Of a stretch of 64,000 nt of DNA, positions 1-64,000 are shown in pieces. Below the pieces are notes generated by a model that saw nothing but the letters and a program-made list of their open reading frames with translations, had not been told where the DNA came from and searched no databases. Numbering within the stretch: the stretch's first letter is position 1; the number at the start of each line of letters is the position of its first letter. Both the position numbers and the translations under genes were made by a program. This DNA comes from Verrucomicrobium sp. BvORR106 (GTDB lineage Bacteria > Verrucomicrobiota > Verrucomicrobiia > Verrucomicrobiales > Verrucomicrobiaceae), in assembly GCF_000739655.1 (NCBI RefSeq), contig NZ_BATR01000171.1, positions 1 to 64,000 on the forward strand. The letters are read 5' to 3'.

Positions 1-142
1 TAGCTCGTCAGTCGAGCCATTGAACGCTTCCAATGCCGAGCTAAAGCTCTGGACTACTTTGAGCAGCGCATGCGGCATTGGTGTTGAAAATCTCCTCGAA
101 CCGATGGCATTCGCGGCACTTGCATTGCCGCCACAGAACGCA

Positions 143-254
143 TCCGGCGGGACGCCGGACCCACGCACCGGCTGGAAGCCGGTGTCACCTATCTCTGAAG
201 GAGATGTCTATCTCAGCCCAGGGTTGGACGAGCCTCAAGCGAGTCTACCCTGGG
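143..254. repeat. cluster of GGA-triloop hairpins plus long-loop hairpin
   Basis: Two perfect stems close on the triloop GGA (143-159, 166-184). A weaker stem follows at 191-205. Then comes an 8-bp stem (217-224 with 247-254) around a loop with the core CGAGCCTCAAGCGAGTC. The same loop core is found at 15.94, 18.15, 18.34 and 18.57 kb with different but still complementary arms. This is read directly from the sequence; a role as RNA structure, mobile module or nucleoid site is inference. Confidence 0.75.
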
Positions 255-507
255 TACAGCCACCGATGATGATCAGGTGGGGAAGCCGACGGCACGTCTT
301 ATTCGCAATGCCCTGATCTGAGAAACCCATGATGATTCGCGTGGATATAGCGACCTCTCCCGCTCCGGTCACTCAGAAGGCCGCTCGACTGAGCGGGGCT
401 GGGAACCCCCGCCTCCTTTATCCCAAGCCATCGTGCACGTGGCTGCGTGACTTGCATCACCTGAACTTCGGCGACTGCTGCCGAAGCCAATCTCCCCAGC
501 ACCTCAA

Positions 508-542
508 GTCTGACGTCTGGTGTCTGGAAGTCTGGCGTCTCC
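508..542 (+). repeat. GTCT-type degenerate tandem repeat, copy 1
   Basis: The stretch consists of GTCTGACGTCTGG, GTGTCTGG, AAGTCTGG and CGTCTCC units in register. It matches the layout of the GTCTTGTGTCTTGAAGTCTT repeats at 15.81, 20.08, 21.35 and 21.50 kb, with TGG replacing TTG. It lies just downstream of the stop codon of the minus-strand thioesterase gene. Confidence 0.5.
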
Positions 543-555
543 GACTTCGTCGACC

Positions 556-1047
556 TCAGATCTCCAGACACGCACAGTGGGTTTCAGGAAACTGCACTGA
601 GTCATCCTCCACCACCAGAGTCACCTCGGCGACGGCGACGAGCACCTCCACTCCGGCCTGGGCTCCCTGGCTGTAAATGTCCACTTCCACCACGGCGATG
701 CTGCGGGAACACCGCAACACATTGGCCACGGCGCGAACCGTCCGGCCGGTCGCTGTTTCCAGATACCGCAGTTTGAAATCAAGCCGCACCACGCTTGTAT
801 CTGGAGCCACCACGGACTTTACGGCGCTCCTGGCAGCATGATCCGCCAGGGAAGCCTGCACGACCGCATGCAGAGACTGCTGGGGCTTGCCCATCCAGGC
901 GGGCAATTCCACCTGGGCGGTGCAAATGCCTTCTTCAGTCGCCAGTTCACGGACACCCAGTTGATTGATGAAAGCGGCATCCACAAACAGATTCGTGACC
1001 TTGGTCAGCGACACTTCCGGTTCAGAGGATGGGACGGTGGATCTCAT
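556..1047 (-). CDS. PaaI-family hotdog thioesterase
   Basis: This 163-residue protein fits the PaaI/YdiI-like acyl-CoA thioesterase group of the hotdog fold, which hydrolyses acyl-CoA thioesters in the cytoplasm. The visible signs are an ADHAAR segment near residue 68, where the family helix sits, followed by beta strands of the form VVRLDFKLRYL, RAVANVLRCSRSIAVVEVDIY and VLVAVAEVTLVV. The length is normal for the family with a short N-terminal extension. It starts with ATG and has no strong ribosome binding site. It stands alone between noncoding stretches, so its substrate cannot be guessed. Confidence 0.75.
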   Translation of the reverse strand: MRSTVPSSEPEVSLTKVTNLFVDAAFINQLGVRELATEEGICTAQVELPAWMGKPQQSLHAVVQASLADHAARSAVKSVVAPDTSVVRLDFKLRYLETATGRTVRAVANVLRCSRSIAVVEVDIYSQGAQAGVEVLVAVAEVTLVVEDDSVQFPETHCACLEI

Positions 1048-1276
1048 GGAGTTCAGCCGATGGGGGGGTTTTGTAAACTCCCCGCCTGCACCGGAGTCTG
1101 ATGCAGGCTGGGAATTCGGCTCCCATTCTCACTCCATGAATCGCTCCGGGCGACCTGATTCACTGGCACTTTTGTCGGACTGACGGGTGTTTTTGCGGGG
1201 TGGCTGAAGACTTGCCTTCCGGCACCCCTTGCCCGTCTCCCACTCGCCTATCAGGGAATCCCCCAAAACGCCGACA

Positions 1277-2302
1277 TCACGCCACAGGCGGCGGATTGCG
1301 CTCAAAGCCCTGCTGATGCCAGTACGGATAGATCGCAGGAACCTTGCTGGCGGCATCCAGTTTGGCCACCTGCTCCGTCGTCAGATTCCATCCCACCGCG
1401 CCCAGGTTCTGCCGCAGTTGCTCTTCGTTCCGCGCCCCGATGATCACACTGGAGACGGTGGGACGCTGAAGCAACCAGTTGATGGCCACCTGCGGAATGG
1501 ACTTGCCGGTTTCCTCCGCCACCGCGTCCAGAGCGTCCACCACCGTGAAGAGGTATTCGTCCGGAACTTGAGGGCCATACTTGGCCGTGTCATGCAACCG
1601 GCTCGTCTCAGGCAGAGGCTGCCCCCGACGCAATTTGCCCGTCAATCTCCCCCACCCCAGCGGACTCCACACCATGGCCCCCACCTTCTGGTCCAGACCC
1701 AGCGGCATGAGCTCCCATTCGTACTCACGCCCGATCAGCGAGTAGTAGGCCTGGTTGGCCACATAGCGGGCCAGCCCGTACCGGTCTGCCAGCGCCAGAG
1801 ATTTCATGAGATGCCAGCCGGAGAAATTTGAGCAGCCCAGATAGCGGATCTTGCCTGCCTTGACGAGATTGTCGAGGGTGCCCAGCGTCTCCTCAATGGG
1901 GGTCATGGCATCGAAACCATGAAGCTGAAAGAGATCGATGTAATCGGTGCCCAGCCGCTTCAGGCTACCCTCAATCGAACGGATCAAGTGGTGACGGGAG
2001 GAGCCGACGTCGTTGGGACCATCGCCAAGGCGAAAGGTGGCCTTGGTGGAGATCAGCACCTGCTCCCGGCGGCCTTCAATGGCCTTGCCCAAAATCTCCT
2101 CCGCCTGCCCATCCGAATACACGTCGGCGGTGTCGAACATGTTCAGCCCGGCCTCGAGACAGATGTCCACCATCTTCGTGGCTTCGGCTACATCGCTCCC
2201 GCCCCAGGCCTTGAAGAAGGCCGTGCGCCCTCCCCAGGTACCGGTGCCAAAAGTCAATACCGGCACCTTGAGTCCGGATCCGCCAAGCAGTCTGTGTTCC
2301 AT
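1277..2302 (-). CDS. aldo/keto reductase
   Basis: The protein has 341 residues from the ATG at 2302, where the family's N-terminus (MEHRLLGGSGLKV) begins. The frame stays open further upstream, but that extension looks unrelated. It is an NAD(P)H-dependent aldo/keto reductase with the (beta/alpha)8 barrel. The catalytic tetrad is visible: Asp and Tyr in DTADVYS near residue 58, Lys in STKAT near 86 and His in LHGFD near 127. The C-terminal cofactor loop reads VIIGARNEEQLRQN. It resembles the YajO/Tas-like sugar or aldehyde reductases; the true substrate is unknown. The HD-domain gene lies 107 bp upstream on the same strand. Confidence 0.9.
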   Translation of the reverse strand: MEHRLLGGSGLKVPVLTFGTGTWGGRTAFFKAWGGSDVAEATKMVDICLEAGLNMFDTADVYSDGQAEEILGKAIEGRREQVLISTKATFRLGDGPNDVGSSRHHLIRSIEGSLKRLGTDYIDLFQLHGFDAMTPIEETLGTLDNLVKAGKIRYLGCSNFSGWHLMKSLALADRYGLARYVANQAYYSLIGREYEWELMPLGLDQKVGAMVWSPLGWGRLTGKLRRGQPLPETSRLHDTAKYGPQVPDEYLFTVVDALDAVAEETGKSIPQVAINWLLQRPTVSSVIIGARNEEQLRQNLGAVGWNLTTEQVAKLDAASKVPAIYPYWHQQGFERNPPPVA

Positions 2303-2409
2303 GAGAGTAAAATCGGTAAAGCGTTGAGTTGATGCGTTGCACCCCTCAGTACGCCACCCACCCCCTCTCCAGCCGCATGATCCTCCCTGGAAACGCCATG
2401 CTCCTCCGA

Positions 2410-3054
2410 TCAACCGGATACACGGCTCTCGAATTTGGCCAGCTCCAATTTCCTCACCAGGTTTGACCGGGCCTGCGCTTCATATTTATCCCGAAAATGG
2501 CGCGTCCTGTAGATGAAGTTCCGCTGCAGGAACTTCCGCAGCACGTCACAGCGCTTCTGCGCATAGAGATCAACCGGCACCCACTCATACTCCCGCCGGA
2601 TGGCGCGGTCGTATTCCTCGAACCTCGGCCACAGCTGGCCCAGGATGGCCAGATCCACATCCACCATCACGGCGCCGTCAGTGTCCGGTTCTGCCTGATG
2701 AGTCTTGGTGAGCATCACCAAATCACGAATTTTCGCGCCCAAATCCCCGCCCTCCCGTCCTCCTTCCCGGAGACATTCCAGGGCGAGATCAGCGCTGCGT
2801 TCTTCATTGTCTGTGGCACGGGTATCGTACACGGCATCATGAAACCAGAGGGCAAACTCCACCGCGGGAGCCTCAGCCACCAGATGACGGGACTCATCCA
2901 GTCCCGCCAGACACTCGTTGAGGTGACGCGCGTTGTGATAAGCACGCCCCACCTCTCCATACGCAGTCATCAACCGGTCAAACCAAGGCGCTGCCGCTCC
3001 TTCCAATCCCAGTTCCGTCCACACCTTCTCAAACCTGGCCTTCGTCACACGCAT
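2410..3054 (-). CDS. HD-superfamily predicted metal-dependent phosphohydrolase
   Basis: The protein has 214 residues. It carries YHNARHL (His40, His44) and FALWFHDAVYD (His72-Asp73), the HD-type metal site, followed by NEERSA. This matches the COG4339-like group of small predicted HD phosphohydrolases whose substrates are unknown. The ATG at 3054 has a good ribosome binding site, GGAGG seven bases upstream. It is on the same strand as the aldo/keto reductase gene and could be cotranscribed with it, although 107 bp separate the two. Confidence 0.8.
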   Translation of the reverse strand: MRVTKARFEKVWTELGLEGAAAPWFDRLMTAYGEVGRAYHNARHLNECLAGLDESRHLVAEAPAVEFALWFHDAVYDTRATDNEERSADLALECLREGGREGGDLGAKIRDLVMLTKTHQAEPDTDGAVMVDVDLAILGQLWPRFEEYDRAIRREYEWVPVDLYAQKRCDVLRKFLQRNFIYRTRHFRDKYEAQARSNLVRKLELAKFESRVSG

Positions 3055-3117
3055 TCCATATCCTCCATCACCCTCAGGTCCCGCATTTTGCCCTCATCCT
3101 GATGCATTACGCAACAT

Positions 3118-6100
3118 CTATCGCATTCTTTTTCGCCTCGCGCGGAGAAGCGCTTCAACACCTGCCAGCACGGCCAGCCCTGCCGCCAGTGACCAGAGCG
3201 ATGCGGTGCGGGCAGGTTCCCAGGGTTGCGACAGATTCATCTCCACCGTGGCGTGGTCCTTGAGCTTGCGGAAATGATACACAGTCCCCGAGAGCGGCAC
3301 ATCCACCGGCAGTGAAAGACGCCCCGCTGGCTTGAGCTGAGGTTGCTGCGGTTGGGCACCAAATGGATCTGGCTGGCCGAAGCCTCCGCCACCGGCAAAG
3401 GGGTCCGCAGGAGCGGCAGCAGGCGCAGCCGCGGTCCCCAGAATGGCAGGAGCTTGATCTTGCCAAGCTTGGCTCACTCCGTTCAGCATCTTGGCACGCT
3501 GATGATCGCGGGCGGTGTCAAAATACTCGCCGCGTTTCTGCTCCGCACGCTCCATACCCCGACGTGCCGCCGAGTTGTACCTGTCCAATCGCAACACATC
3601 CTGAAAGGTCCTGACGGCTGCATCATAGTCTGCAATGTTGTAGTAGCTGTAACCTTGCTGCAACAGCCGCTCCACTTCGGCGACTGGTGCAGCAGCTGGA
3701 GCAGATGGCGTTGCCGGAGCGGGGGCAAACGGGTCCGCCCCCGCGGGTCTCTCTGGCAACGTGATAGCTGCCACACCGGAGGAAGTGATGATTTGAGATC
3801 TAAAAGGATCGCGATTGGCCAGAGCTGCACTTGGGCCAGTGGTGAGCGACGGTGCATTCACTGGAACATCTGCAATGACTGGCGGGTTCACTTGAGCCCC
3901 CTGCGTCATGGGCACCTGCGTTATCGATCCAGACACGACCGTGGCCATCTGCTGCGAGTCGGTGGAATTATTGTAGACGTTGGCTCTTCCCAGATTCGCC
4001 CCTTTAGAAGGAGTGGGTTTTGCTTCCGCGTTTTTGGCCCCCGTGGCCTGATCCTTGAGTTCACTCTGCGGCTTGCCCGCTGCAAAGAACTTGTTGTCCA
4101 CCGCCACGTTGTCATTCAGCACCGTGTTATCCCCAAATGGCACGGCTCCGAAGCCACCGGTGGCACCGCGAAGCTGACCGCCATCGACCAAGCCGTTGGC
4201 CGCCCAACTGTTGCTGCTCACCCCTCCCTGCGGAATCTGGGGCGGGTCGAATTGTCCCTGCATAGCACCATTGCCGTTCGTCCGATTCCCGAAGACCGGC
4301 ACCTTGAGACGGTTCTCATCCAAAACGAGGTTTTGCTGTTGCAGTTGCTCCTCGATCTGACGATTGCTTTTCGACAGCGTCGCATCGTCATCCGCGACGA
4401 ATTCCTTCCCCTTCATTTTGGAGGGCTTGCGGTTGTACGAGCTGCTCTTCTTATTCTGCTGATACTGCTGGAGTTCCCGCAGTTGTTTCTCGGCATTTCC
4501 CAGCGCTTCCTGCGCATCCGCCTGACTGATGTTGGAAGAGCTCGCCACACGGTTCAGCCGCATCGCGTCGCTCAGTTTCTGCTGAGCTTTTTCATCCTCA
4601 TAGATCTCTTCGACGACGGCTTCCATGTTCCCATCGACGGAGCCTAGATCGTATTTCTCCGGCACCCACACGTTCCAGAGCGTGCGCTCTGCGGAGAGTC
4701 CCACCAGTTCAGGATCATCCAGCTTCGTGCGCCCCTTCAACCCCTTCCGGTTCGAGGCATTCACACGATAGACCAGTTGCACTTGCTGGGACAGCTCACC
4801 GGGGCGCATCTGAATGAGCGGGATCAGAAACAGGGATTTCCCGTCACGCTCACCCAAGTCCGCACGCACCCGCTCGCCACCCACTGTCACCGAAACCAGC
4901 TCCGCCCCTTCCGGCAGGCGCACGGGTAGAAACTGCAGTGATCGATTGGCCAGGGAGTACACCACCGTTTCCCACCGCTCTCCGTTGGGGCGCAGGGCGG
5001 AGGTGATGTCCGCGAGAGTGACAATGGCGGCATTCCCCGCAGTGGCCTCCGTGCGTGAGAAGCTGAGCTTCACATCCGCCTGGTCATTCCGCCCGAGGAA
5101 GTACTGGGCCTGCCCCAGTGCCGTCGGCAGATAGGGCACATTCTGTGCGACTGTTTCATCTACCCCTTGCAGGGAGGACTTCACCTCGCTGGCGGACGCA
5201 TTGTCCACAATGAAAAAGCGGCGGGCTCGCGTTGCCCCGTCCACCTTCACCAGAGGGAGCGCCTGAGTTCCCTCTAGCGGCAACTCCCAATCGAGCGTCA
5301 CCGCCGTTGTGTTCAAGACATCGCTCTGGAATCCTACGGCGTACTCCCTCCGGTCTCCCACCACCCTGGACTGGGTATCCCGTATATTGACTCCTCGCAC
5401 CCTCGCCTCCGGCAGAGAGGCGGGCAGGTTCAGTTTCAATTCACGCAACATCCCCTGATCCATCTGCACTCCCACTTGTTGGGAGTAGAGCAGGCCCGCA
5501 TCCGTCGCCTGGGCCAGGAGCACGGCGTTGACACCGTATTTGGCAGGCTGCGGAAGCAGAGACACCGGCGGCAGATCCGACAATGCGGCCTCTTTCACAT
5601 CCAGCGACTCCCAGCGCAAGGCACGCTTCACCGTCTGCGGCTCCGTCACGGAGAACACACTGCTTGACGTTGTGACATCGAACTCCCGCCACTTGGTTCC
5701 TGGAGCAAGACCAATGCGGGTCTCCGTAGCGGCATGCGTGGCGAGATACGCAACGGCCTTGAGGCCCAAGACGCCCTCCACACTCACCGCGGGCAGCGTC
5801 ACCGCTGCCGCCGCGGTTCCCGGCGGACGCACCTGAGTCAGATTCAGCACGATCCGCACCTCTCTCAATCCGCTCGCGTCAAACTGGATGAAGACTCCTG
5901 CGTCATCCCGCTGCCAACTCTTGATGCCAGGCCCCGTGAGACTCTGCACCTCATATCCTTTGACGAGCGGCACGTATGCCTCATGGAGAGGCAACCGGCC
6001 TGCATGGAGCGTCAGGGCAGCGAGGATCTCCACCTTCTCCGCGCTCAACTGATAGACCGCTTCCACCTCGCCTGTGACGCCATTCGGCGCCGGCTCCACC

Positions 6101-7308
6101 TTGTACTTCAGGTTCGCCTGTCCCGGAGCAATCCAGTACCCAAGACCAACGACACTGGCATCTGTCCGTCGCTCCAGTTCTGGTCCAGCCACAGGCGTCA
6201 CGACCAGGGCCGGGGAGGCTCGCAGCCCCACCGCCCTCTCAAGCCTCGTCGCCAGGGCACCCACGTACGGCGCGGTTCTTTCCCCCGCAGCACCGGATGC
6301 CGCACGGCTGAAGTCAGCCGTGAAGGTGAACTCATCCCGCACCGGGGATGCTGTGGTAATTTCCGCAAACTTTCGAGCCCCATTCTCGCGGACGACAACG
6401 GACTGCACGCCGGTCGCGGACCAGCGCAGCAGTTGCAGATCACGATCCACCTCCAGGGTGAACTGGCGCCGCTCCGCCCCGGGAAATCTGAACCGGGCCA
6501 AGACGTCCACCTTCTCCTGCAAGGGGCGGGCCGTCACATAGGACTGCACCTCCGCCACTGCTGGCACGGCCACGCCGGTTGCCCGTCGGGCGGGTTCGCG
6601 CTGTAATTTGAGCTCCCGCACTCCGGCCAGGGCAAAGGTGAATACGCGACGTCCATCCCTTACCTCTTCAGATACCATTTGAGCCCCCACACCTGCACCC
6701 AGACCAGGCAAGCCATCCGTCAGCGGCACAATCACCCGCAGCACACTGGAGACCGCCACCGGGAGTTTGAGAGTCGTTTCCTGCCACCCCTGGGGCAGGG
6801 CACGGGAAGCCTTTCCGGCCAGCTCATGTGCCCCCGGTTTCTCAATGAGGACCGCTCCGTCCTTCAGCGGCGCAGCATGGCCATCGAGCGTCCATTGACT
6901 TCCTGCCGAGTCCCCCAGGGCAAACTCGAGCGGCAGGGTTCGCCAGTCACCTTGAGTAGTAGCCTGCAGCCTGCTGCCCACCACCACCTCCGTCTCGCGC
7001 ACCTCCACCTCATGCAGCGCCAGGTTCACCACCGCCGCCTCGCCTTTCAGCCCCTCCTTGTCCTTTTCCGGGCGACGCGCCTCCTTGGCCAGATCCCACA
7101 GTTTTTGAAAGGCATCGTAGTCGAGGTAATAACGCTCCGGCTTCTGCCCCTGCAATGGCCGGGAGGCATCAAAGGGAACGATCACCGAATGCACCGCGGG
7201 GTCCGCGGGAAACTCCGGCTTCTCCTGGGCCCGCAAACCGTGGCTCAAGGCCAGGCAAAGAGCCCCTCCGACCACCAGCTTTTGATAGTTGAGTGAGGAA
7301 TGGTTCAT
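3118..7308 (-). CDS. giant exported protein C with TPR-like segment (unknown function)
   Basis: The product has 1396 residues and I do not recognise a function. The ATG at 7308 overlaps the stop of the upstream gene as ATGA and has AAAGGAG eight bases upstream, which indicates translational coupling. Residues 1-25 form a signal peptide ending near RAQ. A segment VIVPFDASRPLQ...YYLDYDAFQKLWDLAK matches the N-terminal motif of both upstream genes. The body is beta-rich, and near residue 793 it has QFLPVRLPEGAELVSV, also shared. Residues about 930-1200 are low complexity in Gln, Asn and Gly. A TPR-like stretch follows (VERLLQQGYSYYNIADYDAA), then a Pro/Gln-rich region and a C-terminal transmembrane helix with a basic end (RARRKRMR). 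It probably faces the periplasm, anchored at the C-terminus. Confidence 0.85.
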   Translation of the reverse strand: MNHSSLNYQKLVVGGALCLALSHGLRAQEKPEFPADPAVHSVIVPFDASRPLQGQKPERYYLDYDAFQKLWDLAKEARRPEKDKEGLKGEAAVVNLALHEVEVRETEVVVGSRLQATTQGDWRTLPLEFALGDSAGSQWTLDGHAAPLKDGAVLIEKPGAHELAGKASRALPQGWQETTLKLPVAVSSVLRVIVPLTDGLPGLGAGVGAQMVSEEVRDGRRVFTFALAGVRELKLQREPARRATGVAVPAVAEVQSYVTARPLQEKVDVLARFRFPGAERRQFTLEVDRDLQLLRWSATGVQSVVVRENGARKFAEITTASPVRDEFTFTADFSRAASGAAGERTAPYVGALATRLERAVGLRASPALVVTPVAGPELERRTDASVVGLGYWIAPGQANLKYKVEPAPNGVTGEVEAVYQLSAEKVEILAALTLHAGRLPLHEAYVPLVKGYEVQSLTGPGIKSWQRDDAGVFIQFDASGLREVRIVLNLTQVRPPGTAAAAVTLPAVSVEGVLGLKAVAYLATHAATETRIGLAPGTKWREFDVTTSSSVFSVTEPQTVKRALRWESLDVKEAALSDLPPVSLLPQPAKYGVNAVLLAQATDAGLLYSQQVGVQMDQGMLRELKLNLPASLPEARVRGVNIRDTQSRVVGDRREYAVGFQSDVLNTTAVTLDWELPLEGTQALPLVKVDGATRARRFFIVDNASASEVKSSLQGVDETVAQNVPYLPTALGQAQYFLGRNDQADVKLSFSRTEATAGNAAIVTLADITSALRPNGERWETVVYSLANRSLQFLPVRLPEGAELVSVTVGGERVRADLGERDGKSLFLIPLIQMRPGELSQQVQLVYRVNASNRKGLKGRTKLDDPELVGLSAERTLWNVWVPEKYDLGSVDGNMEAVVEEIYEDEKAQQKLSDAMRLNRVASSSNISQADAQEALGNAEKQLRELQQYQQNKKSSSYNRKPSKMKGKEFVADDDATLSKSNRQIEEQLQQQNLVLDENRLKVPVFGNRTNGNGAMQGQFDPPQIPQGGVSSNSWAANGLVDGGQLRGATGGFGAVPFGDNTVLNDNVAVDNKFFAAGKPQSELKDQATGAKNAEAKPTPSKGANLGRANVYNNSTDSQQMATVVSGSITQVPMTQGAQVNPPVIADVPVNAPSLTTGPSAALANRDPFRSQIITSSGVAAITLPERPAGADPFAPAPATPSAPAAAPVAEVERLLQQGYSYYNIADYDAAVRTFQDVLRLDRYNSAARRGMERAEQKRGEYFDTARDHQRAKMLNGVSQAWQDQAPAILGTAAAPAAAPADPFAGGGGFGQPDPFGAQPQQPQLKPAGRLSLPVDVPLSGTVYHFRKLKDHATVEMNLSQPWEPARTASLWSLAAGLAVLAGVEALLRARRKRMR

Positions 7309-10300
7309 ACCGCGAACTCCTTTCCGCGAATCTGCCGTGAAGACGGGACCGGAGTGGACCAGAGCAGGAGTTTCCATAGAAGTCGAAGGCCAAAGCCCAG
7401 CAGCCAGCCCAACAGGAGGGCATTGCACGAGGGCAGCAAGTGGGGGAACAAAAGGGGCGGGGCGAACGTGAGCAGCAGGCAAACGAAGAGAGTGCTCATC
7501 CAAGGACGATCCCGCCCGATCAAGCGAAACGCCAGGGCTCCGAGGATCACCAGAAGGCTGGTGCGGAACAACTGCCAGTCCCAGGAGACGTAGTGGATCA
7601 CGAGTGGATCTGCCTTTTGATGGCCTGTGAATTCCAGGACCTGCCCAGCAGTCGGAAGGTCCAGCTCCACAGGAAGTATCCCGGCCTTGCTGGACTTGAT
7701 CGCGGTCTGCTTGGGAACAACGATCACCACCCCCGACACAAACGCTTCTATCTGGTCAAGATTGGGCTGGGTATTGCGCACGATCAACCTGTTCCGTAGA
7801 GGATCAAATGATGCTGAAGATCCTTCCGGGAATTGGATTCCTTGCGCCTTCAGTATATCAGTAGCGGAAAAGTTGCCGCCGTGTCGTGCAGCTCCCCCAC
7901 CCTTAAGAAAACTGGGAGGCACTCTGTAGCTACGCGTGTATTGCTCGGTACCCACGTCCGACAGAGGGACGACCACCACAGCGAACGGCTCGATCTTGTA
8001 TTTCATACCAGCCAGTTCAGTCACATATCGCAACACCTCGGTCATAGGCACGTCCTTGAGATCCAGGCTGATCTGCGCCGTGCTGGGTGTAGAGCCATGC
8101 TTTGCTATGAGATTGATGCCTTTTCTGGAAGGATCTCTCTCCACCGTGTCAAAGTCACGACTCTTGATTCGCAAAAACTCAAGCGCTTCCTCGATCGAGG
8201 CTCCTTGGAACTGGACTCGGGGAATGATGATCCTGTCCATCTTGTTGGTGTAGTAGCGACTGGCATCTGCGCCCTCTCCATTTTGAGGCATTTCCTCGAA
8301 TTCCTGCAGGCCCAGATAATCCGCAGTCTTTTCTGCGCTCTGGATGCTTTCCACAAAGGCCTCCACCTGGTCAAGATTGGGCTGTGTATTGCGAGCCACC
8401 AACGCCTCCGCCTCCGCATCGTAGGCAGCATTCGCCCCTTCAGGAAACTGGATGCCCTGGGCCTTCAGCAGATCCACCACTGAAACCAACCCTTTGGGCG
8501 GCAACTCACTCTTGTGTCCGGTCGCCTTACTCTGCCATTCAAGATAACGCCGCAGCGGAAACTTGTAGCGCTGCGTGTACTGCTCTGCGCCGACGTCAGA
8601 CAAGGGCCCCACCAAGACATGGTCTGTCTTAATGACGTACTTATAGCCGGCCAGTTCTGTCACGTAGCGTAGAGCTTCAATGAGGGGCACATCGGTCAGG
8701 TCCAGGCTAATCTGTGCGGTGCTTGGGGTGGATCCCGTTTGCACAACCATCCGCACGCCTTTCTTCTCCGGATCACTTTCAGTGGCCATCCTGTCGAGTG
8801 CACTCGTCGCCACCTCCAACGAAGCCCCCTGGAATTGCACCTTCCGCAAAATGATTCGTTCGAGTTTCATCGTCATCGCCTGGATGGCAGCAGCATTATC
8901 CGGGCGTTGACTTTCGATCCACCAGTCCCCCTCACTCGCCTTTGAACCCCCTCCTGGCAGAAAGTCCACAGAAGCGGCCATAGGCATACTTGAGCCTGAA
9001 TGCCAGTAAGGCCACGGCATCTCATCCCAGAGAGTCGCCAACAAACTCCGGGGCGTATCTGCCTGTTCTTCTCCCACTTCCAATCCACCGCCGCTGTGAT
9101 GCAGGGCGTAGCCGTCTGGTGCATGCACCTTCCACTGTGAGCTCAGCACCGGCACCCCTTCCAGCACCGCAGGCGGTTCCAGAGGAGTCTTGCCCCACGA
9201 GCCCCATGTGATCGGGGCCGTTTCATAGACCACCTTGGCCGATACAAAATCGGCCTCGGAATTCAGCACCGGCAGTGGCACCCGCAACTGATCAGCACCT
9301 CCAGCCTGCACGGGCTTCACAGGCCGATCCTGCACCAGTGTACTCAACAGCACCGCTCCCTTGGGAAGCGCCAGCGAGAGGAACTGCCGGCCATTGTGCC
9401 GCAGTGTGTAGGTCACCTCATGGCGCACCGGACCATTCTGGCCGATGATGCTCACCATCCGGGCCTGCAACACGAGAGCCCCCGCAAGGGCGGCCGGTTT
9501 ATGCCGTTTGGCCGTGATCTGGATGGAGTGTTCTCCACCTGTTGAACTGAAGGCAGCGATCACCCGATGTCTCGGCTGATAGCCGGAAACTGCTGGAGGT
9601 CGCAGCGAGTCCAGGGGCTGCACGCCCTTTGTTTCGAACTCAATCTCCGTGTCGGTATTCGCCTCCACCACCCAGGCCGTGGTACGACGTCGGGCTCCGG
9701 GCGTGCCGATGTCCGGCAAAGTGGAGCGCAGAGACTGGCCGTCTCCATCTGTCGCAGGCAGGCTCATCCGGAACCGGATGCTCTCCGTGCCCAGCACTTC
9801 CTTCCGCAGCGTGAAGTGCCAGACGCCTGTCGCATCATCCAGCACCTGCTCCGCCACCAGCGGAGACGTCACACGGAACAAAGGCGCCAGCTTGGGATCC
9901 AGTTTTACATCGAACTTGCGCAGCGGCGCTCCGTTCACCAGCAGTTCGAGCTGCCCTTCGATCTCCACCTGCCGCGCTCTCGGCAGGGCATAGGCCGTCA
10001 CCGCGACATCGTGCACGGGGGCGCGGCGGGAGACTTCAAATTGAAGCTGCCAGTCCTTCAGGCAATACCAGGCCATGCGGCCTTTCACCGGGGAGAGCCT
10101 GATGTCACGTGCCTCCAGGCCGGTCGTGGCAGTCACGTTCACTTTCCACGATTCATCAAATGCCAGAGCGACATATCCCGTGGTCCGTGCTGAGCCAGGA
10201 ATCTGAAGCCCGCTCAGGGCAAAGGCTTCGGTGCTCGCGCCTTCTGCGGCAGCCGTGCCGATCTCCTTGCGAGTCCGCACCACAAAGATCGCATCGGTTC

Positions 10301-11933
10301 CAGCCGCCAACCCACGGGGCCAAAACAACTCCAGGGCCTGGCCCACCTGTTTCCACTCCAGCGGAGCGGCACCGGGTGACTGAGCCCCCAGGAAGGTTTC
10401 CCCCGCTGGCAGTGTCACCGAAGCCCTTTCGGTAGTCCCCGCCTCACCATGAAGGGTGAGAGTCCGGGCAATCGCAGCCTCATGCGCGGACAGGGTGACA
10501 CTCGTGTCCTGATCCACGCTGAATCGATCCGGCGCGCGAGTCACCGTGATGGCCGTCTTGGCAGGCGGCGCATCGAAGTCCATGGCCGCGACAAATTCCG
10601 GATGCTTGCGGATATCATGGTTAAGTGCAGTCGCCGCCTTGGCATCCAGGCCAAACACTTCCGCTGATTCGCGGAGCACCGCAGGCCAAGTACCATCCGA
10701 CACCTCCTGCCCAGGTGGAGAACTGCTTCGCAAGAGCTCGTCGAACCTCACGTCCACTCCGGAACTGGCAAGGAGCACACAGCTCCAGCCATCAAACAGA
10801 CTGCCTCGTTCATCCTTGAATACTGGCAGCGTGGCTTGCGTCGATCCCGAGAGAGGCAGAACCAGGGGCTGCTCAAATCCGATCACGAGGCTCCGCACGG
10901 AACCTGGGAGCCCCGCCTCTTCAACCTCCAGACGGTTCCCCTCCAACTTCCACCGGTGCTGACCGATGTCTGACCTTACTCCTAACACCTGTACTCCGGC
11001 AGGCACCTGAATGTGCAACCGGCCTCCTTCCATCTCAGGCAGCAGGGCATAGGTCAGCATCGTCACTCCCACCAGCTTGTCCGGAGTGAGCTTGCAGATC
11101 ATCCTTCCACGCACAGCGCTTTCCCGGCCATCCCGACGGGTGGCGTCCGCCCTTTTCCAACCCACGGTGAACAGTTTCAACACGCAAAGCCTGGAACTCA
11201 CCGCGTCTTTGAGACTTACATTCTGCTTCATGTAGTGCCCTGCATTTTCAATGGCACGCACGCCCGTTTTGACGACCTCCCCATTGAAGTCCACCGGCTT
11301 CCAGCCTTCTGGCAGATTCAGTTTGACCACGGTCGACGAAGCGGTGGCCAAAGCCGCGACTGGCGATGTCGAAACAAATCCGGGATGCGATGACGTCACC
11401 ATGGCGAAGACAAACTTCAGCTCGTGCCGCCCCTCTCCTTCCGTGAGCACTCGCACACTCTCCTCACCGGCATGGATCATCACCGGTCGCTGCGACTTCA
11501 CATCGACCAGCTTCATGCTCGCGCCATCGCGCACCGGCAACGGCAGTTCGACCTCGCACCACCCTTTGCCCAGATTGTTGAGCACGTAGCGATACTCCAC
11601 CTGCACGGTGGGCCCTTCGGGCGGCACCGTCACCTCCACACGCGCGTCTTCGACGGCGGTGGTCACCGGCGGCTCCGCACTCTCGATGGGCTTCACCTTG
11701 CCTGCATCGCGAATGAGCGCCTCGTACTGCTTGGCATCGAGCATCACGGCATTCGGATGCTTCTTGAGCACTTCTTCCAGGTGCTTGGTGGGCACCCACA
11801 GCTCCACTCGCGTGGCCGGGGTCACCAGAGCCTCCTCAGCGGAGGCCCTCGTCCCCAGAAACGGGCTTGCAGGAAACAACGACGCCACCAGTGCGAGGCA
11901 CCATGGACGCCGGAATGAATTCAGGCGGGTCAT
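7305..11933 (-). CDS. giant exported protein B with two STN/secretin-like modules
   Basis: The product has 1542 residues. The ATG at 11933 has GGAGG eight bases upstream and lies 14 bp after the stop of gene A. A GTG at 11948 is the less likely alternative. A signal peptide is followed by the shared motif VELWVPTKHLEEVLKK...LDAKQYEALI. The beta-rich body includes QFLSLALPKGAVLLS near residue 850. Two related modules start near residues 1027 and 1234. Each has (I/V)xFQGAS, STPSTAQISLDL, a YVTELAG segment and finally RNTQPNLDQ(V/I)EAFV. They resemble the STN and N-terminal domains of secretins, but no secretin barrel follows. At least two hydrophobic segments end the protein. Function unknown; probably a large envelope protein. 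Confidence 0.85.
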   Translation of the reverse strand: MTRLNSFRRPWCLALVASLFPASPFLGTRASAEEALVTPATRVELWVPTKHLEEVLKKHPNAVMLDAKQYEALIRDAGKVKPIESAEPPVTTAVEDARVEVTVPPEGPTVQVEYRYVLNNLGKGWCEVELPLPVRDGASMKLVDVKSQRPVMIHAGEESVRVLTEGEGRHELKFVFAMVTSSHPGFVSTSPVAALATASSTVVKLNLPEGWKPVDFNGEVVKTGVRAIENAGHYMKQNVSLKDAVSSRLCVLKLFTVGWKRADATRRDGRESAVRGRMICKLTPDKLVGVTMLTYALLPEMEGGRLHIQVPAGVQVLGVRSDIGQHRWKLEGNRLEVEEAGLPGSVRSLVIGFEQPLVLPLSGSTQATLPVFKDERGSLFDGWSCVLLASSGVDVRFDELLRSSSPPGQEVSDGTWPAVLRESAEVFGLDAKAATALNHDIRKHPEFVAAMDFDAPPAKTAITVTRAPDRFSVDQDTSVTLSAHEAAIARTLTLHGEAGTTERASVTLPAGETFLGAQSPGAAPLEWKQVGQALELFWPRGLAAGTDAIFVVRTRKEIGTAAAEGASTEAFALSGLQIPGSARTTGYVALAFDESWKVNVTATTGLEARDIRLSPVKGRMAWYCLKDWQLQFEVSRRAPVHDVAVTAYALPRARQVEIEGQLELLVNGAPLRKFDVKLDPKLAPLFRVTSPLVAEQVLDDATGVWHFTLRKEVLGTESIRFRMSLPATDGDGQSLRSTLPDIGTPGARRRTTAWVVEANTDTEIEFETKGVQPLDSLRPPAVSGYQPRHRVIAAFSSTGGEHSIQITAKRHKPAALAGALVLQARMVSIIGQNGPVRHEVTYTLRHNGRQFLSLALPKGAVLLSTLVQDRPVKPVQAGGADQLRVPLPVLNSEADFVSAKVVYETAPITWGSWGKTPLEPPAVLEGVPVLSSQWKVHAPDGYALHHSGGGLEVGEEQADTPRSLLATLWDEMPWPYWHSGSSMPMAASVDFLPGGGSKASEGDWWIESQRPDNAAAIQAMTMKLERIILRKVQFQGASLEVATSALDRMATESDPEKKGVRMVVQTGSTPSTAQISLDLTDVPLIEALRYVTELAGYKYVIKTDHVLVGPLSDVGAEQYTQRYKFPLRRYLEWQSKATGHKSELPPKGLVSVVDLLKAQGIQFPEGANAAYDAEAEALVARNTQPNLDQVEAFVESIQSAEKTADYLGLQEFEEMPQNGEGADASRYYTNKMDRIIIPRVQFQGASIEEALEFLRIKSRDFDTVERDPSRKGINLIAKHGSTPSTAQISLDLKDVPMTEVLRYVTELAGMKYKIEPFAVVVVPLSDVGTEQYTRSYRVPPSFLKGGGAARHGGNFSATDILKAQGIQFPEGSSASFDPLRNRLIVRNTQPNLDQIEAFVSGVVIVVPKQTAIKSSKAGILPVELDLPTAGQVLEFTGHQKADPLVIHYVSWDWQLFRTSLLVILGALAFRLIGRDRPWMSTLFVCLLLTFAPPLLFPHLLPSCNALLLGWLLGFGLRLLWKLLLWSTPVPSSRQIRGKEFAV

Positions 11934-11947
11934 TTCTGGATCCTCCA

Positions 11948-14900
11948 CTAGGAGTTGCTCTTGCCATCATTCTCCGGGCTGCTGCCCTGGCCAGACGGGG
12001 ATGGAGGCTCCACCTTGGGGAGCTCCGGCGCGGCGGTCTCAGACGCAGCCACCGACGGTGGCGTTGCCTGAGCAGACGCAACTGGAGCAGGCGTGGGATT
12101 GCTGGCCGGAGGCACGACGACGGGAGGACTCAACCGCTTCTTGAACATCTGAGCCCGGGTCTTGATTCGCTGAATGACCCCGCAGACGAACCACAAGACC
12201 GCCACCAAGATCGCAGCCAGCACGGCCCCCTTGGCCACCTGCGCATTGGCAGCGCTCACCAGACCGGTGACGAGCAGACCGCCCAGCCCGAACAGCACCA
12301 GGAAACGAAGCTTGTCCGGCAGCGGGTGATGCCAGCGGCGCAGCCCCAGCACAATGACTCCGAAGAACACCAACGTCTCAAGGAAATAAGACCATCCGCG
12401 CGAGCGGTAGGAGATGTCTGTGGCGGCCGGTGCCCCCAGACGATGCAGCACAAAGTTGCGCCCCTGAGTCGGCACCTGGAAGTCGAAGGTGCTGCGATGC
12501 TCCGCAGGAATGGCCGGCGCGGGAGTCCAGTCTCCAGAACTCTGGGTGAACTGCGGACCAAAGGCTGGCACTAGGGAGTTGACGATGCCGCGGAAACGGC
12601 CCCATCCACGCTCCTTCAGGCTCAGGGTCATGGGCCCCTTGAACTTCGTGTACTCATGACTCTCCGGCACATAGAGCGCCTGCTGGGTCTGAAGCACCAC
12701 CGCCACATCCGCCAGCGTGGGTGGCACGATGGAGATGCCGCCCATCCACCCCATCTTTTCTCCCGCCTTCGGGCTGGGGATCTCATAGACGAACCGGACC
12801 GGGAAGGCCGTGTTGCGAGCCGCGGCACCGGAAGGAAGCCGCACCAGGAGATCATCAGAACCCTCCCGCTTCATGGGTCGCTGAGATTGCGTAGCCACGA
12901 AGACGTCACTGACCAGCTTGGCCCCCTTGGGCAACTGCACCGTGAGGAACTGCCGGGCATTGTTCTTCAGCCAGTAGATGACCTCCGTGGTCTGCGCACG
13001 ATCCGTGGCCACTGCAGTGGTCAGCACGGCATGGGTCACCACGGTCTGCGGCACTTCGATATAGGCATTGCGCGCCACATCCAGCTTCAAGCTGAGCGGC
13101 TGGGTCTTGTACTTGAACGCCAGAAAGACACCCGTCTGCTGGAGCTGGTCGTTCAGCTCCTTGGGATCGATCTCCTCGAGATTCTCCGCCACCGGCTCGC
13201 GAATCTCCAGGCTGTCATCCTTCACCACGGCCACCTGGCCGGTCTCCTGGAACACTCCCGGCACATGCACCTGCTGGAGCTCCACCTTCGCCGCCTCGCC
13301 GCCGGCACTGGGCTGCTCCAAGTTCAAGGTAATATTAAACATCCCCTGGCGCTCATTGCGCAAGGTCACCTCCCACAGGGCATAGGCCTCCAGATTGGGC
13401 AACAGAGGGGCCGCCCCCGCCGCCGCTGCGGGCGGCTGGTATTCCTTGTTCACCTCTTTTACCAGCGGATCCACCAGACGAAGCTCAGCGGCCGCGGCCT
13501 TGGGTACCGCGAGAATGAATTTGTCGATCGCGGCGTACGCCACATCAAAGGCCAACGTCCACTGGTGCAGCGTGGACTGTTCACGGATCTGCGCCAGCGT
13601 CAGCACCTGCACGTTGACCTGAGGCGGCCGCTGCTTGAAGCCCAGGGTGGCCTGAGTCTTGACCGCATCCCGGTGACGGAAGGCCAGGGTCAGTTCACGG
13701 TTCTCCGCCGTGGTCTCTTTGAAGTTCAACACATTGACGTCTTCCAGCCGCAGATCCCCGATCTGTTTCGTGGTGGCCTCCAGGCTGGTGTGCACCACCA
13801 CGCCGATCTTCGCCTCATACCGGTAGCCGGGAGTACTCAGGAAATAAGTCGGCACCACGAGGTCCTCGGTGGGAGAGGTCCGCAGCTTCTGCCCCTGCAC
13901 GGTAAACTTGGTATTCCCCAGCGTCTGCGAGTCGAATCGCAGCACGAGGTGGTCTTTCTGCACCGCCGCACCGTTGACAGTGACTGCCTGCTTTTCCACG
14001 CTCCATTTTTCCGGCGGCACTCCCACGACTTCCCAGCCAGACCAGCCATCAGGCAGAGCCACGCGCGCCTCGAACAGGCCCACTCGACGGATGTTGTACG
14101 CAAATTCCGTCACCAGCTTGGAACGATCCCGGTCCACGATGAAGCGGCTCACACTCTCGACATCCACCTGGGCCACGGCTGGCACCACGCCCACCTGGAG
14201 CTTCGCGGGATGTTTGAGATAACGATAGGCCGCGACATTTACCAACCCCTCCGCGCCAGCACCTGCGGCAGTTTGTTGAATGAGCCCCTCTCCTGGTTTC
14301 GGGGTGACATCCAGCTGAGATTCCGCCAGGACACCGATTTCACCCCGATCCTGCACCGCTCCCTCCACCACCACATCTGGAACTACCGCGTCCGCAGGCA
14401 GCTTGGGCAGGGGCGACTCCAGCGCCAGCGTGCCGCTCCACTTGTCTTTCACCGGCGCGTTCGTGGAAACAATCAACAGCTGACGGTCGCCCTTCGCCTC
14501 CAGCTTCCATTCCCTGACATCGGTGCCCGTCACGTTCAGGATCTCCTGCCCGGCTGGCACGCTGAACTTCACCTCACTCACGGGAGCCCGCAGAATGCGC
14601 AGATCCACGGCGGCCTTGGTGGCCACCGATCCGCCCCGCACTTCACTGGTTACCTTGGTCTGGGCCAGAATCAGCGGCGCCAGCGCCGTAGCCGCTTCGG
14701 TCTTGCTCCAGGTCACGCCAAACTGCGTGCCGTTGCCAAAGAAGAAGGACAACTCTGTGTCCTCACCCACAGGCCGGGAAGTGAAGGCGGCAGCAGGCTT
14801 TACCTCAAACTCCCAACCCTTGCCCGGCACCACCGCTGTGAACCGGGATACGGCTGCCGTCGGAAGCCCAAGCGGCACGGAGAACTTGCCCCCTGTCTTC

Positions 14901-15532
14901 GTCACCGGCGCATAGAACTTGAGCTTCAGCTCATACACCCCTTTGTCCGGCACGATCACATCATAGCCGTCTGGCTTGCTGGAGAGCACGGCCTTGCCCG
15001 CCTCTGCATCCCCCACGGCGGAGAGCTTGCCGCCCTTTGCCAGCGGGATGGTCAGCCAGCCTTTCTTGAATGACTCCACGGTGATCTTCGCTTCCACTGC
15101 CAGGAGATCCCCTTCCACCTTGCCCGTGTACTCAGCCCGCGAAACGATCCCATCCTGCGGAGGCTTGGTCTCCTCCTCTGTCCGCTTGAGATTCAGTTCA
15201 TTCCAGAGTTCGAGGAATTCCTTGTACGGCAGGAACACGCCCTTCCCGCCATCGGTGAACACCTTCTGCAACTCGGTGTACGGCACATAGATCGTGCGTT
15301 CACGCTCACGCACCGGCACCCCGGAGTTCTCTGGTGGCTTGGATGGGGCGGGAGGCACCACCACCGGAGGTGGCGTCGGTACGGGCGCTGGTGCTGGCGG
15401 AGTCCCGACCGGTGGAGCCACCGGTACCGTTGGCGGAGCTGCCGGGCTCGGTGGAGCGGGATCTTGAGCCGTCAAAAGACGACCCATCGTGAAAACTGCC
15501 ATCAGGGCGGGGAGGAAACGACGCGCATTCAT
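11948..15532 (-). CDS. giant exported protein A (unknown function)
   Basis: First gene of the operon; 1194 residues from the ATG at 15532, chosen because a signal peptide (NARRFLPALMAVFTMGRLLTA) follows at once. A Pro-rich linker spans about residues 24-75. It is followed by IYVPYTELQKVF and FLPYKEFLELWNELNL, the motif shared with genes B and C. The body is predicted beta-rich and carries QFLTVQLPKGAKLVSDV near residue 862. Near the C-terminus there are several hydrophobic helices (about 1050-1130, for example VLFGLGGLLVTGLVSAANA), a basic stretch and a Pro/Ala-rich tail. The layout suggests a large periplasmic part with a C-terminal inner-membrane anchor. I recognise no enzyme motif. Confidence 0.85.
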   Translation of the reverse strand: MNARRFLPALMAVFTMGRLLTAQDPAPPSPAAPPTVPVAPPVGTPPAPAPVPTPPPVVVPPAPSKPPENSGVPVRERERTIYVPYTELQKVFTDGGKGVFLPYKEFLELWNELNLKRTEEETKPPQDGIVSRAEYTGKVEGDLLAVEAKITVESFKKGWLTIPLAKGGKLSAVGDAEAGKAVLSSKPDGYDVIVPDKGVYELKLKFYAPVTKTGGKFSVPLGLPTAAVSRFTAVVPGKGWEFEVKPAAAFTSRPVGEDTELSFFFGNGTQFGVTWSKTEAATALAPLILAQTKVTSEVRGGSVATKAAVDLRILRAPVSEVKFSVPAGQEILNVTGTDVREWKLEAKGDRQLLIVSTNAPVKDKWSGTLALESPLPKLPADAVVPDVVVEGAVQDRGEIGVLAESQLDVTPKPGEGLIQQTAAGAGAEGLVNVAAYRYLKHPAKLQVGVVPAVAQVDVESVSRFIVDRDRSKLVTEFAYNIRRVGLFEARVALPDGWSGWEVVGVPPEKWSVEKQAVTVNGAAVQKDHLVLRFDSQTLGNTKFTVQGQKLRTSPTEDLVVPTYFLSTPGYRYEAKIGVVVHTSLEATTKQIGDLRLEDVNVLNFKETTAENRELTLAFRHRDAVKTQATLGFKQRPPQVNVQVLTLAQIREQSTLHQWTLAFDVAYAAIDKFILAVPKAAAAELRLVDPLVKEVNKEYQPPAAAAGAAPLLPNLEAYALWEVTLRNERQGMFNITLNLEQPSAGGEAAKVELQQVHVPGVFQETGQVAVVKDDSLEIREPVAENLEEIDPKELNDQLQQTGVFLAFKYKTQPLSLKLDVARNAYIEVPQTVVTHAVLTTAVATDRAQTTEVIYWLKNNARQFLTVQLPKGAKLVSDVFVATQSQRPMKREGSDDLLVRLPSGAAARNTAFPVRFVYEIPSPKAGEKMGWMGGISIVPPTLADVAVVLQTQQALYVPESHEYTKFKGPMTLSLKERGWGRFRGIVNSLVPAFGPQFTQSSGDWTPAPAIPAEHRSTFDFQVPTQGRNFVLHRLGAPAATDISYRSRGWSYFLETLVFFGVIVLGLRRWHHPLPDKLRFLVLFGLGGLLVTGLVSAANAQVAKGAVLAAILVAVLWFVCGVIQRIKTRAQMFKKRLSPPVVVPPASNPTPAPVASAQATPPSVAASETAAPELPKVEPPSPSGQGSSPENDGKSNS

Positions 15533-15784
15533 GAGGGGGTGGACGGGGAGCGGCGGGCACATGAAAATGCAGGAAGCCTGCATTTTTGGCTAGAAACCTA
15601 CAAAAATCCCTGATGCATGACAAGGTTCTCGGAGAAGAACCGTCTGTCACACGTCATAGACCAGGACCGCCTGCATCACGTTGCCGCAGCCCTGCCCTTG
15701 GAAAAAACGCAGGTTTCCCATCATGCCGCGGCCTCGGCCACCCGGAGTCAGCCCCTTGTCACATCTTTGTAAGGGTTTTGTAAG

Positions 15785-15841
15785 CGGCGAAGTCACGTCT
15801 TCGCCGGGAGACACAAGACTTCAAGACTCAAGACAGAAGAC
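15785..15841 (-). repeat. GTCT-type repeat with adjoining hairpin, copy 2
   Basis: Bases 15785-15806 form the stem CGGCGAAG-TCACGT-CTTCGCCG. Bases 15809-15841, read on the minus strand, are GTCTTCTGTCTTGAGTC, TTGAAG, TCTTGTGTCTC. The copy at 20.08 kb has the same order: GTCT units, then CTCCCGGCGAAG and a hairpin. The two copies are therefore homologous composites in opposite orientation. Confidence 0.65.
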
Positions 15842-15904
15842 CTGAGTTCAGGGATGAGATCAATCCACAGGGTCATGAGCAGCACACTGCCCAGTCGAAG
15901 CTCT

Positions 15905-15997
15905 TCCTCGAAGAGGATTCTGCTACAAGCCCAACGTTGGCGAGCTTCCAGCGAGCCTACGTTGGGTGCATAGAGAAACTTGCCTGCTCCGAAGGAG
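15905..15997 (+). repeat. three-hairpin noncoding element, copy 1
   Basis: In order: TCCTC-GAA-GAGGA (15905-15917); an 8-bp stem CCCAACGT/ACGTTGGG (15930-15937 with 15959-15966) around the 21-nt loop that contains CGAGCTTCCAGCGAG; and CTCC-GAA-GGAG (15987-15997). The same order, with ggcggtctggct after it, is found on the minus strand at 18088-18200. A version lacking the third hairpin lies at 18540-18607. Confidence 0.8.
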
Positions 15998-16035
15998 TTG
16001 CGGCGGTCTGGCTGACTACCGGTCTCAGCCAAATC

Positions 16036-16374
16036 TCACGACTCCTGCGCCGTGAGCCGGATCAGAGACGCATGCATCCCCTCCACCAACACCGTCCCGC
16101 GAGTCTGCGGCCTGAAGGACTCCCCCCGATGCAGCACGTAGTCCGTCGGGTCCCCTTCCTGGGTGATCCAGAGCAGCCCCCGCACACAGGTGATCCGCGT
16201 CACCTCTCCAGGGTGCTGAAACTTCACCAGTGCCCCGCTCTCCACCTCCAGCTCATGAGAGGTGGTGCGGCGGGTTTTCGGCATGAACGGCAGCCGCGCG
16301 ACCACGGCTTCCCACGTACGGGGAAATCCAGAGACTTTGCCAAGTTGAAGGGGCTGCGGGCTGCTTGCGTTCAT
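16036..16374 (-). CDS. DUF2917 domain protein
   Basis: The protein has 112 residues from the ATG at 16374, preceded by a GGGGAGGGG purine tract. An in-frame start at 16407 is less likely. The segment ITCVRGLLWITQEGDPTDYVLHRGESF is the DUF2917 signature: a small cupin-like beta protein with alternating Gly/Trp/Asp-Tyr positions. Its biochemical role is not known. It is divergent from a MocR-type regulator, a pairing I recall from other bacteria. The shared 150-bp region contains an inverted repeat, so the neighbour may control it. Confidence 0.75.
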   Translation of the reverse strand: MNASSPQPLQLGKVSGFPRTWEAVVARLPFMPKTRRTTSHELEVESGALVKFQHPGEVTRITCVRGLLWITQEGDPTDYVLHRGESFRPQTRGTVLVEGMHASLIRLTAQES

Positions 16375-16430
16375 GGAGACAAGGTACCCCTCCCCATGAA
16401 TCAGCACAGATTCAGCGATTGCTTTTCTGA

Positions 16431-16466
16431 ACCGGTACAGTTACCCCAACCTCAAACTGTGCTGGT
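16431..16466. promoter_or_regulatory. candidate operator of the MocR-type regulator
   Basis: ACCGGTACAGTT (16431-16442) and AACTGTGCTGGT (16455-16466) are inverted with 10 of 12 positions complementary and lie between the divergent DUF2917 and regulator genes. Further ACAG/CTGT half-sites lie at 16402-16410 and around 16496. GntR/MocR regulators commonly bind such repeats beside their own gene. That this protein binds it is inference. Confidence 0.45.
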
Positions 16467-16523
16467 GAACAATTCAATAAAGTGTTACTGTGATGCACGC
16501 ATCCGATGAGGCAGGTTTCACCC

Positions 16524-17984
16524 ATGTCCGTGTCCCCCAAGTCACCCCCGCTGGTTCCGCCAGAAGGCGTTGGCAACCTCTATGAGCGGGTGGCAGGACA
16601 CATTCAGGACCTGGTTGAAAAGGGCACCCTGCGCCCCGGCGAGCGCATTCCCTCCGTGCGCCGGCTTAGCGAGCAACAGGGCGTGAGCGTTTCCACGGTG
16701 CTACAGGCCTACACCGTCCTGGAGGATCGGGGCGTCATCGAGGCCCGCCCGCAATCAGGCTACTACGTACGAGTCCAATCGTGGAAGCCTCCGGCAGAAC
16801 CCGAGATGTCCCGGCCCGCCACGCGCGCCACCCAGGTCACGGTAGGCGAGCTGGTCATGAAGGTGATGAAAGCCGTGCGCGACCCTGGCTTGGTCGCGCT
16901 GGGCGCGGCGATCCCCAGTCCGGAGCTTCTGCCCACTCGGCAGCTAAACCGTGCCATGGCCGCCTTGGGCCGCCGGTCTCCAGAGCTCGGCAGCAGCTAT
17001 GACGTGCCTCCCGGCCTCACCGCCCTGCGTATTCAGATCGCCCGGCGCGCCCTTGATGCCGGCTGCGCCCTGTCACCGGAAGAGATTGTCACCACTTGCG
17101 GTGGCATGGAGGCCCTGCATCTCTCCCTGAGCGCCGTGGCCAAACCGGGCGACACCATCGCCATTGAGTCCCCCACCTACTTTGGCATCCTCCAGTGCAT
17201 TGAATCCCTGGGCATGAAAGCCCTCGAGATTCCCACCCATCCGCGCGATGGCGTGAGTCTGGACGCGCTCGCCTATGCCTTGGAGCACCAGCCCATTGCA
17301 GCGTGTCTCTTTGTCCTGAACTTCAACAACCCACTGGGCAGTTGCATGCCGGATGAGAACAAACGCCTCCTGGTGGAGATGCTGGCGGAGCGCGAGATCC
17401 CGCTCATCGAGGATGACATCTACGGGGACGTCTCCTTCTCCCCTCAGCGCCCCAAGACGGCCAAAGCCTTCGACAAGAAAGGACTCGTCCTGCTGTGCGA
17501 CTCCTTCTCCAAGACGCTGGCCCCCGGCTACCGCGTGGGCTGGGTGGCTCCCGGACGGTTTCAGGAAAAAGTCGAACTGCTGAAGACCGTCAGCACCATC
17601 GCCACCGCCACGCTCCCCCAGATGGCCATCGCCGATTTCCTGGCCAATGGAGGCTATGCCCACCATCTGCGGCGGGTGCAGCGCGTGTACTCAGATCAGG
17701 TCAACCTGGTCACCGAGGCCATCGCGAAGTACTTCCCGGAGGAGACAAAGCTCACCCGTCCCAGCGGCGGCCAGGTGCTCTGGGTGGAACTGCCCAGCCG
17801 CATCGATTCCCTCGAACTCTTCCACCGCGCCCTCACGGAAAAGATCAGCATTGCCCCCGGCCCCATTTTCTCGGCCAAACAGAAGTTTAAGAACTTCATC
17901 CGCCTCAACTGCGGAAATCCCTGGAGCCCCACCGTGGAGCGGGCGCTGAAGACCCTGGGCCGCATCGTCGCCACGATGCGATAG
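16524..17984 (+). CDS. MocR-type GntR regulator / PLP aminotransferase fusion
   Basis: The protein has 486 residues from the ATG at 16524, which has GAGGCAGG eight bases upstream. An ATG at 16506 is possible. Residues about 18-85 are a winged-helix GntR domain (RIPSVRRLSEQQGVSVSTVLQAY, VIEARPQSGYYVR). The rest is a fold-type I aminotransferase domain with NFNNPLGS, LIEDDIYGD and the PLP lysine in DSFSKTL near residue 330, so the cofactor site is intact. MocR regulators sense PLP or amino-acid derivatives and control a divergent gene; here that would be the DUF2917 gene. Regulator versus true aminotransferase cannot be settled from sequence. Confidence 0.88.
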   Translation: MSVSPKSPPLVPPEGVGNLYERVAGHIQDLVEKGTLRPGERIPSVRRLSEQQGVSVSTVLQAYTVLEDRGVIEARPQSGYYVRVQSWKPPAEPEMSRPATRATQVTVGELVMKVMKAVRDPGLVALGAAIPSPELLPTRQLNRAMAALGRRSPELGSSYDVPPGLTALRIQIARRALDAGCALSPEEIVTTCGGMEALHLSLSAVAKPGDTIAIESPTYFGILQCIESLGMKALEIPTHPRDGVSLDALAYALEHQPIAACLFVLNFNNPLGSCMPDENKRLLVEMLAEREIPLIEDDIYGDVSFSPQRPKTAKAFDKKGLVLLCDSFSKTLAPGYRVGWVAPGRFQEKVELLKTVSTIATATLPQMAIADFLANGGYAHHLRRVQRVYSDQVNLVTEAIAKYFPEETKLTRPSGGQVLWVELPSRIDSLELFHRALTEKISIAPGPIFSAKQKFKNFIRLNCGNPWSPTVERALKTLGRIVATMR

Positions 17985-18105
17985 GGGTGGAGGTTGCCAG
18001 CGTCCATCGAAACTTGGTCATCTGCACGCAATGGCGTAGCGTGCAGGCATTCAGCTAGTGCCTGCGAAGGAACCTGGGCGCGAAAGGAAGCCAGACCGCC
18101 ACAAC

Positions 18106-18200
18106 TCCTTCGGAGTAGCAACCTCCAACACTGTTACCCAACGTAGACTCGCTGGAAGCTCGTCAACGTTGGGCTTGTAGCCCCATCCTCTTCGAGGAAG
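18106..18200 (-). repeat. three-hairpin noncoding element, copy 2
   Basis: On the plus strand this reads ACTCC-TTC-GGAGT (18106-18118), the stem CCCAACGT/ACGTTGGG (18139-18146 with 18168-18175; 21-nt loop) and TCCTC-TTC-GAGGA (18188-18200). Reversed, the order and spacing match copy 1 at 15.9 kb, and the loop differs at only two positions. Confidence 0.8.
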
Positions 18201-18301
18201 AACTTCAACGAAGGCATCGATTCCTTGGCGGCCACCCCGAGCGCGGCGATTGGGGTGGCAGCCAAGGAACCACCTTGAGGCACCCGCCTCAGACCGAAGT
18301 T

Positions 18302-18367
18302 GATCCCAGTATGGGATCTGTAACATAGCCCAGCGGTTGGACGAGCCTCAAGCGAGTCAACCCTGGG
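18302..18367 (+). repeat. long-loop hairpin related to the 217-254 copy
   Basis: GATCCCA-GTA-TGGGATC (18302-18318) precedes an imperfect stem CCCAGCGGTT/AACCCTGGG (18329-18338 with 18359-18367). The loop is CGAGCCTCAAGCGAGTC-like. The right flank gatgatcaggtggg is shared with the copy at 217-254, so these two are the closest pair of the family. Confidence 0.75.
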
Positions 18368-18539
18368 TACATCCGCAGAGGATGATCAGGTGGGAAGGCC
18401 GATAGCATCCGCTTTCTCCCCACCGCTTTCAACACCTCCACGTTAGCCCCCGCAGGTTCCTTGGCAGAACTGAACCGCCAAGCACATTGGGGCGGGCGCC
18501 AAGGAGCCTGCACTATGGAGATTACTCAATCGAAGCGCT

Positions 18540-18607
18540 TCCTCGAAGAGGATCTGGCCACAAGCCAGACGTTGGCGAGCTTCCAGCGAGTCTACGGCGG
18601 TCTGGCT
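18540..18607 (+). repeat. noncoding hairpin element, copy 3 (rearranged)
   Basis: TCCTC-GAA-GAGGA (18540-18552) is followed by AGCCAGAC (18563-18570), the conserved loop core CGAGCTTCCAGCGAG, and GTCTGGCT (18600-18607), which pairs with AGCCAGAC. Relative to copies 1 and 2, the third small hairpin is missing and the ggcggtctggctgac tail now serves as the 3' arm. The outer pairing is nevertheless kept. Confidence 0.7.
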
Positions 18608-18672
18608 GACTGTTGGCCTTCAGACACCGTGGTATGCACATTTTTCCCGGCATGCCAGGCTCCACAACCACT

Positions 18673-19911
18673 TCACCCATCGAGACGTGGCAGTTCCTCC
18701 GGCTGTGACGGAGGGGGCAAATTTTCTGCTGCTGCTTCCGGAGACGGTGGTGGCGGCGGCACCGGCGCGACATCGTGACGATGGATCCACACACTCTGGG
18801 CCAGACCCATCATAAACATGCAGAGGGTGAGATAGATGCCTCCGTAGCTGGTGAAAGGCAGAGACTGCCCGGTGATGGGAAACATGCAAATGTTCATCGC
18901 CATGTTCTGCAAGGAGCAGACAAACAGCAAGGCCACCACTCCCACTACCAGCATCCGCCCCAGTTCATCTCGGGCGGTGTAGGCGACATGGATGCACAAC
19001 AGAAACAGAAGCAAAAAGAGCGTCATCTGCAACAGTCCACCCAAAAGGCCAAACTCCTCCACGATGACGGCAAAGATGAAGTCGTTGATCGCCTCGGTAG
19101 GAGTAAAATAAGTCCGGTGTACCGAGCGTCCCTCCACCTTGCTGGACAGCGGCCCCTTCCCTGTAAAGCCAGCCGATCCGACCGCCACCTTCAGCTTGTC
19201 GCTCATGTAGGCCTCTCCGCGCACCTCCAAGCTCGGACTGGTCATCATCTGGACCATGACGTCCACCCGCTTTTGCTGAAAGGGCTTGAGGCAGAAGTGA
19301 TACCACAAGGGCACCAGACATAGTCCAACTGCCAGCATCAAGACCAGATACCGACCACGAATGCTGGCCACCAGCAACATCAACACGAGGACCAGCCCCA
19401 TAGTCCAGGCAGCCCCCAAATCCGGCAGCCCATACAGCATCCTCACCGGAATCAGCGCGAGCACCACGACCAGCACGATGCGCAACCATTGGTACCGGAA
19501 CAAAGACACCGCTTGGTGCAAATGCCCCAGCCCAACAGCGAGAGCAACGGCCGTCATCGCCAAAGCAAGCTGTGGAGTGGAAAGGCTGCTAAAGCCCACG
19601 CTGATTGCGCTTCGCGCTCCGCATCCCTGAATATTCACATGGGATTGAAAGAGCAGTGCCCCCAGCCCTCCCGCATAAAGAAGCCAGCCGCCCCAGCGCA
19701 GCCACTTGTAGTCGATCAAGGCCGTGACCACCCAGATGGCAATCCCGAAGGCCAACCACCGCAATTGATCGCGCCACATGCCCGACAAATGGAGCCCCTC
19801 TCTAAACGAGGACGCATTATATATCGCCCACACGCCCCAAGCGATCAGGGCGAACAGGATGATGACCAGCAGCCAATGAAGACGGCAGAACTTGCGAAGG
19901 AGGATACGCAT
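18673..19911 (-). CDS. RodA/FtsW-family peptidoglycan glycosyltransferase, paralogue 1
   Basis: The protein has 412 residues from the ATG at 19911, where it begins to align with its neighbour (LLRKFCRLHW versus LFRKFLGLNW). It is a SEDS polytopic membrane protein with about ten hydrophobic helices. The family motif is present as FTPTEAINDFIFAVIVEEFG, with the acidic residue of NDF at the catalytic Asp position, and GQSLPFTSYGG near the C-terminus. RodA polymerises lipid II for side-wall growth. The C-terminal tail is Pro/Glu-rich (VPPPPPSPEAAAENLPP), probably cytoplasmic. No PBP2 or MreBCD gene lies nearby. The next gene upstream on the same strand is a close paralogue. Confidence 0.88.
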   Translation of the reverse strand: MRILLRKFCRLHWLLVIILFALIAWGVWAIYNASSFREGLHLSGMWRDQLRWLAFGIAIWVVTALIDYKWLRWGGWLLYAGGLGALLFQSHVNIQGCGARSAISVGFSSLSTPQLALAMTAVALAVGLGHLHQAVSLFRYQWLRIVLVVVLALIPVRMLYGLPDLGAAWTMGLVLVLMLLVASIRGRYLVLMLAVGLCLVPLWYHFCLKPFQQKRVDVMVQMMTSPSLEVRGEAYMSDKLKVAVGSAGFTGKGPLSSKVEGRSVHRTYFTPTEAINDFIFAVIVEEFGLLGGLLQMTLFLLLFLLCIHVAYTARDELGRMLVVGVVALLFVCSLQNMAMNICMFPITGQSLPFTSYGGIYLTLCMFMMGLAQSVWIHRHDVAPVPPPPPSPEAAAENLPPPSQPEELPRLDG

Positions 19912-20081
19912 GACGAATTCAGTGAAGCGGAAACTCATTCCACGCATCACTGGACCAACTCAGACTCAAGCGCCCCGTGAACGCTCAAAGCCAATTCACA
20001 TTGTTCGAATATGTCATGGGCGATCAGGCCTCGCCAACCACATCGGCCCTACCCGTCTTAAACGATCTTCCTTCAGTTCAA

Positions 20082-20136
20082 GTCTTGTGTCTTGTGTCTT
20101 GTGTCTTGAAGTCTTCTGTCTCCCGGCGAAGCCGGG
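20082..20136 (+). repeat. GTCT-type repeat ending in a GAA-triloop hairpin, copy 3
   Basis: Four GTCTTGTGTCTT-style units (20082-20118) run into CCCGGC-GAA-GCCGGG (20122-20136). The element sits between the two rodA-like genes, just after the stop of the upstream one. The hairpin uses the same GAA triloop as the other noncoding hairpins of the window. Confidence 0.7.
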
Positions 20137-20147
20137 TCCGGGTCAGA

Positions 20148-21344
20148 CTAAAACTCGTCCTGCTCTCCTTCTTCATCACGCCGGCCCTTCTTCTTGACCG
20201 GGGAAATGTTGCGGTGAATCCAGACGCTCTGAACCATGCCCATGAGGAACATGCAAACGATCAGGAACGTACCGCCGTAGCTGGTGAACGGCAGGGGCAA
20301 ACCGGTGATGGGCATCATGAGGATGTTCATCCCCATGTTCTGCATAGAGTGGGCAAATAGCATCCCCACAATCCCCACCACAATGAGCCTGCCTAGATTG
20401 TCCCGCGCATAGAAGGACACAAAGATGCACTGTAGCAATAGCATGGCCATGCCCACGATCTGGAGGAGGCCGCCCCGGAAGCCAAACTCCTCCACGATGA
20501 CGGAATAGATGAAGTCGTTGATCGCCTCCGTAGGGGTGTAGAACGTGCGATGCACCGAGCGGCCGTCCACTTTGACGGAAAGCGGCCCCTTCCCTTCGAA
20601 GCCCGCAGAGCCCACCGCGATCTTCACCTTGTCCGCCATGTAGGCTTCCCCCAGGGTGTCCACCTTCTTGTTCGCGAGCATGTTCACGAACACCTCCACA
20701 CGCTTCTTTTGGTAGGGCTTAAGACCAAAGAAGTAAGCGACAGGAAGGATACACATCACCCCCAAGAACAGTGTGATGAGGTACCTGAAGGGGATGCTCC
20801 CAACCAACAGCATCGCAATCACTACCGGCCCATAAACGGCCGCAGAACCGAGATCCGGCTCCTTCAAAACCATCGCCATCGGAACCCCTGCCAGCAGGCC
20901 TGACACTCCCAATCGGAGCCAATGATGGCGGAACACTGGGGCAATGCGATGCAAGTCCCCCAGAACGACTGCGAGTGAAACAATCGTTGCAACAATGGCC
21001 AACTGGGATGGCTGGAAGTCGACGAAGCCCAAGTCAAACTTACTCCGCGCTCCTTTGACATCGACACCGAAGAACTTCACTAGAACGAGACTCACGATCC
21101 CGGCCAAATACAGGATCCAACCGCCCCATCGCACCCACTTGTAGTCGATCAACGCCGCTATCCCGAACACCCCCAACCCCAACGCCCCCCACTGCACTTG
21201 GTTGCGCCAGATGGTGGAAAGATTCATCCCCTCACGGAAGGATGAGGCATTGTAGATCGCCCAAACGCCCCACACGATCAATGCGATCATGTTAAGCGCG
21301 AGGATCCAGTTAAGGCCGAGAAATTTGCGAAAAAGTGGGGTCAT
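20148..21344 (-). CDS. RodA/FtsW-family peptidoglycan glycosyltransferase, paralogue 2
   Basis: The protein has 398 residues from the ATG at 21344. It is a SEDS-family membrane protein and a clear tandem paralogue of the gene that follows it. It shares WGVWAIYNASSFREG, ADKVKIAVGSAGFEGKGPLS-like, RSVHRTFYTPTEAINDF and GLPLPFTSYGG. The Asp of the INDF motif is present. The tail is short and charged (VKKKGRRDEEGEQDEF), unlike the Pro-rich tail of paralogue 1. Its 5' leader consists almost wholly of the GTCT-type repeat at 21348-21387, so no Shine-Dalgarno sequence is visible. One copy may serve elongation and the other a specialised role; the sequence does not say which. Confidence 0.88.
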   Translation of the reverse strand: MTPLFRKFLGLNWILALNMIALIVWGVWAIYNASSFREGMNLSTIWRNQVQWGALGLGVFGIAALIDYKWVRWGGWILYLAGIVSLVLVKFFGVDVKGARSKFDLGFVDFQPSQLAIVATIVSLAVVLGDLHRIAPVFRHHWLRLGVSGLLAGVPMAMVLKEPDLGSAAVYGPVVIAMLLVGSIPFRYLITLFLGVMCILPVAYFFGLKPYQKKRVEVFVNMLANKKVDTLGEAYMADKVKIAVGSAGFEGKGPLSVKVDGRSVHRTFYTPTEAINDFIYSVIVEEFGFRGGLLQIVGMAMLLLQCIFVSFYARDNLGRLIVVGIVGMLFAHSMQNMGMNILMMPITGLPLPFTSYGGTFLIVCMFLMGMVQSVWIHRNISPVKKKGRRDEEGEQDEF

Positions 21345-21347
21345 ACA

Positions 21348-21529
21348 AAGACACAAGACTTGAAGACACAAGACGCAAGACTTGAAGCCTCACGCTCGCC
21401 ACCAGTTCACTAACTGGCGCAAACCGCTTTCAACCAAAATACACTTCCCGATCTCCAGGCCACGCACCATCGAATCGCGTTCGAATGGGGAATCAGGTCT
21501 TGTGTCTTGTGTCTTCAAGTCTTGTGTTT
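21348..21529. repeat. inverted pair of GTCT-type repeats, copies 4 and 5
   Basis: Bases 21348-21387 (minus orientation) and 21497-21529 (plus orientation) are GTCTTGTGTCTTCAAGTCTTGTGT-type repeats that face each other across 109 bp. The interior holds a small stem CCAGTT-CACT-AACTGG (21402-21417). The right copy contains the stop codon of the ABC ATPase gene and the left copy is the leader of the second rodA-like gene. Together they resemble a small element with terminal inverted repeats. No open frame is inside. Confidence 0.65.
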
Positions 21530-22316
21530 ACAGAGAAGGTACCGCCGCGAGGAGCTTTTTAGTGTACTCGTGATGTGGATCTTCACAGACCTGAGCCGCG
21601 GTGCCTTGTTCGACAATTTTTCCGCGGTGCATCACAATGATCTCATCGCTCATGTGCTCCACCACGGCGAGGTCGTGGGCGATGAAGAGATAGGTGAGTT
21701 TGAACTGCTCCTGCAGATCCTGCAGAAGATTGATGATCTGGGCCTGAACGCTCACATCCAGGGCGCTGACCGGCTCGTCACAGACCAGGAACTTGGGCTG
21801 CACGGCCAGAGCTCTGGCAATGCCGATGCGCTGACGCTGGCCACCGCTGAACTCATGCGGATAGCGCCACATGGCCTCCGCCGGCAGTCCCACACGCTCA
21901 AGCAATGCGGCCACCGTGTCCCGGCGCCCCGCCTTGTCCAGATGGCGGAAGTGAATGCGCAGGGGCTCCGCGATGATCTGCTCAATCGTCATGCGGGGAT
22001 TGAGCGAGCCGAACGGGTCTTGAAAGATCATCTGCATCTCCTTGCGATAGGGGCGAAACTCGCCCTCGCTCAGCGGAAGGATGTTCTTGTCCCGGTAGAT
22101 CACTTCTCCGCCCGTGGCGGGAATGAGCTTGAGCACCGCCCGGGCGATCGTGGATTTGCCACTGCCGCTCTCCCCCACCAGCCCCAAGGTGCCGCCTTCA
22201 GGGATGGAAAAGCTGACCTCATCCACCGCACGGATCTCATCCACTTTGCGGCGCAGGAACCCTGCATGCACAGGGAAGTGAATCTTGAGCTGGTTGACGC
22301 GAACGAGAGGAGTCAT
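21528..22316 (-). CDS. peptide-type ABC transporter ATP-binding protein (OppF/DppF-like)
   Basis: The protein has 262 residues from the ATG at 22316; a start at 22343 is possible. It has Walker A GESGSGKST, Q-loop MIFQDPFGSLNPRMT, signature EFSGGQRQRIGIARAL, Walker B FLVCDEPVSALD and the H-loop in LFIAHDLAVVEH. This pattern is typical of the second ATPase of oligopeptide or dipeptide importers. It ends right after HHEYTKKLLAAVPSL, without the Cys-containing oligo_HPY tail of full-length OppF. No permease, binding protein or partner ATPase is adjacent, so it is an orphan here. The stop codon lies within a GTCT-type repeat. Confidence 0.88.
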   Translation of the reverse strand: MTPLVRVNQLKIHFPVHAGFLRRKVDEIRAVDEVSFSIPEGGTLGLVGESGSGKSTIARAVLKLIPATGGEVIYRDKNILPLSEGEFRPYRKEMQMIFQDPFGSLNPRMTIEQIIAEPLRIHFRHLDKAGRRDTVAALLERVGLPAEAMWRYPHEFSGGQRQRIGIARALAVQPKFLVCDEPVSALDVSVQAQIINLLQDLQEQFKLTYLFIAHDLAVVEHMSDEIIVMHRGKIVEQGTAAQVCEDPHHEYTKKLLAAVPSL

Positions 22317-22405
22317 AAGCCGGGCGGGGCGAGTGTAGCACATGCCCCCCAGCGGGAAACTTCAAAAATCCAAAGTTCTTTTTGCCCCAGCTTTCGGCCG
22401 AGGGG

Positions 22406-25150
22406 CTAGCGCAGCGGACGGGTGATCCGCTTCCAAAAGAAGTCCAGCTCACCAGCCAACGAGGTCATCACTCCATGGAGATCGCCGCCTGGGGTGTTTT
22501 CCGTGTCCGTGAGGATCTGGTTCATGGCATAGAGACTGGCCAGACTGCGGTTGTCCAGGTGCACCACATCCAGATTCGCCCGCAAGGCGGAAGGGATGAC
22601 ATCCTGCTGAAGCAGCCCCGCCAAGGGAGCCGCCTCCAGATCCCCTTTAAAGACCAGCAGCTTGATCTGCGGAGAGGGCTGCCCGATCTGGCTCGCCGCC
22701 GCCGTGAGTTCCGCCACCCGTCCCACCACGAAGCTCGTCACCGTCTTCCAGTAGCGTTCGTCAGCAAAGTCCTCCAGACCGAAGATCATCTCCGCTCCCT
22801 GCAACCGCCATCGAGAGAGGGATCCTCCTCCCAGACCTGGCAGTTCAAGCTCGTCATAGGTCACAACAGGGAACCGCTTTCCTGCCACGCGCACAACATG
22901 GGCGATCATGGGCCAGTTGACCTTCAAGATCTGGTCACGTCCGAGGATCTGCTGGCGCAGAGCGCTGAATTGCTGTGGAAGGCTGCCCTTGCTTTCACTT
23001 CCAGTGGTTCCGTTCGCATGAACGGTTGCGGTCGAGACTGCCACCCCGCTGGCGGGCCCACCTGGAGGCATCAGGCGATGCTTGGAAGGCGACTCTTTGG
23101 CAGGTCCTGCCGGAGCGATCCTGACCTTTTGTGGCGACTTGGATCCCGCGTCTGGCAGGACGGTGGGTTCAGACGTCGCCCGCACCTTGGAGAGGAGTTG
23201 GCGCAGCCGCTCAAAGTTGTTTTCGGAGGACTCCGCTTGGGGCGGCGTTGGCGGAGGTGCCGCCACAGATCCCCCGTAGGGAGCGGACTCCACCGAGGCC
23301 GAAGGCGTCGCTCCAGTGGGCCCCTCTTGAGAAGCTTCCGATGCTGACGGCGCAGAGCCGAGCCCCCCTACCCCTGAACCACTGAACGCAGTGCCCGAAT
23401 CCGGCACCGGCGGGGACCATTTCGGCGCGGGGTCAGCGGGCGGGTTGGAAGCAGAACCAGGAGCCGCTTCGACTGATGGCCTCGGCGCAGGTGCTGGGGC
23501 GTGTTGCCCGTTGTCCGGGGTAAATGGGGAAAAGTACGCCGCCTTGACAGGAGGGCGCTCTATCGGGGGAGGCGGCAGAGCAGCGGGTGGCTCAGAGGGT
23601 TCATCCAACTCAGCCGCTGGGGCAGAGGCGGCGGGAGGCTCATCTTCCGGGACGAATGGGGACGGGGCATCCGGGGAGGGTTCCGCAAGCGGAAGGAAAG
23701 AGTTTTTCCGTTCGACCGGAGCTTGGGGGTGAACAACTTCCGTGATCGATCCGAGGGGACCAGCAGGTGCTGGCGCTCCCGCCAGACTCACCACCTGGCC
23801 ACCATGATCTTCCGCCAGGTGCTTGGCCAGGGCGGTGAGATCTTCTTCCGGTTCTTCCTCTATCTCCGGCAGAAAGGGAGAGCCCCCCAGCGCGGACTGC
23901 AAGCCGCCTACGTCCTCTAGGATCAAAGGCAGAGCATCGCCATCGGCCGGGCCGAGCGGCCCGGACTTGCTCGTCTCCGCAGCAGCGGAACGCAGCCATT
24001 TGCGCCACGCCTGGGCGGCGTGCCGCAGCATGCCACGGGTGGAGACGCTTCCCGTGGGCCGACCGAGGAAATAGCGGTCCAGATCCAGATATCCTAGAAA
24101 CTCTTCCCGATGGCGTTCCCCCACTCCCACCTTGGCCATACGTAGCTCAACGAGCTCGATCGCCTCTGCGGCATTGAGACCCGCCAGGGAGACATTGCGA
24201 GCATTGAGCCGGTCTTCCAGTGCACTCGGGAGCTGCCGACCAAAGGTCGTGTCCCACAGATCCTGGTTCATGCTCAGCACCACCCGCACACCGGGCAGAG
24301 AGGTCAGCTCCAGCGCCATCCGCGCCACGGAGACACCCGCCTCGGCATCACGATAAAGACCGTCCATGTGATCCGCCACCAGCACCACCGGCTTCCAGAT
24401 CACCACCAGCTTGAGGAATCGCACCAGCTGCTCCGGCCCTGCCACATCCATGCCTTCCGCCAGCGTCGCCAGATTGGCCGCCGTTGGTTGCTCCACGTAG
24501 TCAAACATGGCCCGCAGCCAGTCGGCCACCTCCGCCCGCCCTTCAAGGTAGGTCACCTCCGTCAGAGTAGCGTGCAGCTGGTCATAGTGTTTCCTGAACC
24601 ACTCGCCAATCACTTTGGCGGGACCGCTGTCGGAAAACAAGTTCATCGGATCCTGAGAGAGCACTCTCAGGGCCTGGCTCGGATCGGTGCTGGGAATGCG
24701 TCCCGTCTGAATGAGCCGCTTGAGCAAAGCTGCGTGCACCCCGCTGCACACGCGCTGTAGAAGATTGGGCTTCACCCCCGAGTAAGCGAGGTCGGCCACA
24801 ATGCCGCGACCGCAGCCTGCCCAGGTCATGCCATCCTCCGTCTGCCAGGGCAGGCTTGCCACCACCGCCTCAGACTGGAGCTTTTCCGCCACGCGGCCCA
24901 GCAAGTGGGTTTTGCCGTGGCCCGCTCTCGGAGCGCTCAGCAGGATGACGCGCCCCTCGTTTTCCAGGGCCCGCAGCTCTTCCAGCGCGGTCTCGTGAAT
25001 GGCCACCGCAGGTTCCCCCTCGCCTTCATGCCAGGTGGCACAAATGTCATTGCCAAACGGTTGCAGATTGGCCAGCGCCACCCGATCAGGATGGATAGCG
25101 GCTTTCGCAGTCGCAGTGACCTCCGAATGTGGGTTATTGGCAGGAATCAT
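22406..25150 (-). CDS. large P-loop NTPase with proline-rich middle (unknown role)
   Basis: The protein has 914 residues from the ATG at 25150; earlier in-frame starts exist. The N-terminal 400 residues look like a STAND/AAA-type ATPase. Walker A is APRAGHGKTHLL near residue 78, Walker B is VVLVADHMDGL near 255, and a sensor-like VVLSMNQDLWD follows. Residues about 420-700 are Pro/Ala-rich and probably disordered. The C-terminal 200 residues form a compact domain (FPVVTYDELELPGLGGGSL, FGLEDFADERYWKTVTSFVVGRV) that I do not recognise. There is no signal peptide or membrane helix. It may be a regulatory or scaffold ATPase. It lies 89 bp upstream of the ABC ATPase gene on the same strand. Confidence 0.75.
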   Translation of the reverse strand: MIPANNPHSEVTATAKAAIHPDRVALANLQPFGNDICATWHEGEGEPAVAIHETALEELRALENEGRVILLSAPRAGHGKTHLLGRVAEKLQSEAVVASLPWQTEDGMTWAGCGRGIVADLAYSGVKPNLLQRVCSGVHAALLKRLIQTGRIPSTDPSQALRVLSQDPMNLFSDSGPAKVIGEWFRKHYDQLHATLTEVTYLEGRAEVADWLRAMFDYVEQPTAANLATLAEGMDVAGPEQLVRFLKLVVIWKPVVLVADHMDGLYRDAEAGVSVARMALELTSLPGVRVVLSMNQDLWDTTFGRQLPSALEDRLNARNVSLAGLNAAEAIELVELRMAKVGVGERHREEFLGYLDLDRYFLGRPTGSVSTRGMLRHAAQAWRKWLRSAAAETSKSGPLGPADGDALPLILEDVGGLQSALGGSPFLPEIEEEPEEDLTALAKHLAEDHGGQVVSLAGAPAPAGPLGSITEVVHPQAPVERKNSFLPLAEPSPDAPSPFVPEDEPPAASAPAAELDEPSEPPAALPPPPIERPPVKAAYFSPFTPDNGQHAPAPAPRPSVEAAPGSASNPPADPAPKWSPPVPDSGTAFSGSGVGGLGSAPSASEASQEGPTGATPSASVESAPYGGSVAAPPPTPPQAESSENNFERLRQLLSKVRATSEPTVLPDAGSKSPQKVRIAPAGPAKESPSKHRLMPPGGPASGVAVSTATVHANGTTGSESKGSLPQQFSALRQQILGRDQILKVNWPMIAHVVRVAGKRFPVVTYDELELPGLGGGSLSRWRLQGAEMIFGLEDFADERYWKTVTSFVVGRVAELTAAASQIGQPSPQIKLLVFKGDLEAAPLAGLLQQDVIPSALRANLDVVHLDNRSLASLYAMNQILTDTENTPGGDLHGVMTSLAGELDFFWKRITRPLR

Positions 25151-25396
25151 GTTAACCCGAAATTCTAAATTGATTCGCAAAAGGGAGAGTTTCCGCATTC
25201 GCGGGATGAGCAATCAATACTATATTTGCCTTTCCACACAACACCGTTTTTACTAGAATTTCCAGAAGTTGCAAGCGGCTTCACCAGATTCTGACACTTT
25301 ACGAGTCACGAGAGACGAACAGTATTACATCCCCTCAGCGTGAAGCATGCCTTTGCCCTTTGCCAAGGCCACAACGTCGCTTAGATTCCCTGCCCC

Positions 25397-25909
25397 ATGA
25401 CCCTCCAACTGAATTATACCCACGCTTGGGCTTTTGGTATCGGCCTTTTCATTGGCCTGGCCCTCCTGTTCTCCGCGCTGCGCTCCCACTGGAAGACGGC
25501 CCGCGAACTGCGCCGCTTTAAGAAGATGCTCAATGACAAAATGGATCTCGAGTCCAAGCAGCAGACCGACCTGACTAAGGATCGCGACCGGCTGAAGGGC
25601 GAAAACGAGAACCTCCGCTTGCAGGTGGCCCGGCTCAACGACCGCCAAGACAACCGCGCGAACCGCGAGCTTGAGATCTACGCCCGCGCTGAGAAGCAGA
25701 TGAACATCAGCGCTCCTGGCTTCGCTCCCGCTTGGGAAATCGCCAAGGCAAACGCCCTGTCCTCCCTCAATGAAGAGGAGAAGGGCAACAGCTTCCCTCA
25801 GCGCATCTTCCGCAAGCTGGTGGGTGGCAACAATGCCGTCGCCCTGCCCGCAGAGGCAGCCTCCAAGGCGCAGAACACGAATCACAGCCACGTGGAATCC
25901 GCTGCTTGA
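25397..25909 (+). CDS. small membrane-anchored coiled-coil protein (unknown)
   Basis: The protein has 170 residues. A single hydrophobic helix (AFGIGLFIGLALLFSAL) near the N-terminus is followed by a charged coiled-coil stretch (residues about 32-85, many Lys, Asp, Arg and Leu) and a soluble tail rich in Ala and Ser. I do not recognise the family. The layout resembles small inner-membrane proteins with a cytoplasmic coiled coil. It is followed by a strong terminator, so it is probably transcribed alone. Confidence 0.7.
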   Translation: MTLQLNYTHAWAFGIGLFIGLALLFSALRSHWKTARELRRFKKMLNDKMDLESKQQTDLTKDRDRLKGENENLRLQVARLNDRQDNRANRELEIYARAEKQMNISAPGFAPAWEIAKANALSSLNEEEKGNSFPQRIFRKLVGGNNAVALPAEAASKAQNTNHSHVESAA

Positions 25910-25963
25910 TTTCGGGCTCGACCCGTTTCACAGAACGACTGGCCTTTGCGTCGGTTTTCTCCC

Positions 25964-25991
25964 GCCCTTCCGGCCCCCGGAAGGGCTTTTT
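25964..25991 (+). terminator. rho-independent terminator
   Basis: GCCCTTCCGG-CCC-CCGGAAGGGC forms a ten-base-pair GC-rich stem (25964-25986) and is followed by TTTTTATT. It ends transcription of the coiled-coil gene just before the HAD gene. Confidence 0.9.
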
Positions 25992-26014
25992 ATTCGTAAT
26001 CCTGAGCGATACCC

Positions 26015-26605
26015 ATGCTGCAACTCCCTGACCGCAAGTTCTCCGCCTACATCTTCGACTGCGACGGCACGCTCGTTGACTCCATGCCGCTCCACTACGT
26101 GTGCTGGATCGAGTCTCTCCGCCTCAACGGTGCGACCTATGCCTTTACAGAAGAGGAGTTCTACCACTTCGCCGGAGTGAAGGAGTACGACACGGTGGTC
26201 GTCCTGAACGGCTTGCACAAAGTCAACGTGGATCCCGATGCTGTGGTGCGAGTCAAAGCCGAGATGTTCGAGAAGCGCATTCCGGAAATCCAGCGGGTGA
26301 ATCCTGTGGCCGATCTGGCCCTTTCCTCCTTCGGCAAGCTGCCCATGGCCGTCGCCTCCGGCAGTGAGGAGCCGATCGTGCACGCCTGCCTGAAGCACAC
26401 CGGTCTGTTCCACCTGTTCCCGCACATCATCACGCCGATCAACGTGGAGCGGGGCAAGCCTGCCCCGGACATGTTCCTCCTCGCCGCAGAGCGCATGGGC
26501 GTGCCCCCGGAGGAGTGTCTGGTCTTTGAAGACGGGCGCAGCGGCCTGGAGGCGGCCAAAGCCGCTGGCATGGAAGCGGTCTTCATCCCGCGCACGCTCC
26601 GTTAA
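26015..26605 (+). CDS. HAD-superfamily phosphatase (beta-phosphoglucomutase/YqaB-like)
   Basis: The protein has 196 residues. Motif I is FDCDGTLVDSMPLHY with the nucleophile Asp and the acid/base Asp two residues later. Motif II is VASGSEE, motif III includes the Lys of GKPAPDMFL, and motif IV is VFEDGRSGLEAAKAAGM. A four-helix cap sits between motifs I and II, as in subfamily IA enzymes. Likely substrates are sugar phosphates such as fructose-1-phosphate or beta-glucose-1-phosphate, but the sequence does not define one. It is followed 62 bp later by the chelatase-like gene on the same strand. Confidence 0.88.
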   Translation: MLQLPDRKFSAYIFDCDGTLVDSMPLHYVCWIESLRLNGATYAFTEEEFYHFAGVKEYDTVVVLNGLHKVNVDPDAVVRVKAEMFEKRIPEIQRVNPVADLALSSFGKLPMAVASGSEEPIVHACLKHTGLFHLFPHIITPINVERGKPAPDMFLLAAERMGVPPEECLVFEDGRSGLEAAKAAGMEAVFIPRTLR

Positions 26606-26666
26606 TCTGCCCCATTGGGACGAATCCGGGGAGGCCTCCCCGTTTCAGCACGTAATCTACTACAGC

Positions 26667-28148
26667 ATGGTTCCAGACACAGCAGCGGCATTGGTGATCG
26701 TGGGTCATGGTTCTACGATGAACCCAGACTCCAGCGCGCCCACGCATCAGCATGCCGATGAGATCCGTCGTCGCGGGTACTTCGCGGAGGTGGCCTGCGC
26801 CTTCTGGAAGGAGGAGCCCTCCCTGCGGGAGGTGTTCTACCAGACCACGCAGTCCTTGGTCTATGTGGTGCCCAACTTCATCAGCGAAGGTTACTTTTGC
26901 CAGGACGTGCTCCCCCGCGAATTGCGGCTGACCGGCCCGGTCACCGTCCGTGACGGCGTCACCTACGCCTATTGCGATCCCGTCGGCATTCACCCTTCCA
27001 TGACCCGGCTTCTTCTGGCCCGGGCGGAGGAGGTGGCTCCCGGTGTCCCGCGGGATCAGACCTGCCTCATCATCGTCGGCCACGGCACCAGCCTGAACGA
27101 GAACTCCCGCAAGGCGATTGAAGATCAGGTGACACTCATCCGAGATGGCGGCTATGGGTTCGCCGAGGTACTGGACGCCTACATGGAGGAGGAGCCCCTC
27201 GTGGCCAAATGGCACGAGCTCAGCACCGCCCCTCACGTGGTGGTCGTGCCCTTCTTCATTGCCGACGGCCTGCACAGCTACCAGGACATTCCGGTCCTGT
27301 TGGGCATGGAGAGCGAGCCCACCGCCGCCCTCAGCCAGAACGAGGTCTTCCGTCACAATCCTCATGCCCTCCAGGGGCGCAGTCTGTACTACAGCAGCGC
27401 CATTGGGACTGAAGCCCTCATGGCCGAGGTCATCCTGGATCAGGTGAAGGACTTCAAGGCCAAGCATGGCGCGGCCTTGGAGTCCGCGATCATCCGTGAC
27501 AACTCGATCCCCGAGCTCCCTCGCAAGCCCTTCAAGCTAGGTCAGGTCGCCGTCTCCCCCGCAGGAGAAGGCACAAGCTGGCTCCTCAGTCATGTCGATG
27601 ATGTGGACGCCACTGACCTCCGAGTGTCCACCGATCCGCTCGAAGCCCGCAGCCTCAGCATCTACGATGATGCAGGGCAGTTCCGCCCGCTCAAGACCGC
27701 CCCCACCCTGCGCCACGGCTGGAAGCTCGCGCTGACGGATGAAGCCGCCCTTCGGCTGGCCCTTGATTTCCTCTATCCCGCTGCGCTCGGCTTCGTTCGG
27801 CATCAGGCAGCTGGCACCCTGGAGCCTGTGCCGTTGCGCCAGACATTGGGACGCCAGACGGGGATGTACCGGTTCTCCAACAAGATCACCGACGAACAGG
27901 CCCAGGAAATGGTGGCCTGCCATTGTGACGCCGAGACCAAGTGCATCCGGCGCATCACCTGGCACCTCAATCCTGAACAACCGCTGACGCTCCTCGAAGA
28001 AAACAAACGCCCGGAGACCGTGCCGGCGGACGAGTTGCCCCTGCTCTGCGTGGAAGCCTGCACCCACATTGTTTCCGCGGCCCGCGAGATCGCACGTGGC
28101 GGCAGCGTGGCCGGGGCCCATGCACATGGGCACAGCCACAGTCACTAG
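26667..28148 (+). CDS. double-CbiX chelatase-like protein with Fe-S domain (DR2241-like)
   Basis: The protein has 493 residues from the ATG at 26667. The first CbiX-like domain has VIVGHGSTMN (His14). The second has IIVGHGTSLN near residue 134 and VVPFFIADGLHSYQD near 200. CbiX/SirB enzymes insert Co or Fe into sirohydrochlorin using two such His residues. The matching site of domain 1 reads FISEGYFCQD, so its second His is missing. The C-terminal third resembles the extra domains of Deinococcus DR2241. It has CHCDAETKC near 420 and LCVEAC near 462, likely ligands of an iron-sulfur cluster. The end is a His-rich tail (AHAHGHSHSH) suited to metal binding. No other tetrapyrrole genes are adjacent. 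Confidence 0.85.
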   Translation: MVPDTAAALVIVGHGSTMNPDSSAPTHQHADEIRRRGYFAEVACAFWKEEPSLREVFYQTTQSLVYVVPNFISEGYFCQDVLPRELRLTGPVTVRDGVTYAYCDPVGIHPSMTRLLLARAEEVAPGVPRDQTCLIIVGHGTSLNENSRKAIEDQVTLIRDGGYGFAEVLDAYMEEEPLVAKWHELSTAPHVVVVPFFIADGLHSYQDIPVLLGMESEPTAALSQNEVFRHNPHALQGRSLYYSSAIGTEALMAEVILDQVKDFKAKHGAALESAIIRDNSIPELPRKPFKLGQVAVSPAGEGTSWLLSHVDDVDATDLRVSTDPLEARSLSIYDDAGQFRPLKTAPTLRHGWKLALTDEAALRLALDFLYPAALGFVRHQAAGTLEPVPLRQTLGRQTGMYRFSNKITDEQAQEMVACHCDAETKCIRRITWHLNPEQPLTLLEENKRPETVPADELPLLCVEACTHIVSAAREIARGGSVAGAHAHGHSHSH

Positions 28149-29020
28149 ACGACCGGACTTGCCGCTTGGAAATGGAAGGGCTCAATCACCTCGGTCTCCC
28201 TGACTTCCACCTTCCCCATCATGATCCGGCGCGGTAGAACCTTGCTGGCCCAGAAGCGCCGCCTGCAGCAGATGCAGCACGCCGTACGCGAGCATTTTCA
28301 GAAGCTTTATCCAGCGGATTCCATTGTTTGGGTGGTGCTGGTGGAGGAACACCCCATGGGCTCCGTCATAGCTGTCGCCTACGACACTGGCCAGATTCCG
28401 CCACCCTGTCGGTTTTTCAGAGTTGGCTCCAGCGGCCTTTCCATCACCCCCATGGGTCCTGGCTACTGGCCTTCCTCGTGGGGCCCACAACGCTGAATCG
28501 GCCCTCATGTCGGCGACCACTTCACAGTCGGCACGGAGTTCCTTCCCGGTGAGGGAATTGCAGAGTCTACCGACATTTTTTGACTGGCGACGCCCCACCT
28601 CGGCCTCACCAAGCCCCCCCATTTATCTGCCCTGACTATCTTCTCCGGCCCCTCTCAGGCACCTGAGGGGCCAATCGACCCGCCCGCTCTCAATTGGGCG
28701 CTGTGAACAACCCTGTCGGGATAAATGTGAATAACTCGGCTGTTGCGACGGGGTCGGTTTCCGTCTTTCCCCGTGGCTACGGGAACGCAGCGTTCTCGAC
28801 CACTTTTCAAGCGATATTAAGCGTTTTTCGGGTCAAAAAATTCCTGCAAGACATCGCCATATCTTGTGCTACATACGAGAGCGCACCCCTACAGATTGTG
28901 CAATCACATCTTTCTTGCCCTTTTTGTCACCTGAGATTTAAGTTCCAAAAGTGATCACCTGCCGATCCCACTCGGCACACGTTCACCGCTCAATTTCAAC
29001 GCTCTGCTCCCGCTTCCGTC
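28149..29020. other. intergenic region upstream of smc
   Basis: A gap of about 870 bp. A 91-codon open frame (28221-28496) is doubtful and listed separately. A stem GGCCCCTC/GAGGGGCC with an inner CAGG/CCTG lies at 28647-28672 without a U tract. The last 340 bp are AT-richer than the surroundings and must carry the smc promoter; no consensus pair stands out. Confidence 0.55.
28221..28496 (+). CDS. possible small protein, 91 residues (doubtful)
   Basis: The frame has a protein-like start (basic helix RRGRTLLAQKRRLQQMQHAVREHF) and a beta-like stretch (SIVWVVLVEEHPMGSVIAVAYD). The end is poor in structure. No ribosome binding site is visible and I recognise no family. It may be a lineage-specific small gene or the remnant of one; a frame on the opposite strand is also open. 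Confidence 0.3.
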   Translation: MIRRGRTLLAQKRRLQQMQHAVREHFQKLYPADSIVWVVLVEEHPMGSVIAVAYDTGQIPPPCRFFRVGSSGLSITPMGPGYWPSSWGPQR

Positions 29021-32000
29021 ATGTATCTCAAGTCCCTCGAAATCCACGGCTTCAAGTCCTTTGCTGACAAGACGTTGTTTGAGTTCCACACGGGCGTCAC
29101 CGGCATCGTTGGTCCCAATGGATGCGGCAAGTCAAACGTGGTGGACGCCATCCGCTGGGTGCTGGGGGAAACTTCCGCCAAGGCTCTGCGTGGCGCAGAA
29201 ATGGCGGACGTTATCTTCAACGGGACGGACAAGCGCAAGCCCGTGGGCATGGCAGAAGTCATCCTGACCCTGGCAGATTGCGAGCAGGGCCTGGGTGTGG
29301 ACTACAATGAGGTCGCCATGTGCCGCCGCGTCTTCCGCGACGGTCGCTCCGAATACCGCATCAACGGCACCATCTGCCGTTTGAAGGACTTCCAGGAACT
29401 GCTGGCGGGTACTGGAATTGGCCGGTCCGCCTACTCCGTGATGGAGCAGGGCAAGATCGACATGCTCATCAGCGCCAAGCCAGAAGACCGCCGTTCCGTG
29501 TTCGAAGAGGCGGCTGGCATCACCAAGTTCAAGGGCCAGAAAAAGGAAGCCCTGCGCAAGCTGGAGTACACAGAGGCCAACCTCCTCCGCGTGGCGGACA
29601 TCATCGCGGAAGTGAAGCGCCAGATGGGCACCTTGCACCGTCAGGCCCAGAAGGCCAAGCGCTACCAAGTGGTGCACAAGGACCTCCGCATTCTGGACCT
29701 GCACCTGGGTCACAAGCATTTCACCGAGTACACCGCTGAGAAGACGGAGTCGGAGAACCAGATCATCTCCTTGATGACGGAACTCAATGACCTGCACCAG
29801 CGCATCCACTCGAAGGAGCAGGAGGTCACCGAGACCCGCGAGATCTACCACCAAGTGGAGTCCACCATCAACGGCCTGCGGCAGCAGTCCCAGGAATTCC
29901 GTTCCAAGATCCAGGGGGCCGAGAGCAAGATCGAGTTCAACCGCGAACGCGTGGAAGAACTGGAAGGCCGGATCCGGCGCAATGAAGAGGATGCCACCAA
30001 CAACCGGGACATGGTGGACCGTCAGCAGCGCGAACTCGCCGCCGCAGATGAGCAGTTCTCCTCCATCCGCAGCACGATCGAAAGCCGCCAGTACGCCCTA
30101 GAGGAACACCAGATCGTCCACAACGCCATCATCCCAGACCGTCAGAAGCTGGAGATGGAGCGCCGCACCCTGCGTGAGACCTTCCGCCGTCTGGAAGGTG
30201 AGGCCGCCACGGCCGATGCCAAGGCGCAGAGCCTGACCAACCAGATGGCCACCGACCGCCAGCGGCACGAAGCGCTGGCGCATGACAAGCAATCCGCCAT
30301 GCAGGCGCGCGAAGGCAGCCAGGTGGAGTTTGACCATCTTCAGCGTCAGATCGAAGAACTGGAAACCGTCCGAGCCGAGCTTGAGCACAAGCTCAAGGAT
30401 CTGACCAACAACATCCAGGAGCAGCGCCGTCAGCGCGATGCCGCTTCAGAAGAGCTCAACAACCTCCAGCGCCAGCTCACGCAGCGGCGCTCACGTCTTG
30501 AGGTCCTGCAACAGATCCTGGAGAAGGGCGAAGGCCTGGAGCTAGGCACGCAAAACATTCTGAAGGGCCTGGACGATCCCGACCGCATCAAAGGCGGCAT
30601 CCGCGGCCTCGTGGCCTCGGCCATCGAGGTAGAGCCCCAGTTCATCTCCGCCATCGAGGCAGCCCTGCGCGACCACTTGCAGGCCATCGTGCTGAACCAC
30701 ACCTCCCTCGCAGATGAGGTGCTGCATAAACTCACGGAACAGCGCCTCGGCAAGGCGGCAGTCGTTCCTCAAGATCTCATGCTGCGCAACGGCGGCACCG
30801 AACGCCAGTTCATGCCCAACGGCGGCATCGCCTGGGCTCTGGACAAGGTGAAGTCCCAGCCGCACGTGCAGCCTCTGGTGGAGCATGTGCTCCGGAACGT
30901 CCTCATCGTGGATGATCTGCAGACCGCCATGCGGCTGAAGCACGACCACGCAGATCTGGCGTTTGTCACTCTGAAGGGCGAGATTCTGACCGAGCACGGC
31001 GTGCTTCACGGTGGCGCCGGTAAAGAAGAGGCCGCCTCCACGCTGCGTCGCGAGACAGAACTGCGCGAACTTCGCGTGCAGGTCGAGGCTCTCGACATCC
31101 AGGTCGAGGAAAAAGAAGTCCTCATCGAGGACCTGCGCATGGCCCTGGAAGAGCAGCAGCGTGAGGAGGCCAATGCTCGCGATGCCTCCCAGATGAACCG
31201 TGAGGCTCTGAGCCAGTATCAGGGCAAGGTGAGCGTCGTGCAGCGCACCCTTCAGCAGGCGACCGCCAAACTCGACTCCCTGGAATGGGAACAGGGACAG
31301 ATTTCCCAACGCCTCTCCGCCGCCGAAGCTCAGATCCAGCAGCATCGTGAGGCCAATCAGGTCGCCCTCTATGAGATCGAGGAAACCCAGGAGCGGGAAC
31401 GCGTGCTGGAGACCCAGATCGAAGGCGTGATCCGCCGCGAAGTGGAGTCCACCGAGCGCCTCAACGAACTCAAGACGGCCCTGGCCCTGGAACAGAACGC
31501 CCTCCAGAACGTGGAACGTCAAAAGGCTCCGCTCGCCAGCCGCCTCGAGGAACTCGAGTCCAGCATCAGCCGCTACGAAAACGAATGCTTCATCTGGAAG
31601 CAGCGCATTGATTCCGCCGTGGCCGAGAACCGCCGCTTGGTGGAGGAGACGGAAGAAGCCCGCCGCCTGCTGGGCAACGTGGACAACGAAGGCCGGGAGT
31701 CCGTGGAGCGCCGCAACGCGGCCTTCGAGCGCGTGACCGCCCTGGAGACGGAACTCAACACCATCCGCTCCCGCCACGGCGAGCTCAACGACCACCGCAG
31801 CCGTGCTGAGGTTCAGCAGACCCGCGTGGAGATGAAGCTGGAGAACCTCATCAAGCACGTGCAAGAGCGCTACCAGATCAGCTTGGATGCCTTCGAGCCC
31901 GATCCGCACTCCCTGCTGCTTTCCATCTCCGAGCAGAAGAAGTCCTTCGACCGCACCAGCAAGCGCCGGGCCACTCTGTCTTCCCGTAGCGATAGCGCCT

Positions 32001-33013
32001 CCGACGACGATTCCTCCGCTGAGAACGAGGGATCCTCCGCCGCAGAAGCCCTTTCCCCTGGTGACGTTGAAATGGACGGCAATCCCCTCTTCGACGCCGC
32101 CGCCCTGGAGCGCGGACCGGACTGGGATCTGGTTCAGGAAATCGTCAATGACCTGCGCCAGCGCCTGGAAAGCATGGGACCGGTGAACCTGGACGCCATC
32201 CAGGAGTTCGAGGAACTCGAACAACGCCACATCTTCCTGGAAACCCAGCACGGAGACCTTGTGAAGAGCAAGGAGGAGCTGCTCCAGGTGATCGCGAAGA
32301 TCAACGACACCACGCAGACCATGTTCACCGAGACCTTCATCCAGGTCCGGAACAACTTCCGCGAGAACTTCAAGGAACTCTTCGGCGCCGGCGGCCAGGC
32401 CGACCTCATGCTGCAGGACGAGAACGATCCCCTGGAGTGCGGCATTGAGATCATCGCCAAGCCCCCCGGCAAGAAGCTCCAGAGCATCAGCCTCCTTTCC
32501 GGTGGTGAGCGCTCCATGACCGCCGTGGCGCTTCTCTTCTCGATCTTCATGGTCCGCCCCAGCCCCTTCTGCGTGCTGGACGAACTCGATGCACCGCTGG
32601 ACGAATCCAACATCAAGCGTTTCCTCGCGATGCTGGACAAGTTCATCAACGCCAGCCAGTTCATCATCGTGACCCACAACAAGCGCACGATGTCCAAGGC
32701 AGACGTGATCTACGGGGTGACTATGCAGGAGTTCGGCGTGAGCAAGCCAGTGGGCGTGCGCATGACCAACGAGAAGGTGTCTCTGGAGGACAACGCTCCC
32801 ACCGTGGCCGAAACCGTGCGTGGTGGCGCCGCCAACGCCATGGGCCTGACCCCGCCCTCCGCCCTGCCCAAGAAAACCCGGGGGAGCAAAAAAGGCGCCG
32901 CCGCCGAGTCGACCGAGGCAGCTCCAGCCGCCGAAGAAGCTCCCGAGCCAGCATCCGAAGCAGAAGCCGAGGCCACAGCAGACGTCCCCGCTGAAGAGGT
33001 CCCCGTAATGTAG
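29021..33013 (+). CDS. smc: chromosome segregation protein SMC
   Basis: The protein has 1330 residues, longer than the usual 1150-1200. Walker A is GPNGCGKSNVVDAIRW at residues 30-45. Long coiled-coil arms flank a hinge at about 515-680 (IKGGIRGLVASAIEVEPQF). The signature LLSGGERSMTAVALLF lies near 1158 and Walker B CVLDELDAPLD near 1183. SMC dimers with ScpA/ScpB load on chromosomes and compact and resolve them. There is a Ser/Asp/Glu-rich insertion near residue 990-1020 (SDSASDDDSSAENEGSS) and an Ala/Glu/Pro-rich tail of about 80 residues after the head; both are probably disordered. scpA and scpB are not in the window. A terminator follows directly. Confidence 0.97.
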   Translation: MYLKSLEIHGFKSFADKTLFEFHTGVTGIVGPNGCGKSNVVDAIRWVLGETSAKALRGAEMADVIFNGTDKRKPVGMAEVILTLADCEQGLGVDYNEVAMCRRVFRDGRSEYRINGTICRLKDFQELLAGTGIGRSAYSVMEQGKIDMLISAKPEDRRSVFEEAAGITKFKGQKKEALRKLEYTEANLLRVADIIAEVKRQMGTLHRQAQKAKRYQVVHKDLRILDLHLGHKHFTEYTAEKTESENQIISLMTELNDLHQRIHSKEQEVTETREIYHQVESTINGLRQQSQEFRSKIQGAESKIEFNRERVEELEGRIRRNEEDATNNRDMVDRQQRELAAADEQFSSIRSTIESRQYALEEHQIVHNAIIPDRQKLEMERRTLRETFRRLEGEAATADAKAQSLTNQMATDRQRHEALAHDKQSAMQAREGSQVEFDHLQRQIEELETVRAELEHKLKDLTNNIQEQRRQRDAASEELNNLQRQLTQRRSRLEVLQQILEKGEGLELGTQNILKGLDDPDRIKGGIRGLVASAIEVEPQFISAIEAALRDHLQAIVLNHTSLADEVLHKLTEQRLGKAAVVPQDLMLRNGGTERQFMPNGGIAWALDKVKSQPHVQPLVEHVLRNVLIVDDLQTAMRLKHDHADLAFVTLKGEILTEHGVLHGGAGKEEAASTLRRETELRELRVQVEALDIQVEEKEVLIEDLRMALEEQQREEANARDASQMNREALSQYQGKVSVVQRTLQQATAKLDSLEWEQGQISQRLSAAEAQIQQHREANQVALYEIEETQERERVLETQIEGVIRREVESTERLNELKTALALEQNALQNVERQKAPLASRLEELESSISRYENECFIWKQRIDSAVAENRRLVEETEEARRLLGNVDNEGRESVERRNAAFERVTALETELNTIRSRHGELNDHRSRAEVQQTRVEMKLENLIKHVQERYQISLDAFEPDPHSLLLSISEQKKSFDRTSKRRATLSSRSDSASDDDSSAENEGSSAAEALSPGDVEMDGNPLFDAAALERGPDWDLVQEIVNDLRQRLESMGPVNLDAIQEFEELEQRHIFLETQHGDLVKSKEELLQVIAKINDTTQTMFTETFIQVRNNFRENFKELFGAGGQADLMLQDENDPLECGIEIIAKPPGKKLQSISLLSGGERSMTAVALLFSIFMVRPSPFCVLDELDAPLDESNIKRFLAMLDKFINASQFIIVTHNKRTMSKADVIYGVTMQEFGVSKPVGVRMTNEKVSLEDNAPTVAETVRGGAANAMGLTPPSALPKKTRGSKKGAAAESTEAAPAAEEAPEPASEAEAEATADVPAEEVPVM

Positions 33014-33041
33014 CGCCAGGTTTACAGAATCTCTGACATCT

Positions 33042-33075
33042 AACCCGTTGCCAGGACTCCTGGCAGCGGGTTTTT
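33042..33075 (+). terminator. rho-independent terminator of smc
   Basis: AACCCGTTGCCAGG-ACT-CCTGGCAGCGGGTT forms a long stem (33042-33072, one mismatch region) followed by TTTTTG. It starts 28 bp after the smc stop codon. Confidence 0.9.
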
Positions 33076-33115
33076 GTTGGCTCGCATTCAGCCCCACCCG
33101 CGCCCCGATCTCCCC

Positions 33116-33380
33116 GAACCCGGAGGGTTCACCATGAGTAGCCATGGGTGCAGCGCACGTAGCGAGCGCAACCCATGGACAGCAAGATCGAGAACTCTAC
33201 CGCGGAGCGGTAGGCCAATCGCGTCGCGAACCCCACACGAAATCCCGCCATACCACCCACTCAGACTTTGGCCGCCATGGGACTACCGCTCCGCGGTAGA
33301 ATGCCCTACTCCATCTTCCATGGGTAGTCCTCGCTCCGCTCGGCCGACCCATGGCTACGCACGGCGAACCCTCCGGGTTC
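33116..33380. repeat. 265-bp mirror-symmetric element built from six hairpins
   Basis: Left arm (33116-33213), in order: GAACCC-GGA-GGGTTC, the stem CCATGGGT/ACCCATGG with a 21-nt loop, and CTACCGC-GGA-GCGGTAG. The right arm (33283-33380) holds the reverse complement of all three at exactly the same spacing. Each arm is 98 bp. The stems are identical between arms while the linkers and the 21-nt loops have diverged. The loops share AGCGAG with the other hairpin family of the window. The central 69 bp code for nothing evident, and no flanking target duplication is visible. Confidence 0.85.
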
Positions 33381-33400
33381 ATGAGATAACTCGCGCAACA

Positions 33401-33464
33401 CCGACGCACCGACGCACCGACGCACCGACGCACCGACGCACCGACGCACCGACGCACCGACGCA
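33401..33464. repeat. 8-bp tandem repeat, eight perfect copies
   Basis: The unit CCGACGCA is repeated eight times without change, then decays (CTGACT). It lies between the mirror-symmetric element and the end of the IF-1-like gene, 5 bp past that gene's stop codon. Perfect copies suggest recent slippage, so copy number may vary between strains. Confidence 0.95.
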
Positions 33465-33468
33465 CTGA

Positions 33469-33723
33469 CTACCTCCTCCAAGCCGGAATCACCGGATGGC
33501 TCACCTGCACGCCTGACATATCCTCCGGGATCAACCTGCCCTCATCAAAGTCGCAAAGTGAGAGCAGCACATGGTAATTGTCCCCTGAATTCAGCGGCGG
33601 AATGCCATCCAGCCCCTGCGCATAGGCGATGATCTCCTTGCCATTCGGCAGGGTGGCGCGGTAGGTGCGATGCGTCAGCACCTCAGAAATGGTCACGGGA
33701 GCAAGGAGGCGGATATCACTCAT
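33469..33723 (-). CDS. IF-1-like S1/OB-fold protein
   Basis: The protein has 84 residues from the ATG at 33723, which overlaps the stop of the upstream gene as ATGA, indicating translational coupling. The segment ISEVLTHRTYRATLPNGKEIIAYAQG aligns with the IF-1 pattern (V.E.L....F.V.L.NG....A...G). SGDNYHVLLSLCDFDEGRLI aligns with GDKV.VELSPYDL..GRI. The basic Lys-Met-Arg-Lys stretch of true IF-1, which contacts 16S rRNA, is absent (LDGIPPLN instead), and there is a 20-residue C-terminal tail. It is probably a divergent paralogue rather than the housekeeping IF-1. Nucleic-acid binding is plausible but unproven. Confidence 0.65.
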   Translation of the reverse strand: MSDIRLLAPVTISEVLTHRTYRATLPNGKEIIAYAQGLDGIPPLNSGDNYHVLLSLCDFDEGRLIPEDMSGVQVSHPVIPAWRR

Positions 33724-34937
33724 CGACTGGGAGTCTGGGAAGGAGACGAGGCGGGGGTGGGGCTGGCTGGAACGGGGACTGCCGGTCCTGCAGGCTTTGC
33801 GGGCACGGCCTTGGGGATGGTGTCGGCACCAGCCTGGTCTGCCGACGGAGTTGCAGGGGTGGTGTCCATCTCCCACTTGAGCGCGAAGCCTGCGAGCGTG
33901 GTGCGGGAACGGACCAGATCCAAAGCCCGCTGCACCACCACCTCTCGAAGCTGACCTTCATCTCCAGGCAACGGCTGCCCCTGACTCTTCTTCACATAAG
34001 CATCCACCTCTGGATTGCCCCCCGAGACGAGCGCGGCCTCGTTGAACCGCGGACGCACACGGTCCATCACAAACGGTTTCATGGATTTGCCCCGGCTGCC
34101 CGCAAAGACTTTGCGTTTGTCCTCGGCGGATCCCTTCAGGAAAAATTGCGGTTCCAGCCCCTTGCGAAAAGTCGAAGTCCCATCAGGCAGCAGCAGCTCG
34201 GCACTGGCGTAGCGCAGCATCGTCGCATCATCCAGCCGGACATCGGTGTAGCGCACCGTGGCACCGCGGGTTTTGGAGCCAACAAGAATGGCCTGGCCCT
34301 TCCCTTTCAGGCACGCGGCTACGGCCTCTGCCGCAGGAGAAGAGTCATCGTCAATGAGCACGATCACCTCCTGGGTCCAGCTGGGAGCCCGCTTGGAGAT
34401 GAAAAACTCCGCCTCATCACGCCCCATCTGTTTCAACTTGAACATGAGCTGCCCCTCCGGGAGGAAGCACTGGAGCATCAATGCCGCCTCATCAAACACG
34501 CCGGCGGTGGAGGCAGACCGGAGATCAAGAATAAGCTGCTTGGCCTGCTTTTCCACCAGCCCGGCGAGCGCCTTCTCAAACAGCACGCCTTCGCCAGGAG
34601 CGAAGGTGTCAGGCCGAAGGTAGGCCACATCCGGTGCCAGGAATTCCGCGTGCACATTCGGCTCGGTGGGGATCGCATGCTGGACCACCGGCTGCAAAGA
34701 GGCCCCAAAATCGAGCCGCTCCAGCAGGCCCTGCAACGCAGCGCGATTGAGCTCCTCGTACGTGAGATCATCGCGACGGATGTAATCCCGACGAAGGATC
34801 TGGAACGCCGACTGCACGCCATTCTGCGGCAGTTGATCCAGCAGTGGGCCGGCGGTGAGCGACGGACTCGCAGCAACAAACAAACCACTACAGACCAGAA
34901 GCTGGGCGGTGGAAGGCAGGCGCAGGGACATCGGCAT
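33720..34937 (-). CDS. S41 (tail-specific protease) homologue, probably inactive
   Basis: The protein has 405 residues from the ATG at 34937; 34931 is also possible. A signal peptide (STAQLLVCSGLFVAASPSLTA) starts it. LILDLRSASTAG and VIVLIDDDSSPAAEAVAACL match the core of S41 peptidases, where the consensus is SASASE followed 25 residues later by Lys in G.TFGKG. Here the catalytic Ser position reads Pro (SSPAAE) and the Lys position reads Ala (GSKTRGATV), so proteolysis is unlikely. I see no PDZ domain. It may be a binding or chaperone-like envelope protein. Its stop overlaps the start of the IF-1-like gene. Confidence 0.7.
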   Translation of the reverse strand: MPMSLRLPSTAQLLVCSGLFVAASPSLTAGPLLDQLPQNGVQSAFQILRRDYIRRDDLTYEELNRAALQGLLERLDFGASLQPVVQHAIPTEPNVHAEFLAPDVAYLRPDTFAPGEGVLFEKALAGLVEKQAKQLILDLRSASTAGVFDEAALMLQCFLPEGQLMFKLKQMGRDEAEFFISKRAPSWTQEVIVLIDDDSSPAAEAVAACLKGKGQAILVGSKTRGATVRYTDVRLDDATMLRYASAELLLPDGTSTFRKGLEPQFFLKGSAEDKRKVFAGSRGKSMKPFVMDRVRPRFNEAALVSGGNPEVDAYVKKSQGQPLPGDEGQLREVVVQRALDLVRSRTTLAGFALKWEMDTTPATPSADQAGADTIPKAVPAKPAGPAVPVPASPTPASSPSQTPSR

Positions 34938-35189
34938 GGGCCATGATACGCAACTGAGCCCAGCCTGCCAGCAGCGAGTTTCACATGATGAGCTCGACGA
35001 GCCGTGCAAGCATCCCCCTCCGCCAACGATGCTCTGAGCGATTCCCTACCGATAGGCAGGAACCGCTCCGCTCTCGATTTTTCACATTTCTTAAATTTCA
35101 CATTTTCCGGCGAATGGGAAGGATGCAAATTCCGTCTGTCCCCGCCTCGTCTCCTCCATTACTCAACTCCATCCCGCCCCTCCTTTCCC

Positions 35190-35753
35190 ATGCATCGCCT
35201 GCTCCGTCCCTTCTCCTGCGCCATTGCGCTCGCCCTTGCTCTTGCTTCCTGTGAAACACCCGACTACGCCGGACCCGGTCCACGTCCGGCACCTCGAGTG
35301 CTCATTCCTTCCGAGTTAAGTCAGAATGAGGTGCGCTTCATGCCGGAGATCGAGGACACGCTCATTCGTGCGGGTTATCGGCCCACGCGTGATCGGTCGG
35401 CCGAGTACCAGCTGGAGTTCGATGTCGATGACGGTCCCGTGAATGCGGACACGCATCTCACCCTCTCGCGCGAAGGCTCCGAGGTGGCTCGCTCCTACGC
35501 ACGAGTGGGCGGCCCTCGCATCCTCCTGCACCGCCAGGAGTTCATCCGCCAGTCCTTCGACAAGTGCCTCCGTGACTTCGAATCCCAACTCTCCCGCGCC
35601 AGCGGCGGAGGCGGCTACGGCGAATGGCAACGGCCGTCCGGTTCCTACCGCCAGACTGATCGCCAGGTGTATGACGATCGCGGCGGCTATGACCAAGGCC
35701 GCTATGACACCTACGGCGGATCTGGCCAGGGCGGGTACGAGCGCCCCTATTGA
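35190..35753 (+). CDS. putative lipoprotein with Gly/Tyr-rich tail
   Basis: The protein has 187 residues from the ATG at 35190. The N-terminus is a lipoprotein signal (FSCAIALALALASC) with the acylated Cys near residue 21. The middle (residues 45-140) is a soluble domain of unknown family (VRFMPEIEDTLIRAGYRP, YQLEFDVDDGPVNADTHL). The last 45 residues are rich in Gly, Tyr, Gln and Asp (GGYDQGRYDTYGG). It is probably an envelope lipoprotein. It is convergent with thiD, with only 10 bp between the stop codons. Confidence 0.75.
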   Translation: MHRLLRPFSCAIALALALASCETPDYAGPGPRPAPRVLIPSELSQNEVRFMPEIEDTLIRAGYRPTRDRSAEYQLEFDVDDGPVNADTHLTLSREGSEVARSYARVGGPRILLHRQEFIRQSFDKCLRDFESQLSRASGGGGYGEWQRPSGSYRQTDRQVYDDRGGYDQGRYDTYGGSGQGGYERPY

Positions 35754-35763
35754 TCAGCACCCG

Positions 35764-36588
35764 CTACTGTCCGGTGCCTCCCCTGAACTGGACGTGATTT
35801 AGCGCATCAATCTCACCGCTACCAGACTGCCAGCGAAAATGCTCGCGGATTGCAGCGGTGACAAAGGCCTTCCCTTCGGCGACGGCCTCCTCCAGGGAGA
35901 GCCCCCGTCCCAGACCGGCGGTGATGGCAGCGGAGTAGGTGCACCCCGTGCCGTGGGTATGCACCCCGGAGATGCGCTCCCCTTCGTACCAACGTACCAA
36001 GCTGCCATCCACCAGCACATCCGGCGCGTCAGCTCCGGCGAGATGCCCGCCCTTCATCAGCACGGCAGCACCGTGTTTCTTGGACAGGACCTGAGCTGCG
36101 GAGAGCATCTCCTCTCGCGAGGTGATCGGCGCGCCCAGCAAAACCGCCGCCTCATCCATGTTGGGTGTGATGACTCTGGCGAGTGGCAGAAGTTGGCCAA
36201 TGAGGGTCTCCTCCGCATCCCACTCCAGCAGTCGCCCCCCGCTCGTAGCCACCATCACTGGATCCACCACCAGAGGGATCCCTGCCTGTGCCATCGACTG
36301 CCAGGCATCCACTACCGCTTCAATCTGCCTGCGTCCTCCCAGCATCCCCGTCTTGGCAGCGACCGGGGGCATTCCCTCAGCGAGGACTCTGATCTGCGCG
36401 CCGATGATGTCTGGCTCCAAAAGCTGGATGGAATCCACCACCGCCGGGGTCTCTGCCACCACGCTGGTGATGGCGGTCATGCCATAGCACCCCAGAGCCA
36501 TGAAAGTCTTCAGATCAGCCTGAATGCCAGCACCTCCCGAGCAGTCGGAGCCAGCGATAGTGAGAACTAGGGGAAGAGCGCGCGCCAT
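35764..36588 (-). CDS. thiD: hydroxymethylpyrimidine/phosphomethylpyrimidine kinase
   Basis: The protein has 274 residues from the ATG at 36588. ThiD phosphorylates HMP and HMP-P in thiamine biosynthesis. It has the ribokinase-like N-terminus VLTIAGSDCSGGAGIQADLKTF, the HMP-binding stretch MTAITSV, VDPVMVATSGGRLL, MKGGHLAG, and the anion-hole and catalytic region HGTGCTYSAAITAGLGRG. Length and motifs are complete. No other thi genes and no TPP riboswitch are visible in the 91-bp region that it shares with the divergent apaG. Confidence 0.93.
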   Translation of the reverse strand: MARALPLVLTIAGSDCSGGAGIQADLKTFMALGCYGMTAITSVVAETPAVVDSIQLLEPDIIGAQIRVLAEGMPPVAAKTGMLGGRRQIEAVVDAWQSMAQAGIPLVVDPVMVATSGGRLLEWDAEETLIGQLLPLARVITPNMDEAAVLLGAPITSREEMLSAAQVLSKKHGAAVLMKGGHLAGADAPDVLVDGSLVRWYEGERISGVHTHGTGCTYSAAITAGLGRGLSLEEAVAEGKAFVTAAIREHFRWQSGSGEIDALNHVQFRGGTGQ

Positions 36589-36679
36589 AGTGTGAAATAC
36601 CCAACATGTCTCGGCCAAAGCGGTTGCCAACTTGAACTCGTTCCTTTGCTTCCCTGCCTTGTGTGTGACATCTTCGACA

Positions 36680-37057
36680 ATGTCGATGACGTTTGTAGAA
36701 CTGCCCGGTCTGACGGTAACCGTGGACCAGGTGCTTTATCAGCCAGAGCTCACCGCCCCGGTGGACCGGCCCCACCCTTTTGCGTATCACCTTTCCATCC
36801 ACAACGGCTCCGACGAATCCCTCACGATAGTCGGGCGCAAATGGATCGTCACCGACCTGCACGGCGGAGTGCTGGTGGTAGAAGGCGAAGGCGTGGTGGG
36901 GCACAAGCCTCACTTGGACCCAGGCCAGTCGTTCAGTTACAACAGCTTCCACGTGGTGCGGGAGCCTAGCACGGCCTCTGGCACTTTCTTTGGGCAGACC
37001 GACCATGGACAGCCAGTCTATGTGCGAGTGCCGGAGTTTGAGATGACGCCTCCCTGA
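36680..37057 (+). CDS. apaG: ApaG (DUF525) protein
   Basis: The protein has 125 residues from the ATG at 36680, the usual ApaG length. It has the fibronectin-like DUF525 fold with PFAYHLSIHNGSDESLTIVGRKWIVTDLHG, VVEGEGVVGHKPHLDPG and FSYNSFHVV. These are the conserved strands, including the GEGVVG(H/E)xPxLxPG loop. ApaG has been linked to cobalt and magnesium efflux and to Ap4A levels, but its biochemical role is not settled. It is divergent from thiD and ends 8 bp before the convergent cyclo-ligase gene. Confidence 0.92.
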   Translation: MSMTFVELPGLTVTVDQVLYQPELTAPVDRPHPFAYHLSIHNGSDESLTIVGRKWIVTDLHGGVLVVEGEGVVGHKPHLDPGQSFSYNSFHVVREPSTASGTFFGQTDHGQPVYVRVPEFEMTPP

Positions 37058-37065
37058 GGCGTCGG

Positions 37066-37671
37066 TCAGCCTCCTTTCCGTCCTGCGGGGAGGTGCCACC
37101 CCGCCTCGGTGACGATCCGAGGCAGTAGGATGTCATGCGGTTCACAGGGCACCGAGTCCAGAAGCTGCAGCTGAAAGGCCACTCCCACAGGACTGCCATG
37201 GAAGTCCGGGTGGCCCAGAATCCGATCGTAGTGCCCCTTCCCCCGACCGAGACGGCCGCCAACGTCCGCCCCAAAGGCCAGACCGGGAACCAGCACCGTC
37301 GCCAGATCTCCCACACCCACAGCACTTTCTGAAGTCTGCCGAGGCTCCAGCACTCCCAAGGAGCCGACCATCAGATCTTCCACCCCGTGCACTCGGTAGG
37401 GGCGCATGGTCTCCCCTTGGATGCCAAAGAGTGCCACCGCGAACCCTCTCTCCGTCAGCCAAGGCAGGAGCCGCAGGAGTTCCGGTTCGTACTTCATTCC
37501 TCCAAAAATCGCCACCACCCCACCGGAATCCGCCCACGATTCATGGTTGGTAAGGTGTTGATACACTGCAGTGGACCACTGCTGCCGGTCCACCTCGCGG
37601 GTGGCACGGAGCGTATCCTTCATTCGACGGCGGAGTTCGCCCTTGGTCAGCTGGATCGTTTCTTCCTTCAC
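37066..37671 (-). CDS. 5-formyltetrahydrofolate cyclo-ligase
   Basis: The protein has 201 residues. It begins with GTG, preferred over the ATG at 37623 because the family's N-terminal basic helix (KGELRRRMKDTLRA) precedes that ATG. The enzyme converts 5-formyl-THF to 5,10-methenyl-THF with ATP. The diagnostic C-terminal motif LVPGLAFGADVGGRLGRGKGHYDR is intact, and an FGGMKYEPELLRLL segment matches the substrate-binding region. With folA about 1.1 kb downstream on the other strand, it places two one-carbon/folate genes side by side. Confidence 0.9.
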   Translation of the reverse strand: MKEETIQLTKGELRRRMKDTLRATREVDRQQWSTAVYQHLTNHESWADSGGVVAIFGGMKYEPELLRLLPWLTERGFAVALFGIQGETMRPYRVHGVEDLMVGSLGVLEPRQTSESAVGVGDLATVLVPGLAFGADVGGRLGRGKGHYDRILGHPDFHGSPVGVAFQLQLLDSVPCEPHDILLPRIVTEAGWHLPAGRKGG

Positions 37672-37776
37672 GGCACAGAAAATGCATCCTTGGAGTTCAG
37701 TGTTGTCTTGTCATCTTTCCTCAGAAATCTAAACTTTTCAAACGAGGGACGCCATTTGGCGTCCAATCCCCTGCCA

Positions 37777-38796
37777 ATGCTCCACGACCTCCGATTCAGA
37801 ACCGTCAACCCGTCTTCCCGCGAGCGTTGGCTTCCGCGGTTTCGGTTTGGCAAGGGCGAGAGTGACCGGGGGACCAGCACCAACGGGAATGGCAATGGGA
37901 ACGGAAACACCGTGGGATTGCTCCCCAGCAAGGGCTGGCAGCAGCGCAATCTACAGTTCCTCAGTGATGTGCTCATTCCCACCCTCCTTTCTCCCCGGCA
38001 GCCGAGTGCCAACTCTTCACTGGTAACGCATCTGGAAAAGAATGAGACTGGGGTAACCTGGCTGGGGCATGCGGGATTCCTCCTGCAGATGGGGGGCAAG
38101 AACATCCTCGTGGACCCCAACTGGGCGCTCTGGCACGGCCCGGTGAAGCGGGTGCGCCACCCCACCCTGCTGGCCCCGGCTCTACCCTACATTGATCTGG
38201 TCCTGATCACCCACGCCCACTTCGACCACCTCCACATCCCCAGCCTGCGGTCCATCGCCGCCGGACAGCCAGTGGTGGTTCCGGAGGGAGTGGGCAGCGT
38301 CGTGAAAAACTGCTCCTTCAGCAAGGTCATCGAGCTGGGCTACTGGGGCACCCACGACTTCGGTGATCTCAAGGTGACCTTCACCCCCACCAAACACTGG
38401 GGAGCCCGCTACATTCACGACACCTACCGGAAATTCGGCGGCTACCTCATCGAAGGCAGCGGCCAGACCATCTTCCACTGCGGGGACAGCTCGATGTTCG
38501 ACGGGTTCAAGGAAATCGGCAAACGGGCCGAGATCGATGTCGCACTCATGCCCATCGGCGCTTATCAAGCCCCGAGCGGCCGCCCCGTGCACATGAATCC
38601 CGAGGAAGCCATGGAAGCCATGGACATGATGGGGGCCCAGCACCTCATCCCCATGCACTACGGCACGTTCCCTCTGGGAGGAGAGCCCATTGCCGAACCG
38701 TCCATCCGACTACTGGCCTCCGCCAAACAGCTGGGTCGGGACAAGTTCGTCCATGTCTTGGATGAAGGGCATCCCGCAGTGTTTTCGCTCGCATGA
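37777..38796 (+). CDS. metallo-beta-lactamase-fold hydrolase (NAPE-PLD/UlaG-like)
   Basis: The protein has 339 residues from the ATG at 37777. Following a variable N-terminus with an Asn/Gly run come VTWLGHAGFLLQMGGKNILVD, the metal motif THAHFDHLH near residues 145-152, HDTYRKFGGYLIEG, IFHCGDSSMFDGF and MPIGAY. MNPEEAMEAMDMMGAQHLIPMHYGTF follows. This pattern is typical of the NAPE-PLD-like branch (COG2220), which includes phosphodiesterases and lactonases. The substrate is unknown. Its stop overlaps the start of folA by 4 bp (ATGA), so the two are cotranscribed and probably coupled. Confidence 0.88.
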   Translation: MLHDLRFRTVNPSSRERWLPRFRFGKGESDRGTSTNGNGNGNGNTVGLLPSKGWQQRNLQFLSDVLIPTLLSPRQPSANSSLVTHLEKNETGVTWLGHAGFLLQMGGKNILVDPNWALWHGPVKRVRHPTLLAPALPYIDLVLITHAHFDHLHIPSLRSIAAGQPVVVPEGVGSVVKNCSFSKVIELGYWGTHDFGDLKVTFTPTKHWGARYIHDTYRKFGGYLIEGSGQTIFHCGDSSMFDGFKEIGKRAEIDVALMPIGAYQAPSGRPVHMNPEEAMEAMDMMGAQHLIPMHYGTFPLGGEPIAEPSIRLLASAKQLGRDKFVHVLDEGHPAVFSLA

Positions 38797-39317
38797 CAGG
38801 CGTGGAACCCGGGCTCACGCTGATCGCTGCCGTCGACGAGAATCTGCTTCTGGCCACGGCCGAGGGCATCCCCTGGAAGCTGCCCGACGACGTCACCCAC
38901 TTCCGCACGTACTGCGCTGGCAAGTGGCTCCTCATGGGAAGACGCACCTTCGAGGAAATGACCGGCTGGTTCAAACCGGACCAGCATCCCTTGGTGCTGA
39001 CCTCTGCCTGCGGGGTGGATCCCCATCCAGCGAGGTGCGTGGCATCCGTGCCCCAGGCCCTCGCCCTGGCAGGCACCGCGGGTCAGGAGGAGTTGGTGTG
39101 CATCGGCGGCGGGCAGACCTTTGCCGCGAGCCTGCCGTATGCCACACAGCTGGTGATCACCCACGTCCACCACGCGTTCACTCCGGGCCTCCGCCCGGTC
39201 TATTTCCCGGCCATCGACGCCGCACTCTGGGTGCCGGTAAGCCGCCAGGAACATGACATCGACGAAGCGCACGCCTGGAAGTTCGACATTGTTGAATACG
39301 AGCGCCAAAGCCGCTAA
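38793..39317 (+). CDS. folA: dihydrofolate reductase
   Basis: The protein has 174 residues. The DHFR pattern is clear: LIAAVDENLLLA, IPWKLPDDVTHFRTYCAGKWLLMGRRTFEEM (Trp, active-site Asp and NADP-binding GRRT), VCIGGGQTFAASLPYATQLVITHVH. The enzyme reduces dihydrofolate to THF with NADPH. The start overlaps the stop of the hydrolase gene (ATGA). No thyA lies next to it in this window. The nearby cyclo-ligase also serves folate metabolism. Confidence 0.92.
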   Translation: MTGVEPGLTLIAAVDENLLLATAEGIPWKLPDDVTHFRTYCAGKWLLMGRRTFEEMTGWFKPDQHPLVLTSACGVDPHPARCVASVPQALALAGTAGQEELVCIGGGQTFAASLPYATQLVITHVHHAFTPGLRPVYFPAIDAALWVPVSRQEHDIDEAHAWKFDIVEYERQSR

Positions 39318-39325
39318 TTGCCCCC

Positions 39326-39805
39326 TCAAACAACCGCAACGACTTTGCTCTTCTGCGGCGCCCGGGCACCTGGCATCAGGATCTCCTGCCCTTTCTTTTT
39401 GCCCACCAGAAGCTGTCCGAGCGGCGAAGACGGCGTGATGACCAATACCTCGCTGCCCTCGTGCATCACTTCGGTGCCGCCCGCACTGGGCCCTAGGAAA
39501 TAAAAAGAGTTCCCCTCCGGGCCCGAGAGCTGAACCAGCGCGCCCAATGCGGCGGGCTCTTCCTCCCCGAAGGGACGACAGCGCATGGAGCGGTATGTCA
39601 CCAGAGATTCTTCCGTTTCTGCCACCCGGATTGCCTGACCCCGTGCCAAGTAGGACGACTCCAGACTGCGGGTGTCATACTTGTTCTCCGCCCGGCTGCC
39701 CGGATCCGTCGCCGCGGCATACGCATCCCTCGCCGCCCGCGTGTAGGCATCCATTTGCGTGGCGAGGACCGCTATGATCTCTTGAACCAAAGTCTCTTTA
39801 TTCAC
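39326..39805 (-). CDS. GreA/GreB-family elongation-factor-like protein
   Basis: The protein has 159 residues from the GTG at 39805, where the family-like sequence NKETLVQEIIAVLA begins; a TTG at 39856 is the alternative. The first 75 residues are a helical stretch (ENKYDTRSLESSYLARGQ) in place of the acidic coiled coil of GreA. The C-terminal part (LGALVQLSG, VLVITPSSPLGQLLVGKKKGQEI) matches the FKBP-like GreA/B C-terminal domain. It may bind near the RNA polymerase secondary channel. Because the tip acidic pair is not evident, transcript-cleavage activity is doubtful. It is convergent with folA. Confidence 0.75.
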   Translation of the reverse strand: MNKETLVQEIIAVLATQMDAYTRAARDAYAAATDPGSRAENKYDTRSLESSYLARGQAIRVAETEESLVTYRSMRCRPFGEEEPAALGALVQLSGPEGNSFYFLGPSAGGTEVMHEGSEVLVITPSSPLGQLLVGKKKGQEILMPGARAPQKSKVVAVV

Positions 39806-39865
39806 CAGGACGACTTGCCACACTCCCGCCGGATGGGCAAAACCGAAAATGCCCAAGTCACACAG

Positions 39866-40282
39866 TCACCCATTCTTCTTGGGAAGTTTGTCTTCTGGAC
39901 ATTCGGCAGCCCGAGAGTCAATAACGGCCACCCTGCCCGTGGTGAAGACCAAAAACTTAATGGAGCACTGGCGCGTTCCACCATTGGTCTCATAGAATTC
40001 AGGCTGGCGTATGTATGCTACAGGCGTAAAGGGCCCATTGCCAAAATTCTTTAAAATGTCTTGCTTCACATCTTGATATTGTGAATCGGCCAACAGTTTC
40101 TCAACTGTGACCATCCGCATTCTGATGGGCACCGCCTTGAAAATCTTGGGATTCCATCCTTGAGAAAGGAACACCTTGTCAGCAGCAGCCAAAACTTGCT
40201 GATCTGACATGCCGTTTTCTTGGGCACTGCATGTCAGCAGGCAGACAAATGGCATGAGCAGCATTAGGACGAGGTTTTTCAT
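39866..40282 (-). CDS. small secreted protein or lipoprotein (unknown)
   Basis: The protein has 138 residues. The signal peptide LVLMLLMPFVCLLTCSAQ could be lipoprotein-type, with LLTC as the lipobox. The mature part (SDQQVLAAADKVFLSQGWNPKIF, MVTVEKLLADSQYQDVKQDI, CSIKFLVFTTGRVAVIDSRAAEC) has two Cys that could form a disulfide. I recognise no family. The GreA-like gene is 60 bp downstream on the same strand, and the Trx7/PDZ gene ends 113 bp upstream. Confidence 0.7.
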   Translation of the reverse strand: MKNLVLMLLMPFVCLLTCSAQENGMSDQQVLAAADKVFLSQGWNPKIFKAVPIRMRMVTVEKLLADSQYQDVKQDILKNFGNGPFTPVAYIRQPEFYETNGGTRQCSIKFLVFTTGRVAVIDSRAAECPEDKLPKKNG

Positions 40283-40395
40283 GGTAGTCTATCAAGTCAA
40301 AAAATGGCCACCTTTGCGACTGCGGTCACATCACTCTTGGCGTTTCCTTCTACAGCGCCGCTTTGGCCGACGTCACCTCCCTCCCTCCAACTACA

Positions 40396-41736
40396 CTACT
40401 GCATCGGCAACTGTAGTTCGAGCTTCTGCCCTGAACGCAATAACTTCACCACGACGGTTTCGCCGGAAAATCGATGCCGCAACAGGTGGCCCAGCAACGC
40501 GCTCTCTGTCAGGATCTGGTCCTTCCCGTCGACTTCTATCAGGATGTCCTCCTTCTGAAATCCGGCGTTTTTTGCCGCAGCATGTTTGCCGTACGCGCCC
40601 AATCCTTTGACCCGCAGGGCCATGCCCTCTGCTGGCAGCCCCTGTGACGTGCGATCTGAAGGAGGCACCGCTTCCAGCACCATGCCGCCCAAGGCCATCC
40701 CCCTCATGGGCCATGCAGCCACGCGTCCGGAGATGTTGGTTTGATCACGCCAACCCGGAAGCAACTTTAGCTTCAACGCTTGGTCCATGCCTCCACGGCG
40801 GACCGTCACCGGCAATTCATCGTTCTCCGCCGCCCGGTGCAGCACCCAGCTTACATCCGCAATCGAGATGACCGGCTGACCCGAAAGGTTCACAAGCTCA
40901 TCACCGGGCAGCAACCCAGACTCAGCAGCGGCACTGCCCTCCTCCACCTGCTGCACTTTGGCCGCCTGATCGGCCGCCAGCGTGAAGCCTACGGTTTCTG
41001 AAGCGGGCATCGGATAAATCCACTCCACCGGCAGAGGCTTCTTTTGATCGCGATGCCAAGCGCGAAATGCATCGCCAATCTGATGGCAGTGCACACAACT
41101 TTGCACCACCTTCCCCTGCCAGTTGAGATCACGCTCGTACCGCCCTGCAAGGAGCGGTATCTCCAGCGGAGACTTGAACGGCATCGGGCCCCCTTGTTTC
41201 CCCGCCAGACTGGCTTTATTCCCCGGATATCCGGCATGAAGCTTCAGCGCCCCCTCCAGCGTCCGCAAGTAGCCCGAGATGGATTCATCCGTAGCATTCT
41301 TCTGGTGAGTCCACGACCCGAACCGGCCGTAGAGCGTGCCATCACCGTTGAAGATCAGCGTTGAAAAGGAGAGATCGTAGTCGAACTGAAACACACTGAG
41401 ATCCAGCGCGTTCACGTTAATCAACCGCACGCAAATAAATTTCTCCAGGAGAGGCTGCAACTCCTGCTCCTCCATCAACACCCGCGCATCCAGCCCTGCA
41501 CAGGCGAGGCAGGGAATGCACCGCAGAACAACCAGCAAAGGCTTGCCCGTACGTTTTGCCTCCACGAACCCTCGGTCGAGATCGTTGTAGATCCAGCGAT
41601 CATCGTTCTCCCAAGTAGCGCGATCCTTTCGCACCGCCCCTTCGCGATCTTTGACGGCTTCCGCATTCAGCCCGGTCATCATCATGGCTATCAGCCGGAC
41701 ACAAAAAAATGGCGATGCAATTTCATGCATCGCCAT
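40396..41736 (-). CDS. Trx7/PDZ protein with CxxCH haem-type motif
   Basis: The protein has 446 residues from the ATG at 41736; starts at 41730 and 41685 are also in frame. A signal-peptide-like start (MHEIASPFFCVRLIAMMM) is followed by a thioredoxin-like domain with RCIPCLACAG. Further on SCVHCHQIGD contains CxxCH, a possible covalent haem site, and then come two PDZ-like domains (AESGLLPGDELVNLSG; AGFQKEDILIEVDG). It matches the Trx7/PDZ (seleno)protein family of Planctomycetes and Verrucomicrobia, here with Cys in place of Sec. It is likely periplasmic and redox-linked. Its first codons lie within the terminator hairpin of the upstream gene. Confidence 0.82.
   Translation of the reverse strand: MAMHEIASPFFCVRLIAMMMTGLNAEAVKDREGAVRKDRATWENDDRWIYNDLDRGFVEAKRTGKPLLVVLRCIPCLACAGLDARVLMEEQELQPLLEKFICVRLINVNALDLSVFQFDYDLSFSTLIFNGDGTLYGRFGSWTHQKNATDESISGYLRTLEGALKLHAGYPGNKASLAGKQGGPMPFKSPLEIPLLAGRYERDLNWQGKVVQSCVHCHQIGDAFRAWHRDQKKPLPVEWIYPMPASETVGFTLAADQAAKVQQVEEGSAAAESGLLPGDELVNLSGQPVISIADVSWVLHRAAENDELPVTVRRGGMDQALKLKLLPGWRDQTNISGRVAAWPMRGMALGGMVLEAVPPSDRTSQGLPAEGMALRVKGLGAYGKHAAAKNAGFQKEDILIEVDGKDQILTESALLGHLLRHRFSGETVVVKLLRSGQKLELQLPMQ
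41702..41736 (-). terminator. rho-independent terminator overlapping a start codon
   Basis: On the minus strand ATGGCGATGCA pairs perfectly with TGCATCGCCAT (41736-41726 with 41719-41709; 6-nt loop), followed by TTTTTTT. A second stem GCAATCGC/GCGATTGC lies just before it (41760-41783). It would end transcription of the DUF1080 gene. The 5' arm contains the likely start codons of the Trx7/PDZ gene. Confidence 0.85.
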
Positions 41737-41793
41737 TTTGCTTAAATCGAAAGAATAGTGCAATCGCCGTGTGCAGCGATTGCCACCAGCACC

Positions 41794-42987
41794 TTATTTC
41801 TTCTTGTCCCACTCCTTGGACTTCACCAGGGCATCGACTTCCGCTTTGGCAGCGAAATCAGCGGGGAGGGCATTAGCCTTCGTGAGATATTGCAGCGCGG
41901 TCTGGAAGCTGAGCACCTCCCCTTTCTTTCCTTCCAGCTTGTCAGCAGGCAGCGCTTTCAGAGAAGCCACGTATTCGTCTGCGCCAGCTTTCACTTGCGT
42001 CGCCGCACCCGCTTCAACTTCGTACGCGAGGGATTCCATGAGCAACAGCGTCTTGGCCTGACCATCCGCTTTGGCGGCGTCTTCGCGAATGCCTTTGGCG
42101 ATCTCTTTGCGCTTGGCCGTCGCGGCCTCCTCAGTCAGCTTGCCATCTGTCCCACCTTCAAGGGAACGGGCCGGCAGCGGCCGGTACCAGATGTTGCGAT
42201 ACCGAACCGGGTTGCCATGATCCTGAAGCTTCAACGGCCCTTTCTCCGGGAAAGGACGCGGCTTGGAGCGCCCCTTGTGGCCACCGCCGCCTTCCAGCGG
42301 GGTGTGATCCTGCACCAGCACGCCATTGATGAAGACCGTCAGCGAACCTGGATCGAGCTCTTTTCCATCCTTCACGATCGGGCGGCGGAAGATGATGTCA
42401 TAGGTCTGCCATTCACCAGGGGCGAAGAGCGGATTGGCCATCGGTGGATTGACCCCGTATACAGAACCAGCGAAGCCATCGGCGTAAGTCGGGTTGTTGT
42501 AGTTGTCGAGCACCTGAACTTCAACGGCGCCCATCAGGAAAACGCCGCTGTTGCCGCGTCCCTGACTGTCACCTTTCACTTCCTTGGGAGCGGACCACTC
42601 GATGTGAAGCTGGCAGTCACCAAACTCCTCTACCGACCGGATGTAACCGGATCCCGGAACACACTGGAGCGCTCCATCTTTGACCTCCCACTTGGTGGGT
42701 TCGGCAGGCTTCTTGTCCGCCTGCCACTTGGAAATTTCCGCCTCAGTCCCACCAAAGAGAATGCGCGCATCAGACGGTGGCTTCCCAGGCTGGTCCTGTG
42801 AGCTGAAAGTGCCAGGCTCGACTCGGGGTGGTTGGGGGCGATTTCGATCATGGATGGCCCAAGGATGATGGGCATCCGGCGGATCGCCGTAGAAGGCAGG
42901 GCCGGCGGGGCCTGCCGCCTGCAGGGCCGTGGTCAGGAGAGGCAGGGCGCAAAGAGCGGCCAGGGTCGAAGGTGAGGAGAGCTTCAT
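41794..42987 (-). CDS. DUF1080 family secreted protein (3-keto-glycoside hydrolase-like)
   Basis: The protein has 397 residues. A signal peptide (LAALCALPLLTTALQA) is followed by a DUF1080 domain of the concanavalin-like fold: ILFGGTEAEISKW, WEVKDGALQCVPGSGYI, FGDCQLHIEWSAP, GNSGVFLMGAVEVQVLD and GEWQTYDIIFRRP. Some family members hydrolyse 3-keto-disaccharides. The domain is abundant in Verrucomicrobia and Planctomycetes. The last 110 residues are a helical Ala/Lys/Glu-rich extension. No dehydrogenase partner is adjacent. The start ATG shares the tetranucleotide CATG with the divergent DUF1992 gene. Confidence 0.88.
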   Translation of the reverse strand: MKLSSPSTLAALCALPLLTTALQAAGPAGPAFYGDPPDAHHPWAIHDRNRPQPPRVEPGTFSSQDQPGKPPSDARILFGGTEAEISKWQADKKPAEPTKWEVKDGALQCVPGSGYIRSVEEFGDCQLHIEWSAPKEVKGDSQGRGNSGVFLMGAVEVQVLDNYNNPTYADGFAGSVYGVNPPMANPLFAPGEWQTYDIIFRRPIVKDGKELDPGSLTVFINGVLVQDHTPLEGGGGHKGRSKPRPFPEKGPLKLQDHGNPVRYRNIWYRPLPARSLEGGTDGKLTEEAATAKRKEIAKGIREDAAKADGQAKTLLLMESLAYEVEAGAATQVKAGADEYVASLKALPADKLEGKKGEVLSFQTALQYLTKANALPADFAAKAEVDALVKSKEWDKKK

Positions 42988-43432
42988 GGTGTTTGATGAT
43001 CAAAACATCTCTGATGTCGTGAAGGATGGCTGGTACGTCAACGCCGCCTCAGCCCTTGCAAAGGCTCCCTTTATAGAGCATCTGAAGAGCATGTCCTCGC
43101 CCTTCGCCCACCTCGCCGAAGTCCGCATCAAGGAGGCCATCGACGCGGGAGAATTCGACAACCTCGCCGGGAGTGGCCAACCGCTGGATATGGACGGCTA
43201 TTTTTCCGCCCCGTCGTCTCTGCGGGCGGGATTTGGATTTTTGAAGAGCGCTTCCGTCGTGCCCCCAGAGGTGACTGCCATGCAGGAGATCGCCGGTCTG
43301 CGCCAGCAACTGGAGTCCGCCATCGGCGAACGCGCAACCCTCCTGCGTAAACAGCTGCAAATGAGGGAAGTAGAGCTGGCAATGGCGATGGAGAGAGTGA
43401 AACGGGCCATGAAGGCAGACGTCGTAGGCTGA
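42986..43432 (+). CDS. DUF1992 (DnaJC28-like) domain protein
   Basis: The protein has 148 residues from the ATG at 42986, which has GGTGAGGAGA ten bases upstream. The diagnostic segment LAEVRIKEAIDAGEFDNLAGSGQPLDMDGYF is the DUF1992 (DnaJ homologue C28) core. It is followed by a long helix (residues 90-140) with alternating charge. The molecular role is unknown. Its start codon lies back to back with that of the divergent DUF1080 gene, so each gene's control region must lie within the other's coding sequence unless the true start is further in. Confidence 0.75.
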   Translation: MVFDDQNISDVVKDGWYVNAASALAKAPFIEHLKSMSSPFAHLAEVRIKEAIDAGEFDNLAGSGQPLDMDGYFSAPSSLRAGFGFLKSASVVPPEVTAMQEIAGLRQQLESAIGERATLLRKQLQMREVELAMAMERVKRAMKADVVG

Positions 43433-43547
43433 GTTCCTCCGCTAGACATTTCGGGCCCTGCTCCCACCGTGACGACGCTGGCAGCGCCCACCGCGGGCGT
43501 TCTCCGTCCTTGCAATTTGACAAATCATCTCTAAGTAGCCCGCTCCC

Positions 43548-44114
43548 ATGGCTTCGACACCCGTCATCAACCTCCGCAAAGGACACGCTGTTCGTTACAA
43601 CAACGACGTGTGCCTCGTCACCGGCACCGAACTCAAGACGCCGCCGCGCATGGCGTCGTACGTGCAGATGTCGATCCGTAGCATCACTACCGGCAAAGTT
43701 CACAACCTGCGCATGACCTCCAACGAGTCCCTGGACTCCGTGGTGCTCAACAAGGATGCGCACGAGTACAGCTACAAGGACGGCGACGGTTACCACTTCC
43801 TCCACCCGGAAACTTTCGAAGACGTGACCTTGGGTGAAGACCTCGTGAAGGACGTGAAGGAGTACCTCATGGAAGGTCAGAAATATCTGATCATCTTCAC
43901 AGACGACGTGGTCGCCGGCATTGAACTTCCGCCTTCGCTCATCATGAACGTGGCCGAGGCTCCTGAAGGCGTGAAGGGCGACTCCGCCAACAACGTGTAC
44001 AAGGCCGCAGTCATGGAAACCGGTCTCTCCGTGCAGGTGCCGCTGTTCATCAACTCCGGTGACAAGATCAGCGTCAAGACAGAAGACGGCTCCTACCTCG
44101 GCCGCGCCAACTAA
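43548..44114 (+). CDS. efp: translation elongation factor P
   Basis: The protein has 188 residues with three OB-like domains: KOW N-domain NLRKGHAVRYNNDVCLV, middle domain RMTSNESLDSVVL and EYSYKDGDGYHFLHPETFEDV, and the C-terminal block GDSANNVYKAAVMETGLSVQVPLFINSGDKI. EF-P rescues ribosomes stalled at polyproline. The tip loop, usually PGKG with a modified Lys, reads ELKTPPRMAS with Arg34 at the tip. This is closer to the Arg-type or EfpL-like factors, and it ends YLGRAN like EfpL. No epmA, epmB or earP gene is near. A strong terminator follows. Confidence 0.93.
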   Translation: MASTPVINLRKGHAVRYNNDVCLVTGTELKTPPRMASYVQMSIRSITTGKVHNLRMTSNESLDSVVLNKDAHEYSYKDGDGYHFLHPETFEDVTLGEDLVKDVKEYLMEGQKYLIIFTDDVVAGIELPPSLIMNVAEAPEGVKGDSANNVYKAAVMETGLSVQVPLFINSGDKISVKTEDGSYLGRAN

Positions 44115-44150
44115 GGCTGGGGGCGGCTTCCGCTTCCTACAGATTCAAAG

Positions 44151-44188
44151 AAAAGGCAGCGCGGAATCCGCGCTGCCTTTTCTCTTTT
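44151..44188. terminator. terminator after efp
   Basis: AAAAGGCAGCGCGG-AAT-CCGCGCTGCCTTTT makes a 14-bp stem (44151-44181) followed by CTCTTTTT. The A-run on the left lets it work for both strands, so it may also end transcripts of the convergent VOC gene. Confidence 0.93.
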
Positions 44189-44245
44189 TCAGGAGGGATG
44201 TTCGTTGGAATTGTTTCCACTAACCTCCCTGTGCATCCCGACGGC

Positions 44246-44617
44246 TCAGGCCATGCTGTGCAGGCCGACCACGTTCCCCTCGGAATCCTGGAAAATGCCG
44301 ATGAAGCCGTGAGGCGGGATGTCCGTACGGCCCTTCAGCACGGTACCGCCGGCCGCAGGGATGCGGGAAAGCACTCCGTCCAGGTCGCCCTCCACGTTGA
44401 GATAGATGATGGTGCCGCCCGCGCCGGGCTTCATCTCCTTCATCTTCGTGAGCGAGCCGCCCACCCCTTTCATGGGATCGTAGGGGAAGATGGCCATAGG
44501 AAGGGAGGCGCCTGCCACTTCCTCAAGCTTCTCATTGAGGATGGCCTCATAAAACGCCTTGGCGCGAGGGAGATCATCAACAGCGAGTTCGAACCAGTTC
44601 AGGACATTGTCTTTCAT
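44246..44617 (-). CDS. VOC-superfamily (glyoxalase-like) protein
   Basis: The protein has 123 residues. Two beta-alpha-beta-beta-beta halves are visible: WFELAVDDLPRAKAFYEAILN at the start, and IIYLNVEGDLDGVLSRIPAAGGTVL...GFIGIFQDSEGNVVGLHS at the end. This is typical of small VOC proteins of the YaeR / PhnB-like sort that bind a metal or a small ligand. The substrate is unknown. The WYL regulator gene lies upstream on the same strand (132 bp gap), a common pairing that suggests regulation by it. Confidence 0.88.
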   Translation of the reverse strand: MKDNVLNWFELAVDDLPRAKAFYEAILNEKLEEVAGASLPMAIFPYDPMKGVGGSLTKMKEMKPGAGGTIIYLNVEGDLDGVLSRIPAAGGTVLKGRTDIPPHGFIGIFQDSEGNVVGLHSMA

Positions 44618-44749
44618 GATGTGTTTTGGGTAGGTGGATTGAAGGTTTTTTGAGTTGTTGTCCGGATCTGCCGGAGAACGATCCCATCAAACCACACCCT
44701 CATGACAACCCTATGTCAGGAGCCTTTTACAATTTCAGGTCCAGTGAGC

Positions 44750-45700
44750 TTATGGAGCATATTGAGTCGCCAGATCGAGGGCCATGCGATGCAGGCGCAC
44801 GCGAAGATCCGGCGGCTCCACCACCTCAGCTTCTGTGCCAAAGCCCAGCAGCCACGTTGAAAGCCAGGTCAGGCATGGCACCAAAATCTCCACCTCCATC
44901 CAGCCTTCCCTCACCCGGCTGGGCACCATGCTGGCACATCGCATCTCTCGCTTGACCCGCTCCATCCCAGACAAAGAGAAGCGAGCTCGCACCGGAGTGA
45001 GCTCGTGACGCGTGATCGCCTCCGCAAAGAACTCCTTCACCGAAAAGCCATCATGACCGTCAAAGGTGTCCGGCGTGACTTCCCAACGGGAAATCCGGTC
45101 CAACCGGAAATCGCGGAAGTCCTGGCGCATGCGGCAGTAGGCAATGAGGTGCCAGTGCCGGGCATAGTACATGAGCCCCAGCGGCTCCACCTGCCGGGCA
45201 GTCACTTCTCCACGGGCCCCGGCATTGTAGTGCAACACGGCACACCGTTTGCGCACCACCGCCTGCTGCAGAGGCATGAGGCAGTCGGGTCGCTCCGCCT
45301 TTTCATCCTGCGGGCTCAGCCACACTCCCACAGCAGGTTGGAGGCGATTCAGGAAATCATGCCGTTCTTTGGGCAGGACAGACTTTACCTTCAGCAGTGC
45401 TGAGCGCAGAGCCGAACGGAGGGATTCATCCGCCACTTGCTCGGTCACCTCGCCACTCACAAACAGCGCCGCAGCCTCCTCCTCCGTAAACATGACAGGA
45501 GGCATGTGATAACCCCGCATGAGGCTGTATCCCACGCCGGCTTCGGCGACGATCGGCACCCCCGCCTCTCCCAGCGCTGCCAGATCGCGATAGACCGTCC
45601 GCACGCTGATCTCAAAGTGATCCGCCACCCGCTCAGCGGTGATCACCCGATGCGTCTGCAAGAGCAGGATCATGCCAGTAAGTCGGTCGATGCGGTTCAT
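44750..45700 (-). CDS. WYL-domain transcriptional regulator (YafY-like)
   Basis: The protein has 316 residues. The N-terminal HTH_11 winged helix is clear (IDRLTGMILLLQTHRVITAERVADHFEISVRTVYRDLAAL). A WYL domain around residues 140-220 has EPLGLMYYARHWHLIAYC and DFRDFRLDRI. The C-terminal WCX-like extension ends RVRLHRMALDLATQYAP. WYL regulators respond to nucleotide or nucleic-acid ligands and often control a neighbour; here the VOC gene just downstream is the obvious candidate. The 450-bp region upstream contains a pair of inverted hairpins. Confidence 0.9.
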   Translation of the reverse strand: MNRIDRLTGMILLLQTHRVITAERVADHFEISVRTVYRDLAALGEAGVPIVAEAGVGYSLMRGYHMPPVMFTEEEAAALFVSGEVTEQVADESLRSALRSALLKVKSVLPKERHDFLNRLQPAVGVWLSPQDEKAERPDCLMPLQQAVVRKRCAVLHYNAGARGEVTARQVEPLGLMYYARHWHLIAYCRMRQDFRDFRLDRISRWEVTPDTFDGHDGFSVKEFFAEAITRHELTPVRARFSLSGMERVKREMRCASMVPSRVREGWMEVEILVPCLTWLSTWLLGFGTEAEVVEPPDLRVRLHRMALDLATQYAP

Positions 45701-46087
45701 AGGAAAGCGACCGGACAGCTAGCACAGTTCTATTGAACAGCAATGTCGATACCAAAAGATCGCTATCAGGCTCAGGTAGTCCCCTGCCCATGCTCGTCAG
45801 GATGAGAGTCTGATGTGCCCGATGCCGATTCAATGTCGAAATACCACAAGAGCCAAGGAGCGGCGGTTTGTGCTTGCACAACCGCCGGTGGTTGCCGGAG
45901 GAAGCATGCTTTCAAGCAAGATGGCGGCTAGGCCTCACAAGATGGAGGATAGTGGACAGTCAAGCGCTCCGATTTCCCCTCGGCGGTTGTGCAAGCACAA
46001 ACCGCCGCACCTTGAGGGTGTCCGCGCTTGTGATCTGGGTGAGAAAGTTTCCCGTCGCTTCTTAATGCCCCCTGCAGTTAAAGGATC
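45701..46087. other. intergenic region with an inverted hairpin pair
   Basis: No gene is supported. The promoter of the WYL gene must lie near its right end of transcription start (about 45.7-45.8 kb). Two 27-bp hairpins lie at 45861-45887 and 45981-46007. The remaining sequence has no feature that I can name. Confidence 0.6.
45861..46007. repeat. inverted pair of 27-bp hairpins
   Basis: Each copy pairs CGGCGGTT-(T)-GTGC with GCAC-AACCGCCG around a 2-nt loop and has one bulged base. The right copy (45981-46007) is the exact reverse complement of the left copy (45861-45887), so each can fold alone or they can pair across 93 bp. This resembles the mirror layout at 33.1-33.4 kb in architecture but not in sequence. 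Confidence 0.85.
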
Positions 46088-46120
46088 AAAAAAACCGGCC
46101 ACCCGAGATGGGTGGCCGGT
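46088..46120 (-). terminator. rho-independent terminator of the tyrosine autokinase gene
   Basis: On the minus strand ACCGGCCACCC pairs with GGGTGGCCGGT around a 5-nt loop (46094-46120), followed by TTTTTTT. It lies 33 bp after the stop codon of the autokinase gene. Confidence 0.95.
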
Positions 46121-46152
46121 CTGGCAAGAGATTCCAGAATGTAGCAGGAAGC

Positions 46153-48336
46153 TTAGGCGTTGCTCTTGGTCTGCCCCTTGGAGCCACCCACAGAGTAGTA
46201 GCTGGCGTAGTTGTAGTAAGTGTACTCCTTGAGGTTCGAAGCCGAACGGTTCAGGATGACGCCACCCACATTGACCTGACGGTCATAGAGCAGATCCATA
46301 GCCTTTGCACTGAGACGGGCCATGGTGGAGGAGAGGCGCACCACGAAGAGCACGGTGTCGAGCTTCGGCGCAAAGCTGGCCGTGTCATCCGCCACCAGCA
46401 CCGGAGCGCTGTCAAAGATCACGTAGTCGTACTCGTCACCCATTTCCTTGAGCACCTCTTCCGTCAGGCGGGAGAGGAACAGCTCGGAGGTCTGGTCGAA
46501 CACTTCCCCACGTGGAAGGACGTGCAGCCCCTTCGTGCCGCTCTCGAGCACCGCATCACGCCAGTGCACGCCGGCTGTCAGCACGTTGCTGAAGCCTGGA
46601 GCCACCGGCAGCTTGAAGAGCTCATTCACGCCGCCGCGGCGAAGGTCACCGTCCACCAGCAGCACCCGGGAGCCACCCAGAGCCATGGTGATGGCCAGGT
46701 TGGACACCGTGGTCGTCTTGCCTTCGTTGGGCACAGCACTGGTCACGAGGATCAGCTTCGGCGGGCGACCATCCTTCCAGTTCTTAAAGAGAATCGAGGA
46801 ACGCAGGTTGCGGAAGGCTTCCGCGTAGAGGTGGCGGTCATCGTTCGGACGGATGAGCGTCACATCACCACGGCTGCGCTGCTCGGGCACCTGACCAACA
46901 ATGGGCTCGCTCGGGAAGAGGGCCTGGAACTCACTGAAGGAGTTCATGCGGTCGTCAAGACGGTCGAAGAGCAGCAGGATGATGGAACCCGCGGCCAAGC
47001 CAATGGCCAACGCCACCAACAGGGGGATCACCAGTTCAAGCTGCACCTTTTGGGCATCCGCCGGGCGCTCCATGATGGCGACAAGGTCCGTCGTCAGGGA
47101 GGTGTTGGAATTCACACGAGCCAGCGCCTGATCCCACTTTTCCTTGTCCTCCTTGACCAGCTCAAGGCGGGTCTTCAGCGACTGGTGAGTCACGATCTTG
47201 GCATTCGCTTCACGAGCCTTGTTCTCCCAGATCTTCACCTGGTCATTAAGGTTGTCGATCTTGGTCTTGATGCCGTCGATGCGGCGCTGCCACTCTTCCA
47301 CGCTGGCATCCTTATGGATTCCGATCAGGGAGCTTTGAGTCTGCAGTTTGGTATCAACCTCTTTCACCACTGGGTGCTCAGGGCGGAAGGTCTTGAGCAA
47401 CTGATCACGCTCCTTGAGGAGCAGGTTGTAGTCCGCCAGGGCCTTCAGATACTCCTGTTCAGACCGCGAGAGCCCCGTGAAGAGCTCCGTACCCGTGGGG
47501 ATCTCCAGCTTGGCCACACCACCGTCCCCAGATGCTGGAGCGGAAGTTGCTGCGGCAGGCGCGCCGCCAGGAGCAGTACCCTGACGATCCTTGTTCTTCA
47601 GGTAGTTGTCCAAGCCCATCTTCTCCATCAGCTTGAGCTCCGTCTCATACACGTTGAGGCTCTGCTTCAGCTGGGCAAGGTAAAGGGCGGACTGGTTCCG
47701 ATCCCCTTCAAAGATGACGACGTCGTTGTCTTTCAGAAAGGTCTCCAGGTCGCTCTGAGCTTCCTTCACCTTCTTTTCACTCTGGAGCACCTGCTCCACG
47801 ATCCGGTTCATCACCGTCGTGCTGGAGTCTTCGATCATCTCCTTGCGGAAAGCGATGTACTGGTCCAGCAGCGCCGTCGCAAAGACCTTCACATACTCAC
47901 GCTCTTTACCAGTGGCAATGACGTTGAGGATCGAGGAGCCCTTTGTTTGAACAACGCGAATATCCACGTCGATCTCTGCCAGTTCCGCGTGCGTCGTGCG
48001 CACGACCAACAGGGCACGCTTGCGCAGTTCAGGGCCGTTCAGGATTTCAATCTGCGTGCCGTAGAACTCCGCCAAGTTGAAATTGACCAGCGTGCTGGAA
48101 TTCTGGGATGCATTCGCATTGACCATGGTGCCTGCGTGAATGCGGCCGATGGTCCGGAACTCGACTGGCTTGCCCGTGATTCGCAGCGTTTGCACACAAA
48201 GCGCAATGGCAGCAGTAAGGAGCAAGAACCACCAACGGCGGCGGAGCAGGATCTTGTACCGCTGAAACTTCGCCGAGGTCTCGTGAAACCGGTTGAGCGA
48301 ACTAGCAGGGTTCTGGAGGTTGTCGTAGGATTCCAT
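46153..48336 (-). CDS. Wzc-like exopolysaccharide co-polymerase / tyrosine autokinase
   Basis: The protein has 727 residues. TM1 (WWFLLLTAAIALCVQTL) is near 35-52 and TM2 (LLVALAIGLAAGSIILLLF) near 440-460. Between them is a periplasmic Wzz-type region with long coiled coils. The cytoplasmic BY-kinase domain has Walker A VPNEGKTTT near 533, A' LLVDGDLRRG near 560 and Walker B YVIFDSAPVL near 640. The C-terminal Tyr cluster EYTYYNYASYYSVGG is the autophosphorylation tail. BY-kinases set chain length and drive export cycles of exopolysaccharide. It follows the exporter gene in the same direction but is separated from it by a terminator-like hairpin. Confidence 0.93.
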   Translation of the reverse strand: MESYDNLQNPASSLNRFHETSAKFQRYKILLRRRWWFLLLTAAIALCVQTLRITGKPVEFRTIGRIHAGTMVNANASQNSSTLVNFNLAEFYGTQIEILNGPELRKRALLVVRTTHAELAEIDVDIRVVQTKGSSILNVIATGKEREYVKVFATALLDQYIAFRKEMIEDSSTTVMNRIVEQVLQSEKKVKEAQSDLETFLKDNDVVIFEGDRNQSALYLAQLKQSLNVYETELKLMEKMGLDNYLKNKDRQGTAPGGAPAAATSAPASGDGGVAKLEIPTGTELFTGLSRSEQEYLKALADYNLLLKERDQLLKTFRPEHPVVKEVDTKLQTQSSLIGIHKDASVEEWQRRIDGIKTKIDNLNDQVKIWENKAREANAKIVTHQSLKTRLELVKEDKEKWDQALARVNSNTSLTTDLVAIMERPADAQKVQLELVIPLLVALAIGLAAGSIILLLFDRLDDRMNSFSEFQALFPSEPIVGQVPEQRSRGDVTLIRPNDDRHLYAEAFRNLRSSILFKNWKDGRPPKLILVTSAVPNEGKTTTVSNLAITMALGGSRVLLVDGDLRRGGVNELFKLPVAPGFSNVLTAGVHWRDAVLESGTKGLHVLPRGEVFDQTSELFLSRLTEEVLKEMGDEYDYVIFDSAPVLVADDTASFAPKLDTVLFVVRLSSTMARLSAKAMDLLYDRQVNVGGVILNRSASNLKEYTYYNYASYYSVGGSKGQTKSNA

Positions 48337-48450
48337 ACTTTGGATCTGACTGATGGATGGCAGTGGGGAGTTTACCCGCCCGGAAGGCGATTAGGAAGTA
48401 TTTTTTACTATGTACCTACGGCTCCCGAATTTGTGCCGATGGCGTTTACG

Positions 48451-48483
48451 AAAAAGCTCCCGTTCCAGATCTGGAAGGGAGCT
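48451..48483 (-). terminator. terminator or attenuator between exporter and kinase genes
   Basis: On the minus strand AGCTCCC-TTCCAG...CTGGAA-C-GGGAGCT (48483-48455) is a strong stem with one bulge, followed by TTTTT. It lies 42 bp after the exporter stop codon and about 115 bp before the kinase start. It can end or limit read-through into the kinase gene. Confidence 0.8.
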
Positions 48484-48524
48484 ATGGTGACTTCTTTTGT
48501 AGAAAGACAGTCCAAAATCCGAAC

Positions 48525-49286
48525 TCAAAAGTTGATGAGTTTTTCGTCAACGATGATGACATCGTTGGGGCGAATCAGGATGTCCTTTTCCAGGCGCCCC
48601 TTGGTCATCACATCATGCAGATTGATCTCATACGTGATGCTGTTCTGGCCTGGGCGCTTGCGGATCACCTTCACCTTCTTCGTCTTGGCGAACTGCGTGA
48701 AGCCGCCTGCACGAAGGATGGCCTGACTGACGGTCAACTCTTCCTCGGGGGCCAGCTCATATTTGCCCTGGCGGCCGACCTGCCCATAGATCGTGACGTA
48801 GCCCATGTCATCCGGCACCATGTTTGGACCGAACTTGCTGCGGACAGCCTTCTCCAGGGCGATGATCACGGTCGCACGCTGGAAGTACTGCTCCTCCAGC
48901 TTGGACTTCATGGAAACCGCGACCTGCTTGCACGTGCGGCCCGATGCCTTCACCAAGCCGATATAGGGAGCTTGGATATCGCCCGAATCTTGCACGTCGA
49001 GACTGAGCACCTTTTCAGGATCTTCCACGATCTTCAGACTGATGCGGTCCCCGATCATAAGGGGGCGGACATCGTCCAACGACTGCATGGACATGATGCG
49101 CGACGCTGCCACGGCAGAGTCATCCCGTGCCGGAGCCGGAGCCGATTCAGTAGGAGCCGCAGCGGCAGCAGTTTGGCGACGACTGCCGGCAGGCTGTTCA
49201 GCAGGGCGGAAGGACGGATCTTGAGCAGGGAGGTACTCGGAGGCGAACAAGGCGGCAACAACGGCCACGAGTGCTTTTTTCATCAT
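48525..49286 (-). CDS. Wza-like polysaccharide export protein
   Basis: The protein has 253 residues. The signal peptide (ALVAVVAALFASEYLPA) has no lipobox. An Ala/Pro-rich linker precedes the poly_export domain (MIGDRISLKIVEDPEKVLSLDVQDSGDIQAPYIGLVKASG). This is followed by an SLBB domain (VTIYGQVGRQGKYELAPEEELTVSQAILRAGGF) and the end DILIRPNDVIIVDEKLINF. Wza proteins form the envelope channel for exopolysaccharide. It lacks the C-terminal amphipathic outer-membrane helix of E. coli Wza, so the barrel protein encoded 53 bp upstream may complete the pore. Confidence 0.92.
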   Translation of the reverse strand: MMKKALVAVVAALFASEYLPAQDPSFRPAEQPAGSRRQTAAAAAPTESAPAPARDDSAVAASRIMSMQSLDDVRPLMIGDRISLKIVEDPEKVLSLDVQDSGDIQAPYIGLVKASGRTCKQVAVSMKSKLEEQYFQRATVIIALEKAVRSKFGPNMVPDDMGYVTIYGQVGRQGKYELAPEEELTVSQAILRAGGFTQFAKTKKVKVIRKRPGQNSITYEINLHDVMTKGRLEKDILIRPNDVIIVDEKLINF

Positions 49287-49339
49287 ACTGGGTGTGGTGA
49301 ACAGCAGTGAGACAACTACTGATAGATCGCGTTCGAGAA

Positions 49340-51229
49340 TTAGAAATTGTAGTTCACCGTCATGATCACCCGATTCTGGTCGAAGCTTTGGGTAGGGTCC
49401 TCAGCATCAGTGGTCCAGAAGCGATAGCCCAGGCCCAAATTAAGTTTGCGATTCACTGCGTAATTGAAGTCCAGAGTGAAGGCGTGTTGCTCGTAGTCGC
49501 GGCCTTCCAGATTCGAATCGGTATTGCCGTAGTGGTAGCCAAAGCCCAAGGTGACGGTGTTGGTCAGGCGGTGGCTGAGGAACGCATCGATACCCCACTG
49601 GTCGGTGTTCTCTGCGAGACGGCCGCCAGAGTCTTCAGCTTGCTCGTAGAAGGTCGCAAGGCTGATACGGCTGCCGCGCCAAGCGATGATGCCCATCCCG
49701 TAGGTGATGTAGTCCGCGGTGATGAAGTTGGACGTCGTGTTGAGGGAGGACTCATGCCCGAAGGAGAGCTGATGGGCAATCCGGGAGTTGAGTTGGTTGA
49801 AGAGCGTGACGTTGTAGTAGTAGTCGCTCAGGTCGTTGCCGTCGAAGGTGTGACCGTTTTCAAAGTCATCATCCGCCTGCTTCTGAATCTGCTGGGCAGC
49901 GAGGAGATCAGACAACTGCTGACGCTGCTCGGTGTAAGCCGCGGACTGGGCCTTGGCTTGAGCGGGGTCGCTGATCGAGGGAAGCGTGGCGGCAGCATTG
50001 GCATCCAAGGCGGCAAGTTGCGCCTGGGTGGACAAGATGTCCGCATCGCTGACCGAGCGGGTGAAGCTCGGCGGATCGTCGAACTCAAACACCTGAACAC
50101 CGCCTGCGGCCTTCAGCATAGTGCTGCGGGTGATCGGCATCACGAAGAAAACGCCAGCGGTGGCCGTGGTGCCATCGTTCTGGAAGGTGTCTTTGTAGTT
50201 GATCCAGGAGAAGCTGCCTTCCAGACCGACCGTATAGGTACCCGAGGGCGACCAAGCAAGGGACCCTGAGATGGAGTCGATGGTGCGGTCATACCGCTCA
50301 TCTTCGTCTTCCAGAGCAAGAGAGTCGGAGTGGTTAAAGTTGATGGAGAGGCTCAACTTCGAGTTGATGGCCCAGTTCATAGCCAGACCGACATCATTCT
50401 GGAACACGCCGAAGATGTCATTGTCATCCAACGTGAACTGGTCGTTCGTGGCGGGACGCACGGAAACGCGGTCATACAGAACGAACAGGATGTCTCCCAC
50501 CTGGATGTCGAACGCCAAGGAAGATCCGGGGAGCACGTTCAGGTTGAACTCATTGCCATTGGCGGAGAGCTCAGGGTGGTCAAAATAATGGTCAATCCCG
50601 ATGCCGAGGGCCAGAGAGAGACGATTGGACTCCGTGATAGGATAGTTGGCGTCCACGTTCAGGTACGCACCAGCGATCATGTCGCTGATTTCGTCCTTGG
50701 AGGCGCGGGTAACGTTGTCGTTGTACTCAATATTGCCCCCAAAGCCGAGGCCGATGTTCACCGGACCGAGCTTGATGTTGCGCTTGCCCGCCAGGAAGGG
50801 GTCGGTGATGTAAGCCGGAGCAAAGTAGGTGCTGCTGGAGGGATAAGGACCGGCGGCACCACTGTAGTCACCCACGTTGCGGCGGGAATACCCCAAGTAA
50901 CCGGAACGCACGCTGGGAGTGCCCAATGCGCGAGAAATGTCATCCGTACCCGCACGTTCACCGAGAGCCCGCTCTTCTTCCAAAACGGCCTCCCCCGAAT
51001 ACTCCCCGCGGCTGTAGTCGTACACGCCGGAGCTTGCTGTCGGAGCACTTTCATCAACCGCACCGTTGCGGAAACTGAACGCCCGGTTGCGCAGGTCGTC
51101 AAAGAAGAGCCCCGTCTGGGATGGTGCGACGCCGCTCTGCCCGTACGCAGCGCCTCCGGCAACGGCGGAAATGACCATCGCGAGCGTAGCTAGATCTCGC
51201 GAGAATGGGGTCTTCGCTTTGAACGTCAT
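49340..51229 (-). CDS. outer-membrane beta-barrel protein of the exopolysaccharide locus
   Basis: The protein has 629 residues from the ATG at 51229. A signal peptide (LATLAMVISAVAGGAAYGQ) is followed by a periplasmic stretch. Then there are many alternating beta strands with aromatic girdles (IGLGFGGNIEYNDNVT, LALGIGIDHYFDHPE, TYTVGLEGSFSWINYKD, LNLGLGYRFWTTDAED), and the C-terminal residue is Phe (MTVNYNF), the usual BAM-recognition end. A helical Gln/Ala-rich insertion lies near residue 400-430. It is first in the row barrel-exporter-kinase and probably forms the outer-membrane exit for the polymer. The family is not recognised more closely. Confidence 0.82.
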   Translation of the reverse strand: MTFKAKTPFSRDLATLAMVISAVAGGAAYGQSGVAPSQTGLFFDDLRNRAFSFRNGAVDESAPTASSGVYDYSRGEYSGEAVLEEERALGERAGTDDISRALGTPSVRSGYLGYSRRNVGDYSGAAGPYPSSSTYFAPAYITDPFLAGKRNIKLGPVNIGLGFGGNIEYNDNVTRASKDEISDMIAGAYLNVDANYPITESNRLSLALGIGIDHYFDHPELSANGNEFNLNVLPGSSLAFDIQVGDILFVLYDRVSVRPATNDQFTLDDNDIFGVFQNDVGLAMNWAINSKLSLSINFNHSDSLALEDEDERYDRTIDSISGSLAWSPSGTYTVGLEGSFSWINYKDTFQNDGTTATAGVFFVMPITRSTMLKAAGGVQVFEFDDPPSFTRSVSDADILSTQAQLAALDANAAATLPSISDPAQAKAQSAAYTEQRQQLSDLLAAQQIQKQADDDFENGHTFDGNDLSDYYYNVTLFNQLNSRIAHQLSFGHESSLNTTSNFITADYITYGMGIIAWRGSRISLATFYEQAEDSGGRLAENTDQWGIDAFLSHRLTNTVTLGFGYHYGNTDSNLEGRDYEQHAFTLDFNYAVNRKLNLGLGYRFWTTDAEDPTQSFDQNRVIMTVNYNF

Positions 51230-51655
51230 ATGGAAATAAAGAAATTTGGGGTACGAACTCGTCATGCAAGCAAAGCGGCTTCGCATTGTCGAGAGTAATT
51301 CGCGACGAAAGGCAAATTTTCACGCCCTCAATTGCGCCAATTATGCCACCTGCCCCGGCAAGCCGGGAAATTTGCAGGAAAAGCTTGGAATTGAACACAA
51401 AATGAACAGCTCCGCGGCCTCCAAAATACGCAATTTTCTTAGACCCTCCGCGAGGAGCGAAGAAGTGTCATTTCCGCCACTCAAACTCTAACTGGACCTC
51501 CCGCCGGGGAGCCCGAAAACTCCGCGTATCGGGCTCCAAATGCCGGGGACGACCCCGGCGAGAAAACAGCTGGATCATGCTGGCCAGAATTCCTTTGGGG
51601 CGCCTCTTCATGAGAAGAGGATTGTGTTCAAAAGAACAGATCAGTCAATGCTCAT
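51230..51655. other. intergenic region upstream of the exopolysaccharide genes
   Basis: No gene is supported. A stem GCCGGGG-ACGA-CCCCGGC lies at 51542-51559 and a weaker one CCTCTT/AAGAGG near 51605-51620. The AT-richer 51.24-51.45 kb part should hold the promoter of the barrel-exporter genes. No clear consensus pair is seen. Confidence 0.55.
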
Positions 51656-53524
51656 TTACCGCAATTTATACAAATAGTGAGTAAACTGCCCTTCTTCCTG
51701 GCCCCAGAGGGTCGCTATTTTTTCAAATTCCCCTCCCTGCTCGATGCGGTGGAACATTTTTTCAAATTCAGGATCAGCCACTTTTCGACTGAAGCTGATG
51801 CAGAAAACGCGATTTTCTTGACGAGCGCGGGCAATCAAAGGATCCAATTCTGAGGTCTGCTCAATGATAGTCACCCCACGATCATAGATATTGACGTCGG
51901 AATAGGCCGCCACATGGAATGCCCCGGCAGGAATGGCCTGAGCGACGCCACGAAGATCTTCTTTTCCGAGGAGATGGAAGCGGAGATCCATCCAGAGCCA
52001 ACCCGCCAGAAGAACGGTCAGGAGGAAACCGACGATCCCTCGTTTCCAAACAGGTGCTTTACCAGATGGGTCCGCAGCGGCAAGCACCACACACCAGCCT
52101 GGCAGAATGTGGAGGAGGTACCAGAGGTGGATGAAATTCCCCTGCCGCCCCATCGCGAACCACCCACCCACGACCGCAAGAGGCCCTGCCAGGAGAATGA
52201 TCCGGCCCATGCTCCCCACCCGGGTGAGCGCTATGGCCCCCACGAGGAATAACAACCCCGAGCTGATCACTCCCGCCCAAAGCAGGGGCTGCTGAGACAG
52301 GAAACGTCCGAGCGCGAGGTTCACTGGATTCCCTGGATCAGAGTCCACCCAGCGAACCCCAGCCACCAAACACCCCGCCAGATCCTGCCACCAACCGAGG
52401 CCCATGTGACCGTGAATGCTGACATTGGTCTGTAGCGCCTTCAGCAACTGGGGCAACATGGGCAAGAGCAACGGCACGGCGCACATAGCCCCCACTACCA
52501 TCCCGAAGAGCGGGCCGGAAAGCTGCCCCAACCCCTCGCGGCTCTGAATGATTCGCCAGATCCAGCCAACTAAAAGGAGCCCGTTGAAAGCGACCAGATA
52601 GTAGAGTGTCCCGGAAAAGCTCCACAAGGCGAAGAACTGCGCCAGCCCCATGGCCACCCACCAGCGCCAGCGATTCTCCTGCCAGGCCCGAAGAGCAAAG
52701 TAGAGACAGAGGGCCACCCCGAGCATCATAAAGGAGTACCCCCTGGCCTCTGACGAATATCGAACATGCCAGGGATGCAGCCCGAGCAGCAGAATCCCCC
52801 ACCAGCTGGCTCCGCTGTCCGGAAGCAACCGACGAAGCAGAGCCCACACCACCAGCAAGGTGCCGAGCCCTGCCACCCAGGAGGGAAAACGCAACCCGAC
52901 CTCATGCACCGTCCCCACGGGAGACCCCGTGAGGCGGAGCGCCGCGGCATGGCTCAGCCGGGCCGAGACAGAGAATGGGGTGGAGTTGTTCCCCACCTGA
53001 TTGAGCCAGAGCGTTTCACCCCACGAGGGTTCCCGCCAGCGGGTGGTGCCATCGGACCGCTGCTGGAAGTAGCCGGAGAAGTAACGCCGGAAATTGTGCG
53101 CCTCGTCATTGTAGAGACTCAGGTCGAGACGCAACCACCGCACGGTACCCGCCAGTATCAAAATGGCGAACAAAGCGATCCATCCCGTCCGAGACACCTT
53201 GGATAGACTGACCGCGTGCCCCGGCCTCACTGCCGCCGCCCACCAACGTGCCGTAGCGGCCAGCCCGGTGCACAGCACGGCATTGAGCAGACACCCCCAG
53301 TACAACCCCCAGTGCGCGTAGGCGATGACCCGGTCCTGCGACTTCACCTTCGCGTCACCTTCCAGGATTCGCAGTGCCTCACGCCAGTCCTTCCCCGTGG
53401 TGAGGACGCCAACCCAAAACAAGAGGGCGGCTCCAGCGAGTATCCAGGTCAGCCATCGGGCAGCGGAGTTTCCCCCAGGAGGTAGCATTTGTGACTGGCA
53501 TTCTTGGCCCGAGGCTTGCATCAT
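51656..53524 (-). CDS. GT-C fold membrane glycosyltransferase (PMT/ArnT-like)
   Basis: The protein has 622 residues with about twelve hydrophobic helices. The acidic pair expected in the first periplasmic loop is present in LSLYNDEAHNFRRYF near residue 138, as in family-39-like mannosyltransferases and ArnT. The segment LGLHPWHVRYSSEARGYSFMMLG is also typical. Such enzymes transfer a sugar from a polyprenyl phosphate donor to a lipid or protein at the outer face of the inner membrane. The acceptor is unknown. It is next to the exopolysaccharide genes but separated from them by 426 bp. Starts at 53521 and 53488 are possible alternatives. Confidence 0.82.
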   Translation of the reverse strand: MMQASGQECQSQMLPPGGNSAARWLTWILAGAALLFWVGVLTTGKDWREALRILEGDAKVKSQDRVIAYAHWGLYWGCLLNAVLCTGLAATARWWAAAVRPGHAVSLSKVSRTGWIALFAILILAGTVRWLRLDLSLYNDEAHNFRRYFSGYFQQRSDGTTRWREPSWGETLWLNQVGNNSTPFSVSARLSHAAALRLTGSPVGTVHEVGLRFPSWVAGLGTLLVVWALLRRLLPDSGASWWGILLLGLHPWHVRYSSEARGYSFMMLGVALCLYFALRAWQENRWRWWVAMGLAQFFALWSFSGTLYYLVAFNGLLLVGWIWRIIQSREGLGQLSGPLFGMVVGAMCAVPLLLPMLPQLLKALQTNVSIHGHMGLGWWQDLAGCLVAGVRWVDSDPGNPVNLALGRFLSQQPLLWAGVISSGLLFLVGAIALTRVGSMGRIILLAGPLAVVGGWFAMGRQGNFIHLWYLLHILPGWCVVLAAADPSGKAPVWKRGIVGFLLTVLLAGWLWMDLRFHLLGKEDLRGVAQAIPAGAFHVAAYSDVNIYDRGVTIIEQTSELDPLIARARQENRVFCISFSRKVADPEFEKMFHRIEQGGEFEKIATLWGQEEGQFTHYLYKLR

Positions 53525-53590
53525 CCGGCGAACCTAGCGGGCGATTCCCGTTCATCACTCAAATTATTTGTGCAGCCAGCTCCCCTTGCC

Positions 53591-54079
53591 ATGTCCGACG
53601 CTTCCTCCATCTCCACCGTGACGCCGCCCCGGACGCGTATCAGCATCCCGGAGTACGCGATGGCCCTGGCCCATGTGGCCAGCCTGCGGTCTGAGGACCC
53701 CTACCGGAAAGTGGGAGCGGTGGCATTCGACTTTGACAACCGGGTGATTGGCACCGCCTACAACGGGTTGGCACCGGGGTTCAACGCCGACCACGAGTTC
53801 TGGCTGGATCGCGATATCCGACGCAAGTTCATGCTGCACGCCGAGGTGAACCTCTGCTCCCTCTTCACCCGCGGCACCGTGAAGCTGGTGGCCTGCACCA
53901 CGAAGCCCTGCACGAGCTGCGCCCAGATGCTCGCCGCCTACGGGGTGAAGGAGATCTACTATCGCGATGACTACCCGGAGTCCGAGGCAGATGCCATCTG
54001 CAAGCTGTATGGCATCCAGATCGGGCAGCTCACAGACTATCCGGTCATCATCTCTCCATTTGAGCAGCCCGGGGTCTGA
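53591..54079 (+). CDS. dCMP/cytidine deaminase-family protein
   Basis: The protein has 162 residues from the ATG at 53591. The zinc site is complete: HAE in FMLHAEVNLCSLF and PCxxC in KPCTSCAQMLAAYGVKEIYY. YRKVGAVAFDFDNRVIGTAYNGLAPG matches the substrate-side strand of deoxycytidylate deaminases (normally R(N)PVGA). It most likely makes dUMP from dCMP for thymidylate synthesis; a ComE-like or other deaminase role is possible. It is convergent with the protease gene, 13 bp between stops. Confidence 0.87.
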   Translation: MSDASSISTVTPPRTRISIPEYAMALAHVASLRSEDPYRKVGAVAFDFDNRVIGTAYNGLAPGFNADHEFWLDRDIRRKFMLHAEVNLCSLFTRGTVKLVACTTKPCTSCAQMLAAYGVKEIYYRDDYPESEADAICKLYGIQIGQLTDYPVIISPFEQPGV

Positions 54080-54092
54080 GCATCGGCGATGG

Positions 54093-55514
54093 TCAGTTCA
54101 GATTGATTCCTGGCACGGATTCAAGGACGAACTGTTTCACTAGATCTGCTTCGATAGCATAGTTGAGACCCTGAATCTTCAGATCACCCAGCCCGTAAGT
54201 GCTGATGCCAACGACCTGCGAGTTTTGATCCACCACCGGGCCACCGCTGTTGCCGTGATTGATGTTCAGGTCCAGATGCAAGCACTTCGTAGCCTCGAAC
54301 AATTGTCGCCCCCCGATCCGACCATAGGTGCTGGTGGGAGACAGATTGAGCATGGCAGCCCCTTTGTCGAGTGATCCACTGAACTTGGCCAGAGAGAATG
54401 ACTCAGGAAAGCCTACCGCACAAGCCATCGACCCGGTCTTTACGTCCTGGGAATACGCAAACGCTAGCACTGGATGGTCAGTACGCTTGATGGCGATCAC
54501 CGCGGCATCAATGGCGGTCGATTCCTTGATGACTTCGGCTGCCACCTGACTTTTGTCAGGCATCAGCACCAACAGTTGGCGGGCCCCTTCGACAACATGC
54601 CGGTTGGTGACGATGATACCTGGCGCCACAAAGAAACCTGAGCCCTGCCCCAGTCCTTCGTCCAGTTTGGCCAGGATCATCACTGTAGAGGCACGGGCTG
54701 GGGCAGCGAAATCATTGCTGTCATCCATCGCCAAGGACTCAGGAAACTTGTTAAACCCTCGCAACCTCTCCGGAAGGAAACTGGAGGCCTGGTCTTTGGT
54801 CACCCGTTTGGACGCATCGAGACCAGCGAGGGCATCTTTGTACCCCGAAAGGCAGGAACCCATTTCGTTGTCCCCTATACCAGAGGCCTCCACCCCAAGA
54901 TTCTTGATCAACTGAAACAACTGGGCACGGGTCGCTACGGCCTCTTGTCCAAAGGCCTTCAGATTCTTTTTGGCTATCTTGCCCGCGTTGTAGCCAAAGT
55001 CATACCACTCTGCCAAGGGATCTATTGGCTCAGCAACCTTCGGTTTAGGGGCCTGCACCACCGCTGGTTCGGCGGGTGGAGGGGCCACTGGACTCACATC
55101 TCCGCTTTTTACCAGTACTGGCAGATTGGGACGGGCGGGGGGCTCCTGAATGGGCTGGGGCGACGGAGGCCCAATCGGCTTGGCGGGAGCTGCGTTCGGC
55201 ACCTTGTTGCTCGCCACTTCTCCGGAGCTCGGTGGAACCTTTTGACTCCGGCCATAAACAAAGTAACCGACGGCCATCAGTGCGATCAGACCGAACGCCA
55301 GGAAGGCAATCCCTCCCAGTATCAGAAACAAAACAGGCATCCTTGACTTGGCCGCGGGAGGAAAGAGGGCAGCATAAGGGAGCCAGGTCTCCGAACCGGA
55401 AGCAGCCGTCATGGTCGCATCAGTGATGACACCAGCCTGGCGGAGGCCTCGAATGCCTTTTTCTGGAAGGGGGCCGACGGTCTCACCCGTGGCGCTCAAA
55501 TAGTAGTATTCCAT
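54093..55514 (-). CDS. GYF_2-domain, membrane-anchored trypsin-like serine protease
   Basis: The protein has 473 residues from the ATG at 55514. Residues 1-50 form a GYF_2-like domain (YYYLSATGETVGPLPEKGIRGL, SETWLPYA). A transmembrane helix (LFLILGGIAFLAFGLIALMAVGYFV) and a Pro-rich linker follow. The trypsin-like domain has the triad His in VTNRHVV near 303, Asp in TAIDAAVIAI near 335 and Ser in GNSGGPVV near 424. No PDZ domain follows, unlike DegP. It probably works in the periplasm with the GYF domain in the cytoplasm. A secreted protein of unknown function is encoded 11 bp upstream, so the two form an operon. Confidence 0.87.
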   Translation of the reverse strand: MEYYYLSATGETVGPLPEKGIRGLRQAGVITDATMTAASGSETWLPYAALFPPAAKSRMPVLFLILGGIAFLAFGLIALMAVGYFVYGRSQKVPPSSGEVASNKVPNAAPAKPIGPPSPQPIQEPPARPNLPVLVKSGDVSPVAPPPAEPAVVQAPKPKVAEPIDPLAEWYDFGYNAGKIAKKNLKAFGQEAVATRAQLFQLIKNLGVEASGIGDNEMGSCLSGYKDALAGLDASKRVTKDQASSFLPERLRGFNKFPESLAMDDSNDFAAPARASTVMILAKLDEGLGQGSGFFVAPGIIVTNRHVVEGARQLLVLMPDKSQVAAEVIKESTAIDAAVIAIKRTDHPVLAFAYSQDVKTGSMACAVGFPESFSLAKFSGSLDKGAAMLNLSPTSTYGRIGGRQLFEATKCLHLDLNINHGNSGGPVVDQNSQVVGISTYGLGDLKIQGLNYAIEADLVKQFVLESVPGINLN

Positions 55515-55525
55515 AGCAGCATTGC

Positions 55526-56620
55526 TCAGCGGACAGTCAAGCACACGACCGAAAATACGGACCCGTCTTCATTGGCAGTTTCAGGAGTCACAGTCACGAG
55601 ACAAGTCATGGCCGCAACCTCCCGGCTGACGGTCACCTGTTCCATTTTGCGGGAAGAGTTTTTCAAGAGGACCAGTTTGGTCTGCCCAGACACCACTGCC
55701 ATCGGCAGCCAACTGGCCATGCCAGAATCCAGTTGGGACAACATATTGACCGCAGCCTGCAATTCAGCGGGGTTCGCAATCTCCCGGTCCTCGTAAACGA
55801 TGGTGAAAGCCAGACGGAAGGATGTGCAACGATTCTGCTGTCGCACAAAAAGGAAAGCTGGGGAAGAGGGCGAGGCCCCCTCCTTGAGCGCAACCTCACC
55901 CGCGCGAGTTTTTGGCAATAGCAGAGCTCCGGTTGAGAGTGCTTCTGACACCACAAGTGATGCCGACCCACCAGCAGGTTGCTTTTCAAGATCGGTCACA
56001 TAATTCTTGTGATCTTTCAGCAACCAGCGGGCAGCAAGGTTCTGTCGCGACGAGGTGAGGTTGGCATCCCGTTGCTTCCTGTCGTCCGCAGCAGCTTTGA
56101 CCCGTGCAGTCTCCTTCTCGGCATCCTCCCGCTGCTTGGCCAGCAGGCCTTCGTAGCTTCGACTTGAGATCCAGGCACCTCGGAAACGCACCTGACCTTC
56201 AGCCATCTTCTGGAGGCTGATGGTAAGGGACTGGTAGAGGGGATTGACCGCGTACCGGGCTGCAGGGAACTTCTGGCTCACCCGTTTCAGTTCGTCCTGT
56301 TTGTGTTGGAGGAACCCCTTGTCAGCATCATCAATCAAATCGCGGGTCTCGACATCGTCAAAAATCACCACGTGCGCGATACGAACATTCTCCACAATCA
56401 GAGGATTGGAAGCCCCCGAATAAAAATTGGTCACCACCGCATACGCTCCCATTCGTTGAAAGGGGACGGCCTTGGCAAACTCGTCAGCCTGGCCGGGCCG
56501 GTCCCGCACCAAGGCAATTCCGGCAAGCCCGTCCGTCTGAGCCTCAACGACCGGCACCGCGGCATGACAGAGCAGGATCAAGGCTAGGAGACAACGCCAG
56601 CAGTTTGACTGAAGTTTCAT
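55526..56620 (-). CDS. secreted protein of unknown function, paired with the protease
   Basis: The protein has 364 residues. The signal peptide (LLALILLCHAAVPVVEAQ) is followed by a mixed domain (GIALVRDRPGQADEFAKAVPFQ, VENVRIAHVVIFDDVETRDLID), a charged coiled coil around residues 150-190 (KQREDAEKETARVKAAADDRKQ) and a C-terminal beta-rich part (VTVSREVAAMTCLVTVTPETANEDGS). I recognise no family. Its stop lies 11 bp before the protease start, so the two are cotranscribed. It could be a substrate, inhibitor or partner of that protease. Confidence 0.75.
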   Translation of the reverse strand: MKLQSNCWRCLLALILLCHAAVPVVEAQTDGLAGIALVRDRPGQADEFAKAVPFQRMGAYAVVTNFYSGASNPLIVENVRIAHVVIFDDVETRDLIDDADKGFLQHKQDELKRVSQKFPAARYAVNPLYQSLTISLQKMAEGQVRFRGAWISSRSYEGLLAKQREDAEKETARVKAAADDRKQRDANLTSSRQNLAARWLLKDHKNYVTDLEKQPAGGSASLVVSEALSTGALLLPKTRAGEVALKEGASPSSPAFLFVRQQNRCTSFRLAFTIVYEDREIANPAELQAAVNMLSQLDSGMASWLPMAVVSGQTKLVLLKNSSRKMEQVTVSREVAAMTCLVTVTPETANEDGSVFSVVCLTVR

Positions 56621-56691
56621 CCACGCGACTTCCCACTCGTCAAATAAATGTCAAGCGGAAATTATCAACCAAGCAGCCGTCCTCCGTGACA

Positions 56692-57600
56692 TTACACCCG
56701 CCATTTCAGCGTCTTCACCTCGCCATGCTGCGGATGATTTGCATCCAGGGCGCGGAGCTCCAGTTGAATCGCATCCGGCTGCAAGGTGGCGAGAACCCAG
56801 CCATTGGGGAACTCCTGTTTAAACACATAGGCCACCGGCGGGAGGTTGATGAAGTGTAGGCCGGTCTCATCTTGCGTCATGCTCCAGCGATGGGTGTGCC
56901 CATAGATGCAAGCCTTCACCTGCCTGCGGGGGCGCAGCACCTCCAGCAGGGCGGTCGAATCCACCAGCGCATCGGTTTTGGCCTCCTGAAGGGTGATGTT
57001 GTGGTGCACAACGATCACGGCAGGCTTGTCCGGCCGGGCATCGAGTTCCTTGCCCAGCCAGGCAAGCTGCTCGCCCCCCAGAACCCCTGGCGTGGAGTTC
57101 ACCTTGTCCAAACTGTCGAGCAGGAACCAGTTGGCGAGCGGGGTCTCCTGAACAGAGACAAAACGACTGGGCACCGCTGGCGAGGTAGGGCGATCCAGCA
57201 CCTCCGTGACGGCCACGCGATCGTCATGATTTCCCATCAACAGGTGCACTGGCAGCCTGGCCTCTACGAGGGGCTGAAGGAGCGGTTTCAACGTCTGGTA
57301 GTCAGCCTTCAGCCCCTTTAGGTGAGCACAATCACCACTGAGGATGAGCCCTGACGGACGCTCGCCCCGGGCAAGGACTTCGGCCACGCAGGACTTCAGG
57401 TTGGCCGTCATCGTCACTCCACGGGACACCGCCAGCGGATCCGCATCGATATGCGTGTCTGAGAAAAGCGCCCAAACGTGACCCGCACCCGCCGTGGACT
57501 GGGCACCGAGAAAGCGGGAAGACCAGCCGAAGCACACAGCTGCGGCGGACTGGGCAAGAAAACGACGACGGGAGGTGGAGGGAGCGAGCGTGACCGGCAT
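56692..57600 (-). CDS. Tat-exported metallophosphoesterase (calcineurin-like)
   Basis: The protein has 302 residues. The twin-arginine signal SRRRFLAQSAAAVCFGW is at the N-terminus. The two-metal site is complete: SDTHID, LSGDCAHLKG, MGNHDD, VVHHN and GHTHRW. This is the layout of the CpdA/Icc-like phosphodiesterases, but the Tat signal puts it in the periplasm, so the substrate is probably an extracytoplasmic phosphoester rather than cAMP. It stands alone between the secreted-protein gene and the histidine kinases. Confidence 0.92.
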   Translation of the reverse strand: MPVTLAPSTSRRRFLAQSAAAVCFGWSSRFLGAQSTAGAGHVWALFSDTHIDADPLAVSRGVTMTANLKSCVAEVLARGERPSGLILSGDCAHLKGLKADYQTLKPLLQPLVEARLPVHLLMGNHDDRVAVTEVLDRPTSPAVPSRFVSVQETPLANWFLLDSLDKVNSTPGVLGGEQLAWLGKELDARPDKPAVIVVHHNITLQEAKTDALVDSTALLEVLRPRRQVKACIYGHTHRWSMTQDETGLHFINLPPVAYVFKQEFPNGWVLATLQPDAIQLELRALDANHPQHGEVKTLKWRV

Positions 57601-57666
57601 AGTGGCCTAAACGGGACAAGGTTGGAATTTTCCCAGTCCAATTTGCAACACTTGCACCCAGTCGGT

Positions 57667-59289
57667 CTAGGAGGCCCCCGCGAGATGCGGAGAGAGGGCC
57701 ACGAGACAGCTTTCGAGTTCCGCCACATCCACCGGCTTGGTCAGGTGATACGCAAATCCCGCCGACTGACTCCGCTGGAGATCCTCCGCCATGCCATAGC
57801 CACTCAGGGCAATGCCGGCGACGGTTCGAGGTTTAGCCAGGGCGACAAACGGCTCCATGAGCTCCAGGCCCTGCCCATCCGGCAGCCCGATGTCGCTGAT
57901 GAGCACGTCGAAGCGATCCGATCTCATGGCATCGGAAGCACCCGCGACACTGGTGGCCAAGGTGACCTGGTAACCCCTCCTTAGGAGAAGACGTTTCAAG
58001 CTGTTGGCGGTATCTTCATGATCCTCAACTAGCAACAACCGCAAGGCGGGAGTGGTGTCCTGCAACGCATGCGGCGCGGCGGGTGTCTCAGGCAGGGTAA
58101 CAGCCCGAAGTGGCAGGGAGACCGTGAAAGCACTCCCCTGCTCTGCGCCGCGACTCGCGGCGCGAATGCTGCCCCCATGCAGCTCGACCAGCACCCGGCA
58201 GATCGCCAACCCGAGGCCGAGACCTGTTGAGCGATCTCCATGCACCTGCTCGAAGGCATCGAAAATCTTCTCCAGCTTCCCGGGTTCGATCCCAATACCG
58301 GAGTCTTCCACCCGGATTTCCAGCAAGCGCCCCGTCGGATCATTCTGGGTGGAGAGCAGCACCTCCCCGCCCCTTCCCGTGTATTTGATGGCGTTGCCCA
58401 GCAGATTGTACACGATCTGCTGGATGCGCGACCCGTCCGCCACCACCTGGGCCTGCGCAGCTCGCAGATCGGTGCGCACAGTGATCTCCCGCGCCCGGGC
58501 TTCTGGCTCACAAACCTGGACTGTCCGCCTCACGAGATTGTGCACATCCACATTCTCAGGATGAAGCTGCAGCTTGCCACTGCGGATCCGTGCGACATCC
58601 AGCAGGTCATCGATCAGGCGCGCCTCCAGCTTCACGTTGCGGCGGATGGTGTCCAGCAGCTCCTTCACAGAGGGGCTGCACTCATTCTCCTCCTCAATGA
58701 GGGTCACCGCATGAATCACCGGGGAAAGCGGCGCCCGGAGTTCATGAGACAACATGGCGAGGAAGCGGTCCTTGGCCTGGTTCGCCGCCTCAGCCTCTGC
58801 TCGCGCGGCTTCCGCCCGGATGCGCTGGGCCCGATCCTCCGCACTGCGCTCCAGTTCGGCATTCTTCACCGCCAGTTCCTGGTTCAAGCGGGCGAGCTCC
58901 GCCGACTTCCGGAAGAGCTCCACAAAGACGCTGATCTTGGAACGCAGGATCGTGGGATTGACCGGCTTCGTGATGTAGTCCACCGCCCCGACGCCATAGC
59001 CCATGACCACATGCTCCTCTTCGAAGTAGTGCGCCGTGAGGAAGATGATGGGAATGTGCTGGGTCTTCTTGCGTTGCTTGATGAGCTGGGCCAGCTCGAT
59101 GCCGCTCATGTCCGGCATCTTCACATCCATGACGATGGCGGCACACTCGTTCTCCACCAGGGCCAGGAGGGCCTGATTGGCAGTGGTCGCCTTGAGCAGA
59201 CGGTGTTCTTGCGAACTGAGGATGGTCTCCAGGACCACGAGGTTCCGCTCGTCGTCATCCACCAGGAGAATGTTGATCGGGTCGCCCAT
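57667..59289 (-). CDS. hybrid histidine kinase (receiver - kinase - receiver)
   Basis: The protein has 540 residues from the ATG at 59289. Residues 5-120 are a receiver (ILLVDDDERN, phospho-Asp in AIVMDVKMPD, Lys in ITKPVNP). A coiled coil leads to HisKA with the His in MLSHELRAPLSPV near 185. The ATPase domain has IVYNLLGNAIKYT, VEDSGIGI and STGLGLGLAI. A second receiver ends it (LLLVEDHEDTAN, ISDIGLPDGQ). There is no membrane segment or sensor domain, so the N-terminal receiver probably takes its signal from another kinase, perhaps the HAMP-array kinase encoded 38 bp upstream in the same direction. Confidence 0.92.
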   Translation of the reverse strand: MGDPINILLVDDDERNLVVLETILSSQEHRLLKATTANQALLALVENECAAIVMDVKMPDMSGIELAQLIKQRKKTQHIPIIFLTAHYFEEEHVVMGYGVGAVDYITKPVNPTILRSKISVFVELFRKSAELARLNQELAVKNAELERSAEDRAQRIRAEAARAEAEAANQAKDRFLAMLSHELRAPLSPVIHAVTLIEEENECSPSVKELLDTIRRNVKLEARLIDDLLDVARIRSGKLQLHPENVDVHNLVRRTVQVCEPEARAREITVRTDLRAAQAQVVADGSRIQQIVYNLLGNAIKYTGRGGEVLLSTQNDPTGRLLEIRVEDSGIGIEPGKLEKIFDAFEQVHGDRSTGLGLGLAICRVLVELHGGSIRAASRGAEQGSAFTVSLPLRAVTLPETPAAPHALQDTTPALRLLLVEDHEDTANSLKRLLLRRGYQVTLATSVAGASDAMRSDRFDVLISDIGLPDGQGLELMEPFVALAKPRTVAGIALSGYGMAEDLQRSQSAGFAYHLTKPVDVAELESCLVALSPHLAGAS

Positions 59290-59327
59290 AATCAAAGAGG
59301 GGAGTCAGTCATCACAGGGGGGCATCA

Positions 59328-62300
59328 TCAGCGGTGCAGCCAGACACGCAGGAGTGAAAGAAGCTGCTCGGTATTCACCGGCTTGGCAATGTAGTCACTG
59401 GCACCAGCCTCCAGACACTTCTCCCGGTCGCCTTTCATCGCCTTGGCCGTGAGGGCGATGATGGGCAGGGTGCGGAAGTCAGGGTTCTTGCGGATCTCGC
59501 GCATGGTCTGGTAGCCGTCCATCTCCGGCATCATGATGTCCATCAACACCATGGAGAGGTCCGGATTCTCTTCAATAAGCTTTACGGCCTGACGGCCATT
59601 GGTGACGCTCAAGACCTCCATGTCATGGTTTTCCAGGAGGATGGAGAGGGCAAAAATGTTGCGGGCATCATCATCCACCACCAGCACTTTCCGGCCATGT
59701 AGCACCTCATTGGACTCATGGAGGCTGCCAATCATCTTTTGTTTGGCTTCCGGCAGGTCGGTCATCACGCGATGGAGGAAGAGTGCGGTTTCATCCAGCA
59801 AACGCTCCGGCGACTGCACATCCTTCAACACCACGCTCTTGGCCACCTGACGCAGCTGTTTTTCCTCGTCCGGCGAGAGGTCCTTGCCGGTGTAGACCAC
59901 GATGGGCACCTCCTGTAGGGTGGGCTCCTTCTGTATCGTCTCGAGCAGCTCGAACCCGCTCATGTCCGGCAGGCGGAGATCCAGCACCGCACAGTCGAAG
60001 TGCTGGTCCAGCAGCAGGCGCAGAGCTTCCCCTCCGCGTCCCACGGTGACGATCTGGATGTCCTTGCCGCCCAGAAGTTCCTCAATGCTCTCACGCTCAA
60101 TCTCGTTGTCCTCCACCACCAGCAACCGCTTCATCCGTGGTTGGGAGAAGATCTTGATACGGTCAAACGCCATCTCAAGATCATCCGTGGTAGCGGGTTT
60201 CACCATGTAGGAGAAGGCACCGTGGGAGAGCCCATGACGCCGCTCCTCATCCAGGGAGATGATCTGCACCGGGATATGGCGGGTGGTGGGGTCGAGCTTG
60301 AGGTTGTTCAGCACCGTCCACCCCAGCATGTCTGGCAGGAAGATATCCAGCGTGATGGCGGTGACCTGGTACTGCCGGGCCAGGGCGAGCGCCTGCTGAC
60401 CACGGGTGGCCACCAGCCCCTTGAACCCCTTGTCCCGCGCTAGCCCCAGCAGAACGCGCGCATAGTGCACATCATCCTCGACGATGAGCAGAACGTTGTC
60501 CCCCGGCAGGACGAGGTCCCGATCATCCACGATCTGGTCCTCATCCTGACTGCGGAGTGAGGAAATACTGAGCGGGCCAGCGGCGCGTTTGACCATGTCC
60601 CGCCGGGACTCTCCATCATTGCGGCCCGCTGGACCGACGTAGTCCAGAGGCAGGTAGAGGGTAAAGGTACTGCCCTCCCCGGCCACACTTTGGAGACGGA
60701 TCTCCCCGCCCAGCAGGGTGGCCAGCTCGCGGGAGATGGCGAGCCCCAGTCCGGTGCCGCCGTACTTGCGCGATGTGCCGGCGTCCGCCTGCTGGAAGGC
60801 CTCGAAGATGAGGCGCTGTTTCTCGGGCACGATGCCGATGCCTGTATCCTTGATGGCGAGACTCATGACGCTTGGTACTCGACTGAGCACCGGGTGATCC
60901 GGACTCCACCCTTCCGAGGCAAGACCCACCTTCAGGCCTACGCTGCCTTGGGAGGTGAACTTGAACGCATTGGACAGCAGGTTCTTCACAATCTGCTGGA
61001 GACGTTTGGGGTCAGTGCTGAAGTGGCGTGGCAGGCCGGGATCAAAATCCAGCCTGAAGGGCAGGTTCTTATTCTCCGCAATGTGGCGGAAGTTGCGCTC
61101 CACGGAATCCCGCAGGGTGGCAAAGGTAATTTCCTCCGATTCCACCGAGACGGTCCCGGACTCGATCTTGGAAAGGTCCAGGATGTCGTTGATGAGGTTG
61201 AGCAGATCCGAGCCCGCCGAGTGGATGTTGCGGGCAAAGTCCACCTGCCTGATGCTGAGATTGCCTCCGCCGTTTTCGGCGAGTTGCTGCCCCAGGATGA
61301 GGATGGAGTTGAGCGGCGTGCGCAACTCATGAGACATGTTGGCCAGGAACTCGGACTTGTACTTGGAAGTGAGCGCGAGCTCGGCGGCCTTGTCTTCCAG
61401 GGCTCGACGGGCCTGCTCGATTTCACGGTTTTTGCGCTCCACCTCGGCGTTCTGCTCGGCCAGCTCCTGCGCCTTTTGTTCCAGCTCTTCGTTCGTCTGC
61501 TGGAGTTCGTTCTGGCCTGACTGGAGTTCAGCAGTGAGCTGCTGGCTCTGCTGGAGGAGACCCTCCGTACGCATGGTGGCCTCGATGGTGTTCAACACCA
61601 CCCCGATGGACTGAGTGAGCTGCTCCAGGAAGTTGAGATGCGCCGCAGTGAAGCGGTGCAGAGACGCCAGCTCGATCACCGCCTTGGTCTCCCCTTCGAA
61701 CAACACGGGCAGCACCACGATGTTCGCGGGAAGCGCCCGCCCGAGGCTGGAATGCACCGTGGAATAATGCGCGGGCACATCCGTGAGCAGGATGCGCTGC
61801 TGCTCCAGAGCGCACTGCCCCACCAGGCCCTCGCCCAGTTCGAGACGTTCACTCTGCCCCTTGGGTGTGGCGAATCCCGCCAGGAGGCGCAGATTGCGAC
61901 CGGCATCTCCTGTCATCTGGTAGATGGTGCCCTGGTGCGCGGAAACAAGCGGAGCGAGCTCGGACAAGAGCATCTGGCCGACGGTGAAGAGATCCCGCTG
62001 ACCCTGGAGCATGCGGGTGAACTTGGCCACGTTCGTTTTCAGCCAGTCCTGCTCCTGGTTGCGCTCGGTGGTCTCGCGCAGGTTGTTGATCATCGTGTTG
62101 ATGTTGTCCTTGAGCTGGGCCACCTCCCCACGGGTCTCCACCTGAATGGAGCGGGTCAGGTCCCCTTTGGTCACCGCGGTCGCCACCTCGGCGATGGCGC
62201 GCACCTGGGTGGTCAGGTTCGCCGCCAACAGGTTCACGTTGCCGGTCAGGTCCTTCCACGTCCCGGCTGCACCAGGCACGTTGGCCTGGCCGCCCAGTCG

Positions 62301-64000
62301 TCCTTCCACCCCCACCTCACGCGCCACGTTCGTCACCTGGTCGGCAAAGGTGGCTAGCGTGTCGGTCATGTTGTTGATGGTCTCCGCGAGAGCAGCCACC
62401 TCCCCCTTGGCCTGCACCGTCAGCTTCTGGCGCAGGTTGCCATCAGCCACAGCAGTCACCACTTTCACGATGCCGCGCACCTGGTCGGTCAGGTTCGCCG
62501 CCATCACGTTCACGGAGTCGGTCAAGTCCTTCCACGTGCCCGCCACCCCCGGCACCCGGGCCTGGCCGCCCAGCTTCCCTTCCGTGCCCACTTCACGGGC
62601 CACGCGCGTCACTTCCGCGGCGAAGGCGTTGAGTTGGTCCACCATCGTGTTAATGGTGTTTTTGAGTTCGAGGATCTCACCCTTCACGTCCACCGTGATC
62701 TTGCGGGAAAGGTCACCACGCGCCACGGCCGTGGTCACTTCAGCGATGTTGCGCACCTGGGCCGTGAGGTTACCGCCCATGGCATTCACGGAGTCGGTCA
62801 AGTCCTTCCACGTCCCGGCCACGCCCGGCACCACGGCCTGCACGCCCAGTCGGCCTTCCGTGCCCACCTCACGGGCCACACGCGTCACCTCCGAGGCGAA
62901 GGAGCGGAGCTGCTCCACCATGGTGTTGATCGTTTCCTTGAGCTGGAGGATCTCCCCGCGTACGTCCACCGTGATCTTGCGGGAAAGGTCCCCGTTGGCC
63001 ACGGCGATGGTCACCTCGGCAATGTTACGCACCTGGCCGGTGAGGTTGGAGGCCATGGAGTTCACGTTGTCCGTGAGGTCCTTCCACGTCCCAGCCACTC
63101 CGGGCACTTCAGCCTGGCCACCCAGCTTCCCTTCCGTGCCCACTTCACGCGCCACACGCGTCACTTCTGAGGCAAAGGCGCTCAGCTGGTCCACCATGGT
63201 GTTCATGGTCTCCTTGAGCTGGAGGATCTCCCCCTTCACGTCCACCGTGATTTTGCTGGAAAGGTCGCCTTTCGCGATGGCCGTGGCCACGTCAGCGATG
63301 TTGCGCACCTGCGCCGTGAGGTTGGATGCCATGGAGTTCACGTTGTCCGTGAGATCCTTCCACGTCCCGGCCACACCCGGCACCTGCGCCTGACCTCCCA
63401 GCTTCCCTTCGGTGCCCACTTCACGCGCCACACGGCTCACCTCGGCAGCGAAGGCATTGAGCTGGTCCACCATCGTGTTGATGGTTTCTTTGAGTTCGAG
63501 GATCTCACCCCGCACGTCCACCGTGATCTTCTTGGAAAGGTCCCCGTTGGCCACGGCGATGGTCACCTCCGCAATGTTGCGCACCTGCGCGGTGAGGTTG
63601 GACGCCATGGAGTTCACGTTGTCCGTGAGATCCTTCCACGTGCCAGCCACCCCCGGCACCTGCGCCTGGCCACCCAGTTTCCCTTCCGTGCCCACTTCAC
63701 GCGCCACGCGGCTCACCTCGGACGCGAAGGCGTTGAGCTGGTCCACCATCGTGTTGATGGTGTCCTTGAGTTCGAGGATCTCACCCTTCACGTCCACCGT
63801 GATCTTCCGGGAAAGGTCGCCACGGGCCACGGCAGTGGTCACCCCGGCGATGTTGCGCACCTGCGCCGTCAGGTTGTTGGCCATGGAGTTCACGTTGTCC
63901 GTGAGATCCTTCCATGTCCCAGCCACCCCCTGCACGTCAGCCTGGCCGCCCAGCTTGCCTTCCGTACCCACTTCACGGGCCACGCGCGTCACTTCGGAGG
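59328..64000 (-). CDS. HAMP-array hybrid histidine kinase with three receivers (5' end cut off)
   Basis: At least 1557 residues; the frame runs on past the right edge, so the start is not in the window. The order is: seven HAMP-type units of 92 residues (each with VAREVG(T/V)EG(K/R)LG and GTWKDLT), a GAF domain ([30 protein letters not shown]), a coiled coil, and HisKA with the His in [17 protein letters not shown]. Then come an ATPase domain ([28 protein letters not shown]) and three receivers with Asp in [16 protein letters not shown] and VLMDIMMPE. It resembles the Nik1/group III type of soluble HAMP-array kinases linked to osmotic stress. It is likely cotranscribed with the next kinase. 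Confidence 0.92.
62060..64000 (-). repeat. 276-bp tandem repeat encoding HAMP units
   Basis: The period is 92 codons. For example, the segment encoding LTxQVRxI recurs near 62.2, 62.47, 62.75, 63.03, 63.30, 63.58 and 63.85 kb. The units nearest the right edge are most alike at the base level and those nearest the GAF domain most diverged, which suggests that expansion was more recent at the N-terminal side. The array continues beyond the window. Confidence 0.9.

Follow-up and report, generated by a model that had tools for sequence, protein, structure and literature searches.

Genes A, B and C of the analysed 64,000-nucleotide stretch of Verrucomicrobium sp. BvORR106 DNA (the window) encode three giant exported proteins that are, by profile comparison, full-length paralogues. 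We tentatively propose that they form an inner-membrane-anchored periplasmic scaffold complex, which in Verrucomicrobiota has been fitted for docking on secretin partners.

Gene organization and paralogy

Gene A (P0001, 11948-15532) encodes a protein of 1194 aa; gene B (P0002, 7305-11933) one of 1542 aa; and gene C (P0003, 3118-7308) one of 1396 aa. All features described here lie on the minus strand and are given in window positions. Translation verified the three same-direction genes of 1194, 1542 and 1396 codons reported in the earlier note, which together cost 12.4 kb of coding sequence. The ATG of B lies 14 bp after the stop of A and is preceded by GGAGG; B overlaps C by ATGA, and AAAGGAG stands 8 bases upstream of the C ATG, in line with the overlap and the good ribosome binding site described earlier. 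The signal proposed for each protein corresponds to a hydrophobic, signal-like segment, judged by eye, at each N-terminus.

Searched at E up to 1, neither Pfam nor NCBIfam has a model that covers the A-B-C core, and no description of these proteins occurs among the titles and abstract starts listed from the open-access PMC literature, in agreement with the earlier statement that no system with such a layout was known. At gathering thresholds, Rfam has no match in the window. It escaped the earlier note that B and C contain modules derived from a secretin, that the two are fused in some loci, and that the genes extend into Planctomycetota.

The profile of A matches that of B over 825 columns (hhalign, E 5.5e-57) and that of C over 839 columns (E 3.6e-50), far past chance, and the paralogy proposed for the three proteins is thereby borne out. 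The beta-domain core aligning with A comprises residues 42-954 of B (9072-11810) and 39-901 of C (4606-7194). Unrelated folds, which the earlier note had named as an outcome that would refute it, were not encountered: the cores are homologous by profile, with a structure model for A only. The common mid-protein QFL motif was located in A as QFLTVQLPKGAKLVS, in B as QFLSLALPKGAVLLS and in C as QFLPVRLPEGAELVS.

A second motif, of the VPY type, had been claimed near the N-terminus of all three proteins. In A it occupies residues 78-116 (15185-15301), where the invariant or near-invariant columns read RTIYVPYxxLxKVF...GVFLPYxEFLxLW, and it is present as described (VPYTELQKVF...FLPYKEFLELW); the AF2 model, of low confidence in that stretch, places two short helices there (85-93 and 103-115). 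C has it with a VPF variant (VPFDA...YLDYDAFQKLW), but B retains a divergent form only (VPTKHLEEVL...MLDAKQYEALI).

Gene order, fusion and distribution

There are 44 related loci, in Verrucomicrobiota and Planctomycetota. B follows A in all 34 loci with readable downstream sequence, so the synteny whose absence would have refuted the earlier note is kept in relatives. This count leaves out L091, a short and partly masked relative; L090 is entered as three genes, though its second gene earns 160 bits from the A profile against 109 from the B profile, which was built without the fused row. B and C are a single fused protein in half of the loci reaching C (15/30), namely 7/8 in Planctomycetota and 8/22 in Verrucomicrobiota, leaving out a 3687-aa ORF in L067 that is an artefact of masked bases.

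Among the points against our proposal, the occurrence of A-B-C is patchy (17/30 genomes of the family and 4/29 of the phylum), and no conserved neighbours link it to pili or to any pathway: 91 of the 109 listed flanking proteins were scanned, and each Pfam family is confined to at most 3 of these. CreD and STT3-type transferases are absent among the 25 of 109 families listed for these flanks.

A short A-like paralogue (378-591 aa) with the A-type N-terminal and QFL domains adjoins a CreD-like gene in 19/19 loci, one copy being cut by a contig end. In S. maltophilia, the integrity of the envelope is reported to depend on CreD (PMC4689548), and the pairing with a CreD-like gene speaks for our proposal. 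Homology of CreD itself (PF06123) to A, B or C was not detected, which counts against the proposal: the hhalign probability was at most 4.2% against a four-row alignment, and Pfam, searched at E up to 1, gave no match.

Secretin-derived modules in B and C

The Amuc_1098/PilQ-type secretin model NF042912 scores 300.8 bits with B and 108.8 bits with C, both far under its curated cut-off of 750 bits. The periplasmic TPR and STN/N-domains of the secretin are divided between the two proteins. B carries two copies of the STN/N-domain region (profile ~241-467) in one slot, the first at 8328-8903 (profile 244-460, 109.3 bits) and the second at 7692-8288 (profile 241-467, 190.6 bits, also placed by the module tree); C carries the TPR piece at 3439-3735 (profile 136-233). 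The likeness to Amuc_1098 is limited to these regions: the window proteins have no match to the secretin barrel (profile ~470-805), and the remainder of B and C is unrelated and ends in hydrophobic helices. In a few relatives the barrel is represented by fragments of 9-50 bits only.

Verrucomicrobiota B proteins often contain one or two copies of the Amuc_1098 periplasmic half, barrel-less and all in the same slot. Among loci with a B gene, modules of at least 60 bits occur in 17/26 from Verrucomicrobiota and 0/8 from Planctomycetota, which counts against our proposal; docking therefore cannot be the core function. L082 departs from the usual position: in its C, a secretin N-domain piece of 27 bits lies close to the N-terminus and not in the slot.

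Several B copies cluster with the secretin of their own lineage in the module tree, from which duplicate contigs were removed beforehand and into which split-match B copies (e.g. L055) were not entered. A single origin of the B modules is rejected (AU p 0.0006, run after removal of L082_B_960). Ongoing within-species gene conversion was unsupported, the window B slot being nearer to B of the sister strains (84% nucleotide identity over 1184 and 1157 bases) than to its own secretin, to which it is 76% identical across 345 bases. A loss of constraint on the modules was rejected, with dN/dS of 0.10-0.23.

A possible, if doubtful, alternative would make the slot, located between the last beta domain and the membrane, no more than an insertion-tolerant stalk, in which secretin pieces, PATR repeats, TPRs and coiled coil are spacers copied by chance from abundant exported genes. 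The slot content varies by lineage: some B and C contain short pieces of the secretin barrel, others no recognised module, and unrelated PATR repeats are found in the C slot as well. These repeats fit a tolerant linker and count against our proposal. Within the genus, nucleotide identity per 40-codon block is 43-93% in the slot versus mostly 84-98% in the B core, and the only tract with saturated dS is B 1301-1412, in the comparison of the window with both sister strains. Against this alternative, the limits of the B modules fall mostly at domain boundaries (profile ~264-470 or 40-470), the modules are constrained, the periplasmic half of the same secretin recurs, and several copies group with the secretin of their own lineage.

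It is unlikely that A-B-C is mainly a type IV pilus device, in which B, as a barrel-less secretin, would co-assemble with, cap or compete with PilQ and so control pilus output. B can hold almost the entire Amuc_1098 periplasmic half, as in G009 (near-complete in one stretch, profile 18-459, 460.8 bits) and L072 (579 bits), and full secretins are present in 9/9 searched genomes, a sample made up of A-B-C carriers. However, Planctomycetota and several Verrucomicrobiota keep A-B-C with a module-less B, and the flanks argue against a pilus link as well, with no pilus family among the 25 of 109 listed.

Fold of protein A

From the AF2 model and hydropathy, A is ordered as a signal-like N-terminus, a Pro-rich linker, a helical hairpin, tandem beta domains and three TM helices. 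As modelled, its core (residues 126-970, 12623-15157) consists of tandem beta domains resembling ribophorin I and the N-domains of M1 aminopeptidases. The segments at ~285-451, ~455-634 and ~635-820 each match M1 N-domains alone; the segment at ~126-283 is matched solely inside the OST1 alignment; and a fifth beta domain, at ~825-970, contains the QFL motif.

OST1 (ribophorin I) is the top fold match for both separate A models, with Z 13.6 over 303 aligned residues for 6ezn_A (rmsd 19.9) and Z 14.6 over 323 for 8b6l_O (rmsd 19.8), the high rmsd probably reflecting a differing domain angle. For the same reason the whole-chain TM-scores between A and OST1 are low (0.12-0.31, Foldseek), and they count against our proposal. 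Single beta domains superpose on the M1 N-terminal domain with Z 9.2-12.2 and rmsd 3.2-4.8 (single-domain rows), the best at Z 12.2 and rmsd 3.2 over 156 residues. Unlike M1 aminopeptidases, A, B and C match no peptidase family of Pfam with E up to 1, and thus no zinc peptidase catalytic domain.

A shares with ribophorin I the succession of tandem M1-N-like domains, lumenal in ribophorin I, and a TM anchor, but it is bacterial, with about five such domains, three TM helices and no detectable sequence similarity. Neither A4 (at E up to 1) nor A8 (at E up to 10) retrieved OST1 by hmmsearch against PDB sequences. The matches of A4 were all to transporter and gamma-secretase chains, in the TM region and with no E below 0.19; A8 had no match, and B, compared with the sequences of solved structures, had none with E up to 1.

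Ribophorin I probably acts beside STT3 by holding exported proteins while they fold, are modified or are sorted. A comparable client-handling complex, whose beta arms would do this for exported proteins at the inner membrane, agrees with the leading place of OST1 for both models and with two tandem domains followed by a TM, as in OST1. We consider it improbable, as M1 N-domains fit single A domains with good rmsd, so that the fold is not specific to OST1, no OST1 sequence match was found among PDB chains, and glycosylation families are missing from the 25 of 109 flank families listed.

Membrane segments and topology

The hydrophobic C-terminus claimed for each protein is present, with three segments in A, three in B and one in C (Kyte-Doolittle). 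In A, residues 1045-1133 (12134-12400) form three TM helices according to the AF2 model and hydropathy; in B, three segments at 7377-7568 follow the juxtamembrane motif ELDLPTAGQVLEF; and in C, one segment (3148-3198) precedes a basic tail. A also has a basic C-terminal tail.

In 9/15 fused B-C proteins, four hydrophobic segments separate the B and C arms, which would therefore lie on one side of the membrane; the last of the four is the former signal peptide of C. The other fusions have two segments (one protein), three (two), five (two), or three and a borderline peak (L084). Odd counts, if real, would place the C arm on the opposite side, and they count against our proposal. The C-terminal helices, the basic tails of A and C and the segment counts of most fusions fit inner-membrane anchors with periplasmic beta arrays, a placement that we infer.

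A cell-surface adhesin or S-layer-like coat, suggested by the earlier note, is highly improbable. In its favour, the arms are giant, all-beta and multi-domain, and Foldseek lists for A both integrin alpha chains and chains of the alpha-2-macroglobulin-like type (integrin E down to 5.2e-8, TM-scores at most 0.17 in the 50 rows listed, no Pfam match). Against it, the proteins end in three, three and one hydrophobic helices that fit inner-membrane anchors, the B modules are periplasmic in the donor secretin, and no adhesin, S-layer or surface-anchoring domain was found in A, B or C with Pfam and NCBIfam (E up to 1).

Proposed model

In the scaffold complex that we favour, the three ancient paralogues would assemble into a single inner-membrane-anchored unit, with their arms of tandem ribophorin-I/M1-N-domain-like beta domains in the periplasm and their C-termini in the cytoplasm. 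B and C would be adjacent, because they are often one polypeptide. The general role would be that of a periplasmic scaffold keeping the envelope intact or organising envelope proteins. In Verrucomicrobiota, B may have acquired a docking unit, the STN/N-domains of the organism's own PilQ-type secretin, in some together with the TPR part, captured or refreshed from the secretin gene more than once. The arms could thereby bind the inner-membrane or peptidoglycan partners of the secretin, or the secretin vestibule itself. In Neisseria, PilP is reported to be bound by N0 of PilQ (PMC3441751). An envelope-spanning structure, as the earlier note suggested, is possible, given the length of the arrays and the presence of docking domains from a secretin in B.

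A bolder version, which we regard with more doubt, holds that A-B-C is an undescribed PVC envelope machine: a ribophorin-like three-arm scaffold of the inner membrane, with B as a barrel-less secretin whose docking domains are matched to the organism's own PilQ through repeated capture or gene conversion, so that the scaffold and the pilus or secretion pore would have common periplasmic partners.

Significance

The A-B-C set is apparently undescribed and occurs in two phyla with unusual cell envelopes, for which it would represent a conserved and very costly envelope complex. The link to the fold of ribophorin I, here a likeness of fold only, is worth knowing because, for OST1 and other non-catalytic subunits, a 2016 survey reports that BLASTp retrieved nothing similar from bacteria or archaea and that HMMs gave no promising candidate (PMC4973528). 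If the model is true, B would have received secretin docking domains repeatedly, an unusual case in which recombination from the gene of a partner keeps a protein matched to an interface. A-B-C opens a direct test of how PVC bacteria build or brace their periplasm.

Gene organization and distribution

The genes encoding the giant exported proteins A, B and C (1194, 1542 and 1396 aa) are located on the minus strand of the window at 11948–15532, 7305–11933 and 3118–7308, respectively. A and B are separated by 14 bp, B and C share an ATGA overlap, and a fair ribosome-binding site precedes B and likewise C; the positions, common strand, gap and overlap were all found as given in the earlier note. 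A DUF2917 gene in the same orientation lies 503 bp upstream; downstream are a 214-aa ORF, for which a Pfam scan returned no match over cut-off, and an aldo/keto reductase. Elsewhere, the window encodes an SMC protein of 1330 aa (29021–33013, plus strand) and a hybrid histidine kinase (59328–63992, minus strand) with seven HAMP stretches, GAF, HisKA, HATPase and three receiver domains, whose ORF extends almost to the window end. Two other large ORFs, at 46108–48726 (plus strand, 872 aa) and 22406–25213 (minus strand, 935 aa), have no Pfam matches at E 1e-4.

Counting the window's genome, A is present in 17 of the 30 genomes of its family and in 4 of 29 sampled across the phylum. A scan of GTDB contigs with the A1 profile revealed 44 loci, of which the titles assign 34 to Verrucomicrobiota and 10 to Planctomycetota, the nearest being that of Verrucomicrobium sp. 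BvORR034. The synteny count excludes ten of them: eight that stop within A or shortly behind it, L067, whose second gene is masked, and L091, a short relative with some masked sequence. A same-strand B or B-C protein comes after A in all 34 readable loci, which answers the check on conserved order set in the earlier note, and the family genome set, overlapping the GTDB contigs, gives an identical order. B and C are fused in 15 loci, four loci end within or at B, and 15 have three genes, a class that includes some with C cut at the contig end and L090, whose second gene fits the A profile better than that of B. The fused proteins (2427–3380 aa, no masked residues) occur in eight Verrucomicrobiota (L057, L058, L059, L063, L066, L072, L077 and L089) and seven Planctomycetota (L079, L083–L086, L088 and L092). 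No flanking family recurred in more than three of the 91 proteins scanned (109 flanking ORFs listed); A-B-C is a free-standing unit with unconserved flanks. Loci L058, L066 and L069 belong to metagenome bins titled Akkermansia muciniphila; their A genes, only 36–50% identical to the window's, are akin to the A of other groups, and the titles may be wrong.

Paralogy and predicted fold

Profiles from orthologue alignments (A1–A4) were compared by hhalign. The paralogy claimed earlier for the three proteins holds: A matched B (probability 100, E 5.5e-57, 825 columns) and C (probability 100, E 3.6e-50, 839 columns), and B matched C (probability 99.8, E 7e-29), the matches spanning almost the entire ectodomain. 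Since some second-best alignments are out of register (e.g. A 299–678 on C 422–800), each protein consists of internally repeated domains. Against Pfam, A, B and C gave nothing over family cut-offs.

The AlphaFold2 model of A (37 sequences; pLDDT 77.7, pTM 0.40) presents a helical hairpin at 85–115, beta domains up to about residue 970 and three helices at the end. Its top Foldseek match in the PDB was ribophorin I (6s7o_E, E 1.2e-8), with TM-scores of only 0.12 and 0.24. VIA-align placed A 126–453 on OST1 (6ezn_A, Z 13.6, 303 aligned, rmsd 19.9) and A 285–450 on the M1 aminopeptidase N-domain (3qnf_A, Z 12.2, rmsd 3.2, 156 aligned). Residues 455–975 of A, modelled on their own (pLDDT 85.9, pTM 0.58), again matched OST1 (8b6l_O, Z 14.6, 323 aligned, rmsd 19.8) and the M1 N-domain (Z 10.0 for model residues 1–180, 9.6 for 181–364). 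From the two models, therefore, four of A's roughly five domains resemble the M1-N/OST1 fold; for the first, the resemblance comes via the OST1 alignment only. A search of the A profiles against PDB sequences gave no match to OST1, and the predicted relation is one of likeness of fold. Through their profile homology to A, B and C would have the same fold.

Secretin-derived modules in B and C

The Amuc_1098 family is the PilQ-type secretin, and no outer-membrane protein is more abundant in A. muciniphila (PMC4960237). Its NCBIfam model NF042912 has two matches in B and one in C, in the periplasmic half only and far below cut-off. The window's genome encodes three complete secretins outside A-B-C, and at least one was found in each of the nine A-B-C genomes searched. 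With a profile of 824 positions built from 22 of these secretins, B proteins presented zero, one or two copies of the region ~264–470 (L063 a partial third), while others carry a continuous stretch from ~40 to 470 (L056, 539 bits; L072, 579 bits). Where both landmarks could be placed, these modules fill a slot that follows the last beta domain and precedes the juxtamembrane motif. Among the 26 Verrucomicrobiota loci that have a B gene (in some truncated at a contig end), 17 contain modules of at least 60 bits, as do none of the eight from Planctomycetota; no A protein matched the profile. The C proteins of Verrucomicrobium and of some relatives carry a secretin TPR piece; C has small barrel fragments in L054 (50 bits), L061 (36) and L046 (36), and PATR repeats over the Pfam cut-off in L056, L046 and L070 (below it in L054). 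In Brevifollis (L082, 18006–22919, plus strand), a 27-bit secretin N-domain piece lies outside the usual slot, at ORF residues 163–216 near the N-terminus of C, whose start there is provisional.

A tree was built from 22 B copies and, from nine genomes, 22 secretins, after removal of duplicates; on it the B copies require eight label changes, at least five enforced by starred branches. With the long branch L082_B_960 left out, forcing the remaining 21 B copies into one group cost 209 log-likelihood units (AU p 0.0006); for 13 copies, a group chosen after the tree was seen, p was 0.001. B copies adjoin secretins of their own lineage. Starred groupings join Verrucomicrobium copies with L005/L097 and L006/L105, those of genomes G002 and G013 with L098/L106 of G002, L056 (G009) with L101 of G009, and L072/L077 with L104 of G029; Brevifollis L082 (G024) groups with L103 of G024 at 84/81, unstarred. 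Counter to this pattern, two groups consist of B copies only: one unites the first copies from Verrucomicrobium and from G002/G013, the other L061, L078 and L087, whose own secretins are outside the sample. In DNA, B of G002 is 80–81% identical to its two same-clade secretins and 69–75% to Verrucomicrobium B modules; a 155-base stretch of G009 B, however, attains 79%. The closest match to the window's B slot within the genus is sister-strain B (84%), which places capture or conversion at about genus depth.

The slot is more variable than the B core, yet constrained (dN/dS 0.10–0.23 for modules, 0.08–0.13 for the B core and 0.045–0.062 for A). At B 1301–1412, the window has saturated dS to each of its two sister strains, the pattern expected of a replaced tract. 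In the B core, at residues 196–276 (window 11106–11348), the window is 72–75% identical in nucleotides to either sister strain, and the two sisters are 87–90% identical to each other; this tract looks like a replaced stretch.

Short A-like paralogue and CreD

A short paralogue of 378–591 aa, with A-type N-terminal domains and the domain of the conserved QFL motif (hhalign against A, 99%, E 5.7e-18), occurs at a separate locus in 19 of the 30 family genomes (L158, at G000:C172:1-1239; L093–L096; L157; L159–L171). At all 19, by our own CreD profile, a CreD-like gene for an inner-membrane protein lies directly downstream on the same strand, two at L096 and at L157; all 13 CreD-like proteins checked in Pfam, from 12 loci, reach the PF06123 cut-off, L095 exactly. 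The pair is a conserved two-gene unit. Twelve family genomes have both systems, five A-B-C alone, seven the short pair alone and six neither, so the two are no obligatory partners.

Topology and proposed role

Kyte-Doolittle windows, which give a crude estimate, mostly show three C-terminal hydrophobic segments in A and B, and one in C (two in five of the seven fused Planctomycetota proteins). The beta-domain ectodomains, or arms, are placed in the periplasm because each protein begins with a signal-like segment, and an even number of segments between the B and C arms would put both on the same side. Four were counted in 9 of the 15 fused proteins (L057, L059, L063, L077, L085, L086, L088, L089 and L092). 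L084 has four and a borderline fifth, L058 and L072 have three, L066 has two, and L079 and L083 have five; odd counts are either threshold errors or genuine exceptions. At the four junctions inspected (L057, L058, L063 and L079), the stretch that was once the signal peptide of C is retained. As only nine fused proteins counted even, slightly more weight falls to the slot being an insertion-tolerant spacer, or the set a surface adhesin or S-layer-like coat, and slightly less to an inner-membrane-anchored periplasmic scaffold with secretin docking in Verrucomicrobiota, which is our best explanation as a whole, though a tentative one that we hold at somewhat below even chances.

The A-B-C core is covered by no Pfam or NCBIfam model, and no such system is named in the open-access papers that our literature searches listed. 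Known families considered as its home each failed in a defining feature wherever a decision was reached. On these grounds the set is taken to be new in build, and any function given to it here is putative.

In the proposed scaffold, A-B-C would be anchored to the inner membrane and stand in the periplasm, B next to C. Its basic role would be envelope integrity or organisation. This is suggested by the strong constraint, by the absence of enzymes that could be recognised and by the association of the short paralogue with CreD, whose loss is damaging to the envelope in S. maltophilia (PMC4689548). In Verrucomicrobiota, secretin docking domains would have been added to B. The N0 domain of Neisseria PilQ binds the lipoprotein PilP, itself linked to inner-membrane proteins (PMC3441751), and by this analogy B would bind the partners of the secretin.
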